The position numbers and the translations under genes are program-made. Shown piece after piece: positions 1 to 64,000 of a stretch of 64,000 nucleotides of DNA (position 1 is the first letter of the stretch; each line of letters begins with the position of its first letter). The notes under the pieces were generated by a model that saw only the letters and a program-made list of their open reading frames with translations, was not told the origin of the DNA and ran no database searches. The DNA comes from Actinomycetota bacterium (lineage in GTDB: Bacteria; Actinomycetota; Actinomycetes; Actinomycetales; Microbacteriaceae): NCBI GenBank assembly GCA_020160915.1, contig JAIUPK010000003.1, positions 62,001 to 126,000 on the forward strand. The letters run 5' to 3'.

Positions 1-321
1 CTGGTCCGAGCAGTGGTTCGCCACCATGTCCATCAGCACGCGGATGCCGCGAGAGTGAGCATCGGCAACGAGCGCCTTGAGGTCTTCCGCGGTGCCGTAG
101 GACGGATCGATGGCGCAGTAGTCCGCGATGTCGTAACCGTGATCGCGCTGAGGCGACACGTAGCAGGGGTTGAGCCAGATCGCATCGACGCCCAAGCGCT
201 CGAGGTGGTCGAGGCGCGAGGTGAGGCCCGCCAGATCTCCGATGCCATCACCATTCGCGTCAGCGAATGAGCGCAGGTAGACCTGATAGATCACCGCGTC
301 GTGCCACCAGTTCGTGCTCAT
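1..321 (-). CDS. GH13 alpha-glucosidase / oligo-1,6-glucosidase, N-terminal part
   Basis: First 107 residues of a glycoside hydrolase family 13 enzyme; the gene runs off the left edge. It begins MSTNWWHDAVIYQVYLRSF, and the HGYDIADY segment (61-68) and conserved region I, DMVANH (98-103), mark the (beta/alpha)8 catalytic barrel. Family members hydrolyse alpha-1,4 or alpha-1,6 glucosidic bonds of short oligosaccharides in the cytoplasm. ATG at 321 is chosen because AAGGTGAG lies just upstream. A perfect palindrome ends 16 bases before the start and probably controls the gene. Exact substrate cannot be read from this fragment. Confidence 0.88.
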   Translation of the reverse strand, partial: MSTNWWHDAVIYQVYLRSFADANGDGIGDLAGLTSRLDHLERLGVDAIWLNPCYVSPQRDHGYDIADYCAIDPSYGTAEDLKALVADAHSRGIRVLMDMVANHCSDQ

Positions 322-336
322 GCTCACCTTCGAGTT

Positions 337-360
337 GTTTAGTGTATCGATACACTAAAC
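337..360. promoter_or_regulatory. 24-bp perfect palindromic operator upstream of the GH13 gene
   Basis: A 24-base perfect palindrome (half-site GTTTAGTGTATC, centre C-G at 348/349) lies 16 bases upstream of the GH13 start codon. Its core TGTATCGATACA has the central CG and symmetric form typical of LacI-family operators controlling sugar genes. A -35-like CTTGCG lies upstream on the minus strand, so bound repressor would cover the -10 region or early transcript. The regulator is not in the window; LacI-type control is inferred. Confidence 0.7.
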
Positions 361-411
361 CGAAGTGATAAGAGCGCGCAAGTCCTCTGGCACGGGAATG
401 TTCCCGGAGGA

Positions 412-428
412 ACGGCCTATTCGGCCGT
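412..428 (-). terminator. possible hairpin terminator after ffh
   Basis: ACGGCC (412-417) and GGCCGT (423-428) form a 6-bp stem with a 5-base loop, starting 17 bases beyond the ffh stop codon. There is no clear U tract. A second short palindrome (CGGGAA-TG-TTCCCG, 393-406) follows. Position supports termination; structure alone is weak. Confidence 0.35.
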
Positions 429-444
429 CGCACTGAGCGGTCGG

Positions 445-1998
445 CTAGCGCCCGAGGAACTTCTGCAGGCTCGCCAGTTCTTCTTCGCTCGGACCGCCCG
501 GCTTCGACCCCAGACCGAAGCCTGAGCCAGCCGCGGCAGCGGGCTTGGCGGATGCCTCGGCGGCGAGCGCCGCGTTCTCGGCCGCCCGCTTGGCGGGGTT
601 GCCCGAGCGGGAACCCTTCTTCTTCGGCTGCTGCTTGGAGCCACCGAACTTCTGGCCAGGGATCGGACCCATGCCGGGGATCTGCGGTGTGCCGCCCTTG
701 GCCACGGTCTTCATCATCTTCGCGGCCTGCTCGAAGCGGTTCACGAGCGCGTTCACCTCGGTGACCGTCGTGCCCGAACCGCGAGCGATGCGCACCCGGC
801 GGGACCCGTTGAGCACCTTGGGCTGGCGCCGCTCCTGAAGCGTCATCGACTGGATGATTGCCTCGGTGCGGGTGATCTCGCTCTCGTCGAAGTTGTCGAG
901 CTGCTGGCGCATGCCCTTGGCGCCCGGAAGCATGCCGAGCATGTTCTTGATCGAGCCCATGTTCTTGAGCTGCTGCATCTGGCTGAGGAAGTCCTCGAGC
1001 GTGAAGGTGTCGGTCGCGAACTTCTCGGCGACCTTGCGCGACTCCTCCTCGTCGAACGTCTTCTGCGCCTGCTCGATGAGGGTGAGGATGTCACCCAGGT
1101 CGAGGATGCGACTGGCCATGCGGTCGGGATAGAACGGCTCGAAGTCGTCCAGCCCCTCACCAGTACTCGCGAACAGGATGGGTCGGCCGGTGACACTCGC
1201 CACCGACAGCGCGGCGCCACCGCGGGCATCCCCATCGAGCTTGGAGAGAACGACACCCGTGAAGTCGACGCCGTCCTGGAAGGCTCGGGCGGTCGTGACC
1301 GCATCCTGACCGATCATCGCGTCGATGACGAACAGCACCTCGTCGGGGTCGATGGCCTTGCGGATGTTGCTGGCCTGCTTCATGAGCTCGGCATCGACGC
1401 CGAGACGGCCGGCCGTGTCGACGATGACCACGTCGTACTGCTTGGACTTGGCGTGCTTGAGGGCCTCCTTGGCGACCTTCACCGGGTCGCCCTTGCCGTT
1501 GCCGGGTTCGGGGGCGAACACGGGAACGCCCGCCTGCTCCCCCACCACCTGCAACTGCGTGACGGCATTGGGACGCTGGAGGTCGGCCGCAACCAGCACC
1601 GGCGTGTGGCCCTCGGACTTCAGCCACTTCGCGAGCTTGCCCGCGAGCGTGGTCTTACCGGCGCCCTGGAGGCCGGCGAGCATGATCACCGTGGGTGGCT
1701 GTTTGGCGAACTGGATGCGCCTGGCCTCGCCACCGAGAATCGCCACGAGCTCGTCGTTGACGATCTGCACGACCTGCTGTGCCGGGTTCAGAGCCTTGGA
1801 CACCTCGTCGCCGAGCGCGCGCTCCCGCACCCGCCCCGTGAAGTCCTTGACGACCTCGAGGGCGACGTCGGCGTCGAGCAGGGCGCGACGGATCTCGCGG
1901 ACGGTACCGTCGACATCCGCGGGGCTGAGCTTGCCCTTGCCGCGGAGGTTCTTGAACGTGTCGGCGAGACGGTCGGTGAGGTTTCCGAAGATGGCCAT
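445..1998 (-). CDS. ffh: signal recognition particle protein Ffh (SRP54 GTPase)
   Basis: SRP GTPase that, with 4.5S RNA, binds signal sequences of nascent membrane proteins and docks with FtsY. At 517 residues it is full length. The N domain is followed by the G domain with P-loop GLQGAGKTT (109-117), DTAGRLGVD and the guanine-specificity motif LSKLDGDARGG. The C-terminal third is the methionine-rich M domain (MQQLKNMGSIKNMLGMLPG), then a basic/alanine-rich tail. ATG at 1998 gives the standard MAIFGNLTDRL start. ftsY lies 2.2 kb upstream on the same strand, with four small genes between. Confidence 0.97.
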   Translation of the reverse strand: MAIFGNLTDRLADTFKNLRGKGKLSPADVDGTVREIRRALLDADVALEVVKDFTGRVRERALGDEVSKALNPAQQVVQIVNDELVAILGGEARRIQFAKQPPTVIMLAGLQGAGKTTLAGKLAKWLKSEGHTPVLVAADLQRPNAVTQLQVVGEQAGVPVFAPEPGNGKGDPVKVAKEALKHAKSKQYDVVIVDTAGRLGVDAELMKQASNIRKAIDPDEVLFVIDAMIGQDAVTTARAFQDGVDFTGVVLSKLDGDARGGAALSVASVTGRPILFASTGEGLDDFEPFYPDRMASRILDLGDILTLIEQAQKTFDEEESRKVAEKFATDTFTLEDFLSQMQQLKNMGSIKNMLGMLPGAKGMRQQLDNFDESEITRTEAIIQSMTLQERRQPKVLNGSRRVRIARGSGTTVTEVNALVNRFEQAAKMMKTVAKGGTPQIPGMGPIPGQKFGGSKQQPKKKGSRSGNPAKRAAENAALAAEASAKPAAAAGSGFGLGSKPGGPSEEELASLQKFLGR

Positions 1999-2043
1999 GG
2001 TGCAGCCAGTTTATCCGGGCGGGAGCCGAGTACCCTGATTCGC

Positions 2044-2562
2044 ATGCCCCTCATCGTGCCGTTCGGCGGCTCCACGCCCCAGGTTGCCGACACCGCCTGG
2101 GTTGCACCCAACGCGACGCTGATCGGTGACGTGACGTTGCACGAGCGCTCGAGCGTCTTCTACGGAACCGTGCTGCGGGCCGACGTCGCATCCATCACTC
2201 TCGGCGAGCGCAGCAACCTGCAGGACAACGTGACGGTGCACTGCGACAGCGGCGTGCCCACGACTATCGGCTCGGGCGTGAGCGTCGGCCACGCGGCCAC
2301 CCTGCACGGCTGCACCATCGAGGACGACTGCCTCATCGGCATGGGTGCGACTGTGCTCAACCACGCGGTGATCGGCACCGGCTCGCTGGTGGCCGCGGGC
2401 ACCGTCGTGCTCGAGGGCACGATCGTGCCGCCCGGGTCGCTCGTCGCGGGGGTACCCGGCAAGGTGCGGCGCGAGCTGACGGACGAGGAGCGGGCGGGCA
2501 TCCGCGCCAACGGCGAACGGTACGTGCAGTACGCGGTCGCGCACCGGGAGGCGACCGGCTGA
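2044..2562 (+). CDS. gamma-carbonic-anhydrase-like hexapeptide-repeat protein
   Basis: A 172-residue left-handed beta-helix protein of the gamma-carbonic anhydrase/YrdA group. Histidines at 67 (VHCD), 83 (VGHAA) and 88 (TLHGC) match the three metal-binding histidines of the family. It probably trimerises and binds zinc or iron; carbonic anhydrase activity is not certain, since many YrdA-type members show little. The ATG at 2044 begins MPLIVPFGG, the usual start. Its stop overlaps the start of the following lipoprotein gene (TGATG), so the two are probably cotranslated. Confidence 0.88.
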   Translation: MPLIVPFGGSTPQVADTAWVAPNATLIGDVTLHERSSVFYGTVLRADVASITLGERSNLQDNVTVHCDSGVPTTIGSGVSVGHAATLHGCTIEDDCLIGMGATVLNHAVIGTGSLVAAGTVVLEGTIVPPGSLVAGVPGKVRRELTDEERAGIRANGERYVQYAVAHREATG

Positions 2563-3206
2563 TGCGAGGGGCGTCGCTGGTCGGCGTACTGGCACTGACA
2601 GCGGTGCTGGCGGGATGCTCGGCGCCCGCCCCCGTGCCCGGAGGTTCCGACTCCGCCCCCACCGCGGCTGCCGGAGCGCCCTCCTCGTCGCCCACGGCCA
2701 CGCCGTCCCCCACCGCGGCTGACTTCGCGGTGCCGTCGAACTGCGATGGCCTGCTGCCGCCGGAGCTCGCTGCATCGTTCGCCTCACAGGGCCTCACGGG
2801 GAGCGAGGTCGCGGTGTTCGGCGACGTCGCCGTCGGCGATCCGATCCCCGTGCTCGACTACGACACCAACGTGGACAGCGGCGTCGTCATGGCGGACTAC
2901 CTGTTCTGCGAGTGGACCGGGTCTGACCAGACCATCGACATCTTCCTGGGCCGCGTCGACGCCACCAGCCGCCCGCTCGTCGTCAGCGAGTTCTGGTCGT
3001 TCGACCGACGCATCGACCGCACCGCTGCCACGGTGGTGATGACCTTCGACGGGATGATCCCCGGCGTCGGGCAGGGACCGGCGAACTACTGGGCACTGCG
3101 CACGAACTCGGAACTCAAGGTCGACGTCTCGCCGGGAGACGAGCAGGCACGCCAGCTGGCGCAGTCGATCGCCGATCAGGTAGCCGCCCACGTGATGACC
3201 GACTGA
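2562..3206 (+). CDS. putative secreted lipoprotein
   Basis: A 214-residue protein with a lipoprotein signal: MRGASLVGVLALTAVLAGCS, lipobox LAGC with Cys19. A Pro/Ser/Thr/Ala-rich spacer (about 20-55) is followed by a globular domain with conserved-looking cysteines near residues 62 and 118. I do not recognise the domain. It overlaps the preceding gamma-carbonic-anhydrase gene by one base, implying translational coupling, but the link in function is unknown. Location on the outer face of the membrane is inferred from the signal. Confidence 0.8.
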   Translation: MRGASLVGVLALTAVLAGCSAPAPVPGGSDSAPTAAAGAPSSSPTATPSPTAADFAVPSNCDGLLPPELAASFASQGLTGSEVAVFGDVAVGDPIPVLDYDTNVDSGVVMADYLFCEWTGSDQTIDIFLGRVDATSRPLVVSEFWSFDRRIDRTAATVVMTFDGMIPGVGQGPANYWALRTNSELKVDVSPGDEQARQLAQSIADQVAAHVMTD

Positions 3207-3226
3207 GCCTGCCCGGGCGACTGCAG

Positions 3227-3928
3227 CTACTCGGTCGCGACGACGTCCCAGTCTCCGAAGAGCGCAAATCCCGCGGATGCCGCGAGCGCAACGGATGAGG
3301 CGTTGTCGAACTGGCACCGGTACTGCGGCTCGTAGCCCCTCTCGATCGCCAGGGCGCTCATTGCCCGCACGGTCGTGCGCCCGAACCCACGACCGCGGAA
3401 CTCGGGGAGGGTGATGACACCGAGGTCGGCCAGTCGCGAGCCGTCCCACGGGTACATGCTGGCCGCCGAGACCAGACGGCCATCGAGGATAGTTCCGAAC
3501 ACGAGCCAGTGGTCGAGCTCGACGAAGGCGTCATCGAGGTCGTCTTCGGGCGCCTCCTCGGTGAACCGGTCGAACAGCGGGGCGTCTTCATCGGTCAGGG
3601 GTCGGGTCTGCGAGTCGACCGGCTCGAGTCTGAGTGCCTCCTGCTGGGCGACCGGGAGGTAGAAGAGGTGATCCGGCCCGTTGAGTTCGAGACCGGCGGC
3701 GGCGAGGCGTCGGACCAGCTCCTCGGCGCTGACCGTCACCGCCGGCGAAAGGGCGAGCTCTTCGGCACGCGCGGGTGTGACTGTCAGCAGCCTCCTGCCG
3801 TCGGCGACCGACAGCACCGAGACCGAACGGGAGTCGCTGAGCGTCGGATCGATGACGACCGTGAAGTCAGCGGAGATCTCGGGTGCCGACTCCGGCTTCC
3901 AATAGGTCGTGACGGCGGAGGAGAACAC
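3227..3928 (-). CDS. GNAT family N-acetyltransferase
   Basis: A 233-residue protein with a C-terminal GNAT fold. The acetyl-CoA-binding segment is TLPEFRGRGFGRTTVRAMSALA (motif A, about 170-190, R-G-x-G-F-G form), followed by GYEPQYRCQFDNASSVALAASAGF, a typical end of the fold. The N-terminal ~110 residues are a separate helper domain, as in many actinobacterial GNAT proteins of unknown acceptor. The substrate cannot be predicted. It converges on the lipoprotein gene and is closely followed upstream by a small membrane protein gene. Confidence 0.85.
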   Translation of the reverse strand: MFSSAVTTYWKPESAPEISADFTVVIDPTLSDSRSVSVLSVADGRRLLTVTPARAEELALSPAVTVSAEELVRRLAAAGLELNGPDHLFYLPVAQQEALRLEPVDSQTRPLTDEDAPLFDRFTEEAPEDDLDDAFVELDHWLVFGTILDGRLVSAASMYPWDGSRLADLGVITLPEFRGRGFGRTTVRAMSALAIERGYEPQYRCQFDNASSVALAASAGFALFGDWDVVATE

Positions 3929-3937
3929 GCCGACAGG

Positions 3938-4237
3938 TTACTGGAAGCCCGGGTCGGCTGCGATGCGGATCAGGATCACAGCCACCAAGGGCACCAACGC
4001 CACGATGATCGTCACGACGGCGAGGGCTCGGGAGTTGCCCTTCACCAGGTTGACGATCGCAAGCACCAAGGCCGCCAACACCACGAGGGCCGCGACGATG
4101 AAGACGATCTCGTAGGGCAGCGCGCCGCTGCCCCCGCCGGAGAGTGCCGCCGAAATGCCGGTGACGAACGCCCAGGACATCGCTGCTACACCGACGATGG
4201 CCGCGATCAGCGGGATGACTCCGCGAGTAGTTTTCAC
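3938..4237 (-). CDS. small integral membrane protein
   Basis: 99 residues with three hydrophobic segments: IPLIAAIVGVAAMSWAFVTG (about 8-27), IVFIVAALVVLAALVLAIVNLV and ALAVVTIIVALVPLVAVILI. A Gly/Ser-rich loop joins the first two. No domain that I recognise. It lies nine bases upstream of the GNAT gene and five bases after ftsY on the same strand, so it probably shares the ftsY transcript. Confidence 0.7.
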   Translation of the reverse strand: MKTTRGVIPLIAAIVGVAAMSWAFVTGISAALSGGGSGALPYEIVFIVAALVVLAALVLAIVNLVKGNSRALAVVTIIVALVPLVAVILIRIAADPGFQ

Positions 4238-4242
4238 GTCGC

Positions 4243-5109
4243 TCAGCCTACGAGACCCTGCACGAACACGTGAGGGGTGAAGCCGGTGAGATCTCCGATG
4301 CCCTCGCCCTGACCGACGAGTTTGATCGGGATGCCGGTCTTCTCCTGAACCGCGAGCACGAAGCCGCCCTTCGCCGAGCCGTCCAGCTTGGTGAGCACGA
4401 GTCCCGTCACACCGGCGTGCTCGATGAACGCCTCCGCCTGAGCTAGGCCGTTCTGCCCGGTCGTCGCGTCGAGCACCAGCAGCACCTCAGCGATCTCGGT
4501 CTGCTTCTCCAGCACCCGGCGGATCTTGCCGAGCTCGTCCATCAGGCCACTCTTGGTCTGCAGCCGCCCGGCCGTATCGATGAGAACGATCTCGATGCCC
4601 TCGCGCTGCGCACGCTCGACGGTCTGGAACGCGACGGAGGCCGGATCCTGACCCTGCTGCTGCGGCTTGACGATCGCCGCTCCCCCGCGCTCGGCCCAGG
4701 TGGCGAGTTGCTCGACCGCGGCAGCGCGGAACGTGTCCGCGGCGCCGACGACGACCGTGCGGCCGTAGCCGGTGAGGAACTTCGCGAACTTGCCGATCGT
4801 GGTGGTCTTGCCGACACCGTTGACGCCGACGACGAGCACGACGGCGGGTCGCGCCGAGAGACGGAGGGTCGGGTCGAGGCGGGCTAGGCGTTCCTCGAGG
4901 GTCTCGCGGAGCATCCGCTTCAGATCGGCGGGATCTGTCGTGCGGAACTTGGCGACGCTCGCGCGCAGCTCCTCGACGATCGAGTCGGTGATGTCGGGGC
5001 CGAAGTCCGCCGAGATCAGCGCGTCTTCGAGGTGCTCCCAGGTCTCCTCATCGATCGTCGCGCGGGAGAACATGCCCTTGAGCGCGCCGGAAAGCGACCA
5101 CGATGCCAT
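4243..5109 (-). CDS. ftsY: signal recognition particle receptor FtsY
   Basis: SRP receptor GTPase; it pairs with Ffh at the membrane and hands ribosomes to SecYEG. 288 residues: N domain helices (1-80) then G domain with P-loop GVNGVGKTT (95-103), DTFRAAAVEQL, DTAGRLQTKSGLMDELGK and TKLDGSAKGG. The long acidic A domain of the E. coli protein is absent; the compact NG form is common in actinobacteria, with membrane contact through the N-terminal helix MASWSLSGALKGMF. The start at 5109 gives that expected N terminus. Confidence 0.97.
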   Translation of the reverse strand: MASWSLSGALKGMFSRATIDEETWEHLEDALISADFGPDITDSIVEELRASVAKFRTTDPADLKRMLRETLEERLARLDPTLRLSARPAVVLVVGVNGVGKTTTIGKFAKFLTGYGRTVVVGAADTFRAAAVEQLATWAERGGAAIVKPQQQGQDPASVAFQTVERAQREGIEIVLIDTAGRLQTKSGLMDELGKIRRVLEKQTEIAEVLLVLDATTGQNGLAQAEAFIEHAGVTGLVLTKLDGSAKGGFVLAVQEKTGIPIKLVGQGEGIGDLTGFTPHVFVQGLVG

Positions 5110-5149
5110 GGCTCAAGGGTAGGGCACCCTCGGCGGGTTGCCCGGGAGG

Positions 5150-5710
5150 TCAGGACAGGCCGAATGTGGACAGCGAGACGAGCGACTGGTTGTAGGGCGC
5201 GAAGACGTCGACGAGATCGAGGGTCGTGTCCAGACTTGTGCCGGAGCCGGCGAACCTGACCAGGACGCCATATCCGGTGTCGGTGTTCGTGTAGGCCCCG
5301 CCACCCTTGGCGGTGAAACCGCCGCCCAGAAGATCGCGGGCGACGGAATCGGCGAGTTCGCTGTCGCCCGGGAGAATCGCCCACGTCGACAGCTCGCCGC
5401 CCACGTCAGCGGTCACCACGCAGGCCTTGGCAAGCACGGCAGTGCCCACCAGCTGCACAGCGAACTTCTTCGGTTCGACCTCGTAGTACCGAGTGCCTTC
5501 GGGCGCGGTGGCGTCGAGGCGTTGCACGATCTTCGGGCACTCGCTCCATCCGCTCTTCACCGTCGGAGTTGGTGTTGGAGTCGGTGACGCGGTCCGCGTG
5601 GGCACGACGGTGGGTGTCGACGACGTGGGGGGCGCGGTCGGTGCTGGCTCGGTGCCGCAGCCCGACAGGGCGAGAACAGCAACGAGCAGTAGTCCCGGAC
5701 TCAGGCGCAT
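5150..5710 (-). CDS. putative secreted lipoprotein with Thr/Pro linker
   Basis: About 186 residues from the ATG at 5710. Signal MRLSPGLLLVAVLALSGCG with lipobox LSGC is followed by a Pro/Thr/Ser linker (about 20-50, alternating TP), then a compact domain with cysteines that could pair. A GTG nine codons upstream (5737) is a less likely start because it would put charged residues before the signal. The domain is not one I know. It lies between ftsY and smc on the same strand and may be a membrane-anchored binding protein. Confidence 0.75.
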   Translation of the reverse strand: MRLSPGLLLVAVLALSGCGTEPAPTAPPTSSTPTVVPTRTASPTPTPTPTVKSGWSECPKIVQRLDATAPEGTRYYEVEPKKFAVQLVGTAVLAKACVVTADVGGELSTWAILPGDSELADSVARDLLGGGFTAKGGGAYTNTDTGYGVLVRFAGSGTSLDTTLDLVDVFAPYNQSLVSLSTFGLS

Positions 5711-5800
5711 CACAACTGCACGGTACCGCGTGCCCACCCATTCGTGCCAGCGCGCTGGGATATCTCCCGCGCGAGAGTCGCAGCGAGCGCTCGGCTGCGT

Positions 5801-8800
5801 CTAGCTCGCCGACCGCTCCCCGACCCGCTGCCCCACGACGGCGCTGATGCCGTCGGCGCGCATGCTGACGCCGTAGAGGGCGTCGGCGATCTCCATGGTG
5901 CGCTTCTGGTGGGTGATGACGATGAGCTGGGATGTCTCGCGCAGGTCTTCGAAGATGGTCAGCAGTCGCCCGAGGTTCGCGTCATCCAGGGCGGCCTCGA
6001 CCTCGTCCATGATGTAGAACGGGCTGGGGCGCGCCTTGAAGATCGCGATGAGGAGGGCCACGGCCGCGAGGGAGCGCTCGCCGCCGCTCAGCAGCGACAG
6101 GCGCTCGATCTTCTTGCCCGCGGGCTTCACGGTCACCTCGATGCCGGTGGTGAGCATGTTGTCGGGGTCGGTGAGGTGAATGCTGCCGGTGCCGCCCGGG
6201 AACAGGATCGGGAAGACCTGGTTGAAGGCCGCACGGGTGTCCTCGAACGCTGAGCCGAAGATGTCCTGCATCTTCTCGTCGATCTCGTCGATAATCGTGA
6301 GGAGGTCCTTGCGGGTGTTCGTCAGGTCGGTCAACTGCTCGGTGAGGAACTTGTGGCGCTGCTCGAGCGCCTCGAACTCCTCGAGGGCCAGCGGGTTGAC
6401 GCGGCCGAGCTGCGCGAGCTTGCGCTCGGCCGCCGCGAGACGGGCCTGCTGCTCGACGCGCACGAATGGCTTACCCGCTGGTTGAGTAGCCTCCGCAGGA
6501 GGCGTATCGAAACCTTCGTTGTCCGTCGATGAGGTTTCGATACGCGCCGCTTCCGCGTCGCTACTCAACCCGCCCTCCACGGGGATCGGCACCTGCGGCC
6601 CGTACTCGGCTACGAGCACGTCCTCCACGAGTCCCAGCTCCTCGCCCGCGCGCTCGAGGAGCGTCGACAGGTGCAGCTTCTTCTCGTAGATCTGCATCTC
6701 GAGACCGTGCACGTTCTCGCTGATCGCGCTCAGCCGCTCGCGCAGCGAACTCTCCTCGCGCCGCAGCGTCGCGAGCTCCTCGTTCTGGGCGGAGCGCTCC
6801 GCCTCCTTCGCCGTCAGGTCGACGCGCGCCTGCGACACCGAACGGTCCACCGAGTCGAGCACAGCGGGCAACGCCGCGATCACCTCGGTCGCCGCGGCCA
6901 CCTGACGCTGACGGATGACGGTGAGCCGAGCCTGTTCCTCGGCCGCCTCCCGCTCGGCCACGAGCTGTGCGGCCAGAGCCTCGGCGCGTGCGCGCTCCGC
7001 GCGCACTCTCTCCCGGATCGTCTCCAGCTGGATGCGCTGCTCGAGCTCGGCGGCGCGAGCCGTCTCGACCTCGGCCAGCACCGAATCGCGGGCGGAGACA
7101 TCCAGCATCGGGCGGGGAGCCGACTCGTACTCCTGGTGGTCGGCGACGGCACGCTCGACCGCGGCCTCGGCTTCGCGCACCTTCTCGGCGGTGAGTTCGA
7201 GGCCCTGCGACAGGCGCTCCCACTCGGCCTGCGCGGCCTCGAGCTGGATGCGGAAGCGTCCGAGTTGCTCGGACTGGGCGGCCAGGGCCGCGTCGTACTC
7301 GCGCAGGGCGGTGAGGGCGGCGGCGGCATCCGTCTTGGCTGTCTCGAGCGCTCCGCGCTTCTCGGCGAGGGCGAAGCGGGTGCGCTCGATCTGGGTGGTG
7401 ACCGTGGCGAGCTTGGCCGCGGCGGCGTCGCGCTCGGCGACCAGCTCGAGGCGGGAGCGCTTGGCACCCGAACCGCCGCGCAGCACGTAGCGGGTGAGCA
7501 CGTCACCCTGCTTGGTGACGAAGGTGGCGTCGCCGATCTTGGCGAAGGCGGAGCGCGCGGCATCGAGATCGTCGGCGATGTAGACGCCGGCGAGCAGGCC
7601 CAGCACACCGTCGGGTGCGGTGACGACCTCGGTCGCGGCGCGCACGCCCGCGGGCGCGGCGGCCTGCTTCGGTGCCGCGCTGTCGGCGACGACCACCTCG
7701 ACGCGGCCGAAGTCCTGGGCGGCGGAGTGCGCGAGAGCGTCGAATGCCGCGCCCTGGCTGTCGGCGAGCACCGCATCGGCGAGCGATCCGAGCGCGGCGG
7801 CGATGGCCGCCTCGAAGCCGGGCTCGATCTTGACGTGCTCGGCGACGAGACCGCGGATGCCGCCGAGCTTGGCTCCCACGAGCGCGCTCGAGCCGTCCTT
7901 CTGGTCGACCGCGAGCGACAGCGCGGAGCTGCGCGCGGCGAGGGCGTCGCGCTCGCGTTCGGCGGCGTGCAGGTCGTCGCGCAGGGCCTCGATCTCGGCC
8001 TGAACGCTGGCCACGAGTGCCTCGGCGGCCTCGTAGGCGGTGTCGAGGGTGCCGTCACCCTCGGTGGAGGTCGCCGCCTCGGCCTCGAGGGCCACGAACT
8101 CGGTGCGGGTGGAGTCCCGACGCTGCTCGGCCGACTCGAGCGCGTTCTGCTGGCGCAGCAGTTCGCCGCGGGCTGCGGCGAGTGTTGAGCGGGCGACATC
8201 CACTCGGCTGGCAAGACCGGCGAGTTCGAGTTCGTGCCGCGAGACGAGAGCGCTCTGGGCGGCGATCTCCTCGTCGAGCGAGTCGAGCGAGGCCTTCGCC
8301 GTCGCCGTCGCCGCTGCGGCGGCGCCCACGGACTCTTCGGCTTCGGCGACCCCGGCGGCTAGGCGCTCGGCCTCGTCGCGGGCCTCCTGCACGGCGGCCT
8401 GGCTGATGGTCGTGCCGATCGACGGTCCGTCACCCTGCTGGCCGAGCAGCGCGAGTCGCTGGTTGGCGAGAGTGTAGAGGCCGCGCAGTCGCTCCTGCGC
8501 GCTCTCCAGACCGAACGCGACGCGGCGCGCGACGTCGACGGCATCGCCGACCTGGGCCTGCTCGAGCCGGCCCTCGCGCAGCTTGTTCTGGTCGAGCTGC
8601 TCCTGCAGCACGATGCGCTCCGTCTTGCGCTCGGACTCGCTGCGGCTGAAGTCAGTGATGGCGGCGCGGAGCTCGACGACCTCGTCGGCCAGAAGTCGCG
8701 CACGGGCATCCCGCACGATCGCGGCGATGGAGGCCGCCTCCTTGGCGATCTCGGCCTGCTGACCGAGCGGCTTCAGCTGGCGGCGGATCTCGCCCGCCAG

Positions 8801-9379
8801 GTCGCCCAGGCGGGTGAGGTTGGCCTGCATCGCCTCCAGCTTGCGGATCGTCTTCTCCTTGCGGCGACGATGCTTGAGGATGCCCGCCGCCTCTTCGATG
8901 AACCCGCGGCGGTCCTCGGGGCTCGCGTGGAGCACGGCGTCGAGCTGGCCCTGGCCGACGATCACGTGCATCTCGCGGCCTAGACCGGAGTCGCTCAGCA
9001 GCTCCTGCACGTCGAGCAGGCGGCACTGCTCACCGTTGATGGCGTACTCGCTGCCGCCGTTGCGAAACAGCGTGCGGCTGATCGTGACCTCGGAGTACTC
9101 GATCGGCAGCGCGCCATCCGCGTTGTCGATGGTCAGGATGACCTCCGCGCGACCCAGCGGACCCTTCGTCGCCGTGCCCGCGAAGATGACGTCCTCCATC
9201 TTGCCGCCGCGGAGGGTCTTTGCCCCCTGCTCGCCCATGACCCAGGCGAGGGCATCCACGACATTGGACTTGCCGGACCCGTTGGGCCCGACGACGCAGG
9301 TGACGCCCTGCTCGAACTGGAAGGTCGTCGGCTGTGCGAAGGACTTGAACCCCTTGAGGGTCAGGCTCTTCAGATACAC
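5801..9379 (-). CDS. smc: chromosome segregation protein SMC
   Basis: SMC ATPase that forms the condensin-like complex with ScpA/ScpB. About 1192 residues: N-terminal head with P-loop GPNGSGKSN (about 31-39), long coiled coil, hinge near 500-650, second coiled coil, then C-terminal head with signature LLSGGERSLAAVALL and Walker B YIMDEVEAALDD. GTG at 9379 (YLKSLTLKGFKSFA follows) has GAAGGG five bases upstream and fits the family better than the GTG at 9400. Unusual: about 30 residues (GGLSSDAEAARIETSSTD and on) before the C-terminal head are encoded by an inverted pair of palindromic repeats at 6480-6570, in frame. Confidence 0.96.
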   Translation of the reverse strand: MYLKSLTLKGFKSFAQPTTFQFEQGVTCVVGPNGSGKSNVVDALAWVMGEQGAKTLRGGKMEDVIFAGTATKGPLGRAEVILTIDNADGALPIEYSEVTISRTLFRNGGSEYAINGEQCRLLDVQELLSDSGLGREMHVIVGQGQLDAVLHASPEDRRGFIEEAAGILKHRRRKEKTIRKLEAMQANLTRLGDLAGEIRRQLKPLGQQAEIAKEAASIAAIVRDARARLLADEVVELRAAITDFSRSESERKTERIVLQEQLDQNKLREGRLEQAQVGDAVDVARRVAFGLESAQERLRGLYTLANQRLALLGQQGDGPSIGTTISQAAVQEARDEAERLAAGVAEAEESVGAAAAATATAKASLDSLDEEIAAQSALVSRHELELAGLASRVDVARSTLAAARGELLRQQNALESAEQRRDSTRTEFVALEAEAATSTEGDGTLDTAYEAAEALVASVQAEIEALRDDLHAAERERDALAARSSALSLAVDQKDGSSALVGAKLGGIRGLVAEHVKIEPGFEAAIAAALGSLADAVLADSQGAAFDALAHSAAQDFGRVEVVVADSAAPKQAAAPAGVRAATEVVTAPDGVLGLLAGVYIADDLDAARSAFAKIGDATFVTKQGDVLTRYVLRGGSGAKRSRLELVAERDAAAAKLATVTTQIERTRFALAEKRGALETAKTDAAAALTALREYDAALAAQSEQLGRFRIQLEAAQAEWERLSQGLELTAEKVREAEAAVERAVADHQEYESAPRPMLDVSARDSVLAEVETARAAELEQRIQLETIRERVRAERARAEALAAQLVAEREAAEEQARLTVIRQRQVAAATEVIAALPAVLDSVDRSVSQARVDLTAKEAERSAQNEELATLRREESSLRERLSAISENVHGLEMQIYEKKLHLSTLLERAGEELGLVEDVLVAEYGPQVPIPVEGGLSSDAEAARIETSSTDNEGFDTPPAEATQPAGKPFVRVEQQARLAAAERKLAQLGRVNPLALEEFEALEQRHKFLTEQLTDLTNTRKDLLTIIDEIDEKMQDIFGSAFEDTRAAFNQVFPILFPGGTGSIHLTDPDNMLTTGIEVTVKPAGKKIERLSLLSGGERSLAAVALLIAIFKARPSPFYIMDEVEAALDDANLGRLLTIFEDLRETSQLIVITHQKRTMEIADALYGVSMRADGISAVVGQRVGERSAS
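6480..6570. repeat. family A palindromic repeat pair inside smc
   Basis: Two inverted family A units. Unit one starts GGTTGAGTAG (6480-6489), has mini-hairpin GCCTCC-GCA-GGAGGC and ends GTATCGAAACC (6504-6514). Unit two is inverted: GGTTTCGATAC (6533-6543), a GC-rich centre, GCTACTCAACC (6560-6570). The whole 91 bases stay open in the smc frame. The same flanks recur at 23279, 24825, 30557, 30609 and in part at 57974. Confidence 0.9.
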
Positions 9380-9514
9380 GGCAGCCCTTCGGTCGGTCAC
9401 GCTAGCTGGGACTACGGTACCCGACCCGTCGCAGGTAACGCTTCCGTCTCGATCGCTCGCGCCGGGCGATCGTGAGGCTTAGTCTGGTCGGCTGCCCACT
9501 GAGAGGATGCTGTC

Positions 9515-10576
9515 GTGACCGCCACGATCGAGGAACTGCCGATCCCCGAGTCGATGGACGCGCCCGGAGGCGACGACTTCGCGCGAGCCATCGAGGTCGG
9601 CAACATCGTCGAGGCGATCACCTACGGCACCCCGGATCTCGCCTACGAGCCCGTCGAGGAGTTGCCCTACTACCGCGACCCCTTCCACCCCCAGCGGATG
9701 CTCGTGGCCCGCCTCGACGGCGCAATCGTCGGCACCGCGCGGTACGAGACGCAATCGGAGGAGGACGCCGACACCGCCTGGATCGGCGTGTACGTGCTGC
9801 CCGAGTTCCAGAGCGGGGGAATCGGTCGGGCCCTGGCCGAGGCGGTCGAGGAGCTCTCGCGCGCCGAAGGTCGCACCAAGGTGGTCGTCTACCACGGGGT
9901 GCAGGCCGGCGCCGGTGAACAGCTGGCCTCGCCCACCGGATTCGGATCGGTGCCCGCCGATGACCGCGCGGTGCGCCTGCTGCTGGCCCGGGGCTACCGC
10001 CTCGAGCAGGTCGAACGGGTGAGTCGGCTCGCGCTGCCGGTGGAAGCCCTCGAGGATCGCCTCGTCGCAGCGCGGCGGGCCAGCGGTCCTGACTACGCCC
10101 TGCACTACTGGCACGGACCCACCCCCGAGCGCTGGCGGGCGGATGTCGCCGTGCTCGGCAACCGCATGTCGACCGACGCCCCGAGCGCCGGCCTCGAGGA
10201 ACCCGAGGAGACCTGGACCGAGGAGCGCGTGATCGCCGCCGACGTGCGGGATGCCGCCAGCCCCCGCACCCGCACCGTCGCCGCCGTCGAGCACCTGCCG
10301 TCGGGACACCTCGTCGGATTCACCGTGCTGTCGGTGCCTGAGCAGGCTCATCGATCCGCCGCCCAGTACGCGACGCTCGTGCTGCGTGAACACCGAGGGC
10401 ATCGGCTCGGCATGCTGCTGAAGGTCGCGAACCTCGCACACCTCGAGCGGGTTTCGCCCGGGCATCCGTCGGTCACGACCTTCAACGCGGAGGAGAACCG
10501 GCACGTGCTCAGTGTGAACGAGACCCTGGGCTTCGTGCCGATCGCCTACGAGGGAGCGTGGCGGCGCGATCTCTAG
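9515..10576 (+). CDS. tandem GNAT-domain acetyltransferase
   Basis: 353 residues with two GNAT-like halves. The first has the cofactor motif VLPEFQSGGIGRALAEAVEEL (about 90-110). The second has VLREHRGHRLGMLLKVANLAHL (about 285-306), followed by TFNAEENRHVLSVNETLGF, typical of the fold's last strands. This tandem arrangement resembles mycothiol-synthase-like and related actinobacterial acetyltransferases of unknown acceptor. GTG at 9515 is the start. It diverges from smc and converges on the secreted-protein gene, overlapping it by four bases. Confidence 0.83.
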   Translation: MTATIEELPIPESMDAPGGDDFARAIEVGNIVEAITYGTPDLAYEPVEELPYYRDPFHPQRMLVARLDGAIVGTARYETQSEEDADTAWIGVYVLPEFQSGGIGRALAEAVEELSRAEGRTKVVVYHGVQAGAGEQLASPTGFGSVPADDRAVRLLLARGYRLEQVERVSRLALPVEALEDRLVAARRASGPDYALHYWHGPTPERWRADVAVLGNRMSTDAPSAGLEEPEETWTEERVIAADVRDAASPRTRTVAAVEHLPSGHLVGFTVLSVPEQAHRSAAQYATLVLREHRGHRLGMLLKVANLAHLERVSPGHPSVTTFNAEENRHVLSVNETLGFVPIAYEGAWRRDL

Positions 10577-11088
10577 TCGGCGACACACTCCTGCCAGAAG
10601 TCGCTCGCGCGGATCGTCTCGACGGTGTGCTGGGCCTGCGGGCCGTAGGCGCCGGCGAGCGCGTCTTCCGCGATCTGCCGCGCCAGCTCGCGCCGGTCGC
10701 CCGGGTCGGCGTTGCGCAGGTCGAGCAGGGCGTGCTTGAGCTCGATCGGCATGGTCTCGATGGCGAGAATGCGGCGGTCCTTCATCATCTCGGCCCTGGC
10801 CTGAGGCTCGTCGCCGTAGTCGCCGGCGAGCGCCTTCTGCCGGATCTCGATCGCCGCGTCGCGACGGGCGCTCGGCTCCAGCTCGCGCAGGTGCTTCAGG
10901 TCGGCCTGCAGCTCGTCGGGCAGTTGGCGCCAGATGTTCATCACCCGCTGCCCGAAGTTGCAGTCGGCGGATGCCGCGCCCGCCCCCTCCGCGCTGGACG
11001 CGGCGAAGGCGGCTGATGGTGCCACCACGAGGGCGGTGGTGAGGATGGCAGTTGAGGCAGCGGCTGCTACCCAGGTGCGAATGGTCAT
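10573..11088 (-). CDS. secreted two-repeat helical protein next to a two-component system
   Basis: About 171 residues from ATG 11088 (GGGAG seven bases upstream). A Sec signal ends at AFAASSAE. The mature part has two similar units of about 45 residues: LPDELQADLKHLRELEP...ALAGDYG and MPIELKHALLDLRNADP...ALAGAYG, framed by one cysteine at each end (ADCNFG and QECVAD) that may form a disulphide. It is divergent from a response regulator/kinase pair. Its helical, charged periplasm-type design suggests an accessory of that system, as CpxP/Spy proteins are for CpxAR, but homology to them is not shown. Confidence 0.75.
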   Translation of the reverse strand: MTIRTWVAAAASTAILTTALVVAPSAAFAASSAEGAGAASADCNFGQRVMNIWRQLPDELQADLKHLRELEPSARRDAAIEIRQKALAGDYGDEPQARAEMMKDRRILAIETMPIELKHALLDLRNADPGDRRELARQIAEDALAGAYGPQAQHTVETIRASDFWQECVAD

Positions 11089-11166
11089 GTCGTGACTCCC
11101 TGTTCTGGCCGCCGGAGGTGGCGACAACACCGACTCTCGCCGGTGGCTGTACGACGGGTGTCAGGC

Positions 11167-11183
11167 GAATGTTCGGGGAATGT
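11167..11183. promoter_or_regulatory. direct repeat, candidate response-regulator site
   Basis: GAATGT occurs at 11167-11172 and 11178-11183, 11 bases start to start, in the divergent region between the secreted-protein gene and the OmpR-type regulator gene. One helical turn is the spacing OmpR/PhoB-family dimers use. Autoregulation is inferred. Confidence 0.45.
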
Positions 11184-11237
11184 AAAGTCCCGCCGGGGAG
11201 CCTCCGCCGGGGCTGCGCCATGCACTTGAATGGAGCC

Positions 11238-11912
11238 ATGTCGGAGGGGCGCGGGCTCGTGGTGATCGTGGAGGACGAGCCTGCCATCGCCGACGTGGAG
11301 CGGTTGTACCTCGCCCAGGCGGGATTCGGCGTGCACATCGAACGGGACGGGCCGGGCGGCCTCGCCGCCATCCGGCGGCTGCGCCCGGTCGCGGTCGTGC
11401 TTGACGTGGGTCTTCCGGGGATGGACGGAATCGAGCTGTGCCGCACCCTGCGCGCCGAAGACGACTGGACCCCGCTGATCTTCGTGACCGCCCGAGATGA
11501 CGAGGTCGACCGGGTGCTCGGGCTCGAGCTCGGCGGCGACGACTACCTCAGCAAGCCCTTCTCGCCCCGTGAACTGGTCGCGCGCCTGCGCGGACTGCTG
11601 CGCCGCCAGGACGGACCGGGCACTCCCGCGCCGATCACGGTCGGCGAGGTGACCCTCGACAGCGCTCGCCGCCGGGTCACGAGCGGCGGTGAGGAGGTCG
11701 CGCTCACGACCACCGAATTCGAGCTGCTCGCCAAGCTCATGTCGTCGCCCGGGCAGGTGTTCTCGCGCGAGCAGCTGCTGTCGAGCGTCTGGGGTCACGT
11801 CGACTACGGCGGCGGCCGAACCGTCGACGTTCATGTCGCCCAACTCAGGGCCAAGCTCGGGGCATCGAGCCCGATCCGCACCGTGCGCGGCATCGGATAC
11901 TCCGCATCATGA
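11238..11912 (+). CDS. OmpR/PhoB-family response regulator
   Basis: 224 residues. Receiver domain with acidic pocket E12/D13, phosphoacceptor D56 (VVLDVGLPGMDG), T84 and K106 (LSKPF). The C-terminal winged helix is typical: TTTEFELLAKLMSSPGQVFSREQLL and DVHVAQLRAKLG. ATG at 11238 gives the usual short lead MSEGRGLVVIVEDE; an ATG at 11220 adds six residues. It overlaps the sensor kinase gene by four bases (ATGA), so the two form one operon. A GAATGT direct repeat upstream may be its own target. Confidence 0.93.
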   Translation: MSEGRGLVVIVEDEPAIADVERLYLAQAGFGVHIERDGPGGLAAIRRLRPVAVVLDVGLPGMDGIELCRTLRAEDDWTPLIFVTARDDEVDRVLGLELGGDDYLSKPFSPRELVARLRGLLRRQDGPGTPAPITVGEVTLDSARRRVTSGGEEVALTTTEFELLAKLMSSPGQVFSREQLLSSVWGHVDYGGGRTVDVHVAQLRAKLGASSPIRTVRGIGYSAS

Positions 11913-13282
11913 GGTCGCTGCGCGCTCGCGCCACTCTCGTCACGATTGCGGTTGCCGTGATCGCTGTCATCGTCACGGGCCTGATCTCACTCCAGCTCGC
12001 GCGCTCGTCGGTCAACCAGGATGCCCGCGACCAGCTCTCAGCCCAGGCCGACATCCTCGCCCGGATGCCTCGCCTCGCCACCGCCGCCGAGCTCGCCGAG
12101 AAGGCGAGCCTCGCCCTCGGCGGAACGCAGGTCGCGCTGGTGCAGCCGGACGGCACCGCCGAGGGCGACGCCGCGGACTACATCGACGCCGCGATCCTGC
12201 GCAAGCTGGCCGCCGGGGAGTCGGTGTCCACGGTGCGACGGGGTGACCCGGGCATGGTGCTGATCGAGGCGCGACCGGTTGCGGGCGGTGGGGCGGTCGT
12301 GCTCGCCCTGCCCCTGGCCAGCATCGATCGGGCGCTCGGGCAAGCGACGGGGCGCATCCTCGTGGCACTCGGCATCGGTCTGGGCGTCGCGATCATCGGG
12401 GGCTGGCTGCTGGCCAGCTGGCTCTCCCGACCGCTCACGAACACGGCGGCGGCGGCGCGGCGTCTGGCTGCCGGCGAACGCGGCGTGCGGATGCCCGACT
12501 CCCCCACCAGCGAGATGGCCGACGTCACCGACGCCCTGGGTGCCCTGGACTCGGCCCTCGCGGCGTCGGAGTCACGCCAGCGCGAGTTCCTGCTGTCGAT
12601 CAGCCACGAGCTGCGCACGCCGCTGACCGCGGTGCGCGGCTACGCCGAGGCCATGGCCGACGGCCTCATCGGGCCCGAGGACGTGACAGCGGTGGGCGGC
12701 ACCCTTGTGTCCGAGACCGAACGGCTCGACCAATTCGTGGGTGACCTGCTGGAACTCGCGCGGCTCGAAGCCGACGACTTCAGCATCACCGTGTCGACGG
12801 TCGAGCTGGCGCCGCTGCTCGAGGAGGTCGCTTCCGCGTGGGCGGGGCGCGCGGCTGTGCTGGGGGTGGGGGTCGGGGTCTCGACGAGCTCGACCGGTGG
12901 CGGCTCGACCGGCGGCGGCTCGACCATCGGCACCGTGGACACCGACCCGCGGCGGTTGCGGCAGGTGATCGACGGGCTCGTGGAGAACGCGCTGCGGGCG
13001 GGCGGGTCGGTGCAGTTGCGCGGATCCGACGGCGTCGTCGAGGTACTCGACGACGGTCCGGGGCTCGAGGAGAGCGACCTGAGTACGGCATTCGAGCGCG
13101 GGGCGCTTCGGGCTCGGTACCGCGACATCCGGCCGGTGGGAACCGGGCTGGGACTCTCGATCGCGGCCCGCCTCGTCGACCGGCTGGGTGGCACGATCAG
13201 TGTCGCGAATCGCCCCGAGGGCGGGGCGGTGTTCCGCGTCGACTTCAGAACGCCGACAGCCCCGTCAGCGCACGACCGATGA
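11909..13282 (+). CDS. sensor histidine kinase
   Basis: 457 residues: membrane segment 1 (about 9-31), a short external sensor region, segment 2 (about 150-171), HAMP, then the kinase core with phosphorylatable H233 (SISHELRTPLTAVRGY), N box DGLVENALRAGG, G1 DDGPGLEES and G2 GTGLGLSIAARLV. Pairs with the preceding regulator. Oddity: residues about 324-339 (VSTSSTGGGSTGGGST), between the dimerisation helices and the ATPase domain, are encoded by family B repeat DNA and look like an inserted flexible loop. The 3' end overlaps the convergent acyl-CoA dehydrogenase gene by 38 bases. Confidence 0.93.
   Translation: MRSLRARATLVTIAVAVIAVIVTGLISLQLARSSVNQDARDQLSAQADILARMPRLATAAELAEKASLALGGTQVALVQPDGTAEGDAADYIDAAILRKLAAGESVSTVRRGDPGMVLIEARPVAGGGAVVLALPLASIDRALGQATGRILVALGIGLGVAIIGGWLLASWLSRPLTNTAAAARRLAAGERGVRMPDSPTSEMADVTDALGALDSALAASESRQREFLLSISHELRTPLTAVRGYAEAMADGLIGPEDVTAVGGTLVSETERLDQFVGDLLELARLEADDFSITVSTVELAPLLEEVASAWAGRAAVLGVGVGVSTSSTGGGSTGGGSTIGTVDTDPRRLRQVIDGLVENALRAGGSVQLRGSDGVVEVLDDGPGLEESDLSTAFERGALRARYRDIRPVGTGLGLSIAARLVDRLGGTISVANRPEGGAVFRVDFRTPTAPSAHDR
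12878..12925. repeat. family B repeat inside the histidine kinase gene
   Basis: GTCTCGACGAGCTCGACC followed by two 15-base units (GGYGGCGGCTCGACC). In frame it encodes VSTSSTGGGSTGGGST. The same core occurs in recG (53192 on), near 44824 and at 57949. Confidence 0.75.
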
Positions 13283-14417
13283 CGAGGGTGTGGATGTCGT
13301 CGGTTCCCTCGTAGGTGCGCACCGCCTCGAGGTTGGCGAGGTGGCGCATCACCGAGAACTCGGTCGTCACGCCGTCGCCGGCCAGGATCTCGCGCGCCGC
13401 GTGGGCGATGCCGATCGCCTCTCGCACGTTGTTGAGCTTGCCCACGCTCACCTGCTCGGGCGTGAGCGTCTTCGCCTGCTTGAGCGCGCCGAGGTGCAGG
13501 GCGAGCAGCATGGCCTTCTCGTATTCGACGAACGCGTCGGCGAGGCGCTGCTGCACGAGCTGCTTCGAGCCGATCGGTGCGCCGAAGACCTCGCGGGTCG
13601 TCGCGCGTTCGATGGCTTCGTCGAGGGATGCCCGTGCCGCCCCCATCACGCCCCAGACGATGCCGTAGCGCGCCTCGGTCAGGCAGGCCAACGCACTACC
13701 CAGCCCGGTGGTGCCGGGCAGGAGCTCGCCGCGCACCGACTCGAGCACGACGTCGCACTGGATCGACGCGCGCAGTGCGAGCTTCGTGGGGATGTCGGTG
13801 GCACTGAAGCCGGGATCGGTGGTGTCGACGAGGAATCCGCGGATGCCCTCCGGGGTGCGCGCCCAGACGACCGCCGCGTCGGCGACCGAGGCGAGGCCGA
13901 TCCAGCGCTTGGTGCCGTCGATGATCCAGCCGGTGCCGTCGCCGGCCTGGCGTGCGGAGGTCGACATGCTGCCGGGGTCGCTGCCACCGTCGGGTTCGGT
14001 GAGGGCGAAGCATCCGAGGGCCTCGCCGCGGGCCATCAGCGGCAGCCAGCGCTGCTTCTGCTCCTCGGAGCCGAAGTGGTGGATCGCCGACATCGCAAGC
14101 GAACCCTGCACGCTCACGAAGGTGCGCCACGCGGTGTCGACCGCCTCGAGCTCGTAGCAGGCCAGGCCGTAACTGATCGCGTCAGCGCCGGCACAGCCGT
14201 AGCCGTCGAGGTGCATTCCGATGAGGCCCGCCTCGGCGAGCAGGCCCACATACTCGCGCCTGAACTTCTGGGTCTCGGCGTCGTCGTCGATCGTCTCCGC
14301 GATGACGGATGCCACGGCTCGCGCCCGATCGCGCCACGCCCGCTGGTCGGCGGTCAGCAGGCCGTCGAGCCCGAGAAGCGCCTCAGCGCCGGTGCCGTTG
14401 GACGTGCCTGAAGTCAT
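13245..14417 (-). CDS. acyl-CoA dehydrogenase, glutaryl-CoA-dehydrogenase-like
   Basis: 390-residue flavoprotein. Conserved segments are VQGSLAMSAIHHFGSEEQKQRWLP, CFALTEPDGGSDPGSM (FAD/substrate binding) and the C-terminal TYEGTDDIHTLVIGRALTG with catalytic base E370. The pattern is closest to glutaryl-CoA dehydrogenase, which turns glutaryl-CoA into crotonyl-CoA and CO2 in lysine/tryptophan degradation. No pathway partners are adjacent, so the substrate is inferred from sequence pattern only. Start ATG 14417; the 3' end overlaps the kinase gene on the other strand. Confidence 0.88.
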   Translation of the reverse strand: MTSGTSNGTGAEALLGLDGLLTADQRAWRDRARAVASVIAETIDDDAETQKFRREYVGLLAEAGLIGMHLDGYGCAGADAISYGLACYELEAVDTAWRTFVSVQGSLAMSAIHHFGSEEQKQRWLPLMARGEALGCFALTEPDGGSDPGSMSTSARQAGDGTGWIIDGTKRWIGLASVADAAVVWARTPEGIRGFLVDTTDPGFSATDIPTKLALRASIQCDVVLESVRGELLPGTTGLGSALACLTEARYGIVWGVMGAARASLDEAIERATTREVFGAPIGSKQLVQQRLADAFVEYEKAMLLALHLGALKQAKTLTPEQVSVGKLNNVREAIGIAHAAREILAGDGVTTEFSVMRHLANLEAVRTYEGTDDIHTLVIGRALTGLSAF

Positions 14418-14441
14418 GCTGCGAGCCTACTCTCGGCCCCC

Positions 14442-14522
14442 GCCCGCAGAAACTCAGGCGGAGGGACGGCGCCGAGGGCGGTGGGGCAGCGACAGCAGTC
14501 GAGAGCCTGAGTTTCTGCGCGC
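14442..14522. repeat. family C inverted repeat
   Basis: Left arm CCGCAGAAACTCAGGC (14444-14459), right arm GCCTGAGTTTCTGCG (14505-14519), about 45 bases apart, in the 163-base gap between the acyl-CoA dehydrogenase and mutM genes. A second copy with the same arms lies at 36304-36381. No ORF inside. Confidence 0.8.
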
Positions 14523-14580
14523 TGGGGTCGGCAGGGCTGGGGGCGGCAGGGCAGGGAGCGGCCGGTCGTAGACGACGCCG

Positions 14581-15438
14581 TCAGCGCAGCCGCTGGCAGC
14601 GCGGGCAGAAGTGCGAGCCGCGGTTCATGAACTGCTCGCGCACCATCGGGGTGCCGCAGCGCGGACACGGCTTGCCCTGCTGCCCGTAGGCCTTGAGCGA
14701 GTGCGCGAAGTAGCCGGACTGCCCGTTGACGCCCCGGTACTGCGTGTCGAAACTCGTGCCGCCCTCGGCGAGAGCCTGCGCGAGCACCGCGCGCAGCTCG
14801 GCGAGCAGGGTGACCGCGCGCGGCCGGCTCAGCGAGGCCGTGGGCTGGTCGTAGTGGATGCGCGCACCCCAGAGCGACTCGTCGGCGTAGATGTTTCCGA
14901 TGCCGCTCACCAGCGTCTGGTCGAGCAGGGCGCGCTTGATGGTCGTGTTCTTGCGCTTCAGCGCAGCGAGGAACCGGCGGTCGTCGAAGAGCGGATCGAC
15001 GAGGTCGCGGGCGATGTGGACGACCTGGGAGGGTACGAACTGGTCGGGGTGATCCGTTGTGGGCACCATGGTGTCGATCGCCATCGACCCGAAGATGCGC
15101 TGGTCGACGAAGTTGAGCCGGTAGCCGGTGTCCAGGTCGAGGCGGATGCGGGTCAACGCGTCATCCGTCGACTGATCACGCAGCAGCACCTGGCCGCTCA
15201 TGCCGAGGTGCACGACGAGCGCCTCGGTTCCGCCGTCGAGCGGGATCCACAGGAACTTGCCCCGGCGCTCGGGCGTGAGCATCCGGCGCCCGGTCAGGCG
15301 GTCGATGAAGTCCTCGCTGGGGCCGTCATGCCGACGCAGCGAGCGCTCGTCGTAGACGGTGACGGATGCCACGCCCGCCCCGCTCACCGCGGGTGCGAGC
15401 CCGGCGCGCACCACCTCGACCTCGGGTAACTCGGGCAC
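14581..15438 (-). CDS. mutM: formamidopyrimidine-DNA glycosylase
   Basis: Base-excision repair enzyme removing 8-oxoguanine and formamidopyrimidines. 285 residues beginning MPELPEVEVVRAGL, where P2 is the Schiff-base nucleophile and E3 is catalytic. The helix-two-turn-helix region contains GIGNIYADESLW. The C-terminal zinc finger has cysteines 258, 261, 278 and 281 (CPRCG...CPRCQ), with the DNA-contacting R just before. Follows rnc by six bases on the same strand, the standard actinobacterial order. Confidence 0.96.
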   Translation of the reverse strand: MPELPEVEVVRAGLAPAVSGAGVASVTVYDERSLRRHDGPSEDFIDRLTGRRMLTPERRGKFLWIPLDGGTEALVVHLGMSGQVLLRDQSTDDALTRIRLDLDTGYRLNFVDQRIFGSMAIDTMVPTTDHPDQFVPSQVVHIARDLVDPLFDDRRFLAALKRKNTTIKRALLDQTLVSGIGNIYADESLWGARIHYDQPTASLSRPRAVTLLAELRAVLAQALAEGGTSFDTQYRGVNGQSGYFAHSLKAYGQQGKPCPRCGTPMVREQFMNRGSHFCPRCQRLR

Positions 15439-15444
15439 GGTAGA

Positions 15445-16158
15445 TTACTTTGCCGAGAGCAGAGTCCAGGCATCGAGCGCGGCGGCCATCTCGGCCTGCT
15501 TCTTGCTCGAGCCCACGCCGGTCGCGATCACGTCGCCTGTGAGCAGCACGCTCGCCTGGAAGCGCTTGGAATGATCCGGGCCGCTGTCGGTGATCTCGTA
15601 GCTGGGCATGCCCCGTCCGAGCCGGGTGGACAGTTCCTGCAGGCTGGTCTTGGGGTCCATGGCGGCGCCGAACCGGTCGGGGTTGTCGAGCAGCGGGCGA
15701 ATGAGGCGCAGCACGAGTGCTGTGGCCTCGTCTCCCCCTCGATCAAGGTAGGCGGCACCGATGATCGCCTCGACGGTGTCGGCGAGGATCGACGACTTGT
15801 CGCGACCGCCGGTCTGCTCCTCGCCGCGCCCCAGTCGCACGTGCTTGCCGAGTCCGATCGCGCGGGCAACCTCGGCCAGGGCGACGCTCGAGACGAGGCT
15901 GGCGCGGCGCTTGGCCAGATCGCCTTCGTCGAGGTCGGGATTCTCGGTGTAGAGCATCACGGTGACGGCCTGCCCGAGGATCGAGTCCCCGAGGAATTCG
16001 AGCCGTTCGTTGTGCGCGAGCCCGCCGTTCTCGTACGCGAACGAGCGGTGGGTCAGCGCGAGCTGAATGAGTTCGGGCGCGATGGAAAGCCCGAGCACTG
16101 TGGAGAGCTCGGTGAAGTCATCCGGCACGACCGCGTCGCCCGTAGGGCGAGCCATCAA
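15445..16158 (-). CDS. rnc: ribonuclease III
   Basis: Double-strand-specific endoribonuclease for rRNA and mRNA processing. 237 residues with signature NERLEFLGDSIL (50-61; catalytic acids E54 and D58), the second metal-binding segment ILADTVEAIIGAAYLD, and a C-terminal dsRNA-binding domain (DPKTSLQELSTRLG...KKQAEMAAALDAW). It starts one base after rpmF ends, so it is cotranslated with rpmF and the YceD gene. Start either of two adjacent ATG codons. Confidence 0.96.
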   Translation of the reverse strand: MMARPTGDAVVPDDFTELSTVLGLSIAPELIQLALTHRSFAYENGGLAHNERLEFLGDSILGQAVTVMLYTENPDLDEGDLAKRRASLVSSVALAEVARAIGLGKHVRLGRGEEQTGGRDKSSILADTVEAIIGAAYLDRGGDEATALVLRLIRPLLDNPDRFGAAMDPKTSLQELSTRLGRGMPSYEITDSGPDHSKRFQASVLLTGDVIATGVGSSKKQAEMAAALDAWTLLSAK

Positions 16159-16159
16159 C

Positions 16160-16363
16160 TCAGACGTCGGCGACCTTGCGGCCCTTGTACTCCATGTACA
16201 GGGGCGTGCCGGTGGAGTCCTCGACGACCTTCGCGCGGTGCGGGAGGCTGTACGTGGTCTTGCCGTTCTCGACGGTCTTGACGAGCGTGGGGGCGTCAGC
16301 CTTCCACTGGGCGCGGCGCATGCGGGTGGATGCCCGCGACATCTTGCGCTTCGGAACTGCCAT
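16160..16363 (-). CDS. rpmF: 50S ribosomal protein L32, cysteine-free form
   Basis: 67 residues starting [20 protein letters not shown], the invariant L32 beginning. The C-terminal half ([15 protein letters not shown]...) has no cysteine, so this is a zinc-independent type rather than the Cys4 form. Cysteine-free L32 is often a paralogue made when zinc is short, but here it sits in the normal yceD-rpmF-rnc order and may be the main copy. Whether a Cys4 copy exists elsewhere cannot be seen. Confidence 0.95.
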
Positions 16364-16365
16364 GG

Positions 16366-16968
16366 TTATCTCTTCTCCGTCTTGTCAGACTCAGTGTCAT
16401 CATTCAGGCCGTCAAGCCCGGCGAGCGCAGCCCATCGGGGATCGACGGGAGCCTCATGCTCGTGACCGGGGTTGTCCAGAAGCCGCACCCCACACTGCGG
16501 GCACAGGCCGAGGCAATCTTCCTGACAGACCGGTTGGAATGGCAGTGACAGGACCACCGCATCCCTGACTACGGGTTCCAAGTCGACGTAGTCGTCGTGA
16601 ACCGTGTAATCAAAAGCTTCGTCGAAAGAATACGCGAAAAGCTCCTGAAATTCGACTTCGATCGGTAGAGCGACGTCGATCAGGCACCGAACGCACTCAC
16701 CTTCGGCCGTCGCATCCACTCGCCCGGAGACCAGAATGCCGTCGTGGAGGCTCTCCAAACGGGTGTCGATGTGCAGGGCCGAGCCCGTGCGCACTCCGAT
16801 CACGGCATTGCCGAACCCCTCGGGCACGACGACGTCGAGCGACTTCTCGCGCATCTCGCCGGGGCGGTGCATGAGATCGAACACCGGCACGGTGTACGGG
16901 GTCTGGATGAGGTGGGACACGAGGGACGATTCTACCCGCGTTGCAGTGCGCGGGGGCCGTCGGGCCAT
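16366..16968 (-). CDS. YceD/DUF177 family protein
   Basis: Conserved partner of rpmF, linked in the literature to large-subunit rRNA accumulation. The domain starts near [20 protein letters not shown], with cysteine pairs GECVRC and [13 protein letters not shown] that resemble a metal site, and an acidic/basic tail. ATG at 16968 gives [17 protein letters not shown] at 16920 ([11 protein letters not shown]) is an equally possible start, as neither has a good ribosome site. First gene of the yceD-rpmF-rnc-mutM unit. Confidence 0.88.
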
Positions 16969-17001
16969 TTGGCACCCGCGCGACTCCTGCTGGACGCTCC
17001 T

Positions 17002-17044
17002 GTTGTGCAGGACACCTGTGATTCGCTCACTGGTCCTGCACAAC
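17002..17044. repeat. 12-bp perfect inverted repeat between the aminotransferase and yceD genes
   Basis: GTTGTGCAGGAC (17002-17013) and GTCCTGCACAAC (17033-17044) are exact inverted copies with a 19-base spacer. It lies 34 bases before the ATG of yceD and 105 bases after the aminotransferase stop, both minus strand. It could be a terminator-type hairpin for the upstream operon, a leader structure or a regulator site for yceD. No U tract follows. Confidence 0.75.
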
Positions 17045-17148
17045 GGGAGTATCGGGAACAACCGGCCGGTGGCCAGTGGGAGACCACACTCGGTGTCGCA
17101 CTCGAATCCGTCCCTGGCCCGTAGCCCAGCCTCAAGCGGGCCGGTCGA

Positions 17149-18486
17149 TCAGAGCGCGGCTTCCACCGCCGTGAACGCCTCGTCGTAGATCGCCAGCGCC
17201 CGCGCGACTTCCTCGGGGGTCACGATGCACGGCGGCACCACGTGGATGCGGTTGTCGGCCGAGAACGGCAGCAGCCCGCGCTCCATGAGCGCCTTCTTCA
17301 GTTCGAGCACCACGCCACCGGAGACAGGCTCGCGCGACTCGGGGTCGTTGACGAGGTCGAGCGCCCAGAAGACGCCGAGACCGCGCACCTCCCCGATGAT
17401 CGGATGCTTCGCCGCAAGCTCGGCAAGACCTGGGCCGAGGTGCTGCTCGCCGATCATCTTCGCGTTCTCGATGACGCCCTCGGACTCCATCGCGTCGATC
17501 GCCGCAACGATCGAGGCCATCGCAAGGGGATGCCCGGAGTAGGTGAGTCCGCCGGGGAACACCTGGTTCTCGAACACGTTCGCGATCGACTCCGAGATGA
17601 GCACGCCACCGGCGGGAACGTAGCCCGAGTTGACGCCCTTCGCGAAGGTCACAAGGTCGGGCACGACGGCCGTGCCGCCCTCGCCGAGGCCCTGCCAGGC
17701 GAACCATTCGCCCGTGCGACCGAAGCCGCACATGACCTCGTCGAAGATCAAGACGATGCCGTACTTGTCGCACAGGCGGCGCACGCCCTCGAGGTAGCCG
17801 GGCGGCGGCACGAGCACGCCGGCGGTGCCGGGCACGGTCTCGAGCAGGATCGCGGCGATCGTCGCCGACCCCTCCGACTGGATGACGCGCTCGAGGTGCG
17901 TGAGGGCGCGCTCCGACTCCTGCTGGGGGCTGTCTGCCCAGAACTCGGAGCGGTAGAGGAAGGGGCCGAAGAAGTGTCCGTGTCCGCGGGCGTACTCGTT
18001 GGGCATCCGTCGCCAGTCACCCGTGGCGACGATGGCCGCACCGGTGTTGCCGTGGTAGCTGCGGTAGGTGGAGAGCACCTTGTCTCGCCCGGTGGTGAGC
18101 CGCGCCATCCGGATGGCGTTCTCGTTGGCATCGGCACCACCGTTGGTGAAGAAGACCTTGCCGAAGTGCGCTCCCGCCTTGGCAAGGATGCGCTTGGCCG
18201 CCTCGCCGCGAGCAAGGTTAGCGGTCGCGGGGGCGACGGTGGCAAGCACATCGGCCTGGGCCTTGATGCCCGCGACGACAGCCGGATGCTGGTGCCCCAG
18301 GTTCGTGTTGACGAGCTGGCTGGAGAAGTCGAGCAGTTTGTTCCCGTCGAAGTCCCACACCTCGCAGCCCGCGCCGGAGGCGATCACGAGGGGCTTCAGT
18401 GCGCCCTGTGCCGACCAGGAGTGGAAGACGTGGGCGCGGTCCAGCTCGTAGGCGAGCTCACCGTCGGACGGGTTCAGGTCATTCAT
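17149..18486 (-). CDS. class III aminotransferase (beta-alanine/omega-amino acid type)
   Basis: PLP enzyme of the ornithine/omega-aminotransferase group, about 445 residues. The cofactor lysine is in LVTFAKGVNSGYVPAGG; IFDEVMCGFGRTGEWFA is the preceding Asp motif; FFTNGGADANENAIRMARL binds the phosphate. ATG 18486 has AAAAGGA nine bases upstream. It is the last gene of a run with dihydropyrimidinase and an amidohydrolase, so its likely job is to move the amino group from beta-alanine (or 3-aminoisobutyrate), the end product of reductive pyrimidine breakdown. That role is inferred from context. Confidence 0.87.
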   Translation of the reverse strand: MNDLNPSDGELAYELDRAHVFHSWSAQGALKPLVIASGAGCEVWDFDGNKLLDFSSQLVNTNLGHQHPAVVAGIKAQADVLATVAPATANLARGEAAKRILAKAGAHFGKVFFTNGGADANENAIRMARLTTGRDKVLSTYRSYHGNTGAAIVATGDWRRMPNEYARGHGHFFGPFLYRSEFWADSPQQESERALTHLERVIQSEGSATIAAILLETVPGTAGVLVPPPGYLEGVRRLCDKYGIVLIFDEVMCGFGRTGEWFAWQGLGEGGTAVVPDLVTFAKGVNSGYVPAGGVLISESIANVFENQVFPGGLTYSGHPLAMASIVAAIDAMESEGVIENAKMIGEQHLGPGLAELAAKHPIIGEVRGLGVFWALDLVNDPESREPVSGGVVLELKKALMERGLLPFSADNRIHVVPPCIVTPEEVARALAIYDEAFTAVEAAL

Positions 18487-18557
18487 GGTGTTCCTTTTCA
18501 TGGTGGAGCGGGTGGCCGACGTGAGGCCAGCCACCCGCCCCGGATTAGTGCTGGTTG

Positions 18558-19721
18558 TTACTGGCCACCCTCGGTGAGGACGACGTCGATCGGGGTGTAC
18601 GCCCCGCTCACGTCCACACCTTCGGCCTCGAGGGCGGCGAGGGCCTTCTCGATGTACTCGTTCGAGTACGCCGACGCCGCGGGCTCCGCGGTGATGAGGC
18701 TGACGCCGTCCTGGTTGACGGCGGAGAGAGCACCCTTGACCGTCTTGTCCCAGGCCGCCTTGTCGACGATACCGAACTTGCTTCCGGTCCAGATGAGCTT
18801 GTTGACCTCGTTCATCTGCCAGAGCTGATGAACCGGTCCGACCGGGAATGCGGCTTCCGCGTTGATGGCGGCGTCGTAGGTGATCGTCGCAGCCTCCTCG
18901 GGGTTGTCGCGCGCGAAGATCCAGCCCTTGGTGACGGCCTTGAGGAACCGCACCGCGGCATCCGCGTAGGCAGGGTCGTCAGCGAGGCGGGCGGTGTCGG
19001 CCCAGATCGCGTCCTGGAGCATGGCCCCGTCGGTGTCCTCGTACGAGACCACGTCGAAGTCCTCCGGCTGGTAGAGCTTGCCGGTGGCGGGGTTGACGAC
19101 CTCGAGGATCTGCGCCCACTCGTTGTAGGTCATCGCCTGTGCGGCGTCGACGTCACCATCGAGCAGGGCGTTCATCGAGAAGTCCTGCGTCGTGATGGAG
19201 ACCGTGGAGGCGTCGAGCCCCTCGGCAGCCATGGCGGCGAAGATCTCCCACTCGTTGCCGAAGCCCCACGAGCCGATGCGCTTGCCCTCGAAGTCGGCAA
19301 CGGTGGGAACACCCTTGTCGGCGAACGAGACCTGCAGGGTTCCGGACTTCTGGTAGACCTGCGCGATGTCGGTGAGCTCGGCGCCGGTGGCCTCGAGGGT
19401 GCCGAGCACCTTCGGAACCCACGCGATCGCGAAGTCGACGTCACCGGCAACGAGGGCGTCCTGCGGCACGATGTCGCCGCCCGACGGGACGATGTCGACG
19501 GTGTCGAAACCCTCCTCCTCGAAGTAGCCCTGGTCGAGGGCCACGTAATAGCCGGCGAACTGCGCCTGCGGCAACCACTGGAGCTGGAGCTTGATCGAGG
19601 TGAGCGGGGTGAAATCGCTCGACGTGTCCGACGGTGCGGGTGTCGAGCAGCCCGCGAGGGCGATCGCCGCGACCGTTGCGACCGAAGCGACCTTAAGGCC
19701 GCGCCTGATGCTGTGTCTCAT
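18558..19721 (-). CDS. ABC transporter substrate-binding lipoprotein, NMT1/THI5-like
   Basis: 387 residues with signal and lipobox ALAGC (Cys25). The mature part begins with TSIKLQLQWLPQAQFAGYYVALDQGYF, the hallmark of NMT1/THI5-like binding proteins, which bind pyrimidine-type or related small ligands, then VDIVPSGGDIVPQDALVAGDVDFAIAW. Two permease genes and an ATPase gene lie upstream in the same direction. Together with the catabolic genes this suggests uptake of a pyrimidine, dihydropyrimidine or hydantoin; the ligand is inferred. Confidence 0.88.
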   Translation of the reverse strand: MRHSIRRGLKVASVATVAAIALAGCSTPAPSDTSSDFTPLTSIKLQLQWLPQAQFAGYYVALDQGYFEEEGFDTVDIVPSGGDIVPQDALVAGDVDFAIAWVPKVLGTLEATGAELTDIAQVYQKSGTLQVSFADKGVPTVADFEGKRIGSWGFGNEWEIFAAMAAEGLDASTVSITTQDFSMNALLDGDVDAAQAMTYNEWAQILEVVNPATGKLYQPEDFDVVSYEDTDGAMLQDAIWADTARLADDPAYADAAVRFLKAVTKGWIFARDNPEEAATITYDAAINAEAAFPVGPVHQLWQMNEVNKLIWTGSKFGIVDKAAWDKTVKGALSAVNQDGVSLITAEPAASAYSNEYIEKALAALEAEGVDVSGAYTPIDVVLTEGGQ

Positions 19722-19767
19722 GCTGTTCCTTTCGTGAGGGATGGAGCGGGGGTGCTGCAGGTTCCGA

Positions 19768-20550
19768 CTAGGTCGGTCTCCGCCTCGTCACGAGCCATTC
19801 GAGCAGCAACGTGACGAGGAAGAATGCGAGTCCGATGGCCACGCCACCGACTACGTACGCGAATGCCAGGGCGGCTTTGCCCGACTTCGCGTACCCCGCA
19901 ATAGCTGTGCCGATTCCATCGGCTGGGCCTCCGAAGTACTCCGCCACCAGGGCGGCGATGACGGCGAGCGAGCTCGCGACGCGCAGCCCGGTGACCAGAT
20001 ACGGCAGCGCCGTCGGCAGCGTGAGGAAGCGAAACGTCTGCGACCCCGAGGCTCCGGATGCCCGCAGCAGGTCGCGATGCACCGGCCGGGTCTGACGCAG
20101 GCCCCGCAGCACGTTGATGAACACGGGCACGAACGCCGCGAGGGCTGCAATCGACACTCGACCGAACTGGCTCGATGCGCCGAACATCGTGTTGAGGATC
20201 GGCGTGATCGCAACGATCGGCACCACCGCGATCGCGGCGACGAGCGGCGCGAGCATGCCGTCGATAGGGCGGAAGGTCGCAGCCAGCCCGGCCGCGACGA
20301 TCGCGACGATGGCGCCGGCGGCGAGGCCGATGAGGGCGTTCGTCGCGGTGATGCCCATGTCCTCGAGGATGATGTCAGCGTGCGTGACGAGTTCACCCGC
20401 GACCGCGAAGGGGCTGGGCAGCGCTCGCGGCGCGATCTTCAGCACGTCGACGATGAGCACCCACAGCGCGAACATGATCACGCCGACCGCGACGGGCGCG
20501 ACGACCCGCACCCAGCGGGCCGGTTCGCGCTCCTGCGCAGCAAGGGTCAT
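19768..20550 (-). CDS. ABC transporter permease (BPD type)
   Basis: 260 residues, about six membrane helices. The EAA-type loop is LRASGASGSQTFRFLTLPTALPYLVTGLRVASSLAVIAALVAEYFG, which contacts the ATPase. Matches the SsuC/TauC/ThiX permease group. Start overlaps the end of the ATPase gene by four bases (ATGA). One of two permeases in this importer, so the membrane part is probably a heterodimer. Confidence 0.9.
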   Translation of the reverse strand: MTLAAQEREPARWVRVVAPVAVGVIMFALWVLIVDVLKIAPRALPSPFAVAGELVTHADIILEDMGITATNALIGLAAGAIVAIVAAGLAATFRPIDGMLAPLVAAIAVVPIVAITPILNTMFGASSQFGRVSIAALAAFVPVFINVLRGLRQTRPVHRDLLRASGASGSQTFRFLTLPTALPYLVTGLRVASSLAVIAALVAEYFGGPADGIGTAIAGYAKSGKAALAFAYVVGGVAIGLAFFLVTLLLEWLVTRRRPT

Positions 20551-21359
20551 CGCTCGTTCGCCCGTTCTGTGGGAGCCCCGTGCAGCGCCTCGCGCACGGC
20601 TGTGACCCGCTCGAAGTACTCCGGCGATTCGCGCAGTGCTTCGGTGCGCTCGTTGCCGAAGGGCACGTCAAGGATGTCGGTGATGCGTCCCGGCCGCGGG
20701 CTCATGACGACCACGCGGTCGGAGAGGAACACCGCCTCGGGGATCGAATGGGTGACGAACACGACGGCGGCACCGGTCTCCGCCGCGATGCGCGCGAGCT
20801 CCGACTGCAGGTACTCGCGGGTCATCTCGTCGAGTGCACCGAACGGCTCGTCCATCAGAAGCAGGCGAGGCTGCTCGGCGAGCGCGCGGGCGATCGCGAC
20901 GCGCTGCTGCATGCCGCCGGAGAGCTGATCGGGATACCGGTCCATGAAGTCGGACAGGCCCACTAGCTGGGCGAGCTCCGCGACACGGGCGGCACGGGCA
21001 TCCCGACCCACCTTGTGCAGCTCGAGCGGAAGCTCGATGTTGCCCGCGACGGTGCGCCAGGGCAGCAGGCCTGCCTGTTGGAACGCAATGCCGTAGTCCT
21101 GATCGATGCGGGCCTGACGGGCGGTCTTGCCGAAGATGCTGAGCTGGCCCGACGAAGCATCGTCGAGGTCGGCGATGAGGCGCAGCAGGGTGGACTTGCC
21201 GCATCCGCTCGGTCCGATGAGGGAGACGAACTCGCCCGCCTCGACAGTGAGCTCGACGTCGGTCAACGCCACGACATCCCCCGTGGCGGTCGAGAAGACC
21301 TTCCCGACTCCGGTGGCCCGTACGGCGAGATCTGCTGTGGCCTGATCCTGTGTGCTCAT
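20547..21359 (-). CDS. ABC transporter ATP-binding protein (SsuB/TauB type)
   Basis: 270 residues. Walker A GPSGCGKST (49-57), Q loop AFQQAGLLPWRT, signature LSGGMQQR, Walker B LLLMDEPFGALD and switch His in FVTHSIPEA. Family members drive import of sulphonates, nitrate, thiamine precursors and pyrimidines. ATG 21359 overlaps the upstream permease stop. Supplies ATP hydrolysis for the importer encoded by its neighbours. Confidence 0.93.
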   Translation of the reverse strand: MSTQDQATADLAVRATGVGKVFSTATGDVVALTDVELTVEAGEFVSLIGPSGCGKSTLLRLIADLDDASSGQLSIFGKTARQARIDQDYGIAFQQAGLLPWRTVAGNIELPLELHKVGRDARAARVAELAQLVGLSDFMDRYPDQLSGGMQQRVAIARALAEQPRLLLMDEPFGALDEMTREYLQSELARIAAETGAAVVFVTHSIPEAVFLSDRVVVMSPRPGRITDILDVPFGNERTEALRESPEYFERVTAVREALHGAPTERANER

Positions 21360-22249
21360 GCTGTCGCCTCCCCTCTGCGATAGTTCTTCAACCCGAGGCC
21401 CAGCAGGGCGACGGACCCAGCGGCGACGAGGCCGAGGGCGATCGATCCGAATGTCGGTCCCCACGGCGCGGCCGGGTCGCTCGAGGCCTGGCCCGCGAGC
21501 TGGATGAGCATGCGGCCGATGCCGCCGCGCATGCCGATGGACACCTCGGCGACGACAGCGCCGAGCACAGCGCTTGCGGCGGCGAGCCGCAACGCGGGCA
21601 GCAGGTGCGGCACGGCGGCAGGAAAGCGCAGCCGGAACAGCGTCGACCAGTATCCGCTCGCGTAGCTGCGCATGAGGTCGAGGTGGATGCGGTCGGGTGT
21701 CTCGAGCCCGCGCAGCACGCCGACGGCGACCGGGAAGAACGCGAGGTAGGAGGCGATGACTGCCACCGACAGCCACTGCGGCCAGGGGAATCCACCCCGG
21801 TCGATCTGCGAGCCGATGCTGGCCAGCAGCGGAGCGAACGCGATGAGCGGCACGGTCTGGCTGACCACGATCCACGGCAGAAGGCCCCACTCGGCCAGGC
21901 GATAGCGCTGCATGACGACACCCAGGATGACGCCGACCGCGACCCCGATCAGCCAACCGACCGCAGCGATTCCGAGCGTCGTGAGCGCGGCGGTGACCAC
22001 AGGAACGATGAGCGGCGGGGTACTGCCACCGCTGGTCGACTGGAACAGCCGGGCGCCCATCTCCCACAGGTGGGGCATGGCGCGGTCGTTGGTGCGCGGG
22101 AGGATCATGACTCCCGAGCCGGTCTCGCCGTCGACCGCTCCGACCACGAACCCGTCAGCCGGCCCGAGGAACTTGTACAGCTCCCACGCCACCATCACGG
22201 CGAGCACACCGAGCACCCCCCAGAGCACGGAAGCCGCCGCGCGACTCAT
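21356..22249 (-). CDS. ABC transporter permease (BPD type)
   Basis: 297 residues with an N-terminal helix (ASVLWGVLGVLAVMVAWELY) and about five more. The EAA loop is LMRSYASGYWSTLFRLRFPAAVPHLLPALRLAAASAVLGAVVAEVS. An unusually long external loop (about 30-80) carries a Gly-rich stretch. Overlaps the LLM oxidoreductase gene upstream and the ATPase gene downstream by four bases each, giving tight coupling of enzyme and importer. Confidence 0.9.
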   Translation of the reverse strand: MSRAAASVLWGVLGVLAVMVAWELYKFLGPADGFVVGAVDGETGSGVMILPRTNDRAMPHLWEMGARLFQSTSGGSTPPLIVPVVTAALTTLGIAAVGWLIGVAVGVILGVVMQRYRLAEWGLLPWIVVSQTVPLIAFAPLLASIGSQIDRGGFPWPQWLSVAVIASYLAFFPVAVGVLRGLETPDRIHLDLMRSYASGYWSTLFRLRFPAAVPHLLPALRLAAASAVLGAVVAEVSIGMRGGIGRMLIQLAGQASSDPAAPWGPTFGSIALGLVAAGSVALLGLGLKNYRRGEATA

Positions 22250-23262
22250 GCCTTCGCCACGACGTGCTCTCGGAGCGCCGGGATGACGGTCTCGCCGTAC
22301 ACCCGCAGCGTCTCCTCCTTGTGGTCGTGCTGGAGGTAACCGGCGAACTGGTCGACCCCGAGTTCCTTGAGAGCCTTGAGCTTCTCGATGTGCTGCTCAG
22401 CCGTGCCCAGCAGGCAGAAGCGGTCGACGATCTCGTCGGGCACGAAGTCGGTGTGGCTGTTGCCCGCGAGTCCGTGCTCGTTGTAGTCGTAGCCCTGGCG
22501 CGCCTTGATGTAGTCGGTGAGTGCCTTGGGCACTGCCGAACCCTCGCCGTACTTGGCGACGATGTCGGCGACGTGGTTGCCCACCATCCCGCCGAACCAT
22601 CGGGTCTGGTTGCGCATGTGCTCCATGTCGTGACCGACGTAGAAGGGGGCTGCGACGCAGAACTTCACGGCCATGGGGTCGCGCCCCGCCTTCTCCGCGG
22701 CATCCCGAACCGACTTGATCATCCACTCGGCGATGTCGAGGTCGGCCAATTGCAGGATGAACCCGTCGCCGACCTCGCCCGTCAGCTTGAGCGCTAGCGG
22801 GCCATAGGCGGCCACCCAGACGTCGACGTGGGAGCCCTTGCTCCACGGAAGCTGGAGCTGCGCGCCGTTGTACTCGACCGAGCGCGAGTTCGCGAGCTCC
22901 CGGATCACATGGATCGACTCGCGCAGCTCGGCGAGCGTCGTCGGCTTGCCGTTGGTGACGCGCACTGCCGAGTCGCCACGACCGATGCCGATGATGGTGC
23001 GGTTGCCGTACATCTCGTTGAGGGTCGCGAACGTGGATGCCGTCACGGTCCAGTCGCGGGTCGCCGGGTTGGTGACCATGGGACCCACGATCACGCGGTT
23101 GGTCTGGGCGAGGATCGCGCTGTAGATGACGTACGGCTCCTCCCACAGGATGTGGGAGTCGAACGTCCACACGTATTGGAAGCCGTACTGCTCCGCGAGC
23201 TTCGCGAGGTGCACCGTGCGGGAGGCCGGCGGGTGGGTCTGGATGACTGCTCCGAATTGCAT
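22246..23262 (-). CDS. LLM-class flavin/F420-dependent oxidoreductase
   Basis: 338-residue luciferase-like barrel protein. Segments such as WTFDSHILWEEPYVIYSAILAQT, VGPMVTNPATRDWTVTASTFATLNEMYGNRTIIGIGRGDS and AAYGPLALKLTGEVGDG are typical of the subgroup annotated as F420-dependent (CPS_4043-like). It lies inside a pyrimidine/hydantoin operon that lacks a classical dihydropyrimidine dehydrogenase, so it is a candidate for an oxidoreductive first step. Cofactor (FMN or F420) is unproven; F420 genes do occur 13-17 kb away. A family A repeat lies just upstream. Confidence 0.87.
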   Translation of the reverse strand: MQFGAVIQTHPPASRTVHLAKLAEQYGFQYVWTFDSHILWEEPYVIYSAILAQTNRVIVGPMVTNPATRDWTVTASTFATLNEMYGNRTIIGIGRGDSAVRVTNGKPTTLAELRESIHVIRELANSRSVEYNGAQLQLPWSKGSHVDVWVAAYGPLALKLTGEVGDGFILQLADLDIAEWMIKSVRDAAEKAGRDPMAVKFCVAAPFYVGHDMEHMRNQTRWFGGMVGNHVADIVAKYGEGSAVPKALTDYIKARQGYDYNEHGLAGNSHTDFVPDEIVDRFCLLGTAEQHIEKLKALKELGVDQFAGYLQHDHKEETLRVYGETVIPALREHVVAKA

Positions 23263-23278
23263 CTACTGCTCTTTCTGT

Positions 23279-23352
23279 TGGTTGAGTAGGCCGGAGGCCG
23301 TATCGAAACCGGTGGCGGCTGGTCTCGATGCGCGCTTCGCGCTACTCGACCG
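23279..23352. repeat. family A palindromic repeat pair between operon genes
   Basis: GGTTGAGTAG - GGCCGGAGGCC - GTATCGAAACC, then an inverted unit GGTCTCGATGC - hairpin GCGCGCTTCGCGC - TACTCGACC. It fills nearly all of the gap between the dihydropyrimidinase stop and the LLM start. Confidence 0.9.
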
Positions 23353-23361
23353 GCCGGGGCG

Positions 23362-24804
23362 CTAGATGAGGTACTGCGAGAGGCCGCGCTTGACAAACTT
23401 GCCGTCGCCCTTGGCGCCCAGGTACTCGTTGTTGTCGATGACGACCTTGCCGCGCGAGAGCACGGTGTCGACGTGTCCGTCGATCTCGAAGCCCTCCCAC
23501 GCCGAGTGGTCCATGTTCATGTGGTGGGTCTTGCCCTCGCCGTAGCCGATCGACGTGTGGCCCTGCGGGTCGTAGATGACGATGTCGGCATCCGCCCCCG
23601 GCTGGATGACGCCCTTCTTGCCGTACAGCCCGAACATGCGCGCCGGGGTGGTCGACGTGATCTCCACCCAGCGCTCGAGCGAGATCTGTCCATCGACGAC
23701 GCCCTGGTAGAGCAAGTCCATGCGGTGCTCGACCGAACCGATTCCGTTGGGGATCTTCGAGAAGTCGCCGAGGCCGAGATCCTTCTGGCCCTTCATGCAG
23801 AACGGGCAGTGGTCGGTCGAGACCATCTGGATGTCGTTGGTGCGCAGCGACTGCCACATGTGGTGCTGGTGCCCCTCGGCCTTCGATCGCAGGGGGGTCG
23901 AGCACACCCACTTGGCACCCTCGAACTTTCCCCACTCCGCGCTCTCGGCACCGAGCTGCTCCTCGAGCGACAGGTAGAGGTACTGCGGGCAGGTCTCGCC
24001 GAAGACGTTCTGCCCGATGTCGCGAGCCGCGGCGAGCTGCTCGACGGCCTGCTTCGCCGAGACGTGCACCACGTAGAGCGGCGCGCCGGTGAGGTTGGCG
24101 AGCATGATCGCTCGGTGGGTGGCCTCCTCCTCCATCTGCCAGGCGCGGGCGACGCCGTGGTAGTAGGGATCGGTCTTGCCCTGCGCGAGCAGCTGCTTGA
24201 CGATCACGTCGATGACGGGGCCGTTCTCGGCGTGCATCATCGTCATCATGCCGGTGTCGGCCGAGACCTGCATCGCCTTGAAGATCTGCGCGTCATCCGA
24301 CATGAACACACCCGGGTAGGCCATGAACAGCTTGAAGCTGGAGATGCCCTCGTCGGGCAGTTTCTTCATGGCCGCGAGCGAGTCGTCGTTGACCTCGCCG
24401 ATGATCTGGTGGAACGCGTAGTCGATGGCGCAGTTGCCCGCGGCCTTGGCGTGCCAGGCGGCGAGGCCATCCATGACCTTCTGGCCGAACGTCTGCACCG
24501 CGAAGTCGATGATCGTCGTCGTGCCGCCCCAGGCCGCGGCACGGGTGCCGGTCTCAAAGGTGTCGGATGCCGCGGTGCCGCCGAACGGCAGCTCCATGTG
24601 GGTGTGCGCATCGACGCCCCCGGGGATCACGTACTTGCCCTTCGCGTCAATGACGTGATCCACCGAGGACGCGAGGTCTGAGCCCAGGAGGACGGACCCA
24701 GGATTGAGGACACCGACGATCGTCTCGCCGTCGATGAGAACGTCGGCCTCGGAGCGGCCGGTCGCGGTGACCACGGTGCCACCGGTGATGAGTGTTGTGC
24801 TCAA
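23362..24804 (-). CDS. hydA: dihydropyrimidinase / D-hydantoinase
   Basis: Amidohydrolase of 480 residues that opens the ring of 5,6-dihydrouracil, dihydrothymine or 5-substituted hydantoins. Binuclear metal ligands: H67 and H69 (GGVDAHTHMELPFGG), carboxylated lysine K157 (SSFKLFMAYPG), His of MMHAENGPVID and of YVVHVSAKQAV, and Asp of MVSTDHCPF. Full length for the family. Between the nitrilase-type gene and the LLM gene, with a family A repeat in each gap. Dihydropyrimidinase and hydantoinase cannot be told apart from sequence; context favours pyrimidines. Confidence 0.93.
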   Translation of the reverse strand: MSTTLITGGTVVTATGRSEADVLIDGETIVGVLNPGSVLLGSDLASSVDHVIDAKGKYVIPGGVDAHTHMELPFGGTAASDTFETGTRAAAWGGTTTIIDFAVQTFGQKVMDGLAAWHAKAAGNCAIDYAFHQIIGEVNDDSLAAMKKLPDEGISSFKLFMAYPGVFMSDDAQIFKAMQVSADTGMMTMMHAENGPVIDVIVKQLLAQGKTDPYYHGVARAWQMEEEATHRAIMLANLTGAPLYVVHVSAKQAVEQLAAARDIGQNVFGETCPQYLYLSLEEQLGAESAEWGKFEGAKWVCSTPLRSKAEGHQHHMWQSLRTNDIQMVSTDHCPFCMKGQKDLGLGDFSKIPNGIGSVEHRMDLLYQGVVDGQISLERWVEITSTTPARMFGLYGKKGVIQPGADADIVIYDPQGHTSIGYGEGKTHHMNMDHSAWEGFEIDGHVDTVLSRGKVVIDNNEYLGAKGDGKFVKRGLSQYLI

Positions 24805-24824
24805 GGAGACTCCTTCTCTTCGCT

Positions 24825-24889
24825 GGTTGAGTAGGCCGAAGGCCGTATCGAAACGTGGTCTCGATACGCCCCTGGGGAGCTACTCGACC
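24825..24889. repeat. family A palindromic repeat pair between operon genes
   Basis: GGTTGAGTAG - GGCCGAAGGCC - GTATCGAAAC, then the inverted unit GGTCTCGATAC - GCCCCTGGGGAGC - TACTCGACC. Occupies the gap between the nitrilase-type gene and hydA. Confidence 0.9.
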
Positions 24890-24895
24890 GGCCGA

Positions 24896-25744
24896 CTACG
24901 GCTTGGGGATCGACGTGTAGGACTCCGGACGACGGTCGCGGTAGAACTGCCAGTCGTCGCGCATCTGGCGGATCATGTCCATGTCGAGGTCGCGGATGAG
25001 CAGCTCCTCCGAGTCACCGGAACCGCGCTCCCCCACGAAGTTGCCGCGCGGGTCGATGACCTGGCTCGTGCCATAGAAGTCGACTGCGAGGTCGCCGTAC
25101 TCGTTGTCTTCGCGACCGACCCGGTTGGGCTGGAGCACGAAGTAGCCGTTCGCAACCGCGGCGGCCGGACCTTCGACCTCCCAGAGCCGGTTGGAGAGAC
25201 CCGGCTTGGTGGCGTTCGGGTTGAAGACGATCTGGGCGCCGTTGAGCCCGAGCTCGCGCCATCCCTCGGGGAAGTGGCGGTCGTAGCAGATGTACAGACC
25301 GATGGGCCCGACGGCCGTGTTGAAGACCGGGTAGCCCATGTTTCCCGGGCGGAAGTAGAACTTCTCCCAGAAGCGATCAAGGTGCGGGATGTGGTGCTTG
25401 CGGTACTTGCCGAGGATGGTGCCGTCGGCATCCACCATCACGGCGGTGTTGTAGTACACCCCGGGCATGTCCTCCTCGTAGATGGGCAGCACCATCACGA
25501 GGTTCAGCTCCTTGGCGAGCTTGGCGAAGCGCTGCACGATCGGGCCGTCGGCCGGTTCGGCATACGCGTAGTACTTCTTGTCTTCGGTGATGCCGAAGTA
25601 CGGACCGTAGAAGAGCTCCTGGAAGCAGATCACCTGCGCGCCCTGGGCCGCCGCGTCGCGCGCGAACTGCTCGTGTTTGGCGAGCATGGACTCCTTGTCA
25701 CCCGTCCACGTCGTCTGGGTGAGTGCTGCGCGAACCACGGTCAT
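24896..25744 (-). CDS. nitrilase-superfamily amidohydrolase, beta-ureidopropionase-like
   Basis: 282 residues with the complete Glu-Lys-Cys triad: E43 (CFQELF), K116 (KYRKHHIP) and C153 (YICYDRHFPEGWRELG). The PEGWR motif after the cysteine is shared with beta-ureidopropionases, which convert N-carbamoyl-beta-alanine to beta-alanine, CO2 and ammonia. This is the step after dihydropyrimidinase, encoded next in the operon. N-carbamoyl-D-amino-acid hydrolase is an alternative. First gene of the eight-gene run; GAGGAG nine bases before ATG 25744. Confidence 0.88.
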   Translation of the reverse strand: MTVVRAALTQTTWTGDKESMLAKHEQFARDAAAQGAQVICFQELFYGPYFGITEDKKYYAYAEPADGPIVQRFAKLAKELNLVMVLPIYEEDMPGVYYNTAVMVDADGTILGKYRKHHIPHLDRFWEKFYFRPGNMGYPVFNTAVGPIGLYICYDRHFPEGWRELGLNGAQIVFNPNATKPGLSNRLWEVEGPAAAVANGYFVLQPNRVGREDNEYGDLAVDFYGTSQVIDPRGNFVGERGSGDSEELLIRDLDMDMIRQMRDDWQFYRDRRPESYTSIPKP

Positions 25745-25797
25745 CTCTGTGCTCTCCTCGCTGGAACCTTTTGTTATTCTGGGGCCTAAACATTTCC

Positions 25798-25822
25798 CGA
25801 ACGTTACGTTTCGTGACGTTCG
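25798..25822. promoter_or_regulatory. imperfect palindrome in the divergent MocR promoter region
   Basis: CGAACGTTACG (25798-25808), TTT, CGTGACGTTCG (25812-25822): 10 of 11 positions pair. It lies between the divergent nitrilase-type gene (start 25744) and the MocR regulator gene (start 25852), the usual place for a MocR operator. Confidence 0.6.
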
Positions 25823-25851
25823 GCGTAAATCTCGACACTACGGCGGTTCCC

Positions 25852-27174
25852 ATGAAGTCGGTAGCCCTCGCGATCGAGGAACCCACACCTCGGGGCATCG
25901 CCGCATCGATCGCTCGGATGATCACGAGCGGCGACCTCGCGCCCGGAGATCGCCTGCCGACCGTGCGGGCGCTGGCGGCCGACCTCGGTGTCAGCCCGGC
26001 CACTGTCAGCCACGCGTGGCAGACACTGTCGGCCAACGGGCTCATCATCAGCCGTGGGCGTAGCGGGAGCGTCGTGCGCGCGGTGCCCAAGGATTGGCTG
26101 CCGCTGCGCTATCGCGGCATGGACGGCGACCTCGACGCGCGACTCGACCTCTCTCGAGGCACCCCCGACCCCGAACTGCTGCCCGACCTGATGGCCTCCC
26201 TCGCGCGGTTGTCCGGACGGGCCGACACCACCAGCTATCTGCAGAAGCCCGACATCCCGGAGCTGCACGACCTGCTGCGCGAGACCTGGCCGGCGCCGGT
26301 TGAGGCGCTCACGGTGACCAACGGCGCCCTCGATGCGATCGACCGGGTGCTCGCACGTGCCACGCGATTCGGCGATCGGGTGATCGTCGGCAACCCCACT
26401 TTTGCGCCGTTCTTCGACCTGCTCGACCACTATGGGCTCGAGGCCCTGCCGGTCGACCTCGACGACGAGGGGATGATCCCCGAGCACTTCCTCGCGGCAC
26501 TCGGTCACGCACCCGCGGTCATACTTCTGCAGAACCGGGCTCACAACCCCAGCGGCATCTCGATGACGGCGGCCCGTGCCGAGAAGTTGGCCTGGATGCT
26601 GCACCGCAGCCGCACCGCGCCCAACACCATCGTCGTCGAGGACGACCACTCCGGGGCGATCTCCACAGCCCCGCTGGTGAGCCTGGCCGCGTGGATGCCC
26701 GACCGGGTGCTGCACGTGCGCAGCTACTCGAAGACCCACGGACCCGACCTGCGGATCGGCGCGCTCGGCGGCCCGCGCGCGCTCGTCGAGCAGGTCATCT
26801 CGCACCGCCTGCTGGGGCCGGGCTGGACCTCCCGCATGGTGCAGTCGATTCTCTTCGACCTGCTCACCAACCCGGAGGCGGTTCGGCGTGTGTCGACCGC
26901 GCGGGACGTGTACGCCCAGCGCCGCGCAACCTTCAGCGCCGCGATGGCGCGCGAGGGCATCGTGCTTCCGATCGGCGACGGCATCAACGCCTGGGTGCCG
27001 GTGGCCGACGAGCGCGCGGCGATCGTGAGTCTCGCGGCGGCGGGGATCAGGGTGGCGCCCGGCTCGCCGTTCCAGCTGGGCGGGGGCGCACCGCACCTGC
27101 GCGTCACGGTGGGACGCATCTCCGGCGAGTTCGACTCGATCGCGGCGGCGCTCGCGGTGGCGGCGCGGGCCTGA
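25852..27174 (+). CDS. MocR-type transcriptional regulator (GntR wHTH + aminotransferase fold)
   Basis: 440 residues. The N-terminal winged helix (about 10-75) includes GDRLPTVRALAADLGVSPATVSHAWQTL. The rest is a class I aminotransferase-like domain with AHNPSG and the PLP lysine in VRSYSKTHGPDLRIGAL. MocR proteins sense PLP-linked amino compounds and regulate neighbouring genes. Divergent from the pyrimidine operon and 108 bases from its first gene, so it very probably controls it, perhaps sensing beta-alanine or a related amine. ATG 25852 is preferred over upstream ATG codons, which would add an atypical N terminus. Confidence 0.9.
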   Translation: MKSVALAIEEPTPRGIAASIARMITSGDLAPGDRLPTVRALAADLGVSPATVSHAWQTLSANGLIISRGRSGSVVRAVPKDWLPLRYRGMDGDLDARLDLSRGTPDPELLPDLMASLARLSGRADTTSYLQKPDIPELHDLLRETWPAPVEALTVTNGALDAIDRVLARATRFGDRVIVGNPTFAPFFDLLDHYGLEALPVDLDDEGMIPEHFLAALGHAPAVILLQNRAHNPSGISMTAARAEKLAWMLHRSRTAPNTIVVEDDHSGAISTAPLVSLAAWMPDRVLHVRSYSKTHGPDLRIGALGGPRALVEQVISHRLLGPGWTSRMVQSILFDLLTNPEAVRRVSTARDVYAQRRATFSAAMAREGIVLPIGDGINAWVPVADERAAIVSLAAAGIRVAPGSPFQLGGGAPHLRVTVGRISGEFDSIAAALAVAARA

Positions 27175-27352
27175 CGCGCGGTGTCGCGGGCCTGACGCTC
27201 CGCGCCGCGCGGCGGCGATAGGCTGTACGCACTTCGACCCGAGCGCCGCGTATGGCGTGGTTCGTCGCTCCTGACTTGGGGCGGCCGGTCATCCGCAGCC
27301 TCTCGTGCTGCGTATCCGACCCAGCCCATGTCCCCTGCCCAGGAAGCCCGTC

Positions 27353-28330
27353 ATGTCACGTCTGCACCGCGCCGTTCCGATCGTTCTCGCCGCCGCCCTC
27401 GCCCTCACCGGCTGCGCCACCGCGAGCGCGCCGAGCCCCTCCCCGACCATCGACGTTGCCGCTCCGGTAACCGTCGACAACTGCGGCGTCTCGGTGACGT
27501 TCGACACGGCACCCGAGCGCGTGGTGACCATCAAGAGCTCCACCACGGAGCTGCTGCTGGCGCTGGGACTCGGCGACCGCATCGTGGGCACGGCGTTCCA
27601 GGACGGCCCGGTGCCTGCGGAGTGGGCCGATGCCGCGGCGAGCATCCCGTCGATCTCCGACTTCGTGCCCAACGAGGAGGCCGTGCTGCAGCTGACCCCC
27701 GACCTCGTGTTCGGCGGCTGGGAGTCGAACTTCGCCTCCGACGGGGTCGGTGAACGTGCGGAGCTCGAGTCGCTGGGCGTGAACACGTACGTGGCGCCGT
27801 CGGCGTGCCGCAGCATCCAGCCCCCGAAGCTGACCTGGGACGACGTGTTCGGCGACATCAGCGAGGTGGCGTCGATCTTCCGCGTCGACGCCACGGCCCT
27901 CGTCGCCGACCAGCAGGCCCGAGTGGATGCCCTGCTCGCCGACCAGCCCGGCCAGGGTCGCACCGCCCTCTGGTACTCCTCCGGCGACGACACCCCCTAC
28001 GTGGGAGCGGGACTCGGCGCGCCCGAACTCGTGCTCGAGACCCTCGGACTGACCAACATCGCGGCCGACGTCGATGCCACGTGGGCTCCGCTGAACTGGG
28101 AGGTCGTCGTCGACGCCGACCCCGACGTGATCGTGCTGGTGGACGCGACCTGGAACACGGCAAAGGACAAGATCGCAATGCTCGAGGCCAACCCGGCAAC
28201 CCAGAACCTCAGCGCCGTGAAGGCCGGCAGCTACCTCATCCTGCCGTTCGCCGCGACCGAGGCGGGCGTGCGTTCGGTCGAGGCGACGGAGTCGCTGCGC
28301 GACCAGTTGGCGGTGATCGATGGGTCGTGA
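27353..28330 (+). CDS. ABC substrate-binding lipoprotein, putative F420-0 type
   Basis: 325 residues with signal and lipobox ALTGC. A FepB/BtuF-type fold: VVTIKSSTTELLLALGLGDRIVGTAF at the N lobe, LQLTPDLVFGGWESNF, and VDADPDVIVLVDATWNTAKDKIAMLEANP in the C lobe. These phrases match, from memory, the actinobacterial family proposed to import F420-0 (F420 without its glutamate tail); Fe-siderophore or cobalamin binding is the alternative. The permease and ATPase genes follow with overlaps, and cofE lies 10 kb away. ATG 27353 precedes the signal directly. Confidence 0.85.
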   Translation: MSRLHRAVPIVLAAALALTGCATASAPSPSPTIDVAAPVTVDNCGVSVTFDTAPERVVTIKSSTTELLLALGLGDRIVGTAFQDGPVPAEWADAAASIPSISDFVPNEEAVLQLTPDLVFGGWESNFASDGVGERAELESLGVNTYVAPSACRSIQPPKLTWDDVFGDISEVASIFRVDATALVADQQARVDALLADQPGQGRTALWYSSGDDTPYVGAGLGAPELVLETLGLTNIAADVDATWAPLNWEVVVDADPDVIVLVDATWNTAKDKIAMLEANPATQNLSAVKAGSYLILPFAATEAGVRSVEATESLRDQLAVIDGS

Positions 28331-29363
28331 TGTCGAGGGATCTCGGCAGGCTCGATCACGGGTTCCGCTGGGGCTGTGGGCCGCGGGGCTCGGGCTGCTG
28401 CTCGTCGCCTCGGTGACGCTCGCCGTCACGATCGGGCCCGCCGACATCCGCTTCGATGAGGTGTGGGCGTCGATCCTCAGCCACCTCGGCATCGGCGCGA
28501 ACCCGCTCACCGACCTGCGCGACGGAATCGTCTGGGAGCTGCGGCTGCCGCGCATCCTCACCGCGGCGGCGGTTGGCGCCGGCCTCGCCCTGAGCGGCGC
28601 CGTCATGCAGGCCATCACCCGCAACCCGCTCGCCGACCCCTACCTGCTCGGCCTGTCGAGCGGCGCCTCGCTCGGCGCGGTGTCGGTGCTGCTGCTCGGA
28701 CTCGCCGTGCTGCTGCCACTCGCCGCGTTCCTCGGCTCGATGCTCGCGCTCGGTCTTACCTTGCTGCTGGCCAGCTCGCTCGGGCGCATCACCCCCACCC
28801 GCACCGTGCTCGCCGGGCTCGCCGTGTCGGCGCTGGCCTCCGCCATCACGAGTCTCGTCATCTTCTGGGCAGTGACCGGTGACTCCTACCGGGAGATCCT
28901 CGGCTGGCTGCTCGGCTCCCTCGCTGGCGCCCGCTGGCCCGCCGTGGCGATCTCGTTCGGCGCGATCCTCATCGCCGGCGTGCCCATCATGCTCACCGGC
29001 AAGCTGCTTGACGCCTTCGCGTTCGGCGACGTGTCCGCGTCGTCGTTGGGGGTCAACGTGAGCGCGACGCGGTGGGGGCTGCTCGGGGCATCCGCGCTGC
29101 TGACTGGGGCGATGGTGTCGGTGTCGGGGTCGATCGGATTCGTGGGACTCGTGCTCCCGCACGCCGTGCGCCTGCTGGTCGGCAGCGGGCATCGGGCGCT
29201 GCTGCCCCTCTCCGCGCTGGTCGGCGGCATCTTCCTCGTCTGGGCCGACACGCTCGCGCGCACCGTCTTCGACCCGCGCGAACTGCCCGTCGGAATCGTG
29301 ACCGCCATCATCGGTGCACCCGTCTTCGCCGTACTGCTGGCCCGGCGCAGGGGGCTGACATGA
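28320..29363 (+). CDS. FecCD-type ABC permease, putative F420-0 importer
   Basis: 347 residues with nine or ten membrane helices. Family marks: LRLPRILTAAAVGAGLALSGAVMQAITRNPLADPYLLGLSSGASLGAV and GSIGFVGLVLPHAVRLLVGSGHR near the C terminus, where the ATPase contacts. Starts inside the last codons of the binding-protein gene (11-base overlap) and ends on the ATPase start (ATGA). The first 15 codons contain a degenerate family B-like stretch (CTCGGCAGGCTCGAT). Confidence 0.9.
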   Translation: MGRDVEGSRQARSRVPLGLWAAGLGLLLVASVTLAVTIGPADIRFDEVWASILSHLGIGANPLTDLRDGIVWELRLPRILTAAAVGAGLALSGAVMQAITRNPLADPYLLGLSSGASLGAVSVLLLGLAVLLPLAAFLGSMLALGLTLLLASSLGRITPTRTVLAGLAVSALASAITSLVIFWAVTGDSYREILGWLLGSLAGARWPAVAISFGAILIAGVPIMLTGKLLDAFAFGDVSASSLGVNVSATRWGLLGASALLTGAMVSVSGSIGFVGLVLPHAVRLLVGSGHRALLPLSALVGGIFLVWADTLARTVFDPRELPVGIVTAIIGAPVFAVLLARRRGLT

Positions 29364-30241
29364 GCGGGCTCGAGGGTTCGCGAATCACCGTGAGCGCCGG
29401 CGGCGCGCTGCTCATCGACGGCGTCTCGGTCGAGGCACCCGACGGCACCCTCACCGCGCTCATCGGGCCCAACGGTGCCGGCAAGTCCACGCTGCTGCGG
29501 GCGCTCGCGGCCGTGCAGCGACCCCGCGAGGGCTCGGTGCGCTTCGACGGCGACGACCTGCTCGGAATGCCGCGGCGCCAGCGCGCCCGCCTCGCCGCCC
29601 TCGTCGAACAGGATGCCGCCACCGACCTCGCCATGCCCGTCACCTCGGTCGTGGAGCTGGGCCGTCTCCCCCACCAGTCACTCTGGGCCGTGGACCCGGC
29701 CGACACCATCGTGACCGGCGCGCTCGACGCGGTCGGCATGAGCGACTTCGCCGCCCGCGACTTCGGCACCCTCTCCGGCGGCGAACGCCAGCGGGTCATG
29801 CTCGCCCGCGCGCTCGCGCAGCAGCCGCGCCTGCTGCTGCTCGACGAACCCACCAACCACCTCGACATCGGCGCCCAACTCGCGGTTCTCGGGTTGCTGC
29901 GCACACTCGCCGGCGACGGGATGACCGTGGTCGCCGCCCTGCACGACCTCGGCCTCGCCGCCACCTACGCCGACAACGTGATCGTGCTGCGCGCCGGCCG
30001 CGTCGTCGCCGCCGGACCGACAGTCGACACGCTGACGCCCGAACTCATCCGCGAGGTGTACGGGGTGGAGGCCGTGGTGCTGCACAATCCGGTCACGGGG
30101 CGGCCGGTGATTGCGTTGTCGCCGCTGGGGTGGCGGCGCGGCGCTCAGATGACGTCCACGTCCAGTACCGCTCCGAGTCGCGCGAGGCCGGCCACGACAT
30201 CCGCCTCGATTCGAAGACCGCCCAAGTTGTCACCGGGGTGA
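29360..30241 (+). CDS. ABC ATP-binding protein, putative F420-0 importer
   Basis: 293 residues with Walker A GPNGAGKST (about 35-43), signature LSGGERQRVMLA, Walker B LLLLDEPTNHLDI and switch His in ALHDLGLAA, the FecE/BtuD arrangement. After the normal end of the fold (GRPVIALSPLGWRR) there is an odd 30-residue Ser/Thr/Arg-rich tail lying wholly over the convergent DUF4279-like gene (97-base overlap). The tail looks like read-through after loss of an earlier stop, perhaps when the neighbour arrived. Confidence 0.9.
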   Translation: MSGLEGSRITVSAGGALLIDGVSVEAPDGTLTALIGPNGAGKSTLLRALAAVQRPREGSVRFDGDDLLGMPRRQRARLAALVEQDAATDLAMPVTSVVELGRLPHQSLWAVDPADTIVTGALDAVGMSDFAARDFGTLSGGERQRVMLARALAQQPRLLLLDEPTNHLDIGAQLAVLGLLRTLAGDGMTVVAALHDLGLAATYADNVIVLRAGRVVAAGPTVDTLTPELIREVYGVEAVVLHNPVTGRPVIALSPLGWRRGAQMTSTSSTAPSRARPATTSASIRRPPKLSPG

Positions 30242-30522
30242 AGCGAGAGATAGGCCCGGATTCGCCCACCGCGGTCTCGGATCCAACTCGCGTTGATGCC
30301 GTTTCCTTCAAGAAGGGCGATGTGTTCAGCCAGGAAGGTAGACACGTCGGAACCCACGTCCCGATCCCCGTGGATATGGCGCGTGAACCCGTAGCTCACG
30401 ACCTTCTTGTTTTTTCGCCGCGTGTTGGCCAGCCACTCTGGGACCGGATCCAGCTCACTGTCGAAGTACAGAGATAGCGAAATGGATGCCCCGAGCACCT
30501 CGTTCTCGTCGCCATCATCCAC
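30145..30522 (-). CDS. DUF4279-like small protein
   Basis: 125 residues. A beta strand SISLSLYFDSELDP at the start, then RKNKKVVSYGFTRHI, and an end GGLRIEADVVAGLARLGAVLDVDVI that resembles the closing part of DUF4279 immunity-like proteins. Assignment rests on pattern memory only. It overlaps the end of the ABC ATPase gene on the opposite strand and is preceded by two family A repeats. Function unknown. Confidence 0.6.
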   Translation of the reverse strand: MDDGDENEVLGASISLSLYFDSELDPVPEWLANTRRKNKKVVSYGFTRHIHGDRDVGSDVSTFLAEHIALLEGNGINASWIRDRGGRIRAYLSLHPGDNLGGLRIEADVVAGLARLGAVLDVDVI

Positions 30523-30556
30523 AGCCCAATCCTCTCGTACCTCGGGAAGCTCCGGG

Positions 30557-30589
30557 GGTTTCGATACGCCGCTTCGCGGCTACTCAACC
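30557..30589. repeat. family A palindromic repeat unit
   Basis: GGTTTCGATAC, hairpin GCCGC-TTC-GCGGC, TACTCAACC: one complete 33-base unit upstream of the DUF4279-like gene. Confidence 0.9.
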
Positions 30590-30608
30590 AGCGGAGAGGC
30601 GCAGGCCG

Positions 30609-30666
30609 GGTTTCGATACGCCGCTTCGCGGCTACTCAACCGGCGCGAGAGGCGCGGCTACTCAAC
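30609..30666. repeat. family A repeat unit plus partial copy
   Basis: A complete 33-base unit (30609-30641) identical to the one at 30557, followed by a tail fragment GCGGCTACTCAACC (30653-30666). The fragment, read on the minus strand as GGTTGAGTAG, contains the last Val and Glu codons and the stop of the transglutaminase gene. Confidence 0.88.
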
Positions 30667-32910
30667 CGGCGGGGCCACCGGTCGCGGCAACCACGCCGCC
30701 ACCAGCGAGCGCGGCAGCACCGCCGCCGCGAGCCGTGCGCCCACACCTGCGCCGCGACGGAGGCCGCGCAGCACGATCCGCAGCTCATCGACCGGAACGG
30801 GCGTGCGGGACGCCCCGGCGAAAGCCTGCGCCTCCAGGGCCGCCGTGAGGTGGTTGAGCGCGTCACGCTCGCCGGGATCCAGCAGCTCGCCCAGTTCGGC
30901 GGCCGCCTGGCGAGGCGTGAGAGACGACGACAACGGGATACCGAGGTCCGTGACCACGGCAGTCAGTTCCTGCCAGGCGGCGCGGGTCGAGCCGGCGCGA
31001 GCGGCAGCCAGGCGGCGGCGGCCGGCCGCCAGACGCAGAGCCCACGGGGTCGCGAGCACGGCCACGAGCAGCACGAGCAGGAAGGGCAGCGGCGAGATGG
31101 GGGCTGCCGCGGCATCCGGGGCGGCGGTGTCGGGATCGGTGTTCGTGTCCTCGGGGGGAAGCGACGGCGCGACCGTCGGTGCCGCCGTGGGCGCCGAGGT
31201 CGGCTTCGGCGGAACCGACTCATCGACGTCGGGAGTCGACGGGTCGTCCTGGCTGAGGGGCGCGAAAGCGGGCTCGGTGCCGCGACCCGGTGTGGGCTCG
31301 AACCGCACCCAGCCGATGCCAGCGAAGTACAGCTCCGGCCAGGCGTGCAGGTTGTCGGTCGACACCCGGTACAGCGTCTCGGTCGCGGGCGCGTCATCCG
31401 GAAGTGCCTGATCGGGCACGCCCTGGGCCTCTCCCGCCGCGCCATCGGGCTCGCCCTGAGTGAAGCCGACAACCACCCGCGCCGGGATGCCCAGGGTACG
31501 CGCCATCGCCGCCATCGCCGAGGAGAAGTGCACGCAGTACCCCGACTTCGCCTCCAGGAACGCGCCCAGCACCGCAGCGCCCGACCCGTCGAACCCCTGC
31601 TCGACCGGGGCATCCTGCGAATAGGTGAAGTCGCCGCCCCGGAAGTACGACTGCAGGGTGATCGCCTTGTCGTAGTTGCTCGCGGCGGCCCCCACCACCT
31701 CTCGCGCGGTCTTCGCCACGATCGCCGGCAGATCCTCCGGGATCACCAGGTAGCGCTCCAGCCCCGGCTCGACCGTCGTCCCGGCCGCGACGAGCTGCTC
31801 GATCGAGGGCGCGATGTCGACGCTCTGCACCTCGTACTCCTGATTGCGGGCGTTCGAACTCTCGGTGCGGATCGACAGCCCGTCGGGCTCCCACCACCAG
31901 TCCCCGTCGAGCCCCGTGATCGACTCCGGCGCGTAGGGCACCGGAAGCCAGCGGCTCAGGGTGCTGGCCACGGTGACATCGGTGATCGTCGTCGACCGGG
32001 GCACATCCTCGCCGAGACCCGGCACCGGGCCGATGGCGTCCACACCGTTGCCGGGCACCCGGTCGGTGGCGGTCGGCTCCCACGACTCGCCGGTGAAGTT
32101 ATCGAGGGCCGTCAGCCGGAGGTACTGCCCGCCGGGCACCGACGTCGTGTAGGTCAACGCCAGCGACGGATCGGCCCGACGCAGGTCGTTGCCGAGAGTG
32201 ATGATCGGGTTCAGGCCCGTCGTGAAACCCGAGCCCGAGCCACCTGCGTTGCTCGGCTCCACTGCCGGCAGCACCAGCGGCAGCACCAGCGAGGCGGCGA
32301 GTGCCGCGGCGGCCGTGCCGAGCGCGAACCGCCGCGGCCGCGACCCGAACAGCATGATCGCCAGCCACGCCACCGCCGTCAGCAAGAACACCAGGGCGTT
32401 GCTCAACTCCGCCCGCACCAGACTCGGAACCAGCAGCAACGCCAGCAGCGGCACCCCCACCAGCGCGGGCGTGCGGAACTGGTGTGCCACCGTGTCGGCG
32501 GCGAGAGCGATCGCGGCCGCCCCGAGACAGATCAGATAGACGATGCCCTTGTCGGCATCCGCTGGCAAGGACTGGGCGGAGATCGACGTCGTGCCCGCGA
32601 GCTCCAGCTGGTGGAACGCGTCGAACGTCGCGAACGTCGGGATGACCCCGAGCAGAGCCGTGCCCGGCGCAAACAGCAGGGTGATGGATGCCACGGCAGC
32701 CCCGAACCCGGCAACGCTCGCCCACACCCGGTGCCGAGCCGTGGAGCGCACGATCGCCGCGGCCAGCAGCACGACCAGCGTCACCAGCATGAACATGAAC
32801 CACCACGCCACGTCGTTGAGCACGCTCGACAGCCCTGCCGCAGCGATGCCGATCGCCACCAGGATCAGGGCGCTGAGCACCCAGTGCGCCTGAGATCTAC
32901 GCGCTGCCAC
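30658..32910 (-). CDS. transglutaminase-domain membrane protein (TgpA/DUF3488-like)
   Basis: About 750 residues. N-terminal block of six or so membrane helices (DUF3488 type), then an extracellular transglutaminase core with Cys in AKSGYCVHFSSAMA, His in STDNLHAWPELY and the acidic residue in VRFEPTPGRG, a Pro/Thr/Asp-rich spacer, one more membrane helix and a cytoplasmic DUF4129-like tail. GTG 32910 gives a 14-base overlap with the DUF58 gene; GTG 32970 is a longer option. Third gene after moxR and DUF58. The C terminus (PPVE-stop) comes from repeat DNA. Confidence 0.88.
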   Translation of the reverse strand: MAARRSQAHWVLSALILVAIGIAAAGLSSVLNDVAWWFMFMLVTLVVLLAAAIVRSTARHRVWASVAGFGAAVASITLLFAPGTALLGVIPTFATFDAFHQLELAGTTSISAQSLPADADKGIVYLICLGAAAIALAADTVAHQFRTPALVGVPLLALLLVPSLVRAELSNALVFLLTAVAWLAIMLFGSRPRRFALGTAAAALAASLVLPLVLPAVEPSNAGGSGSGFTTGLNPIITLGNDLRRADPSLALTYTTSVPGGQYLRLTALDNFTGESWEPTATDRVPGNGVDAIGPVPGLGEDVPRSTTITDVTVASTLSRWLPVPYAPESITGLDGDWWWEPDGLSIRTESSNARNQEYEVQSVDIAPSIEQLVAAGTTVEPGLERYLVIPEDLPAIVAKTAREVVGAAASNYDKAITLQSYFRGGDFTYSQDAPVEQGFDGSGAAVLGAFLEAKSGYCVHFSSAMAAMARTLGIPARVVVGFTQGEPDGAAGEAQGVPDQALPDDAPATETLYRVSTDNLHAWPELYFAGIGWVRFEPTPGRGTEPAFAPLSQDDPSTPDVDESVPPKPTSAPTAAPTVAPSLPPEDTNTDPDTAAPDAAAAPISPLPFLLVLLVAVLATPWALRLAAGRRRLAAARAGSTRAAWQELTAVVTDLGIPLSSSLTPRQAAAELGELLDPGERDALNHLTAALEAQAFAGASRTPVPVDELRIVLRGLRRGAGVGARLAAAVLPRSLVAAWLPRPVAPPVE

Positions 32911-34210
32911 GGGAACGTCCCAACTCGGCGACCACGGCCTGCCATGCTGCGGCGTGATCCTCATCGGCACGCACTGGAACCACGAGCCAACCGGCGTCGG
33001 TGAACTCCTCGTCGAGGCGACTCGCGCCGGACGGAACGCCGAAACTGCGATCGATCTGATCGATCGCCGACGACGTGCGCACCACGAACGCGACCGCCAG
33101 CTCGCCCGGGCGACGGTGGGTGAGCATCCACTCGATCGTCTCCGGCTCGGCGGTGCCGAGGATGGCGAACACGGGACCCGCGGCGGTGTGGGTTCCCGGC
33201 GTGAGGGCGGGAGCCTCAGTCAGATGCACCGAGGCGAGCCGGCTGAGGAACTCCTCGTCCCCCCAGGTGCGGCGCCGACCCCGACCGACGTCGTCGAGCT
33301 GGGAAGGCCCCGTCTCCTGGATGGTCACCAGGAACCCCGTGCGCCGCAGGTGCACCGCCACCGAGGCGAGCATGCGCACCACCCACTCGAATCCGTCGCT
33401 CTCCGCCGCGTCGAACGGACCCTCGGCGTCACGGTAGCCCGCACGCGTCGTGTCCACGAGGATGCGCGCCTCAGGAAAACTGCGCTGCTCCTCCTGGCGC
33501 ACCATCAGATCGCCCGACCGCGCCGACGCCCGCCAGTGCACGCGCCGCATCGCGTCACCGTGGCGATACTCGCGGGTCATCGCGTCATCCTCGTCACCGG
33601 TCGCCCGCCGCTGCACCAGCCGGGACTCTCCGTCACCCGCCGGCACCGACAGCCCCGAATCGGCCAGCGGCACCACCTCGGGCGTCACAGTGAGAAGCTC
33701 CGCCTCGCCCACGATCGCCCGGCAGGTGGCCATTCCGAACGGGTCGCCCACCTCCACCGTCAGCGGACCGACCGGCACGATACCCCGCCGCGGCGGGGCC
33801 AGGTCGTAGAGCACAGTCGTCGCGTTGTGGCGCGCGAAGCGGGGCCCCCGCGCCTCCAGCGCCCGAAGCGCCCCCGGCGGTGTCGACCACGGATGCCACG
33901 GCAGCCGGTCCCACCACACCGCGGGCAGACTCCTCCCGGGCGCCGTGTTGCTCGCCACCACCGACACCGTCGTCACCGACCCCGCCTGCACCACCCGCGG
34001 CGCGAAATCGCGCCGCGCCGCAAGCCGGGGCCGGCGCAGGGCCACCACCGCGAGAGCGATCAGCGGCAGCGCGAGCAGCAGGCAGGCGACATACAGCAGC
34101 TGCAGTCGACCACCCGCATAGGCGGCGACGAACGCGACAACTCCGGCGGCCAGAAACCACCAGCCGCGCCGGGTCAGGCGCACGCCCACACCCTTCGCCG
34201 GAGCCGCCAT
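32897..34210 (-). CDS. DUF58 domain protein
   Basis: 437 residues with two membrane helices near the N terminus (about 14-52). The DUF58 core contains REYRHGDAMRRVHWRASARSGDLMVRQEEQ (about 215-245), the most conserved family segment; the region resembles a von Willebrand A fold. DUF58 proteins accompany MoxR ATPases and transglutaminases in a widespread three-gene module of unknown detailed role, probably envelope-linked. Nine bases separate it from moxR. Confidence 0.9.
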   Translation of the reverse strand: MAAPAKGVGVRLTRRGWWFLAAGVVAFVAAYAGGRLQLLYVACLLLALPLIALAVVALRRPRLAARRDFAPRVVQAGSVTTVSVVASNTAPGRSLPAVWWDRLPWHPWSTPPGALRALEARGPRFARHNATTVLYDLAPPRRGIVPVGPLTVEVGDPFGMATCRAIVGEAELLTVTPEVVPLADSGLSVPAGDGESRLVQRRATGDEDDAMTREYRHGDAMRRVHWRASARSGDLMVRQEEQRSFPEARILVDTTRAGYRDAEGPFDAAESDGFEWVVRMLASVAVHLRRTGFLVTIQETGPSQLDDVGRGRRRTWGDEEFLSRLASVHLTEAPALTPGTHTAAGPVFAILGTAEPETIEWMLTHRRPGELAVAFVVRTSSAIDQIDRSFGVPSGASRLDEEFTDAGWLVVPVRADEDHAAAWQAVVAELGRSRGSA

Positions 34211-34218
34211 GGCGCGGG

Positions 34219-35226
<1,008 letters not shown>

Positions 35227-35289
35227 CACCCCAGTCTCACAGAACCGACGAAAAGTTCACCCTGTGAGTTCGCCGGTAGCCTTGGGAGC

Positions 35290-36240
35290 GTGAAGATCAC
35301 GGTGCTCGCTGGCGGAGTCGGGGGCAGCCGATTCCTGCTCGGGGTGCGCAGCGCATACCCCGACGCCGACATCACGGCCATCGTCAACGTCGGCGACGAC
35401 ATGTGGCACGTGGGCGTGCGCATCGCGCCCGACCTCGACACGATCATGTACACGCTCGCCGGACAGAACAACACCTCGCGCGGGTGGGGGCGAGTCGGCG
35501 AGAGCGAGCGCGTGGCCGGTGAGCTGCGGGCCTACGGGGTCGGATGGCCGTGGTTCACGCTCGGCGATCTCGACCTCGGAACGCACCTGGCGCGCACGCA
35601 CTACCTGCGCTCGGGGTTGCCGCTGTCACAGGTCGTGCCGCTGCTGACGTCGCGGTGGGACCTCGGCGTGACACTGCTGCCGTCGACCGACTCGGAGGTG
35701 GAGACGCACGTGCGGGTGGAGGGCGGGTCCATGCACTTCCAGGAGTGGTGGACGCGGCACCGCGCATCCCTGCCCGCGCTCGCGTTCGACTTCGTCGGGG
35801 TTTCCTCGGCGGTGCCCGCGCCGGGCGTGGTCGCCGCTCTGGCCGAGGCCGATGTCGTGCTGCTGGCGCCCTCCAATCCGGTCGTGTCGATCGGGGCGAT
35901 CCTGGCAATCCCCGGCCTCGCTGACGCGGTGCGCGCCACCTCCGCCCCCGTCGTCGGTGTCTCCCCCATCATCGCGGGAGCCGTCGTGCGCGGCATGGCC
36001 GACGCCTGCCTCACCGCGATTGGGGTGTCCACCAGCGCCGACGCGGTCGCGCTGCACTACGGGGCGCGCTCGGCCGAGGGCGTGCTGGATGGCTGGCTCG
36101 TCGACACTGCGGATGACGCGGCCGTCGCGCCCGTGGCATCCGCTGGCATCACGGCTCGCGCCGTGCCGCTCTGGTTGAGCGACGACGCCACCCGCGCCCA
36201 GGTCGCCCGCGACGCGGTGGAGCTGGCGCTCGCGTTGTAG
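35290..36240 (+). CDS. cofD: 2-phospho-L-lactate transferase (F420 biosynthesis)
   Basis: 316 residues from GTG 35290 (GGGAG just upstream). It begins VKITVLAGGVGGSRFLLGV, followed by VNVGDDMWHVGVRIAPDLDTIMYTLAG, both CofD/FbiA signatures. It joins the phospholactate-type side chain from its activated GDP/GPP form to the deazaflavin Fo, giving F420-0 or its dehydro form. CofC, which makes the activated substrate, and CofE, which adds glutamates, are encoded 1.4 and 2 kb downstream on the other strand. Confidence 0.95.
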   Translation: MKITVLAGGVGGSRFLLGVRSAYPDADITAIVNVGDDMWHVGVRIAPDLDTIMYTLAGQNNTSRGWGRVGESERVAGELRAYGVGWPWFTLGDLDLGTHLARTHYLRSGLPLSQVVPLLTSRWDLGVTLLPSTDSEVETHVRVEGGSMHFQEWWTRHRASLPALAFDFVGVSSAVPAPGVVAALAEADVVLLAPSNPVVSIGAILAIPGLADAVRATSAPVVGVSPIIAGAVVRGMADACLTAIGVSTSADAVALHYGARSAEGVLDGWLVDTADDAAVAPVASAGITARAVPLWLSDDATRAQVARDAVELALAL

Positions 36241-36303
36241 CGGCGCCCCGCTACCCCTGCCCCACCCGCCGGGCCCCCTAACCCCGCACCAATCACCTCT
36301 CGC

Positions 36304-36381
36304 TCGCGAAAACTCAGGCCACGGGCACCCACCGAAGCCTGATGTGCGTCGGTGCGCGCTCCCAGCCTGAGTTTGTGCGCG
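36304..36381. repeat. family C inverted repeat
   Basis: Left arm CGCGAAAACTCAGGC (36305-36319), right arm GCCTGAGTTTGTGCGCG (36365-36381), 45 bases apart; same arms and similar spacing as the copy at 14442-14522. Lies between cofD and a small membrane protein gene. Confidence 0.8.
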
Positions 36382-36431
36382 TGTCCACCCCGCTACAGTG
36401 GCAGCGACCCGATCGCGAGGAAAGGACCGCA

Positions 36432-36929
36432 ATGCTGACGCGACTCCTGAGTGTGCGGATCGTGCGGTGGGAGCTGAAGCTCGCGTACATCGTTGGCACT
36501 TGGCTGGCGGGGTGGATTCCCCTGACACTTTTCGACGCCATCGGGGCGCCCGCCCTCGTCTCGATCGTGTTCAACTTCGCGCTCAACGCGGTTATCTTCT
36601 ACTACGCAACACGGGTGTTCCGAGGGAAGGGTGAACCCCTGGAGCCTGAACGACAGTGGTGGCGAATGACGGCCTGGCGGCCCCTCAGCCTCCGACTCGG
36701 GATTCTGTTCCTCGCAGCGGGCCTCATCTCAGTGCCCGGCATAGTATTCGGCGCGCTTGGACTCCCGTATGGGCGACTGATCGGCACCTGGCTGGACTGG
36801 ACGGAGGTCAGTGCCATATACTCGACCCTCGCGTACCTCTACCTCAACTCAGCGACCCGCCTCAAGCGCGCCGGCATCCAGCGCCCAGAGCCCGACGTCA
36901 AGCTCACGCCGAAGCCCAAGCTCGACTGA
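36432..36929 (+). CDS. integral membrane protein of unknown function
   Basis: 165 residues, ATG 36432 with AGGAAAGGA seven bases upstream. Hydrophobic stretches: LAYIVGTWLAGWIPLTLF, ALVSIVFNFALNAVIFYYAT, LGILFLAAGLISVPGIVFGALG and TEVSAIYSTLAYLYLNSAT. The tail is basic (PDVKLTPKPKLD). Not recognised. It converges on the PLDc_N-type gene with no gap. Slightly lower GC than its neighbours. Confidence 0.75.
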   Translation: MLTRLLSVRIVRWELKLAYIVGTWLAGWIPLTLFDAIGAPALVSIVFNFALNAVIFYYATRVFRGKGEPLEPERQWWRMTAWRPLSLRLGILFLAAGLISVPGIVFGALGLPYGRLIGTWLDWTEVSAIYSTLAYLYLNSATRLKRAGIQRPEPDVKLTPKPKLD

Positions 36930-37340
36930 TTAGTCGCGCTCCGCGCGCCGCGCCTGCACCTCGGCCTCGAGTCGGCGGATGCGGGCCTCACGCTCGTGGT
37001 ACTCGATCTCCCGCTGCACCTGCGCCTCGACATCCTCGTCGTTGGTCATCGTGCGACGCTCGAGCGCCTCGCGCCGGCGCGGGTCACCGAAGCTGACGAA
37101 CTCCTCGCGGGCGGGGCCGTACTCGCGTCCGACGATCCACCAGAGGGCCATGCCGATCAGCGGGATGAAGATCACGATGAACACCCACGTCACCTTCGGC
37201 AGGTGTTTGATCTGCCAGTTCTCGGCAGTGATGATGCTCACGAGGGTGAACACGAGGGCGGCGATGAAGATCGCGGATCCGAGTAACTGCAGCATGCCCA
37301 GCAGCTTACTGAGGATGCCTCGACTCAAGTTGTCCCCCAC
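36930..37340 (-). CDS. PLDc_N-type membrane protein with charged C-terminal helix
   Basis: Up to 136 residues. Two membrane helices (LLGSAIFIAALVFTLVSIITA and KVTWVFIVIFIPLIGMALWWIVG) form the PLDc_N domain often found in small actinobacterial membrane proteins and at the start of cardiolipin synthases. The last 50 residues (RRREALERRTMTNDE... to RRAERD) are predicted charged helix, perhaps coiled coil. Start GTG 37340 or ATG 37295; neither has a clear ribosome site. Confidence 0.75.
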   Translation of the reverse strand: MGDNLSRGILSKLLGMLQLLGSAIFIAALVFTLVSIITAENWQIKHLPKVTWVFIVIFIPLIGMALWWIVGREYGPAREEFVSFGDPRRREALERRTMTNDEDVEAQVQREIEYHEREARIRRLEAEVQARRAERD

Positions 37341-37395
37341 AACGCCCCAATTCGGGGTGCTACTGACCGTCGCGGCGCGGGCACCAGGCGGGGCG

Positions 37396-37650
37396 CTAGT
37401 CGCGCTCCAGCTCCGCCTCGATCACGTCATCGGCGGCATCCACCCGTTCCGAGTCGTAGTAGCCACCCGCCACCGGCAGCGGCCGCCGGTCGCGCCCGAA
37501 CGCGAACCACGCCACGATCCCGATGATCGGGATGAACAGCACGAACAGCACCCAGGTGAGCTTGTCGAAGTAGCGTGTGCGGTCCGCGAGAATCGCCGAC
37601 ACCAGCGCCACGATCAGCGCGGCGAGGTACAGCACGGAGACGAGAGGCAC
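37396..37650 (-). CDS. small PLDc_N-type membrane protein
   Basis: 84 residues: MPLVSVLYLAALIVALVSAILAD, then KLTWVLFVLFIPIIGIVAWFAFGRDRRPL, the two-helix PLDc_N pattern, and an acidic tail. It lies nine bases after cofC on the same strand and resembles the protein encoded at 36930-37340, so the pair may be paralogues. No enzymatic part is present; function unknown. Confidence 0.8.
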   Translation of the reverse strand: MPLVSVLYLAALIVALVSAILADRTRYFDKLTWVLFVLFIPIIGIVAWFAFGRDRRPLPVAGGYYDSERVDAADDVIEAELERD

Positions 37651-37659
37651 GCGACCAGC

Positions 37660-38253
37660 CTACGCCCGGGCCGCCAGCCACGCCCGGGTGCGCGGACCCA
37701 GATCGGCCAAGCCGGCGAGATCAGCCAGCCCCGCGAGATCGGCGGCCGTGTCGACGTCGCCGCGCAGGCCGGGCCACGCCCCCACGAGCGGAACGAAGCC
37801 GGCGGCACGGTGTGACCCGGCCGACCCGCGACCGAAGAGCGGGGCCTGCGACACGCCCGGCGCAGCGGCGGTGAGGGCCGTTCCCTCACCCTCCGCGTCG
37901 GCGACGAACGACAGCGGGTGCGGGCCGGCGGCAGCCAGCGCCTCGGCCAACTCGGTCGGCGTGAGGGCGGGGTGGTCCCCGAGCAGCACCGCACGGGCGG
38001 TGCCGAGGCCCGCTGAATCCAAGCCCCGAGTGATGGCGGCGTTCAGGCCGGCACCCGGGTCCGCGATCACGGATGCGCCGAGCTCAACGAACGGCTGGGC
38101 ATCCGAGGTCACGACGATCACCCGGCCCACCCGCAGCGCAACATCCACGGTGTCGAGGGCCATCGCGAGCGCCAGCGCGCTGTTGTCACCGGACCCGAAC
38201 CGCGACTTCGCGCCCGCCGCGCGGAACGGCACCACGATCGACCAGTCAGTCAC
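37660..38253 (-). CDS. cofC: 2-phospho-L-lactate guanylyltransferase (F420 biosynthesis)
   Basis: 197 residues from GTG 38253, which overlaps the cofE stop by eight bases. [17 protein letters not shown] is the nucleotide-binding start of CofC/FbiD; VTSDAQPF and [14 protein letters not shown] follow. It activates phospholactate or phosphoenolpyruvate with GTP for CofD. Near the C terminus a short in-frame duplication gives [13 protein letters not shown]. Confidence 0.9.
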
Positions 38254-39031
38254 CGGCGGCCGCGCGTCCCGCCGCCAGCCCAGCCGCGCGCCCCGCCTCA
38301 AACCCTTCGGCATACGCCTCGGCGCTGCCCAGCCGGAACATGTCCTCGTTCGCGGGCCGCACGATCGAGCGCGCGCCCGGCTCGTCGAGCCCCGCGACCA
38401 GGTGACTCATTCCGCGGATCACGGCCACCGGCATCCCGAGCGCCTTGCCCTTCACAAGGTCAGCGGCGCCGGCCAGCTCGTCGGCGGTGGCGGCGATCGT
38501 GGCATCCAGTCGCCGGCCGGAAGCGTCGGTCGTGCCCCGCAGGTCATCCATCACCCGGATGCCCGCCGCCCCGATCGCGACATCGGTCTGCCCGGCGCGC
38601 CATGGTCGACCCAGGGTGTCGGTCACCAGCACGCCGATGGACACCCCGAACCGCCCCCGCAGCGCGGTGCACAGCCGGAGGGCCGACGCGTCCGGGTCCT
38701 CGGGCAGCAGCAGCACGACACCGTCGGGGGTGTTGCTCGCGTCGACGCCCGCTGCCGCAAGCACCATGCCGAGGCGGTTCTCGACGATGCGGGTCGTGCC
38801 ACCCGGGTGCACGCGCGTCGCGACGACGCGCACTGTCTCGGCCGTGATCGCGTCCTCGCGGTCGGCGGCCAGCACCTGCCGGCCCTCAACCTTCGACACG
38901 ATCTTCGACGTCACAGCCAGAATGTCACCCTCATCGACCACGCCCTCGAGAGCGTCGCCGAGAATCTGCGCCAGGTCGTCGCCCGCGACGAACTCCGGCA
39001 GGCCGCCGACGCCGAACACCTTGAGCATCAC
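38246..39031 (-). CDS. cofE: coenzyme F420-0:L-glutamate ligase (F420 biosynthesis)
   Basis: 261 residues. [25 protein letters not shown] and [24 protein letters not shown] are CofE motifs for GTP, metal and F420-0 binding. It adds gamma-linked glutamates to F420-0. Only the ligase domain is present; the FMN-reductase domain fused at the C terminus in mycobacterial FbiB is absent, so reduction of dehydro-F420-0, if used, must be encoded elsewhere. The Ala/Gly-rich tail is dispensable-looking. Confidence 0.94.
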
Positions 39032-39040
39032 CGAACCAGC

Positions 39041-39427
39041 TTAGGCGCGCCCCCTGTGCACGGTTCGCTTCTTCACGCTGCCGTCGGGCGCGTAGTAGAC
39101 CCACTCGCCGGTCTTGGTGCCATGGTCGAACTCACCCTCATCGATGAGCACGCCTGAGGCCGTCCAGCGCTGCCAGAAGCCGTGCTTCTCGTCCCCCACG
39201 AACGCACCCTTCTGCAGCAGCCCGCCCGTCGACCGGTACCAGGTGACCGGCCCGCTGAGCTCGCCGGCCACGTACTCGCACTCTGAGCGCACGCGCCCGT
39301 CGGCGAAGTGGTGCACCCAGCGGCCCACGCGCAGCCCCGCCACGTACTCCCCCGCGATGGTGCCGCCGTGGGGGTCTGGCTCCTCCCAGGGGCCGGTGCG
39401 GTTGCCCGCGGCATCCGTCTGGTTCAT
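39041..39427 (-). CDS. MORN-repeat (YwqK-like) protein
   Basis: 128 residues made of about five 20-25 residue MORN-variant repeats with G-x-W/F and Y/F-x-G-x-x-x-G patterns: GLRVGRWVHHFADG, ELSGPVTWYRSTG, EKHGFWQRWTASG, TKTGEWVYYAPDG. Databases often label such proteins YwqK-family antitoxins on thin evidence. Here it lies between an F420-type oxidoreductase gene and cofE with gaps of nine or ten bases, so it is probably cotranscribed; its role there is unknown. Confidence 0.82.
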   Translation of the reverse strand: MNQTDAAGNRTGPWEEPDPHGGTIAGEYVAGLRVGRWVHHFADGRVRSECEYVAGELSGPVTWYRSTGGLLQKGAFVGDEKHGFWQRWTASGVLIDEGEFDHGTKTGEWVYYAPDGSVKKRTVHRGRA

Positions 39428-39437
39428 GGCAGCGACC

Positions 39438-40448
39438 CTAGCGCGTCAGCTTCGGCAGCACATCCCGGCCGAACACCTCAAGCCACTGAGCCTGGTTGCG
39501 CCCGGCGTTGTGCAGGTAGATGCGGTCGAACCCGAGATCGAGGAAGCTCTGGATGTGCGCCCGGTGCGCATCGAGGTCGGCGGTGACGAGCATCCGCCCC
39601 TCGAAGTCATCGGGGCGCACCAGCTTCGCCAACTGGTCGAACTCGAACGGCGAACGGATGTCACTGCGCCCGAACCGCATGCCGCCGTTGGGCCACTCGG
39701 CCAGCGCGTTCGCCATCGCCTCCTCGTCGGTGGGGGCCCAGCTGAGGTGCAGCCGCAGCACGCGCACCTGCGTCTTCGGGTCGCGGCCGGCCTCCTTCGC
39801 GCCCTCGGCGAAGCGCTGCAGCAGCAGGCCGATCTTGTCGAGCGGAGCCACCTCGGTGATCATTCCGTCGACGGTGCGTCCGGCGCGGCGGGCCGTCACC
39901 GGTCCGGATGTCGCGACCAGAATCTCGGGCGCCCTCTCGGGCATCGTCCACAGCCGTGTCGACTCCAGCTTGAAGTACTGGCCGTCGTGGCGCACATCCC
40001 GCTGGGCGAGCCCCGACGCGAACAGCTTCTTGATCACGTCGACGGCCTCGAACATGCGGTCGATGCGTTCGGGCGCCTCAGGCCAGTACTGCCCGGCGAT
40101 GTGCTCGTTGAGCGCCTCACCGCTGCCGATGCCCAGCCAGTGCCGCCCCGGATACAGCGCCGCCAGCGTCGCACTCGCCTGCGCCGTGAGCGCCGGATGC
40201 GACCGGAACGTCGGCGCCGTCACCCCGGTACCCAGGTCTCCCGTGGTCGTCTGCCCCAGCGCACTGAGGATGTTCCACACGAAGCTCGCCTGCCCCTGCT
40301 GCGGCGTCCACGGCTGGAAGTGGTCGGTCGCCATCACGCCCGTGAACCCGTGCTGCTCGGCGAGCGTCGCTAGCTCAACAACCTCCCGCGGCGGAAACCG
40401 CTCGAGCATGGCGGCGTAGCCGATGTGGGGTGCGGATGCTCGGGGCAT
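39438..40448 (-). CDS. LLM-class F420-dependent oxidoreductase (G6PDH-like subgroup)
   Basis: 336 residues, luciferase-like barrel. IGYAAMLERFPPREVVELATLAEQHGF, VMATDHFQPWTPQQGQASFVWNIL, GTGVTAPTFRSHPALTAQASATLAALYPGRHWLGIGSGEALNEHIAG and ATSGPVTARRAGRTVDGMI match the F420-dependent glucose-6-phosphate-dehydrogenase-like subgroup. It heads the cofE-cofC operon, so it may reduce F420 or use it. Substrate unproven. Confidence 0.88.
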   Translation of the reverse strand: MPRASAPHIGYAAMLERFPPREVVELATLAEQHGFTGVMATDHFQPWTPQQGQASFVWNILSALGQTTTGDLGTGVTAPTFRSHPALTAQASATLAALYPGRHWLGIGSGEALNEHIAGQYWPEAPERIDRMFEAVDVIKKLFASGLAQRDVRHDGQYFKLESTRLWTMPERAPEILVATSGPVTARRAGRTVDGMITEVAPLDKIGLLLQRFAEGAKEAGRDPKTQVRVLRLHLSWAPTDEEAMANALAEWPNGGMRFGRSDIRSPFEFDQLAKLVRPDDFEGRMLVTADLDAHRAHIQSFLDLGFDRIYLHNAGRNQAQWLEVFGRDVLPKLTR

Positions 40449-40482
40449 GAGTACATTGTGGCGCGGGTTTCGGGCACTGCCT

Positions 40483-40857
40483 CTACCGCAGCATCGTCTC
40501 CATCGCGACGACGAGCCGCCCGGCGTGCTGGATCGCCTCGGCGGACTTGGCGGATGTCACCATCCGCGGCTCGTACGCCGCGTTGTTCTTCAGCGCAACC
40601 AACGCCTTCAGGTGGTTGGCCGCGGCTTCGCCGCCGTGCGCCCGCCTGATCAGCGCGACCGCGTCGGAATGGTTGGTCGAACTCGACCGCACGCCGAGCG
40701 CTTTGCCGCAGATCGCGTCGGCGGCGGCGATGCCTGCGATCACGGCGTTCGACGCGGCCACGAACGTCGCGGCATCCTCGCCGAGCTCGGCCGCGAAGTG
40801 CACAACATCGAGTACCTGCCGTCTCTCAAGGCGACTAAGCGGTCTAGTCCTATTCAT
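40483..40857 (-). CDS. small helical protein, HEPN-like
   Basis: 124 residues, predicted all helical. AASNAVIAGIAAADAICGKALGVRSSSTNHSDAVALI resembles HEPN domains, and RSSSTNH fits their R-x5-H motif, though this is short and could be chance. High GC like the core chromosome. Its start overlaps the end of the HEPN-like/zinc-ribbon gene by eight bases, so the two are translationally coupled. Possible RNase, antitoxin or structural partner; not known. Confidence 0.65.
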   Translation of the reverse strand: MNRTRPLSRLERRQVLDVVHFAAELGEDAATFVAASNAVIAGIAAADAICGKALGVRSSSTNHSDAVALIRRAHGGEAAANHLKALVALKNNAAYEPRMVTSAKSAEAIQHAGRLVVAMETMLR

Positions 40858-41755
40858 TGTTGTACTCGGAGTCGTACCCTAGATCGTCCACGTCACCCTC
40901 GGTCTCAAAAGTCGACTCCATTCCCGCCTCGCCAAGAAGGCTCAGGTCTTCGAGGACCAGGTGACAACTGGGACACCAAAATACGACGGGCTGCACCTCA
41001 AGCGTCACGAAAACGTTGGGGTATCCGAACCCGTCGTCTTCATACTCAATGCGAGTGTTCTCGAAATCCTCGCCTTCGCGCCACCCCACCTCGCTGCACG
41101 CAGGACATGTTGATTCAGATCGATACCTCAGAGAGGGTCCCGCGAACCTAGTCCACTCCGAGGCCATTGCTGCAGACATCGCCCCTTTGTCGTGCTGAAT
41201 CTTCCGCGTTCTTGCACGCTCAAGCAGTGCGCTCAGTCGAGCCCTCATATGTTGAGCGTTTGTCTCCAAGTGGCGCTCCACAACTGCCAGTCGGCTTGGA
41301 CCCACCAGGTCTTCGATCGACTTGTCCAAGTGGCTGAGTAAGACGGTGGCCTGCGCCCAGTAACGAGGCCACCACGCTGAATCGGGAATCGCTCCGAACC
41401 CGACATCTGCGGCGTGCAGATAGTCATTCCGCCCCGCTGAAATCAGCTTCGCCTCCGCTTCATTGAATGGCTTGAATACCGCAGCGCATCGTGCCCATAC
41501 GGCCTTTGCTGGGACCGACATGAAACCACTCGCATCCGCGGTAGTGCCCGCTGCTATGAGGAGACTTTTCCCGTCGTCAGAAGGCAGGGCAATTAGAAGC
41601 GGGTTGATTCTCGACAACGCCGCCTTGCCCAGCAACTCAAGAGCAGCTGATGCCCAGAACGCTCCCTCCTCGAACTCGCGTCCATCGTCCATTGAACGAT
41701 TGACGAACAAGCGAGCCTTCATCCACAGCCCATCAGAGTCATACGGTACGGTCAT
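40850..41755 (-). CDS. HEPN-like protein with C-terminal zinc ribbon
   Basis: 301 residues, unrecognised as a whole. A helical N-terminal part (1-150) contains GAFWASAALELLGKAALSRI and RNDYLH, which fits the R-x4-H active motif of HEPN ribonucleases. The C-terminal third has two Cys pairs, CPACSEVGW and CPSCH, 40 residues apart, a zinc-ribbon pattern. The tail is acidic. GC is clearly lower than the surroundings. It overlaps the dioxygenase gene (ATGA) and the small helical gene, forming a three-gene operon of foreign appearance. Confidence 0.72.
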   Translation of the reverse strand: MTVPYDSDGLWMKARLFVNRSMDDGREFEEGAFWASAALELLGKAALSRINPLLIALPSDDGKSLLIAAGTTADASGFMSVPAKAVWARCAAVFKPFNEAEAKLISAGRNDYLHAADVGFGAIPDSAWWPRYWAQATVLLSHLDKSIEDLVGPSRLAVVERHLETNAQHMRARLSALLERARTRKIQHDKGAMSAAMASEWTRFAGPSLRYRSESTCPACSEVGWREGEDFENTRIEYEDDGFGYPNVFVTLEVQPVVFWCPSCHLVLEDLSLLGEAGMESTFETEGDVDDLGYDSEYNNE

Positions 41756-42492
41756 TCGCGCTCCTCAACTCCAAACGTCAGGCGCTCGATTCGACGGGTC
41801 TGCCGGTCGACAACCTCATTTCGGGCATGAAGTACCCTTCGATTGTCGAGGATGAGCAGTTGGTTGTCGCGTGTCCATTCGTGAACGAACGCATCAGGCC
41901 GAGCTTCCTCGAAAAACGCAACTGTTTCCCGCGCAAATTGATCGCCGGGGCTCATACAGAAGGGGTCGAAGCGTGTCCTGTTCTGCTCATGTGCCGAAGC
42001 AAGAAATGCGCTTCGGTTACCATGCACGATGAAGATGCCCTGACTGGCGAACTCGGGCAACCAAGGTCTTGATTGCCCCATCCCTGGTGCCCATACGATT
42101 GTTGGCGTGCTCGTCGGCTTGGCGGAGTAGAGCGCCACAATGTCCGGCGGGGTTTCAAGATGCGCGCCATCCGTGTGAAGCGGCTGAGGGCCAAGCCCGA
42201 CATGAGCACTTATGCTCTTCGGCGGCGCCTTGTCTGCCTCGTACGGCTTCAATACAGTCTTTTCGCGACCCTTCTCGGTAGCGGCCCGAAGGCCCTGCAA
42301 CTCCGCGGCTGCCTTCAGCTCGGCCGGTGTACCCAAGGCCACTACCCAACCGTTTGCGCGTAGCTCCTTGCGAATGGCTACCAGATCGAGCAATGGTCCT
42401 CCAAGGTTCTGCCCGAATGCTACGGCAAGGTCGATGGACTGCGCCCAAGCAGAACGGAACAACTTGGCGCTCGCCGTTGAGGCAGAATGCAA
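41752..42492 (-). CDS. TauD-like Fe(II)/2-oxoglutarate dioxygenase, compact
   Basis: 246 residues. The metal triad is visible: H106 and D108 (PLHTDGAHLETPPDIVALYS) and H222 (LLILDNRRVLHARNEV), with an Arg near R234-R237 for 2-oxoglutarate. The N-terminal part is shorter than in TauD (about 280 or more). Substrate unknown. First gene of the lower-GC minus-strand operon and divergent from the FRG gene, 75 bases apart, so it may be regulated with it. Confidence 0.78.
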   Translation of the reverse strand: MHSASTASAKLFRSAWAQSIDLAVAFGQNLGGPLLDLVAIRKELRANGWVVALGTPAELKAAAELQGLRAATEKGREKTVLKPYEADKAPPKSISAHVGLGPQPLHTDGAHLETPPDIVALYSAKPTSTPTIVWAPGMGQSRPWLPEFASQGIFIVHGNRSAFLASAHEQNRTRFDPFCMSPGDQFARETVAFFEEARPDAFVHEWTRDNQLLILDNRRVLHARNEVVDRQTRRIERLTFGVEERE

Positions 42493-42567
42493 TGCCTGTA
42501 TGCGCCAGTTCGGCTGCCTGGGAGCGGGCTCGAGTGCGAAGATGCATCAACGGCGAAGGGAGGCAGT

Positions 42568-43467
42568 ATGCGCGCGGAGAGTTTCTTTGAGCCCTGGGAG
42601 CGGGTAGCAAACGGGTGGGACGAGTGCCTGGGCGAGATAAACAACATCCTGACGATCTCAACGGCACGCCGCGACTTGGCTTGGCGCGGAGTTGCCAACT
42701 CCGCGCACGCCCTTCATAGTTCCCTTTATCGGCGATTCATGTCTGCCAAGAATGTCGCTCCGGATGAAGCCGAGGTCGTGAAGTTCGAGCTTGCACTCTT
42801 GAGTGCGGCCCGCAAGCGCTGGCGCTTTGACAATTTATCCGCGCTTGAGACCTTGGCGCACCTGCAGCACTACGGCGGCCCGACACGACTCCTCGACGTC
42901 TCGTTCAATCCTCTGGTAGCGCTTTGGTTTGCCGTTGAGCAGAAGCACGATGCGGCGGGCGTCGCACGACCTGATACCGATGGTCGACTGATCGTCTTCG
43001 ACGCGACAGATCGGCAAATCGATCTCGATGCCCGATGGGGTGGGCATGAACTCCCATGGACCGCGCAGCCGAATGACAATTGGCGGCGCGGACTCCCCCT
43101 TGTTTGGAGACCGCCGAGCTACAACGACCGGATCCCAGCCCAGAACTCTGCTTTCCTGATTGGCGGCGTTCCGCTCGTTCGGGCCGGCGACAACTCAAAG
43201 TACCGGAAGGCGCCCGGGAATGCTGGCACCGCTGGGTACTGGGCCATCGATGAGGTTAGGCAAGCGACTTCCGTCACCCTCTCGATGAACAGCCTTGAGC
43301 GCCACCCCCAGGCGGGAGCGAAGCCGACCTTCACACTCCGCATTCTGGCGGAGAAGAAGAACGAGGTACGGGCGAAGCTCGAGAATCACTACGGCCTAAA
43401 CGCCGCGTCAATCTATCCAGACCTCTTCGGGCTCGCCCGATATGGTGCAGACCGAATTGCACTGTAG
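42568..43467 (+). CDS. FRG-domain protein
   Basis: 299 residues from ATG 42568, with GAAGGGAGG just upstream. DLAWRGVANSAHALHSSLYRRF and LETLAHLQHYGGPTRLLDVSFNPLVALWFAVE are the two halves of the FRG domain, named for its Phe-Arg-Gly motif. FRG proteins are common in phage-defence and other variable islands, but their biochemical activity is not established. Atypical GC supports transfer. Divergent from the dioxygenase gene. Confidence 0.87.
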   Translation: MRAESFFEPWERVANGWDECLGEINNILTISTARRDLAWRGVANSAHALHSSLYRRFMSAKNVAPDEAEVVKFELALLSAARKRWRFDNLSALETLAHLQHYGGPTRLLDVSFNPLVALWFAVEQKHDAAGVARPDTDGRLIVFDATDRQIDLDARWGGHELPWTAQPNDNWRRGLPLVWRPPSYNDRIPAQNSAFLIGGVPLVRAGDNSKYRKAPGNAGTAGYWAIDEVRQATSVTLSMNSLERHPQAGAKPTFTLRILAEKKNEVRAKLENHYGLNAASIYPDLFGLARYGADRIAL

Positions 43468-43652
43468 GCATCCCGCAACAGTGAGTCCATGCCCTCCTAT
43501 CGGTTGGGTCGCCACTTACAAACAGCAGCCTCTCCGCCCCGCGTCGGGTGCGCCATCTGTTGGAGGACTATGGAGCAGACAGTCGCGGAAGGGGTTGGCT
43601 GGAGGGGGGGGCCCGCAGTGACTCCTGCTTGGACTTTTCGTAAGCTTGCGTC

Positions 43653-44282
43653 ATGTCCGGCAATGAATGGGTGAAACTCTGGGCGACCCCAGAGAGCAGA
43701 GACCACTCGAGAACCTCTTGGGATGAACGCGACGAGAGAACGTCGGTCCGCGTCACCCTTGCAGAAGAGTCGGAGGTTTCGATCGGCGACTACAGCTCCA
43801 ATGTTGAGGATGTGTCTGTTCTTCTCGTCTTCTGCGCCTTTCTCGGCTCGGACGACAACGTGTTCCAGGTACGCGAAACTGACCTTGAGAAGATCAGAGT
43901 GGTGCGTAGTACCTACGGAAGCCCCCTTGACCTCTTGATGACTGTTGGTGGGATTGCAGGTGCAGTGATAATCGGCGCCAACGGTCTGGCAAAAATACTT
44001 AAGACCGTTGCTGAAGCCTTCAAGGCTCATCAAGAAGGAATCGGACAGAGGCAAGTGAACCGCCGCGAGCGCGAGAAGTACGACGAGAAAATACTCGCGT
44101 CAGCCTTCAGGGAGTCCCTTGCTGGGCTTGAGCCACAAGAGCGAAAACAGCTCAGGAAGATCGTGAAGCGCCTGGATGGCAAGGGGCGAGAAGCTCGCTT
44201 GGCCCGTGCACTTGCGAATCTCACCGCCAAGTCGGTGGAAGTCCGCATCGACGACCCGGACGACCGTTCAAAGCGCCGTTGA
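43653..44282 (+). CDS. orphan protein with one membrane segment
   Basis: 209 residues, no domain recognised. A polar N-terminal half (1-90) is followed by a Gly-rich hydrophobic segment (LDLLMTVGGIAGAVIIGANGLAKIL, about 92-116) and a long, strongly charged helical C-terminal part (RREREKYDEKILASAFRESL... KRLDGKGREARLARALANL). Lower GC, in the same island as the FRG gene, 185 bases after it. An effector, anchor or scaffold are all possible. Confidence 0.68.
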   Translation: MSGNEWVKLWATPESRDHSRTSWDERDERTSVRVTLAEESEVSIGDYSSNVEDVSVLLVFCAFLGSDDNVFQVRETDLEKIRVVRSTYGSPLDLLMTVGGIAGAVIIGANGLAKILKTVAEAFKAHQEGIGQRQVNRREREKYDEKILASAFRESLAGLEPQERKQLRKIVKRLDGKGREARLARALANLTAKSVEVRIDDPDDRSKRR

Positions 44283-44322
44283 CAAATAACCGCAACTCTT
44301 CTCCGCGGTATCAGCAGGCCTG

Positions 44323-45855
44323 ATGAGCTGCGATAGCTGGTACGACGAGTACGCTCACCCCGTGGCATCCACCCCACTCACGACCGACGTAGTGATCGTC
44401 GGCGCCGGCCCCACCGGCCTGATGGCCGCGACCGTGCTCGCGCGGCTTGGGGTCGACCACGTCATCATCGACGAGAAGCTCGAGCCGACGACGGAGTCGC
44501 GCGCGGTCGGGGTGCAGGCGCGCACGCTCGAGATCTACGAGCAGCTGGGGATCGTCGACGAGGTGCTCGCCGAGGCGACGAAGGCCGACGCCCTCTCACC
44601 CGGGTACCTGAAGCGGGCGTACGCGAACATTCCGCTGCCCACGCTTGGTGCCGAGACGACCAACTACCCGTACATGTCGATCATTGAGCAGAGCAAGAAT
44701 GAGGCGCTGTTGGTGCGGGCGCATGAGGCGCTGGGTGGGGAGGTGGTGTGGGGGCGGAAGGTTGACGCGGTTGAGAGTGACGGGCGTGGAGTGCTGGTTT
44801 CGACTGGCGCGGTTACTGGAGGTGAGGTCTCGACAGGCTCGACCCGCCTGAAAGCGAAGTACCTCATCGCCGCAGACGGGGCGGGGTCGGCGGTGCGGCG
44901 GATGCGCGGCATCGGCTTCGAGGGAACGACCAGCGCGCACACCTTCTTCGTGGTGGACGCGGCCGACGTGCGGGGCATGCGCGACACCTCCGTGAATATC
45001 CGGCTCGGGCGCGGTGAGATGTTGCTCGCGTTCCCGATGGGGCAGGGGCGCGATGCCCGGCTGATCGGGGTGGTTCCGGGCGAGCATCCGGAGGCCGACT
45101 TGGAGGCGCCCCTGCGCGCGAAGCTCGCCGACACCTACGGCGTCACCTGGGGCGACACCCGCTGGCTGAGCACCTACCGCGTGCACCACCGGGTCGCCGA
45201 GCGGCTGCGCGACGGGCCCGTGTTCCTGGCCGGGGATGCCGCGCACGTGCACTCCCCCGTCGGCGCGCAGGGCATGAACACCGGGCTGCAAGACGCCCAC
45301 AACCTCGCCTGCAAGATCGCCGACGTGCTGCAGGGTCGCGCGGATGACGCGTACCTCGACGCCTACGAGGCCGAGCGCCGGCCGGTTGCCGAGCACGTGA
45401 TCGCGTTCACGGAGCGGGTGTTCGGGCTCGTGACATCCGACCGCCGGGGTGTGCAGACCGCGATCCGGATGCTCGTGCCGATCGTCGCGCCGGTAATGGG
45501 GTTTCTGGCGCCGCGACTGCCCCTCGGACGACGCGTGTTCGGCTACGTGTCGCAGACACGCATCCGCTATCGGATGCCCGGGGCCGACCCGCGCGACAGC
45601 GTCGTCGGTAGGCGGCTGCCGCCCTTCGCGCACAACCACGACGCACTGAGGGATTTCACGTGGCAGGTGCACACCTACGGAGCCGTCGACCGGCGGCTCG
45701 CTGACGCGGTCGGGCTTCCCGTGCACGAGTATCCCGCGCCCGTGCGGGGGCCGTTGCGCGCGGGGTGGATGTACCTCGTCCGCCCTGACGGGTTCGTGGC
45801 GGCGGCCGGGGTCACCGCGGCGCCGCTGGTCGCGGCGCTCCCTCGGCGCAGCTAG
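44323..45855 (+). CDS. FAD-dependent aromatic-ring monooxygenase
   Basis: Up to 510 residues of the PheA/TetX-type flavoprotein group. Dinucleotide-binding VVIVGAGPTGLMAATVLARLG near the N terminus, ADGAGSAVRRMRGI, and the second FAD motif VFLAGDAAHVHSPVGAQGMNTGLQDAHNL. Such enzymes hydroxylate phenols, polyketides or antibiotics using NADPH; the substrate is unknown. GTG 44362 is an alternative start 13 codons on. Residues near 165 (GGEVSTGSTR) are encoded by a family B-like repeat at about 44824-44844. Confidence 0.9.
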   Translation: MSCDSWYDEYAHPVASTPLTTDVVIVGAGPTGLMAATVLARLGVDHVIIDEKLEPTTESRAVGVQARTLEIYEQLGIVDEVLAEATKADALSPGYLKRAYANIPLPTLGAETTNYPYMSIIEQSKNEALLVRAHEALGGEVVWGRKVDAVESDGRGVLVSTGAVTGGEVSTGSTRLKAKYLIAADGAGSAVRRMRGIGFEGTTSAHTFFVVDAADVRGMRDTSVNIRLGRGEMLLAFPMGQGRDARLIGVVPGEHPEADLEAPLRAKLADTYGVTWGDTRWLSTYRVHHRVAERLRDGPVFLAGDAAHVHSPVGAQGMNTGLQDAHNLACKIADVLQGRADDAYLDAYEAERRPVAEHVIAFTERVFGLVTSDRRGVQTAIRMLVPIVAPVMGFLAPRLPLGRRVFGYVSQTRIRYRMPGADPRDSVVGRRLPPFAHNHDALRDFTWQVHTYGAVDRRLADAVGLPVHEYPAPVRGPLRAGWMYLVRPDGFVAAAGVTAAPLVAALPRRS

Positions 45856-46118
45856 TCTGCGCTCTTGCCTGGTTTCGGCCCGAACTTGCGGTGTGCCGCC
45901 TGTTTCGAGGTGTTGAGGACCATGGCGATTGAACCCCACGAGAGGCCAGCCTCTTTGGCTGCCGCAACGGCGGCCTCGAGTTGAGCTTCCGCTGCCTCGA
46001 TAGCACCGAGCGCCTGCCCGATTGCGCGGAGCGGACCGGCGTCGTGCACGAGGATCGTGCCGGGGTCGAGCTGGTCTAGCCAAGCCTCGACGTCGGACTC
46101 AGTGCGTGTCTTCGCCAT
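45852..46118 (-). CDS. small HTH-like protein, possible antitoxin
   Basis: 88 residues. An N-terminal acidic helix region and an alanine-rich helix (AIGAIEAAEAQLEAAVAAAKEAG) lead into a helix-turn-helix-like end LSWGSIAMVLNTSKQAAHRKFG. It starts two bases after the upstream small gene ends, with its ribosome site AGGAGG inside that gene's last codons. Order and size suggest a toxin-antitoxin pair or a small regulator pair. The end overlaps the monooxygenase stop on the other strand. Confidence 0.68.
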   Translation of the reverse strand: MAKTRTESDVEAWLDQLDPGTILVHDAGPLRAIGQALGAIEAAEAQLEAAVAAAKEAGLSWGSIAMVLNTSKQAAHRKFGPKPGKSAD

Positions 46119-46120
46119 TC

Positions 46121-46366
46121 CTACCTCCTAACGGTCAACAAATGAAAGAACTTGGGACGAAGGCGATCGGCGTGGATCACCAATACGGGGTCCGACGCAG
46201 GAACGCCGACAATCTCGAGCAGCACCCCACTCATGTCAGGCCCGATGGTGAGGCGCCGATCCTCGCCGTCGAATTCGACCTCAAGGGCAACCATGGCGTT
46301 TCGCAGGGCGTGGAGAATATCCGCCTGCGAGACACCGTGTCTGCTGGCGCTCGCTGCGAAGTCCAT
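46121..46366 (-). CDS. small toxin-like protein
   Basis: 81 residues: MDFAASASRHGVSQADILHALRNAM, then a beta-rich half RRLTIGPDMSGVLLEIVGV and DPVLVIHADRLRPKFFHLL. The pattern (SARRHGI... IGP... LLEIV... IIHAMPLRPKF) recurs in small proteins adjacent to HTH antitoxins and is BrnT/RelE-like in layout. Tightly coupled to the following HTH-like gene. Toxicity is inferred. Confidence 0.65.
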   Translation of the reverse strand: MDFAASASRHGVSQADILHALRNAMVALEVEFDGEDRRLTIGPDMSGVLLEIVGVPASDPVLVIHADRLRPKFFHLLTVRR

Positions 46367-46484
46367 CGCGTCAACATACTGATGACGCTACGCCCGCACG
46401 TTCGTGATGGCAAGGCCGGTGGAATCGCGAGGTGCGACCGTCGTGTTGGGGAGCAGCGGCGCTCCCCGGCGTACGCTCTAACCC

Positions 46485-46715
46485 ATGTCTGACGTGCTGC
46501 TCGCGGTGATCGTCGTGCTGGGTGCCGCCGCTGTGATGGCCGGGCTCGCGGTTCTCGCGGTGCGGGTGCGCCGCCGCGGCACGGCCGGCCCCGCGATCGG
46601 CGCGGCGATGGCAGCCTACGACGAGGCGATGCACTCGACGGCGCACGACCAGTTCGTGGAGATGCAGGCGGAGGCCGACCGGGTAAAGCCCGCGCCGACG
46701 CCCGACAAGCGCTGA
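46485..46715 (+). CDS. small single-pass membrane protein
   Basis: 76 residues: MSDVLLAVIVVLGAAAVMAGLAVLAVRVRRRG is a membrane helix with a basic stop, followed by a soluble tail AYDEAMHSTAHDQFVEMQAEADR. Similar short proteins are found in many actinobacteria without a known role. A 7-bp hairpin (GGGGAGC/GCTCCCC, 46448-46467) lies upstream. Confidence 0.7.
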   Translation: MSDVLLAVIVVLGAAAVMAGLAVLAVRVRRRGTAGPAIGAAMAAYDEAMHSTAHDQFVEMQAEADRVKPAPTPDKR

Positions 46716-46757
46716 GTCGGCACGGCGTCCGCCCGGCCAGCCGCGACTCAGTCGCTA

Positions 46758-46849
46758 TTGATGTCAGCTTTTCTTGACATCAAGTCGTCAATGCTTTACA
46801 TTTCTGGATGTCAAACAAACTATACAGATTGGTAAGAATTCATGACATC
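46758..46849 (+). promoter_or_regulatory. promoter with four TGACATC/GATGTCA half-sites
   Basis: TTGACA (46774-46779) and TACATT (46797-46802) are spaced 17 bases, a good sigma-70-type promoter. The -35 box is inside a perfect inverted repeat TTGATGTCA (46758-46766) / TGACATCAA (46775-46783). Further half-sites GATGTCA (46807-46813) and TGACATC (46843-46849, over the start codon) follow. A repressor bound across this region would block the DUF4386 gene. Confidence 0.75.
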
Positions 46850-47531
46850 CTCAGCCTCCACCCCCGTGGCCACTGCCTCATACAAGACGGGCATCCGCCA
46901 CGCCAGCCTCGTCGCCGGAATCGCACTCGCCCTCATGGCCGTGCTCGCCGGGGTCGCCAACTTCGCCGTCATCACACCGCTGGTCACTCCGGGCGACGCC
47001 TCAGCCACCGCGACCGCCATCGCCGCATCCGAGCCTCTGTTCCGCGGTGCCATCGCGATGCTCGTAGTCGTCGTACTCCTCGACCTCATCGTCGCCGCCG
47101 CGCTTCGCACCGTCTTCGCCTCGGTCAACGCCGCCCTCTCCTCGGCGGCCGGCTGGTTCCGCGTCGCCTACTCGGCGGTGTTCCTCGTGGCGATCGCGCA
47201 GCTGGCCATCGCGGTCACGCAACTCGACACTCCCGACGCGGCCCTCGCATCCATCACGGCTTTCACGACCATCTGGCATGTCTCGCTGATCATCTTCGCC
47301 GGACACCTGCTGCTGGTGGGCTACCTGGCATTCCGCTCAGGATTCGTGCCTCGCGTGTTCGGCATCCTTCTGCTGATCGCCGGCGCCGGATACCTCGTCG
47401 ACGGCTTCATGGCGGTGCTCGTCGCGCAGCCGCCGTTCACGCTCGCCGCCGTCACCTTCGTCGGCGAAGTCGCGCTGATCTTCTGGCTGCTCATCGCAGG
47501 CGGACGCGGTCGCTCGGCGGCCATTGCCTGA
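46842..47531 (+). CDS. DUF4386-like integral membrane protein
   Basis: 229 residues, six or seven membrane helices: for example HASLVAGIALALMAVLAGVANFAVI, AIAMLVVVVLLDLIVAAAL and VFGILLLIAGAGYLVDGFMAVL. The pattern LVGYLAFRSGFVPRVFGILLLIAGAGYLVD is characteristic of DUF4386. The role is unknown; members are often next to MarR/PadR-type regulators. Its AT-rich promoter and repeated half-sites show tight regulation, though no regulator gene is adjacent. Confidence 0.85.
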   Translation: MTSSASTPVATASYKTGIRHASLVAGIALALMAVLAGVANFAVITPLVTPGDASATATAIAASEPLFRGAIAMLVVVVLLDLIVAAALRTVFASVNAALSSAAGWFRVAYSAVFLVAIAQLAIAVTQLDTPDAALASITAFTTIWHVSLIIFAGHLLLVGYLAFRSGFVPRVFGILLLIAGAGYLVDGFMAVLVAQPPFTLAAVTFVGEVALIFWLLIAGGRGRSAAIA

Positions 47532-47534
47532 TCG

Positions 47535-48080
47535 CTAGCGCCGCACGTACCTCGAGTACACCACCCCACTGCCGGCGAACGAGCGCGACTCCACGAGCCG
47601 CAGGTCGACGCGCACACCGGTCGGCATGAACGGGATGCCGCCACCCACGCTCACTGGGAACACCAGCGTGTAGAACTCGTCCACCAGGCCGAGCCGCAGC
47701 GCTGCCGACGCGAGGGTGGGTCCGCCGATCGACACCCGTCCGGGCAGGGCGCGCACCAGGTCGACGTCGAAGGCGGGCTCGATGCGGGTGCGTGCGGTGG
47801 ACACCGACGCGAGAGTAGTCGAGAAGACGATCTTGTCGGCCGCGCGCCACAGGCGGGCGAAGTCATCCATCACCGGTTCGTCGGGATCGGACGGCATCGT
47901 GTCCCAAGCGGACATGACCTCGTACATGCGGCGGCCGTAGAGGTAGGTGCCGGTGTCGCGCTCGAGGTCGTTGACGAAGGCGTGCACCTCGGCGTCGGGC
48001 GCGGCCCAGTCGAAGTTGCCGCCCGCGTCGCCGGTGTAGCCGTCGAGCGACATGAGCGCGCCGTAGATCAGGGTGCCCAT
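47535..48080 (-). CDS. dihydrofolate-reductase-fold (RibD C-terminal) protein
   Basis: 181 residues. LIYGALMSLDGYTGD at the start, TYLYGRRMYEVMSAW, and VSIGGPTLASAALRLGLVDEFYTLVFPVSVGGGIPFM are the RibD C-terminal/DHFR-like segments that bind NADPH. These stand-alone proteins act as reductases of unknown substrate and are frequent in actinobacteria. Its start overlaps the stop of the upstream gene (TGATG), so the two are coupled. Confidence 0.88.
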   Translation of the reverse strand: MGTLIYGALMSLDGYTGDAGGNFDWAAPDAEVHAFVNDLERDTGTYLYGRRMYEVMSAWDTMPSDPDEPVMDDFARLWRAADKIVFSTTLASVSTARTRIEPAFDVDLVRALPGRVSIGGPTLASAALRLGLVDEFYTLVFPVSVGGGIPFMPTGVRVDLRLVESRSFAGSGVVYSRYVRR

Positions 48081-48436
48081 CAGCTGTCCACCACTCCCAC
48101 GAACCGCGAGCCGACGCCGTCGAACTCCTCGCGGTACAGGCCGGCGGCCGGGTCCGGCAGGTCGAGCGGCGAGTGGTCAGCACAGCTCAGGTACGTGAAC
48201 GCCGGCCACCACTTCTTGGGCCGCGCGCGCTCGGTCGCGCCGCACACGTCGCAGCGCAGCTCCACCCAGACGGGCTTGGCGCCCGTGCGGTTCGCGCGGG
48301 ACTGCGCCAGCCAGGGCGGGGGGTTCGTGTCGAGGGCGGCGAGCTCCTGCTCGGTCATGCGGGTCGGGATGCCGTGCCGCGTCGCCATCTCGAGCGGAAT
48401 GTCGAGGCGCTGGGCGGCTTCGCGGCGGGAGATCAC
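48080..48436 (-). CDS. conserved actinobacterial protein of unknown function
   Basis: About 118 residues from GTG 48436 (VISRREAAQRLDIPLEMA); an ATG ten codons upstream is possible. The N-terminal part resembles a helix-turn-helix (REAAQRLDIPLEMATRHGIPTRM). VWVELRCDVCGATERARPKKWWPAFTYLSCADH contains Cys and His residues that could bind a metal. No named domain recalled. Cotranslated with the RibD-like gene. Confidence 0.72.
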   Translation of the reverse strand: MISRREAAQRLDIPLEMATRHGIPTRMTEQELAALDTNPPPWLAQSRANRTGAKPVWVELRCDVCGATERARPKKWWPAFTYLSCADHSPLDLPDPAAGLYREEFDGVGSRFVGVVDS

Positions 48437-48486
48437 AGTTCCATTGTGGTGGGTGCGCAGCAGCATCCCGTGTGTACGCTGTCAAC

Positions 48487-48888
48487 ATGACCACCACCTG
48501 GCCCGGACCCATCTCCGCCATCACGATCTTCGTCGACGACCTGCCCGCCGCGCTCGAGTTCTACGACCGCGCCTTCGGCCTGCCGCGGCACTGGGAGGAC
48601 GAGTCGTCGGCGGTCTACAACTTCGGCAACACGTTGATCAATGTGCTCGTGTCATCCCAGGCCCCCGAACTGATCGAGCCGCGCCCGGTGGCGCCCGAGT
48701 CCGCTGGGTCGCGGGTGCAGTTCACGCTGAGTGTCGATGACGTGGATGCCACGGCCGCCGGCCTCGCAGCCCGAAACGTTGCGCTACTCAACGGGCCCGT
48801 GGACCGGCCGTGGGGAATCCGCACAGCCGCATTCGCCGACCCCGCCGGACACGTCTGGGAGATCGCCGGGCCGATCGCGGGCGCGTAG
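48487..48888 (+). CDS. VOC-family (glyoxalase/bleomycin-resistance fold) protein
   Basis: 133 residues from ATG 48487. ISAITIFVDDLPAALEFYDRAFGLP starts the first beta-alpha-beta-beta-beta unit; VDDVDATAAGLAARNVALLNGPVDRPWGIRTAAFADPAGHVWEIAG is the second, ending in the usual Glu metal ligand. Members include glyoxalases, dioxygenases and drug-binding proteins; which one this is cannot be told. Confidence 0.88.
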   Translation: MTTTWPGPISAITIFVDDLPAALEFYDRAFGLPRHWEDESSAVYNFGNTLINVLVSSQAPELIEPRPVAPESAGSRVQFTLSVDDVDATAAGLAARNVALLNGPVDRPWGIRTAAFADPAGHVWEIAGPIAGA

Positions 48889-48938
48889 CCTGAGCCGCCG
48901 GGGCGCCGGGGCCGCTGCGCGTCGGCCGGCTGAAGCGG

Positions 48939-50147
48939 CTAGCCGACCAACTGCCCGTGCAGCTGCTGCTGCACTTGCAGCGCAAGACGGCGAAGAAGAA
49001 CCTCGTCGATCTGGCTCGCGCGGCGCGGTTCCTGGTCGAACACGCACAAGGCTCCGATGGGCTCACCGCCGGGCGCCTCGATGGGGAACCCCGCATAGAA
49101 CCTGATGTGCGGATCGCCCACCACGTAGGGGTTGTCGGCGAAGCGGGCGTCGGTCGTGGCATCCGGAACGATCAGAGCACCGCGCCCCTGAATGGTGAAA
49201 TTGCAGAACGTGCTGGCGCGATCGAGCGTGTCGTAGTCGAGGCCGACATGCACGACGTGGCGCGACGTGTCCCCGTCGAGCACGCTCAGCACTGCGCCGC
49301 TCGTGCCGAACAGCTCGCGGGCCAGGTCGACGATGCGTCGCACCTGATCGTCGACGACCACCTCGAAACTGTCCACGGCGAGCTGGCGCTGCTCCTCGTT
49401 GATGTAGCCGACCGACCGCACAGACACGCGGGCCGGATGACGCCGCGCCCACGTCACCGCGGGCGCCATGATCTCGGCGATCACGTCGGCCGCCACCCGG
49501 TAGTCCTCACCGGCGGGCACGTCGCGCTGCCGCGGAATCACCGGCTCATTGAGCGACACGAACTGCGCCCGCGGACGCTCTGCGCACAGCTCGGAGGAGA
49601 CGCGGTCGAGCTTGGCCGCGTGGCGCTGCGCGATCAGACCCATCGGACCAAGCCGCGCCGGCATCGAATGCATGGGTGGCACACCGAGCACGATGACCGC
49701 GGTGCCGGGGGTGGTGTGCACGGTGAGATGGTCGAGCAGCTGGCCGATGCTGCGGCGCCATCCGCTGAGGGAGGCCAGGTCGAGCGCCTCGTAGAGGCCC
49801 ACGGCAACGACGATCGCCTCGTAGCGCCAGAGGGGCATGGCCGCGAGGCGGTCGAGGGCGGATGCCGCAGTCATCCCCGCGCGGGTCACGATGTCGACGT
49901 CCACGCCGCGGTCGGTGCAGTTGGCGAGGGCTCGGGCGAGCATGCCCCCGAGCGAGAGGTCGTAGCTGAACACGCCGAACCCGACGGCCGCGCCGGAGCC
50001 GATCAGCAGCACCCGATCGGCGTCGCTTCCCTCGGCATGTACCTGGGGAACGCCGCGCGGACGCGGGAGCAGCGCCGTGTTCTCCCTGGCCCCCGCGACC
50101 CACCCGCGCATGGCCGGAAGAAGTGCTGCGTCTAGCGGATTTCTCAC
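48939..50147 (-). CDS. SGNH-hydrolase-like domain fused to a GAF domain
   Basis: 402 residues from GTG 50147 (GGGGGAAAG just upstream). The first half has VLLIGSGAAVGFGVFSYDLSLGGMLARAL (block I with Gly-Ser), IVVAVGLYEALDL and VIVLGVPPMHSMP (blocks II-III style), an SGNH/GDSL esterase fold, although the usual GDS is GSG here. The second half (about 240-402) is a GAF domain: FGTSGAVLSVLDGDTSRHVVHVG, FCNFTIQGRGALIVPDATTDARFADNPYVVG, FYAGFPIEAPGGEPIGALCVFD. The fusion suggests an esterase-like module linked to a small-molecule or redox sensor. Confidence 0.82.
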   Translation of the reverse strand: MRNPLDAALLPAMRGWVAGARENTALLPRPRGVPQVHAEGSDADRVLLIGSGAAVGFGVFSYDLSLGGMLARALANCTDRGVDVDIVTRAGMTAASALDRLAAMPLWRYEAIVVAVGLYEALDLASLSGWRRSIGQLLDHLTVHTTPGTAVIVLGVPPMHSMPARLGPMGLIAQRHAAKLDRVSSELCAERPRAQFVSLNEPVIPRQRDVPAGEDYRVAADVIAEIMAPAVTWARRHPARVSVRSVGYINEEQRQLAVDSFEVVVDDQVRRIVDLARELFGTSGAVLSVLDGDTSRHVVHVGLDYDTLDRASTFCNFTIQGRGALIVPDATTDARFADNPYVVGDPHIRFYAGFPIEAPGGEPIGALCVFDQEPRRASQIDEVLLRRLALQVQQQLHGQLVG

Positions 50148-50289
50148 GTTCTTTCCCCCTGCGCAACAGCCTAGGTGTGGGCTGTGAATCCGCTGCGCCC
50201 CCCTTAGGGTTACGGAGTTGGCGGAATGGGGTACAAGAAGGCGGGCGGCGTGTTCGGTGCTGGGCTCGAGGGGCTGGCTGACTGCGCTG

Positions 50290-50370
50290 GCTCCTCTCCG
50301 GCCGCTCCTCTCCGCGGCTCCTCTCCGCCCGCTCCTCTCCGCGCTCCACTCCGGCCGCTCCTCTCCGCGC
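50290..50370. repeat. six-copy tandem repeat, 12-14 base period
   Basis: GCTCCTCTCCG occurs six times (starts 50290, 50304, 50317, 50331, 50343 with one change, 50357), separated by 1-3 G/C bases. It lies in the 290-base gap between the SGNH-GAF gene and the HNH gene, which holds no other ORF I can support. The minus strand is purine rich. Confidence 0.9.
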
Positions 50371-50402
50371 CAAATCTGTGGAAAAGACTTCTTCACATTC
50401 AC

Positions 50403-50418
50403 TAGAACATATGTTCGA
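50403..50418 (+). promoter_or_regulatory. LexA (SOS) box
   Basis: TAGAACATATGTTCGA matches the actinobacterial/Gram-positive SOS box TCGAAC-N4-GTTCGA at 11 of 12 specified positions, 20 bases before the HNH gene start. GAACATATGTTC is a perfect 12-base palindrome. It predicts induction of the HNH gene by DNA damage. Confidence 0.75.
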
Positions 50419-50437
50419 ATGATGGGAGAATTGACCC

Positions 50438-51877
50438 ATGCCCGACCTGTCCCCCGCACTCGCCTCGCTGGCCGACGCCGCGTCCGCGATCGCGCGAGCG
50501 GCGTCGGGTGCTGCGGCGACGGCATCGGATGACTCGCTGCTCGCGTTCCAGCGGCAGGTTGCGGCATCCGCCCGACTGCTCGAACAGGCGGCGGCGACCT
50601 TCGCGGCCGAGATCGCGTTCCGCTCGCGGCGCGAGCTCGGCTACGACGGGCTGGCTCAGCGGCGCGGAGTGCGCACGCCGGAGGCTCTCGTGCAGCAGGT
50701 CACGGGTGCGAGTTCGCAGTCCGCGCGACGCCTCGTGAGGGTGGGCACTCTGGTCGCCGACCTCACGGCTCACGACGCTGGCGGCAGCGCCCTTGCCGAG
50801 CCGTGGCTCGAGCCGGTGCTGCGTCGGGTGACGGCCGGGGAGGTGTCGGCCGAGGCCCTGGAGGCGATCCGCTCCGGGCTGGGCGCGCCAAACGATTCGA
50901 TCGGGCTGGATGCCCTCACCGAAGCCGCGCGCTCCCTCGCCCACGAGGCGACCGCCGTCTCGCTTGAGACTCTCGCCGCGCACGCGCGGGAGCTGCGCGA
51001 CCAGCTGGACGTTGCGAGTGTCGCCGAGCGCGAACAACAGCGGCGGGCGGCCCGCTCCCTTCGCCTCTTCCCGCAGCTCGACGGCATGACCCGCATGGTC
51101 GGCCTGCTCGATCCGGAATCGGCGGCGGTCATCACCTCAGCGATCGATGCCGTCACGTCGCCACGGCGCGGCGGGCCGCGCTTCGTCGACCCCGAAGAAG
51201 CGGCTCGGGCAGCAGCGCTGGTCGACGACTCGCGCACGACCGAACAGGTCGCACTGGATGCTCTGGTCGAGTTCGTGGATGTCGCCGCGCGAACCCGCGG
51301 CAGCAAGCTTCTGGGCGTCCGTCGGGCAGATGTGCGAGTGATTGTCACCCAGCACGACTTGGATCGTCGCACCGGTGCCGGCTTCCTCGACGGACAGACG
51401 GCCGCCGTGTCCATCGACACCGTCGAGCGCCACGCGTGCGACGGCGGCTACCTCCCAATCCTCTTCGACCGGGATGGCACGGCCCTCAACCTCGGCCGCA
51501 CGCAACGTCTGCACGACGCACGCCAACGGGTGGTGATCGCCACACGAGACGGGGGATGCATCGCAGCCGACTGTGACCGCCCCGCAAGCTGGTGCGAAGT
51601 TCACCACATCGTGGAGTTCGGCAAGGGTGGCGAGACATCCGTCGATGACGGGGTTCTGCTCTGCCGACACCATCACATGCTCGTGCACAACAATGGCTGG
51701 CGAATCACTCGCCTCGATCACGACTACTGGATGATCCCGCCACCCGATATCGGAGAGCCGATGATCCTGCGCACGAAGAGCCCCGCAATGAGACGGATGC
51801 TCGGGGTGCAGCAGCGCGAACCCGCGCTCGGTGTGCAGCAGCGCCAATCCGCGCTCGCGGTGGGCGGTCGGCGCTGA
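50438..51877 (+). CDS. DUF222-HNH nuclease-like protein (13E12 family)
   Basis: 479 residues. A long helical DUF222 region (about 30-330) is followed by an HNH motif: CIAADCDRPASWCEVHHIVEFGKGGETSVDDGVLLCRHHHMLVHNNGWRI, with the metal-binding Cys/His set and catalytic HH. Related mycobacterial 13E12-repeat genes are multicopy and several are LexA-controlled; this one has an SOS box 20 bases upstream. The C terminus ends in two 9-residue repeats (LGVQQREPA, LGVQQRQSA). Nuclease activity is predicted, target unknown. Confidence 0.92.
   Translation: MPDLSPALASLADAASAIARAASGAAATASDDSLLAFQRQVAASARLLEQAAATFAAEIAFRSRRELGYDGLAQRRGVRTPEALVQQVTGASSQSARRLVRVGTLVADLTAHDAGGSALAEPWLEPVLRRVTAGEVSAEALEAIRSGLGAPNDSIGLDALTEAARSLAHEATAVSLETLAAHARELRDQLDVASVAEREQQRRAARSLRLFPQLDGMTRMVGLLDPESAAVITSAIDAVTSPRRGGPRFVDPEEAARAAALVDDSRTTEQVALDALVEFVDVAARTRGSKLLGVRRADVRVIVTQHDLDRRTGAGFLDGQTAAVSIDTVERHACDGGYLPILFDRDGTALNLGRTQRLHDARQRVVIATRDGGCIAADCDRPASWCEVHHIVEFGKGGETSVDDGVLLCRHHHMLVHNNGWRITRLDHDYWMIPPPDIGEPMILRTKSPAMRRMLGVQQREPALGVQQRQSALAVGGRR
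51800..51853. repeat. 27-base tandem duplication at the HNH gene 3' end
   Basis: Two 27-base copies (51800-51826 and 51827-51853) with three differences, starting CTCGGGGTGCAGCAGCGCG, in frame. A third copy begins (CTCGCGGTGGG) before the stop. Confidence 0.85.
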
Positions 51878-51967
51878 ACTGGCTCCCGCGGCGAAACCCG
51901 ACTAGCCCGAGCTGACCCGCACGACACGAGCTGACCAGTACCGACCGGAGCAGACCGTTCCGAGCTA

Positions 51968-52023
51968 GAGCTGGCTAGTCGCGGCGAGAGCTGATTAGTC
52001 GCGGGAGAGCTGGCTAGTCGCGG
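51968..52023. repeat. three-copy tandem repeat across the coaD stop codon
   Basis: GAGCTGGCTAGTCGCGG at 51968, a one-base variant (GATTAG) at 51988, and again at 52007; period 19-20. The copy at 52007 contains the coaD stop codon and the Arg-Asp codons before it, so the other two look like amplified copies of the gene end. Looser GAGCTGACC-like copies precede them from about 51908. Confidence 0.85.
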
Positions 52024-52502
52024 GGAGACTGCAAGTACCGAGCGACCGCCGGGGTGACATACGGCGCGACATCCCCTCCGAGGGCCGCGACCTGGCGCAC
52101 CAGAGAACTGGACACGTGAGCGTGGGCTGGATCGGGCAGCAGGAACACCGTCTCGACACCGGCGAGGTCGCGATTGACGATCGCCATCGGCGTCTCGTAC
52201 GCGACATCGATCTGCGAACGGATGCCCTTCACCAGGGCAATGGCACCGACGTCGGTGCAGTAGTCAACGAGGAGCCCAACACTCCAGCTGGTGACGAGGA
52301 TCGACGCCGGCAGACCCGCCTCACGAATCGACTCCTGAATGAGCGAGACCCGCTGAGCGATCGGCAACAACGCGGTCTTGCCCGGGTTGTGCACGACGAC
52401 GACGTGCAACTCGTCGAACAGTCCGGCCGCCCGTTCGATCACGTCCAGATGCCCGAGGGTGACGGGGTCGAACGACCCAGGAACAACGGCGATCCTGCTC
52501 AT
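52014..52502 (-). CDS. coaD: phosphopantetheine adenylyltransferase
   Basis: Fourth step of coenzyme A synthesis: 4'-phosphopantetheine + ATP to dephospho-CoA. 162 residues beginning [25 protein letters not shown], with the T/HxGH nucleotidyltransferase motif (TLGH), then [24 protein letters not shown] and the C-terminal [16 protein letters not shown]. In many actinobacteria coaD is followed closely by yceD-rpmF-rnc; here they are 35 kb apart. Confidence 0.96.
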
Positions 52503-52560
52503 GGGTCAAGACTATCCGTCGCACGTTACGGTTCCGTGACATGACGCTGGATGAACCCAC

Positions 52561-54861
52561 CTAACTCTTGGCGAGGAACGCCTCCGCGGCCTCATCCAGC
52601 CGCCGGGCCAGCGCCTCACGCAGTGCCGGATGCGCACCGAGCTCCGGGTCCTCTGCCAGCACCGTCGCGGCGAGCTCGCGCGCCTCGGAGATCAGGTCAC
52701 CGTCCCTCGCAACCCGCAACAGCCGCAGACTCGAGCGACCGCCCGACTGCACGCTACCCAGCACGTCACCCTCCTGACGGAGCTCCAGATCGCGATTGGC
52801 CAGTTCGAAACCATCGAGCGTGGATGCCACGGCCTCAACCCGCTCGCGTGCGAGCGTGCCCTCCTCCGCCCCCGTTACGAAGAGGCACACACCGGGCACG
52901 GACCCGCGTCCCACCCGTCCACGCAGCTGGTGCAACTGCGACACCCCGAACCGGTCGGCGTCGAGAATCACCATCGCAGACGCGTTGGGCACGTCGACAC
53001 CCACCTCGATGACGGTGGTCGCCACCAGCACGTCGATCTCTCCGGCCGCGAAGGCGCGCATCAGGGCGTCCTTCTCGTCGCTGGGTAGTCGGCCGTGGAG
53101 AGCCTCGATGCGCCGACCGGCGAGGACGGGGTTGGCACGCAGGGTTGCGAGGGTTTCGGTGACGCTGGCGATGGACCGGGATGTCGCGGCGGAGGTCTCG
53201 ACGAGCTCGACCAGCGGGTTGCGGGATGCGCCGACCGAGGCCTCGGCAGGCTCGACCAGCGGGCTGCGGGATGCCGCGGCGGAAGTCTCGGCGCGCCCGG
53301 CCGGCGACTTGCGCGATCGTGCAGCAGACGGCCCGACGGGCTCGACCGGCGACTCGCCCTGCTCGACGTGCGACGAGTCGATTGCCGGACACACCACGAA
53401 GGCCTGACGGCCCTGGGCGAGTTCTTCGGCGACGCGCTGCCAGACCCGCGTCATCCAGCCCGGCTTCTCGGCGAGCGGCACGACGTGGCTGGAGATCGGC
53501 GAACGTCCGGCGGGCAGCTCCGCGATCGAGGAGATGTCGAGGTCACCGAACACCGTCATCGCGACAGTGCGCGGGATGGGCGTCGCCGTCAGCACCAGCA
53601 CGTGCGGCGGCTGCGCGCCTTTCAAGCGAAGCGCCTCGCGCTGGTCGACACCGAAGCGGTGTTGTTCGTCGACGACGACGAGTCCGAGATCGAAGAACTC
53701 GACGTTGTCGCTGAGCAGGGCGTGGGTGCCGACGACGATCCGCGCCGAACCCGACACGCTGGCCAGTAGGGCCTTGCGACGCTCGGCCACCGGCAGCTGG
53801 CCGGTCAGCAGTGTGGGGCGCAAACGGGCAGACAGGTCGGGTCCGAGCGTGCGCACGATCGAGCGCAGGTGCTGGTGCGCGAGCACCTCGGTCGGTGCGA
53901 GCAGCGCCGACTGGCCGCCGGACTCAGCAACCGCGAGCATCGCCCGCAGCGCCACGAGAGTCTTGCCCGAACCCACCTCGCCCTGAATGAGGCGGTTCAT
54001 CGGCACGGCCGCCTCGAGGTCGGCGGCGATAGCCTCGCCCACCGCCACCTGGTCTCCGGTCAGGGTGAACGGCAGCGTCTCGTCGAAGCCCGAGAGCAGA
54101 GCCCCCGGCGCCCGCACGGTCGCCGCGACCGAACGCAGTCGCTGGCGCTGCTGCAGCAGCGCGGCCTGCAGCACGAACGCCTCCTGGAAGCGCAGACTCT
54201 CGCGGGCGGTGGCCCAGTCCGCGTCGGTGGCCGGGCGGTGCACGAGTTCGAGGGCGCGTCGAAACGGCATCAGCGCGCGGGCTGAGCGCACGGCATCCGG
54301 AACCGGGTCGTCGATCGGCGGCAGGGTGTCGAGCACGACCGCGATCGACTTCTGCACCTGCCAGCTCGCGACCGTCGAGGCCGCCGGGTAGATCGGGATG
54401 GGCAGCTCGGCCCACGCCTTCGCCGCCGCGGGGTCGGCCCGATCGTCGGTGGCATCGAAGAGTTCGTAGTCGGGATGCGCGAGCTGCAGGGTGCCGCGGT
54501 AGTCGCCGACCTTGCCCGCGAAGATGCCGCGCACGCCCGGCTTCAACTCGTTCGCACGCCATGCCTGGTTGAAGAAGGTGAGCGTGAGGATGCCCTTGCC
54601 ATCGCTGATGCGCACCTCGAGGATCGACCCACGCCGCGCCTGCATCGACCGCGACCGCACCTCGAGCACCTCGGCGACGATCGTCACGTTCTCGTCGATC
54701 GGCAGCTGGGTGAGCGCGGTGAGTTCCCCGCGGCGGGCGTAGCGCCGGGGGTAGTGGCTAAGCAGGTCGCCCACCGTCGTCAGCCCGAACGCCTTGTCGA
54801 ACGCCGCCGCCGTGCGCCCGCCGAGGGCGGCGCTGAGCTTGACGTCGAGCGGGGAGTCCAC
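52561..54861 (-). CDS. recG: ATP-dependent DNA helicase RecG
   Basis: Branched-DNA helicase that remodels stalled forks and recombination intermediates. 766 residues: wedge/OB domain (to about 150), then helicase motifs LIQGEVGSGKTLVALRAM (I), LLAPTEVLAHQH (Ia), VVVDEQHRFGVDQR (II), VLVLTATPIPRT (III), and MVILDADRFGVSQLHQLRGRVGRG (V-VI). Between VCPAIDSS and VTETLATLR there is an extra segment of about 60 residues with three 15-residue repeats (RKSPAGRAETSAAAS, RSPLVEPAEASVGAS, RNPLVELVETSAATS). GTG start 54861. Confidence 0.95.
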   Translation of the reverse strand: MDSPLDVKLSAALGGRTAAAFDKAFGLTTVGDLLSHYPRRYARRGELTALTQLPIDENVTIVAEVLEVRSRSMQARRGSILEVRISDGKGILTLTFFNQAWRANELKPGVRGIFAGKVGDYRGTLQLAHPDYELFDATDDRADPAAAKAWAELPIPIYPAASTVASWQVQKSIAVVLDTLPPIDDPVPDAVRSARALMPFRRALELVHRPATDADWATARESLRFQEAFVLQAALLQQRQRLRSVAATVRAPGALLSGFDETLPFTLTGDQVAVGEAIAADLEAAVPMNRLIQGEVGSGKTLVALRAMLAVAESGGQSALLAPTEVLAHQHLRSIVRTLGPDLSARLRPTLLTGQLPVAERRKALLASVSGSARIVVGTHALLSDNVEFFDLGLVVVDEQHRFGVDQREALRLKGAQPPHVLVLTATPIPRTVAMTVFGDLDISSIAELPAGRSPISSHVVPLAEKPGWMTRVWQRVAEELAQGRQAFVVCPAIDSSHVEQGESPVEPVGPSAARSRKSPAGRAETSAAASRSPLVEPAEASVGASRNPLVELVETSAATSRSIASVTETLATLRANPVLAGRRIEALHGRLPSDEKDALMRAFAAGEIDVLVATTVIEVGVDVPNASAMVILDADRFGVSQLHQLRGRVGRGSVPGVCLFVTGAEEGTLARERVEAVASTLDGFELANRDLELRQEGDVLGSVQSGGRSSLRLLRVARDGDLISEARELAATVLAEDPELGAHPALREALARRLDEAAEAFLAKS
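53192..53326. repeat. three 45-base family B repeats inside recG
   Basis: Copies start at 53192 (GAGGTCTCGACGAGCTCGAC), 53237 (GAGGCCTCGGCAGGCTCGAC) and 53282 (GAAGTCTCGGCGCGCCCGGC), exactly 45 bases apart and in frame. A degenerate fourth stretch with CTCGACC and CTCGACG follows to about 53370. Confidence 0.88.
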
Positions 54862-54903
54862 GCATTCAGGCTAGCCGCCCTCCACGACGCTAGCGTTAGC
54901 TGC

Positions 54904-55488
54904 ATGACGCGCATCATCGCTGGGTTCGCGGGTTCGCTGCGCCTTGCCGTGCCCGGCTCGGGCACCCGCCCCACGAGCGACCGGGTGCGTGAGGCCATCT
55001 TCTCCGCGCTCGAGGCACGAGATGCGATTGCCGGGATGCGCTGCCTCGACCTCTACGCGGGCTCCGGCGCCCTCGGTCTGGAGGCGGCATCCCGCGGGGC
55101 GGCACACGTCACACTCGTCGACACCAAGGTCAGCGTGGCGAAACAGAATGCGGCGCTCATCGCGAAGGGGGCACCGCGCGGTGTGAAGCCGGTGATCGAG
55201 ACGAGCGGCCAAGCGGTGCAGCCGTACCTGGCGGCCGCGCGAACCTTCTGGGATCTCGTATTCATCGACCCGCCCTACGAGCTGAGCTCCGACGAGGTGA
55301 CGCAGAATCTCGAGGCGCTGACGCCGCGGCTCGCCCCCGGCGCGGTGGTGGTGCTGGAGCGCAGCTCGCGCAGCCCCGAGCCGGTGTGGCCGTCGGGTCT
55401 GGTACTCGACCGACGCAAGGACTACGGCGACACCGTGCTGTACTGGCTCGAGCTGGGCGGGCACGAACTGGGCGAGGACATCTCATGA
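54904..55488 (+). CDS. rsmD: 16S rRNA (guanine(966)-N2)-methyltransferase
   Basis: 194 residues from ATG 54904. MTRIIAGFAGSLRLAVPGSGTRPTSDRVREAIFSAL is the RsmD start; LDLYAGSGALGLEAASRGA binds S-adenosylmethionine; DLVFIDPPYEL is the catalytic N-methylase motif (DPPY). It modifies G966 of 16S rRNA in the 30S subunit. Divergent from recG by 42 bases and overlapping the peptidase gene by four bases. Confidence 0.94.
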   Translation: MTRIIAGFAGSLRLAVPGSGTRPTSDRVREAIFSALEARDAIAGMRCLDLYAGSGALGLEAASRGAAHVTLVDTKVSVAKQNAALIAKGAPRGVKPVIETSGQAVQPYLAAARTFWDLVFIDPPYELSSDEVTQNLEALTPRLAPGAVVVLERSSRSPEPVWPSGLVLDRRKDYGDTVLYWLELGGHELGEDIS

Positions 55489-56288
55489 CCGACGCACAAC
55501 CCACCCGCGTGAGCCGCACCCGGCGCGGCCCGAGCCCGATCTTCCTCGGGCTCGTCGCGATCGCACTGGTCTCGGGCGGCGCACTCTTCCTCGGGATCGG
55601 CGCCCCGGGCATCGTGGCGTTCTTCTTCGTGCTCTCCGCGTGGGTCATCACGCTCTGCCTGCACGAGTTCGCCCACGCCCTCGTCGCTTACCGCAACGGT
55701 GACGAATCGGTGGTGCACCGCGGGTACCTCACCCTCGACCCGCTGCGGTACACGCATCCGGTGTTCAGCATCGTGCTGCCGCTCATCTTCGTGCTTCTGG
55801 GCGGCATTGGCCTTCCCGGCGGTGCTGTGTTCGTCGACCATCGCGCCCTTCGCACCCGGGGTGCGCGCAGCAGGGTGTCGGCGGCGGGTCCGCTCACGAA
55901 CTTCGCCATCGCGATTGTGCTTGCGGTTGTCTTGGCGGTCGGTATCGGTGTGGATGCCCCCCGCGGCGTCAACGCCGGGATGCCCCACCTCGACTTCTGG
56001 GCGGCGCTCGCATTCCTGCTGTTCCTGCAGGTGACCGCGACCGTGCTCAACCTGCTGCCCATTCCCGGCCTCGACGGGTTCGGGATCATCGAGCCCTACC
56101 TGCCGTCGACCTGGCTCGCCCGCGTATCGCGAATCGCGCCGTTCGCGATCCTGATCCTGTTCGGGCTGCTGTGGATACCCGTGGTGAACACGGCGTTCTT
56201 CGGCGTCATCCTGGGAATCCTGAGCGTGATGGGCGTTCCGGTGGAACTTGTCGGCACTGGGTACGGGCTGTTCCAGTTCTGGCGCTAG
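55485..56288 (+). CDS. site-2 protease family (M50) membrane protein
   Basis: 267 residues from ATG 55485. Zinc ligands are in WVITLCLHEFAHALVAYRNG (HExxH form HEFAH), with the third ligand in LLPIPGLDGFGIIEPYLP (the usual N-P-x-D-G written here as P-I-P-G-L-D-G). Five or six membrane helices. It cleaves within the membrane; the substrate is unknown. Overlaps rsmD (ATGA), so the two are cotranslated. Confidence 0.9.
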   Translation: MTDAQPTRVSRTRRGPSPIFLGLVAIALVSGGALFLGIGAPGIVAFFFVLSAWVITLCLHEFAHALVAYRNGDESVVHRGYLTLDPLRYTHPVFSIVLPLIFVLLGGIGLPGGAVFVDHRALRTRGARSRVSAAGPLTNFAIAIVLAVVLAVGIGVDAPRGVNAGMPHLDFWAALAFLLFLQVTATVLNLLPIPGLDGFGIIEPYLPSTWLARVSRIAPFAILILFGLLWIPVVNTAFFGVILGILSVMGVPVELVGTGYGLFQFWR

Positions 56289-56349
56289 GCAGGGTCGGGC
56301 TGTAGCTGCGCCTGCGCCTGGGGTCGCGGGTGGCACTAGCGCCCGCAGC

Positions 56350-57381
56350 TCAGTTCGCGCCGCCGTTCCACGCCGTGGCGCCATCGCCGCTCGCGTAGGG
56401 ATCCCAGCCCCCGAGCGCCACGTACGGCTCGCCGTCGACCAGCAGGCCCGAGCCCGCCACGACCTCGCCGATGGCTCGGAAACCCCCGGGCAGTTCGACC
56501 TCGGGCGGGAAGGTCGCGAACAGGGAGTGGTCCTCGCCGCCGGTGAGCGCGAGGTCGGGATTGCCCGGTGGGGTTGCGTCGCCGAGGCCAAGGGCAGCGC
56601 TGCGCAAGTCGATGGCCACGCCACTCGCGGTGGCGACCCGGCGGGCGTCGATCGCGAGCCCGTCGCTGAGGTCGAGCATCGCGGTAGCGCCCGCGAGCGC
56701 GGCGGCACGGCCGTCCGCGATGGGCGGGTGCGGCCTGAGCTGGGCGGCAACGGCGGCGGGATGCTCGGCAGCTAGCCGTGCGGCGGCCGCGGCATCCGGG
56801 TGACCGTCGACGGTACCGCTCGCGAACAGCAGGTGCAGTCCCTCTGCCGCGAGCCCCAGCGGGCCGGACACCGCCACGATGTCGCCGGGCCGGGCACCGG
56901 AGCGCAGCACGGGAGCCCGCGATTCCAGGTCGCCGAACGCGGTCACCGCGATCGTCAGCGTCGGCGAGACGGAGAGGTCGCCGCCCACGACCCCGCATCC
57001 GGGTGCCATCACCGCGCAGCCCTCGCGCAGGCCGTCGGCGAACTGCTCCATGAACTGCACCGGGGTGTCAGCCGGTGCCGCAAGCGCGACCACGAGGGCT
57101 GTGGGCACCGCGCCCATGGCGGCCACGTCGGCGAGGTTGGAGGCTGCCGCCTTCCAACCGAGGTCGCGAGGGCTCGACCAGGCGAGTCGGAAGTCGGGCC
57201 CGTGGATCATCATGTCGGTGGTCACCACGTAGCGCCCGTCGGGTGCGGCGACGACGGCAGCGTCATCCCCCGGGCCTAGCAGCTGGGACGCCGCGGCGGG
57301 CAGCCGCGGGAAGATGCGCGTCAGTACGCCCGACTCGCCGACCGAGCCGAGGGTCTCGGGGGCGTTCTCGGCGGGACTCAT
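56350..57381 (-). CDS. thiL: thiamine-monophosphate kinase
   Basis: 343 residues from ATG 57381. It phosphorylates thiamine monophosphate to the active diphosphate. LLGPGDDAAVV (near residue 37), VVTTDMMIHGPDFRL, NLADVAAMGAVPTALVVALAAP, GGDLSVSPTLTIAVTAFG and MLDLSDGLAIDARRVA are the ThiL/PurM-fold metal and nucleotide motifs. Converges with the M50 gene and is divergent from the DUF3515 gene. Confidence 0.93.
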   Translation of the reverse strand: MSPAENAPETLGSVGESGVLTRIFPRLPAAASQLLGPGDDAAVVAAPDGRYVVTTDMMIHGPDFRLAWSSPRDLGWKAAASNLADVAAMGAVPTALVVALAAPADTPVQFMEQFADGLREGCAVMAPGCGVVGGDLSVSPTLTIAVTAFGDLESRAPVLRSGARPGDIVAVSGPLGLAAEGLHLLFASGTVDGHPDAAAAARLAAEHPAAVAAQLRPHPPIADGRAAALAGATAMLDLSDGLAIDARRVATASGVAIDLRSAALGLGDATPPGNPDLALTGGEDHSLFATFPPEVELPGGFRAIGEVVAGSGLLVDGEPYVALGGWDPYASGDGATAWNGGAN

Positions 57382-57478
57382 GAATTCACCGTAGCGCGGC
57401 GAGTGATGCGCGTGCGTCGACGCCCGGGCTCGACGGGCTCGAAGGTGGGCTACAGCCGGCGCCGGTAGCCTGTACTTG

Positions 57479-57937
57479 ATGAAACTCCTGGCCGTACTGC
57501 CGCTCACCGCCGTCGTGCTGTCCCTCGCGGCGTGCGCGCCCACGGTCGCCCTCCAGCCGGCGGATGACGCGGCGAGCCCACTGTGCGCCGCAGTGCAGGT
57601 GCGCCTGCCCGACACCGTCTCGCAGCTACCGAAGCGGGTTACCAACGCCCAGTCGACCGCCGCGTGGGGCGACCCCACGAGCGTGATCCTCCGGTGCGGG
57701 GTTCCCGTGCCAGCACCCACGTCGGAACTGCCCTGCGTGACTGTCGAGGGCATCGACTGGCTGCGTGATGACAGCGACGACCCCAACTTCGTGTTCACGA
57801 CCTACGGTCGGGAGCCGGCCGTAGAGGTGATCATCAACGGTACGGCGGCCTCAGGGCTCGAGGCGCTTACCGACCTTTCGTCAGCGGTGGGCCAGTTGCC
57901 GTCGACCGGTGGACGGTGCATCGCGCCCGGGTCGTAG
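57479..57937 (+). CDS. DUF3515 lipoprotein
   Basis: 152 residues from ATG 57479. Signal MKLLAVLPLTAVVLSLAAC with lipobox LAAC (Cys19). AAWGDPTSVILRCGVP, CVTVEGIDWLRDD and VFTTYGREPAVEVIIN are DUF3515 marks. The gene normally sits between thiL and ddl in actinobacteria, as here. Role unknown, possibly cell-envelope related. Family B/A mixed repeat follows 12 bases after the stop. Confidence 0.88.
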   Translation: MKLLAVLPLTAVVLSLAACAPTVALQPADDAASPLCAAVQVRLPDTVSQLPKRVTNAQSTAAWGDPTSVILRCGVPVPAPTSELPCVTVEGIDWLRDDSDDPNFVFTTYGREPAVEVIINGTAASGLEALTDLSSAVGQLPSTGGRCIAPGS

Positions 57938-57948
57938 GTTCGGGCGCC

Positions 57949-57998
57949 GGTCTCGACGAGCTCGACCACCGGGCGCGGCAGCGCCGCTACTCAACCAC
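57949..57998. repeat. mixed family B/family A repeat at a gene 3' end
   Basis: GGTCTCGACGAGCTCGACC (57949-57967) runs into a family A half: hairpin GGCGC-GGCA-GCGCC then GCTACTCAACC (57986-57996 region). Minus-strand GGTTGAGTAG provides the last Val-Glu codons and stop of the Thr-Pro-rich surface protein gene. Confidence 0.82.
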
Positions 57999-59204
57999 CC
58001 GTCGCCGACGCACGATCAGCGTGATGGCGACGGCAGCCGCGGCGATCACGAGGAGGACCAGCGCGATGACGAGCCAGTTCACGCCCGACGCCGCGGGTGT
58101 CGGGTCCGGTTCCGCCGTCGGGGTGAGCCTGACGGTGAGATTGTCGACGGTCTTGCCCTCGTAGTTGTAGACGAAGCCATCCGACGCCTTCTGCTCATAG
58201 CCTGCCGGAAGCTGAGTGACGACGACTCTGAGGTCGCCCGTGGCCGTGACATTGTCAAAGACGAAGGCACCGTCCTTGGCGATCGTCGACTGGATGTCTT
58301 TGCCGGTCTGCGTGAGCGTGAGCGTGCCGCCAAAGAGCAGGCCGTCCTCCCGGTCATCGGTGAGCACCACCGTGCCGCCGATCGAGTTGCCGGAGACGAC
58401 CGGCTTCGCAACGAGGAAGAGGTTCTCTCCCTGGACGTTCTGCCCTGCGGTCAGGGTGACTGGTCGCTCATCGGTCGAGAATTCGGGTGCGACCGCCTGG
58501 ATGACAGCAGCACCAACCGGCACGGCGCTGAGCGTGTAATTGCCCGCGGTGTCGGCATTCACCGGGCCGTAGCCCTTGCCTCCGACGGTGGCGGTGACCG
58601 TCGCGCCCGCGATCGGAGTCTTGGTGCCTGCGATGAACACGGTGCCACTCACGCTGACCGTCGCAACCGGTGTCGGAGTGGGGGTTGGCGTCGGAGTGGG
58701 CGTCGGTGTCGGAGTGGGGGTCGGCGTAGGCGTAGGGGTGGGCGTCGGGCCGGTGCCCGTGTAGATGCCCAGCACGTACGGCGCTCCGGTGGGCGGGTTG
58801 ACCCAGTTCGCCTGATCGAGCTCCGTGATTACCTTGAGCGGGTCAGCCGACCAGAAGTAGTCATTGATCGGGCTCCCGGCCGCAGCACTGAAGGTGTACG
58901 ACTCGCCGTCTGCGACCGTGACATCGATCTCGAAACGCCCGTCGGCATCGGTCTTCAACGTGGTGAGGGGGCGCTGGCTGTCTCCGTCGTCGACGTAGAC
59001 CGTCACATCCACCTTGGGCATACCGACGTCGCCGGGCAGTCCTCCGACGGAGACGCGTTCGGTCACCCGCCCCTGAAAGGTTACGTCGCCGTCAACCGGG
59101 TCGAGGTCCGCTGCGAAGCTCGGGGCAACGAACGACCCGAAAGCAAGAGCCGCAACAGCGACAGCGGCCAGACCGATCCGACGTAGCGGAGTGTGAACCT
59201 TCAT
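57987..59204 (-). CDS. secreted, membrane-anchored protein with Thr-Pro linker
   Basis: 405 residues from ATG 59204 (AGAGGA upstream). A Sec signal ends near FVAPSFAAD. An N-terminal beta domain (VDVTVYVDDGDSQRPLTTLKTDADGRFEIDVTV) precedes about 12 Thr-Pro repeats (linker near residues 145-172), then a carboxypeptidase-regulatory-like domain (VSVSGTVFIAGTKTPIAGATVTATVGG) and another beta domain. One membrane helix (VNWLVIALVLLVIAAAAVAITLIV) and a basic end RRRRVVE anchor it. Probably a surface adhesin-like protein. It sits between ddl and DUF3515, which are often adjacent. Confidence 0.83.
   Translation of the reverse strand: MKVHTPLRRIGLAAVAVAALAFGSFVAPSFAADLDPVDGDVTFQGRVTERVSVGGLPGDVGMPKVDVTVYVDDGDSQRPLTTLKTDADGRFEIDVTVADGESYTFSAAAGSPINDYFWSADPLKVITELDQANWVNPPTGAPYVLGIYTGTGPTPTPTPTPTPTPTPTPTPTPTPTPTPVATVSVSGTVFIAGTKTPIAGATVTATVGGKGYGPVNADTAGNYTLSAVPVGAAVIQAVAPEFSTDERPVTLTAGQNVQGENLFLVAKPVVSGNSIGGTVVLTDDREDGLLFGGTLTLTQTGKDIQSTIAKDGAFVFDNVTATGDLRVVVTQLPAGYEQKASDGFVYNYEGKTVDNLTVRLTPTAEPDPTPAASGVNWLVIALVLLVIAAAAVAITLIVRRRRVVE
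58669..58750. repeat. hexamer microsatellite encoding Thr-Pro repeats
   Basis: About 13 imperfect GTCGGN/GTGGGN hexamers in frame on the minus strand, giving alternating Thr-Pro. Prone to length change by slippage in six-base steps, which would keep frame. Confidence 0.85.
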
Positions 59205-59215
59205 GACGAATCCTC

Positions 59216-60307
59216 TCAACGAACGGATTCTAGGCCCAGCTGGATGAGCTCGTCGATCAACTCGGTGTACGACATGCCGCTGGCTTCCCAACACTTGGGA
59301 AACATGGAGATGGGCGTGAAGCCCGGCATCGTGTTGAGCTCGTTGATCACGAAGCCGTCTGCGGTGAGGAAGAAGTCGGCGCGTGCGAGCCCCGCTCCCC
59401 CGATCGCCTCGAACGCGCGGGCCGCGAGGTCCTGGATCTGGGCCAGCTCGAACTCGGTGAGAGTTGTCGGACAGACCAGGTCGATGCCGGGAGCATCCAT
59501 GTATTTGGCGTCGAAGTCGTAGAAGTCACGACCGGTGATCACTATCTCGCCGGCCAGCGATACCCGGGGTGCACCCCCATCACGTCCGGCGAGCACGCCG
59601 CATTCGATCTCGCGGCCGACCATGGCCGACTCCACGAGGGCCTTGCTGTCCTCCGCGAGTGCGACGCCGAGGGCCGCCGCGAGCTCGCCGGCCGCCGTCA
59701 CCCGGGTGACCCCTACGCTGGAACCCGCCCGAGCCGGCTTGACGAACACGGGCCAACCGAGGCCCGCCACGCGCTCGGCGACGGCCGCGGCATCCGTGGC
59801 CCACTCGCGGGCGGTGACGGTGATGCCCGGCGCGACCGGAATGCCCGCCGCCTGGAAGGCGATCTTGGCGAAGTGCTTGTCCATGCCGAGTGCGCTCGCG
59901 AGCACGCCGTCGCCGACGTAGGGCAGCGCGAGCAGTTCGAGCAGGCCCTGCACGGTGCCGTCCTCCCCGAACGGCCCGTGGAGGATCGGGAAGACGACGT
60001 CGACGTCGCCGAGCGAGCGGGTTGCGCCCGCGGCATCCGTCACAGTGAATTCGCGGGATGCCGCCGACTCGGGAAAGTGCACGCGCGTGCCGTTGTCCTG
60101 AACGACGGGCATCGCCGCCGGGTTCAGCAGGAAGCGGGATGCGTCGTCGGGCTGCAGGGTGAAACGGCCGTCGCGGGTGATGCCGATGGGCAGTACGTCG
60201 TACTTCGAGCGATCGATGGCCGACAGCACACCGCCCGCGGTCGCACAGCTGATCGTGTGCTCGGAGGAGCGCCCACCGAACAGGAGGGCGACGGTCAGTC
60301 GGGCCAC
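59216..60307 (-). CDS. ddl: D-alanine--D-alanine ligase
   Basis: ATP-grasp enzyme making D-Ala-D-Ala for peptidoglycan. 363 residues: VALLFGGRSSEHTISCATAGGVL, FPILHGPFGEDGTVQGLLELLALPYVGDGVLASALGMDKHFAK, GWPVFVKPARAGSSVGVTRV (ATP), and the C-terminal ARADFFLTADGFVINELNTMPGFTPISMFPKCWEASGM with the metal-binding E-x-N. GTG 60307 overlaps the gpsA stop by one base (TAGTG). Confidence 0.96.
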   Translation of the reverse strand: MARLTVALLFGGRSSEHTISCATAGGVLSAIDRSKYDVLPIGITRDGRFTLQPDDASRFLLNPAAMPVVQDNGTRVHFPESAASREFTVTDAAGATRSLGDVDVVFPILHGPFGEDGTVQGLLELLALPYVGDGVLASALGMDKHFAKIAFQAAGIPVAPGITVTAREWATDAAAVAERVAGLGWPVFVKPARAGSSVGVTRVTAAGELAAALGVALAEDSKALVESAMVGREIECGVLAGRDGGAPRVSLAGEIVITGRDFYDFDAKYMDAPGIDLVCPTTLTEFELAQIQDLAARAFEAIGGAGLARADFFLTADGFVINELNTMPGFTPISMFPKCWEASGMSYTELIDELIQLGLESVR

Positions 60308-61386
60308 TACTCCCCCTGAGGCAGGTCGTCGGTCGTGAGGTGCGGGGCGATGTCCCGCGGATTCAGCGTACCGGCAAGCACCTCGGCGACCTGGCTGCAG
60401 ATGGGCATCTGCACGCCCTTGGCGAGGGCGAGTTCGAGCACGGGTGCGACCGAGGAGAGACCCTCAGCGGTCTGGTTCATCTGCTTGATGACCTCGGAGT
60501 AGCTGTAGCCCTGCCCGAGCAGACGGCCGGCCGTGTTGTTGCGCGACAGCGACGACTCGCAGGTGGCGATGAGGTCACCGAGCCCGGCGAGACCGGCGAG
60601 AGTCTCGGCCCGGCCGCCGTACGCGACAGCGAAGTCGGTCATCTCGGCGAGGCCTCGCGTGATGATCGACGCCTTCGTGTTCTCGCCGTACCCGACCCCG
60701 TCGACGATGCCGATGGCCACGGCGATGAGGTTCTTGAGCACCCCGCCGAACTCGGTTCCGATCACGTCGGTGTTCACGAACGCCCTGAAGTACGGGTTGG
60801 TCGCGGTGATCGCCACCGTCGTCGCGGTCTCCAGGTTCTCGCTGGAGACGACGGCGGCCGTCGGCTGCTCCTTCGCGATCTCGAGCGCCAGGTTGGGCCC
60901 GGATGCCACGGCCACCCGGTCACCGTCGAGCTTCAACTCCTGGCGGATCACCTCGCTCATCCGCGAGCCGGTGCCCTTCTCGACGCCCTTCATGAGCGAG
61001 ACGATCAGCGCGTCCTCGGGGATGAGTTCGCGCACGATGCGCAGGTTCTCGCGCAGCGACTGCGACGGCACCGACAGGTAGACCTGCTCGGCACCCTCGA
61101 GCACCTCGGGAAGGCTCGCGCTCGCCCACAGGCCGCGGGGCAGGTTGATGCCCGGCAGGTAGTCGGAGTTGCGCTTGGACTGCGAGATCTCGCGGGCGAG
61201 CTCCGGCCTGCGCGCCCAGAGGGCGACGTCGTTGCCGCCATCGGCGAGGATCTTGGCGAACGTGGTGCCCCACGAACCGGCACCCAGTACTGCTACCCGG
61301 CGGGAGGGGGCTGCCGGGGCATCCGCGCCCGCTGGGTTTGTGCTGGGGCTGCTGGGGCTGCTCGCGCTTGGGCTACTGGAGCTCAT
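60307..61386 (-). CDS. gpsA: glycerol-3-phosphate dehydrogenase [NAD(P)+]
   Basis: Makes sn-glycerol-3-phosphate for membrane lipids. 359 residues from ATG 61386. A Ser/Pro/Ala-rich lead of about 28 residues precedes RRVAVLGAGSWGTTFAKILADGG (NAD(P) binding). LMKGVEKGTG, GPNLALEIAKEQPTAAVV, GVLKNLIAVAIGIVDGVGYGENTKASIITRGLAEM holds the catalytic Lys. Start overlaps the plsC stop (TGATG). The Ser-rich lead is unusual for GpsA and may be flexible. Confidence 0.95.
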   Translation of the reverse strand: MSSSSPSASSPSSPSTNPAGADAPAAPSRRVAVLGAGSWGTTFAKILADGGNDVALWARRPELAREISQSKRNSDYLPGINLPRGLWASASLPEVLEGAEQVYLSVPSQSLRENLRIVRELIPEDALIVSLMKGVEKGTGSRMSEVIRQELKLDGDRVAVASGPNLALEIAKEQPTAAVVSSENLETATTVAITATNPYFRAFVNTDVIGTEFGGVLKNLIAVAIGIVDGVGYGENTKASIITRGLAEMTDFAVAYGGRAETLAGLAGLGDLIATCESSLSRNNTAGRLLGQGYSYSEVIKQMNQTAEGLSSVAPVLELALAKGVQMPICSQVAEVLAGTLNPRDIAPHLTTDDLPQGE

Positions 61387-62123
61387 CAGAACCTGCCGAT
61401 CTCGGTCTGGCCGTGCTTGCTGGGGTCCCAGCGCTCGACGGGAGCCTTTTCGTCGCGAAGCTCCTCGACGAGGGCGGTGATGGCTTGCATGACGGCGGTG
61501 GTCGCCTCGGCGAGGGTCTTCGCCGTGAGGGGCTTGCCCTTCCACCGGCTCAAGTCAACGGGCTCGCCGAAAGTGCCCTGCACGTTCTTGCGCGGGAAGA
61601 GGCTGAGCCGCTTCGAGTACCGCGGCAGGATCTGCTGCGCACCCCAGTGGGCGAACGGAACGATCGGCACGTCGTGCTCGAGGGCGAGACGCACAGCGCC
61701 CGACTTGCCGCGCATCGGCCACATGTCGGGGTCGCGAGTGAGCGTTCCCTCGGGATAGACGATGATCGCCAGTCCGTCTTCGACGAGCTTGCCCGCCGCC
61801 GAGAGCGAATCGCCGCCGGCATTGGCCCCGGCACGCTGCACCGGGATCTGCCCTGTGCCGCGCAGGATGGCCCCGAACACCGGAACCTTGAACAGGCTGG
61901 CCTTGGCGAGGAACCGCGTCACCCGGCCCGTCCTCCAGACGGCGTAGGCCGAGACGAGCGGGTCGATATTGGAGTAGTGGTTCGGTGTGATGATCACGGG
62001 GCCGGTGCGCGGCACCCGTTCCGAGTTGCGGAAGGTGTAACGGCCGAGCACGAGGAGGATCGGGATGACGATGCCGGCGAGGATCCGCCAGCCGAGGGTC
62101 TTCTCGCCCCGTGCCTTCGCCAT
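61386..62123 (-). CDS. plsC: 1-acyl-sn-glycerol-3-phosphate acyltransferase
   Basis: 245 residues. Acyltransferase motif I is NHYSNIDP (H-x4-D), motif III IIVYPEGTLTRDPDMW, and motif II near LFKVPVFGAILRGTGQIPVQR. One N-terminal membrane helix (LGWRILAGIVIPILLVLG). Uses acyl-CoA or acyl-ACP to make phosphatidate, the step following GpsA and the first acylation. Six bases after murA. Confidence 0.93.
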   Translation of the reverse strand: MAKARGEKTLGWRILAGIVIPILLVLGRYTFRNSERVPRTGPVIITPNHYSNIDPLVSAYAVWRTGRVTRFLAKASLFKVPVFGAILRGTGQIPVQRAGANAGGDSLSAAGKLVEDGLAIIVYPEGTLTRDPDMWPMRGKSGAVRLALEHDVPIVPFAHWGAQQILPRYSKRLSLFPRKNVQGTFGEPVDLSRWKGKPLTAKTLAEATTAVMQAITALVEELRDEKAPVERWDPSKHGQTEIGRF

Positions 62124-62129
62124 CGCCGC

Positions 62130-63497
62130 TTAGCCCTCGTAGACGAAGTCAGCGCCGAGCACCCGCAACTTGTCGATGAAGTGCTCGTAGCCTCGGCTGA
62201 TGATTCCGATGTTGGTGACGGTCGACTGACCGTCGGCGGTGAGTGCTGCGATGAGGTGGCTGAACCCGCCGCGAAGGTCGGGGATCTCCACATCGGCGCC
62301 GTGCAGCGGGGTCGGGCCGATGATCACCGCCGCCTGCTCGAGCGGGCGACGCGGCACACGACGGCTGATGGACTCCAGCCCGTCCTGGTGCACCGTGATG
62401 TTCGCGCCCATCTCGATGAGCGCATCCGTAAAGCCGAAGCGGTTCTCGTACACGGTCTCGTGCACGACCGAACGTCCCTCGGCCTGGGTGAGCGCGACGA
62501 TGAGCGGCTGCTGCCAGTCGGTCATGAACCCGGGATGCACGTCGGTCTCCACGACGACAGGCTTGAGCGTGCCGCCCGGGTGGTAGAAACGGATGCCGTC
62601 CTCGTGAATGTCGAACGCGCCACCCACCTTGCGGAAGATGTTGAGGAACGTCATGAGCTCCTGCTGCTTGGCACCCACGACGAAGATGTCGCCGCCGGTC
62701 GCCAGCGCTGCGGATGCCCAGCTCGCGGCCTCGTTGCGGTCGAAGAGTGCGCGGTGCTCGTAGCCGCTGAGCTTCTCGACACCCTCGATGAAGATCACGC
62801 GGTTGGGCTCGACGTTGATGATCGCGCCCATCTTCTGCAGGATCGCGATGAGATCCATGATCTCGGGCTCGATGGCCGCGTTCTTGAGCTCGGTCACACC
62901 TTCGGCGAGCACGGCGGTGAGCAGTACCTGCTCGGTCGCGCCCACGCTGGGGTAGGGCAGCTCGATGTTGGCGCCCTTGAGCCCGTTGGGGGCCGTCAGG
63001 CGGATGCCCTCATAGCTCTTGTCGACGACGGCACCGAATGCGCGCAGCGCGTTGAGGTGGAAGTCGATGGGGCGGTCGCCGATGCGGCAGCCACCGAGAT
63101 CGGGGATCAGCGCCTCACCGAGGCGGTGCAGCAATGGCCCGCAGAACAGGATCGGGATGCGGCTGGAGCCGGCCAGCGCGTCGATCTCGTGGAACTGGGC
63201 CTTCAGCACGTTGGTGGGGTCGAGCATGAGCTCGCCCTCGCCGACCTTGGTCACCGAGACGCCGTACGCCTCGAGCATCCGGCTGACGACGCCGACGTCG
63301 CTGATGTCGGGAACGTCCTTGAGAAGGCTGGGGGTGTCAGCCAGAAGGGCAGCGACCATGGCCTTCGTTGCGAGGTTCTTGGCCCCGCGCACATCCACGC
63401 GACCGCGCAACGGCTTGCCACCGTTGATCACGATCTTGTCGGACGTGAGTCCCACTCTCGCCGCAGCCTTTTGGGCATCCTTGGTAAGAGAATTCAT
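62130..63497 (-). CDS. murA: UDP-N-acetylglucosamine 1-carboxyvinyltransferase
   Basis: First committed step of peptidoglycan synthesis. About 455 residues. GGKPLRGRVDVRGAKNLATKAMVAALLAD is the N-terminal substrate loop with catalytic Lys; GPLLHRLGEALIPDLGGCRIGDRPIDFHLNAL contains the active-site cysteine (GGC-RIG), the fosfomycin target, so this form should be fosfomycin-sensitive. ATG 63497 has AGAGGTGAG just upstream and is preferred to GTG 63503. Confidence 0.94.
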   Translation of the reverse strand: MNSLTKDAQKAAARVGLTSDKIVINGGKPLRGRVDVRGAKNLATKAMVAALLADTPSLLKDVPDISDVGVVSRMLEAYGVSVTKVGEGELMLDPTNVLKAQFHEIDALAGSSRIPILFCGPLLHRLGEALIPDLGGCRIGDRPIDFHLNALRAFGAVVDKSYEGIRLTAPNGLKGANIELPYPSVGATEQVLLTAVLAEGVTELKNAAIEPEIMDLIAILQKMGAIINVEPNRVIFIEGVEKLSGYEHRALFDRNEAASWASAALATGGDIFVVGAKQQELMTFLNIFRKVGGAFDIHEDGIRFYHPGGTLKPVVVETDVHPGFMTDWQQPLIVALTQAEGRSVVHETVYENRFGFTDALIEMGANITVHQDGLESISRRVPRRPLEQAAVIIGPTPLHGADVEIPDLRGGFSHLIAALTADGQSTVTNIGIISRGYEHFIDKLRVLGADFVYEG

Positions 63498-63567
63498 GCT
63501 CACCTCTGTCTTGGTTGGTGCTGGCGCTGTGGTGGTGCGCCCCGTAGTCAGGCTAACGAGCGAGAAG

Positions 63568-64000
63568 CTAACGAGCCGGAAGAGTCGTGGGCCGCCAGCT
63601 TTCGCGTTTGGCCTCGAATCGCGTGATCTGGGACTCGTCGCGCAACGTTAAGCCGATGTCATCGAGTCCTTCAAGCAAACGCCACCTAGTGTAATCGTCA
63701 ATCTCGAACACGAAGCTGGCCTTGCCTACGGTCACAGTTCGTGCAACGAGGTCGACCGAGACCTCTATTCCCGGATGCTCCGCCACGATCATCCAGATCG
63801 TCTCGATGTCCTTCTCCGCGAGTTGGGCAGCGAGCAGACCCTGTTTGCCCGAGTTGCCGCGGAAGATGTCGCCGAACCGCGCGCTCAGAACGGCCTGGAA
63901 ACCGTAGTCGCGAAGCGCCCAGACGGCATGCTCGCGACTCGAGCCGGTGCCGAAGTCGGGACCAGCGACGAGGATGCGTGTGCCGTGGCCCGGGCCGCCG
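63568..64000 (-). CDS. leuD: 3-isopropylmalate dehydratase small subunit, C-terminal part
   Basis: About 144 residues; the 5' end lies beyond the window. Reading in from the edge gives [51 protein letters not shown], the LeuD swivel-domain signature. With LeuC it isomerises 2- and 3-isopropylmalate in leucine synthesis. Followed by murA after 70 bases, the usual order in this phylum. Confidence 0.93.

Follow-up and report, generated by a model that had tools for sequence, protein, structure and literature searches.

A putative bacterial defence or toxin-control pair: genes for a TauD-like dioxygenase and a HEPN-like zinc-ribbon protein

HEPN ribonucleases have a central place among the effectors of bacterial immunity, and the enzymes known to accompany them are, to our knowledge, nucleotidyltransferases and ATPases; we know of no form of immune control in bacteria in which a dioxygenase gates a HEPN ribonuclease. 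The MNT/HEPN systems (e.g., MntA-HepT) share with the locus described here a two-gene operon, overlapping or adjacent, that joins a HEPN protein to a possibly modifying enzyme. DUF4145-like HEPN proteins (PF13643) have in common with it an R(G)N...H signature, and members of that family fused to zinc ribbons, or encoded in operons with restriction-modification genes, are on record (PMC3710099). In DefensePredictor DS-11 (CBS-HEPN), a second part, which senses a ligand, is believed to control a HEPN nuclease (PMC13092281). On the dioxygenase side, TauD/TfdA and the clavaminate and carbapenem synthases share PF02668 and an HxD/E...H...R layout with the enzyme considered below.

We analysed a 64,000-nucleotide stretch of DNA from an actinobacterium of the Microbacteriaceae (the window), in which the five open reading frames of a preliminary description were found at the coordinates given there (Table 1). 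That description treated the five genes as one island. Judged by gene order across genomes, the real unit is two genes, encoding the dioxygenase and the 301-residue HEPN-like protein, and not five. The pair occurs in at least two phyla and on many plasmids, and it appears to be a hitherto undescribed module of bacterial defence or toxin control.

Table 1. Features of the locus (positions within the window)
Feature	Coordinates	Strand	Basis
HEPN-like orphan from an MNT nucleotidyltransferase/HEPN pair, outside the dioxygenase-HEPN pair	40483..40857	-	relatives' upstream gene
Second gene of the pair: candidate RNase of 301 residues, HEPN-like, zinc ribbon at the C terminus	40850..41755	-	conserved motif residues
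First gene of the pair: TauD-like Fe(II)/2-oxoglutarate dioxygenase	41752..42393 (probable start)	-	PF02668; homologue starts
Intergenic stretch separating the dioxygenase gene from the divergent FRG gene	42394..42567	.	coordinates
FRG-domain protein, accessory cargo, outside the pair	42568..43467	+	PF08867
209-residue near-orphan with one hydrophobic stretch, outside the pair	43653..44282	+	no Pfam match

The overlaps reported between the minus-strand genes were found again, one of 4 bases (41752-41755, ATGA) and one of 8 bases (40850-40857), as was the low G+C content of 40850-44282 (0.587, whereas the window has 0.683 and no other 3.4-kb stretch of it, in 200-base steps, falls below 0.647). 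The 124-residue gene, at 0.672, is host-like. The dioxygenase frame is open up to a TTG at 42492, from which its residues are numbered here; its start is probably the TTG at 42393, behind a GGAGG, because homologues begin at about that point. With this probable start, the FRG gene lies about 174 bases from the dioxygenase rather than the 75 first given. No promoter-like site was found in a sigma-70 scan of the intergenic stretch, promoter and terminator scans of 40300-44500 gave results at chance level, and an RNA element was rejected for want of an Rfam match in 39000-46000.

A gene-neighbourhood search of genomes and plasmids, of the kind proposed in the preliminary description, showed the pair to be conserved far outside this strain. 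The dioxygenase adjoins the HEPN gene in 24 of 26 named actinobacterial loci, or 25 when one HEPN gene that is divided between two contigs is included (five of these genomes were also counted in the family search), and in all 14 plasmid loci opened, proteobacteria included, from 26 records found; these 14 contain near relatives (L076 and L081; L074 and L079). In the reverse direction, all 15 plasmid records that match the dioxygenase also contain the HEPN gene, and both matches among 396 genomes of the phylum (E <= 1e-15) are paired, one of them being the window's own genome; the genome match G464 is probably the Nocardia carnea locus L063, whose coordinates are identical. A dioxygenase of this kind lacking the HEPN gene was thus seen in none of these 15 records and 2 genome matches. 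The 4-base overlap of the pair recurs in 22 of 24 loci, counted with start codons picked by hand. Distance matrices of the two proteins are correlated (r = 0.88 over 34 pairs; a value as high arose in none of 2000 permutations), a co-divergence that may be due in part to host phylogeny.

Two loci (L064 and L074) have an open HEPN frame and a disrupted or short dioxygenase frame, which, unless sequencing errors are responsible, disfavours a strictly essential antitoxin. Six relatives of the HEPN protein stand alone, the dioxygenase being absent, which suggests that the HEPN protein acts as effector and that the dioxygenase is a regulator added to it. One distant HEPN-zinc ribbon match (L181) was set aside as, by eye, another kind of zinc protein. 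Viral contigs and phage records yielded no relatives of the HEPN protein.

Neither the 26 named pair loci nor the other loci of the family contain a match to the 124-residue, FRG, or 209-residue protein, and a five-gene unit was rejected on that account. Nor do the three minus-strand genes form one functional unit, as had been proposed from their overlaps: the 124-residue gene lies outside it, and because this gene is host-like in G+C content and unmatched in the 26 loci, the 8-base overlap is no sign of a common unit. Judged by its relatives, it belongs to a nucleotidyltransferase/HEPN pair, of which it is the HEPN half, orphaned here. A conserved gene lies directly upstream in 15 of 15 relatives examined, the three upstream genes scanned all match PF01909, and no match to a profile of this nucleotidyltransferase partner turned up in any of the window's six reading frames. 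As HEPN half of another system, with K(N/T)xxxY and not R...H in the motif region, it was rejected as partner of the 301-residue protein. The FRG domain had been named correctly (PF08867, E 2e-17); the protein also matches PADLOC PDC-S15 (E 2.4e-28) and has relatives in 3 of the 168 other genomes of the family. The 209-residue "membrane orphan" has one hydrophobic stretch by eye and no Pfam match, but its orphan status is partial, with weak relatives (25% identity) in 2 of the 168 genomes. We regard the FRG and 209-residue genes as cargo of this locus.

The 301-residue protein combines a HEPN-type E...RNxxxH signature, which contains the R-polar-x3-5-H sequence motif used as a criterion for HEPN, with a C-terminal CPxC...CxxC zinc ribbon. 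E40, N110, H114, C217, C220, C261, and C264 occur in all 43 aligned relatives and R109 in 42 (incomplete copies of L070, L071, L072, and L086 left out). Its description as HEPN-like finds support in this invariant motif and in profile matches, each of them weak and not significant by itself. No Pfam HEPN model matched the window's protein, PF13643 not even at E 10; some relatives gave zinc-ribbon and weak HEPN matches, PF05168 in 4 of 24 (best E 0.036), the window protein not among them. PF13643 was not among the best 25 of 58 families for the 24 relatives. Comparison with HEPN families by hhalign gave E 0.036 and 0.052 with the widest alignment (about 1% probability, not significant) and 0.23 and 0.18 with a narrower one, beside 0.33 and 0.8 for non-HEPN controls and 0.25 for the HEPN-like P0001 family. 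When the PDB was searched with a profile of the HEPN alignment, no informative match came up (best E 0.36). We infer a HEPN fold from the motif, and not from profile or structure.

The TauD-like identity of the first gene product was confirmed in Pfam (PF02668, E 2.8e-11, 44.3 bits against a cut-off of 27). H106, H222, R233, and R237 are invariant in 36 aligned dioxygenases (L064 and L074 omitted, their copies being disrupted or short), and position 108 carries an acidic residue, D in 32 and E in 4, so that a predicted 2-His-1-carboxylate metal triad and a predicted 2-oxoglutarate-binding arginine are present. The best solved relatives are the clavaminate and carbapenem synthases (PDB, E about 1.5e-6).

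Known defence genes lie nearby in many loci, in keeping with the suspected link to defence, and neither protein of the pair matches any PADLOC model at E <= 1. Neighbours include LmuA/LmuB (Lamassu) and type IV restriction genes, a Gabija-like endonuclease and UvrD pair, AbiV/AbiH, SIR2 and AbiE, ABC-3C and TrlF, and, in further loci, TrlF. Several plasmid loci have no obvious defence neighbour. Among 142 neighbour proteins 228 PADLOC models were matched, against 18 among 141 control proteins (3 of 144 controls were dropped for size); because PADLOC models are redundant these figures overstate the enrichment and show its direction alone. The sample comprised 17 of the 26 named loci and G110, mostly on long contigs. 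Its simple ORF caller overlooked the dioxygenase in 5 of 18 loci (L050, L058, L060, L069, and L070), and some neighbours may therefore be spurious frames. The batch scan gives the best 25 families and leaves the matching member unnamed; the Pfam scan covered neighbours and not controls. Six of ten large neighbours scanned singly had no match.

On the evidence of gene order, co-divergence, conserved residues, siting on plasmids and islands, and defence-rich surroundings, we consider it about an even chance that the pair is a mobile two-gene conflict module, probably anti-phage or acting in abortive infection, in which the dioxygenase sets the state of a HEPN RNase. In the scheme that we infer for RNase activity, a role in defence, and regulation by the dioxygenase, the effector would be the 301-residue protein, a HEPN endoribonuclease acting via E40 and R109-N110-x3-H114, with a zinc ribbon that probably binds RNA or a partner. 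The dedicated upstream dioxygenase would set its activity through oxidative modification, either of the HEPN protein itself or of its RNA or nucleotide ligand, and infection would alter the modification state, whereupon RNA is cut; the enzyme could be either a restraining antitoxin or an activating sensor. That an immune or toxin-control system of this kind gates the ribonuclease specifically by hydroxylation, through an Fe(II)/2-oxoglutarate dioxygenase, is a tentative proposal. If true, it would add an oxidative switch to bacterial control of self-harming nucleases and couple RNA destruction either to oxygen, iron, and 2-oxoglutarate together or to a phage-altered substrate; two genes are small enough for direct testing.

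A toxin-antitoxin system proper, in which the dioxygenase would neutralize a HEPN RNase toxin by binding or hydroxylation and serve mainly in plasmid or island maintenance, would suit the upstream, antitoxin-like position of the dioxygenase, the 4-base overlap, the many plasmid copies, and the VapBC or BrnTA genes near 4 of the 14 opened plasmid loci; we think it rather unlikely. Stand-alone HEPN-zinc ribbon relatives exist, and two HEPN frames that stay open despite a broken or short dioxygenase count mildly against it. Tolerance of such a loss, the catalytic residues kept in the 36 dioxygenases, the zinc ribbon kept in 43 of 43 relatives, and, in two loci, neighbours acting on modified or methylated nucleic acid fit a sharper form of the conflict-module reading: the dioxygenase would oxidize phage or host nucleic acid or a metabolite, and the HEPN-zinc ribbon protein would read the product and cut RNA or tRNA. 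This form is doubtful to a like degree; the R233/R237 spacing of the dioxygenase is closer to that of TauD, an enzyme with a small, anionic substrate, than to that of a nucleic-acid dioxygenase. Quite improbable, in our estimate, is a metabolic or natural-product pair carried along in islands, with a helical zinc-binding chaperone or subunit devoid of RNase activity as second protein. The solved relatives of the dioxygenase, the non-significant HEPN profiles, and metabolic genes upstream of the pair in a Streptomyces plasmid locus speak for it, but no conserved metabolic neighbour was seen in loci read by eye, the pair is associated with defence and mobile genes, and RNxxxH is invariant.

In the literature searched, which covered few subscription papers and no bioRxiv, we found neither a published description of the pair nor dioxygenase-gated HEPN control. 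The enzyme gene lies upstream in the examined relatives of the 124-residue gene (P0001), as in our pair, whose partner enzyme is however a dioxygenase and not a nucleotidyltransferase as in MNT/HEPN. Its HEPN protein is larger than that of MntA-HepT, bears a zinc ribbon, and has RNxxxH without HxY, the HepT motif. Against DUF4145-like HEPN proteins (PF13643), the profile alignment of the 301-residue family is not significant. DS-11 differs in being a single protein with CBS domains, and the words "dioxygenase," "oxygenase," and "TauD" are absent from the main text of its paper (PMC13092281). Compared with TauD/TfdA and the clavaminate and carbapenem synthases, the dioxygenase of the pair is short (about 205-230 residues in most relatives), was found within these searches beside the HEPN gene only, and resides in mobile, defence-rich loci.

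The dioxygenase and the 301-residue protein form the actual unit at this site, which is thus of two genes. All five genes of the preliminary description, with minus-strand overlaps of 4 and 8 bases, are present in the window, and the low G+C content that it reported for 40850-44282 was confirmed (0.587, versus at least 0.647 in every other 3.4-kb window stretch tested).

Genes of the candidate island, with positions in the window
Feature	Position	Strand	Basis
Putative orphan MNT/HEPN (nucleotidyltransferase + HEPN gene pair) half, degenerate HEPN motif; 124 residues	40483-40857	-	No nucleotidyltransferase in the window; K(N/T)xxxY in the motif region of most family members
HEPN-like/zinc-ribbon protein, 301 residues	40850-41755	-	
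TauD-like dioxygenase (probable start 42393)	41752-42393	-	
FRG-domain protein	42568-43467	+	Match to PADLOC candidate family PDC-S15
209-residue protein	43653-44282	+	

The host genome is 2.93 Mb in size. Of 26 other genomes of the genus, 21 match the luciferase-like gene at 39438-40448 strongly (E < 1e-100). In 20 of them the similarity ends at approximately 40427-40466, and in four of these loci that were compared further it returns well to the right, near 48.1, 50.4, or 52.0 kb. The genus-mate G411 has 39068-39389 and 44347-45855 in common with the window and lacks the intervening stretch. Because genus-mates share the flanks and not the sequence between them, the site is variable; the stretch 40466-50350 differs in content among the genus-mates compared, and adjoins F420-biosynthesis-like genes (from reading of open reading frames). 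The 301-residue gene was found in none of the nine other genus members drawn in the family search.

The pair is conserved well beyond this strain. The 301-residue protein has a match (E <= 0.001) in nine family genomes out of 398, a count that includes the window's own, and a dioxygenase adjoins it in seven of the ten loci given (self counted), the other three holding distant relatives of 28-30% identity. A scan of named genomes yielded 26 loci with the HEPN gene, five of them in genomes that the family search also found, in Streptomyces, Nocardia, Amycolatopsis, Blastococcus, Nocardioides, Micromonospora, and others. A dioxygenase adjoins the HEPN gene in 24, counting one with a disrupted dioxygenase frame (L064) and one with a shortened HEPN gene (L072). 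An overlap of exactly 4 bases between the genes is present in 22 of 24 named loci and in the window. Gordonia sihwensis, in which the HEPN gene is split across two contigs with the dioxygenase on the second, adds one more paired locus; in Nostocoides jenkinsii, the last of the 26, the HEPN gene is incomplete and no dioxygenase match was found. Twenty-six plasmid records match the HEPN protein, and in all 14 loci opened, some of which are mutually near relatives, a dioxygenase profile match lies directly upstream (hosts: Streptomyces, Bradyrhizobium, Sinorhizobium, Agrobacterium, Shinella, Paracoccus, Ketogulonicigenium, Pseudomonas, Acinetobacter, and one uncultured).

Orphan dioxygenases were found neither among plasmids, where all 15 dioxygenase-matching records are also in the HEPN list, nor in 396 genomes of the phylum, where the profile (E <= 1e-15) gave two matches, the window's own and one in G464, both beside a HEPN gene. 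Pairwise distances of the two proteins are correlated (r = 0.88 over 34 pairs; r = 0.83 over the 23 actinobacterial pairs; 0 of 2000 permutations as high in either case), to which host phylogeny may contribute.

The larger, five-gene island of the preliminary description was not borne out as one unit. Of 169 family genomes, 18 (self counted) hold members of the 124-residue protein's family, and a gene of one conserved family lies directly upstream of these in all 15 cases examined (14 family-search loci and L045, window excluded). The three such upstream genes scanned carry nucleotidyltransferase domain PF01909 (E 2e-8 to 1.4e-11), identifying the 124-residue family as half of an MNT/HEPN pair; since most members have K(N/T)xxxY in the motif region, it looks catalytically dead. 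No nucleotidyltransferase partner was detected in any of the window's six frames. The dioxygenase-HEPN pair occupies its place; such a replacement would account for both the 8-base overlap and the G+C step at 40850. Two relatives of the 124-residue protein lie near DUF4145 matches, at approximately 2.5 kb (G000:C1:8227-8553; match in a 1128-residue frame) and 1.4 kb (G079). The FRG protein is rare: three of 168 other genomes have a relative, and the 26 named pair loci gave no match. The 209-residue protein is a near-orphan. FRG is described as belonging to the ADP-ribosyltransferase superfamily, with a possible role as an antiviral NADase (PMC9503650).

In the 301-residue protein, E40, N110, H114, and four zinc cysteines are invariant among 43 aligned relatives, and R109 is present in 42. 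We take RNxxxH, together with the helix-like E..(G/A)KA stretch ahead of it, to be the HEPN signature. Zinc-ribbon models of Pfam match up to 9 of 24 relatives, PF05168 four (best E 0.036), and DUF4559 four (best E 0.00085), all being absent from the window protein. With the widest alignment, hhalign aligns RNxxxH with the (G)N...H of DUF4145 and brings the first helices into register with those of PF05168 relatives (E 0.036 and 0.052 for the PF05168/DUF4145 comparisons, approximately 1% probability); controls gave 0.33 and 0.8 (non-HEPN) and 0.25 (the HEPN-like P0001 family, that of the 124-residue protein), and a narrower alignment gave 0.23 and 0.18 for the same two HEPN comparisons. Profiles alone therefore do not establish the assignment; given that the motif is invariant, the protein is probably HEPN.

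In the dioxygenase (numbered from the open-frame TTG at 42492), H106, H222, R233, and R237 are invariant among 36 aligned sequences, and position 108 holds D in 32 of them and E in the other four. The arginines follow H222 by 11 and 15 residues, the spacing of Escherichia coli TauD, whose equivalent arginines bind 2-oxoglutarate and its anionic substrate. Clavaminate synthase and carbapenem synthase are relatives of solved structure (E ~1.5e-6). Three alphaproteobacterial plasmids (L076, L081, L083) have HxE in place of HxD; each also carries a four-gene string, TrlF ATPase-dioxygenase-HEPN-GIY-YIG nuclease, at approximately 4319-9463.

The surroundings of the pair are rich in defence genes. 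The 142 proteins beside 18 pair loci matched 228 PADLOC models (E <= 1e-8) versus 18 for a control set from the same genomes (141 proteins, 18 stretches), figures that give the direction of enrichment and not its size because the models are redundant. Ten large neighbours were scanned singly; four matched (LmuA, LmuB, a GmrSD-type IV restriction protein, and a PDC-M37B-type protein) and six had no match. Plasmid annotation places an ATP-dependent endonuclease and UvrD, Gabija-like by gene order, near one locus, AbiV and AbiH at another, SIR2 and AbiE at a third, ABC three-component genes at two, and TrlF ATPases near the pair in 4 of the 14 opened (after it on a Pseudomonas plasmid, L075); several opened loci have no obvious defence neighbour in annotation. 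An endonuclease-helicase pair was read from open reading frames at the G110 locus, and GajA models match two of the 142 neighbours. Among Pfam families in the neighbour set, the only set scanned for this, phage integrase ranks first (4 of 142).

We propose that the 301-residue protein would be an RNase effector controlled by its dedicated dioxygenase, a reading to which we give an even chance. Six distant HEPN-zinc ribbon proteins (L178, L179, L180, L182, L183, L184) keep RN(A/G)xxH and the cysteines, with no dioxygenase match in the surrounding stretches and no common partner gene seen by eye; for the two scanned against Pfam, as L021 and L027, no model matched at E <= 0.1. The existence of such stand-alone relatives points to the HEPN protein as the effector and to the dioxygenase as a dedicated regulator of one branch.

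Whether the dioxygenase would restrain the RNase or activate it is about evenly balanced. Gene order and translational coupling favour restraint; the stand-alone relatives and the loci with a broken partner favour activation, or fine control. The HEPN frame is open beside a disrupted or short dioxygenase frame in L064 and L074, which argues against a strictly required antitoxin unless these are sequencing errors. The reverse is seen in L072 and L086, where the dioxygenase frame is open and the HEPN gene broken. In L072 (Herbiconiux gentiana; 9986-10273) the HEPN gene stops after approximately 93 residues, and integration may have cut the module, since the same contig (L026) carries, a short way downstream, what by eye is an integrase-like frame.

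Neither the dioxygenase nor the 301-residue protein has a PADLOC match, and literature searches on the pair returned no published description, in keeping with the earlier suggestion that the combination is new. We know of no dioxygenase that serves as a HEPN partner; two-gene HEPN conflict systems are themselves already known.
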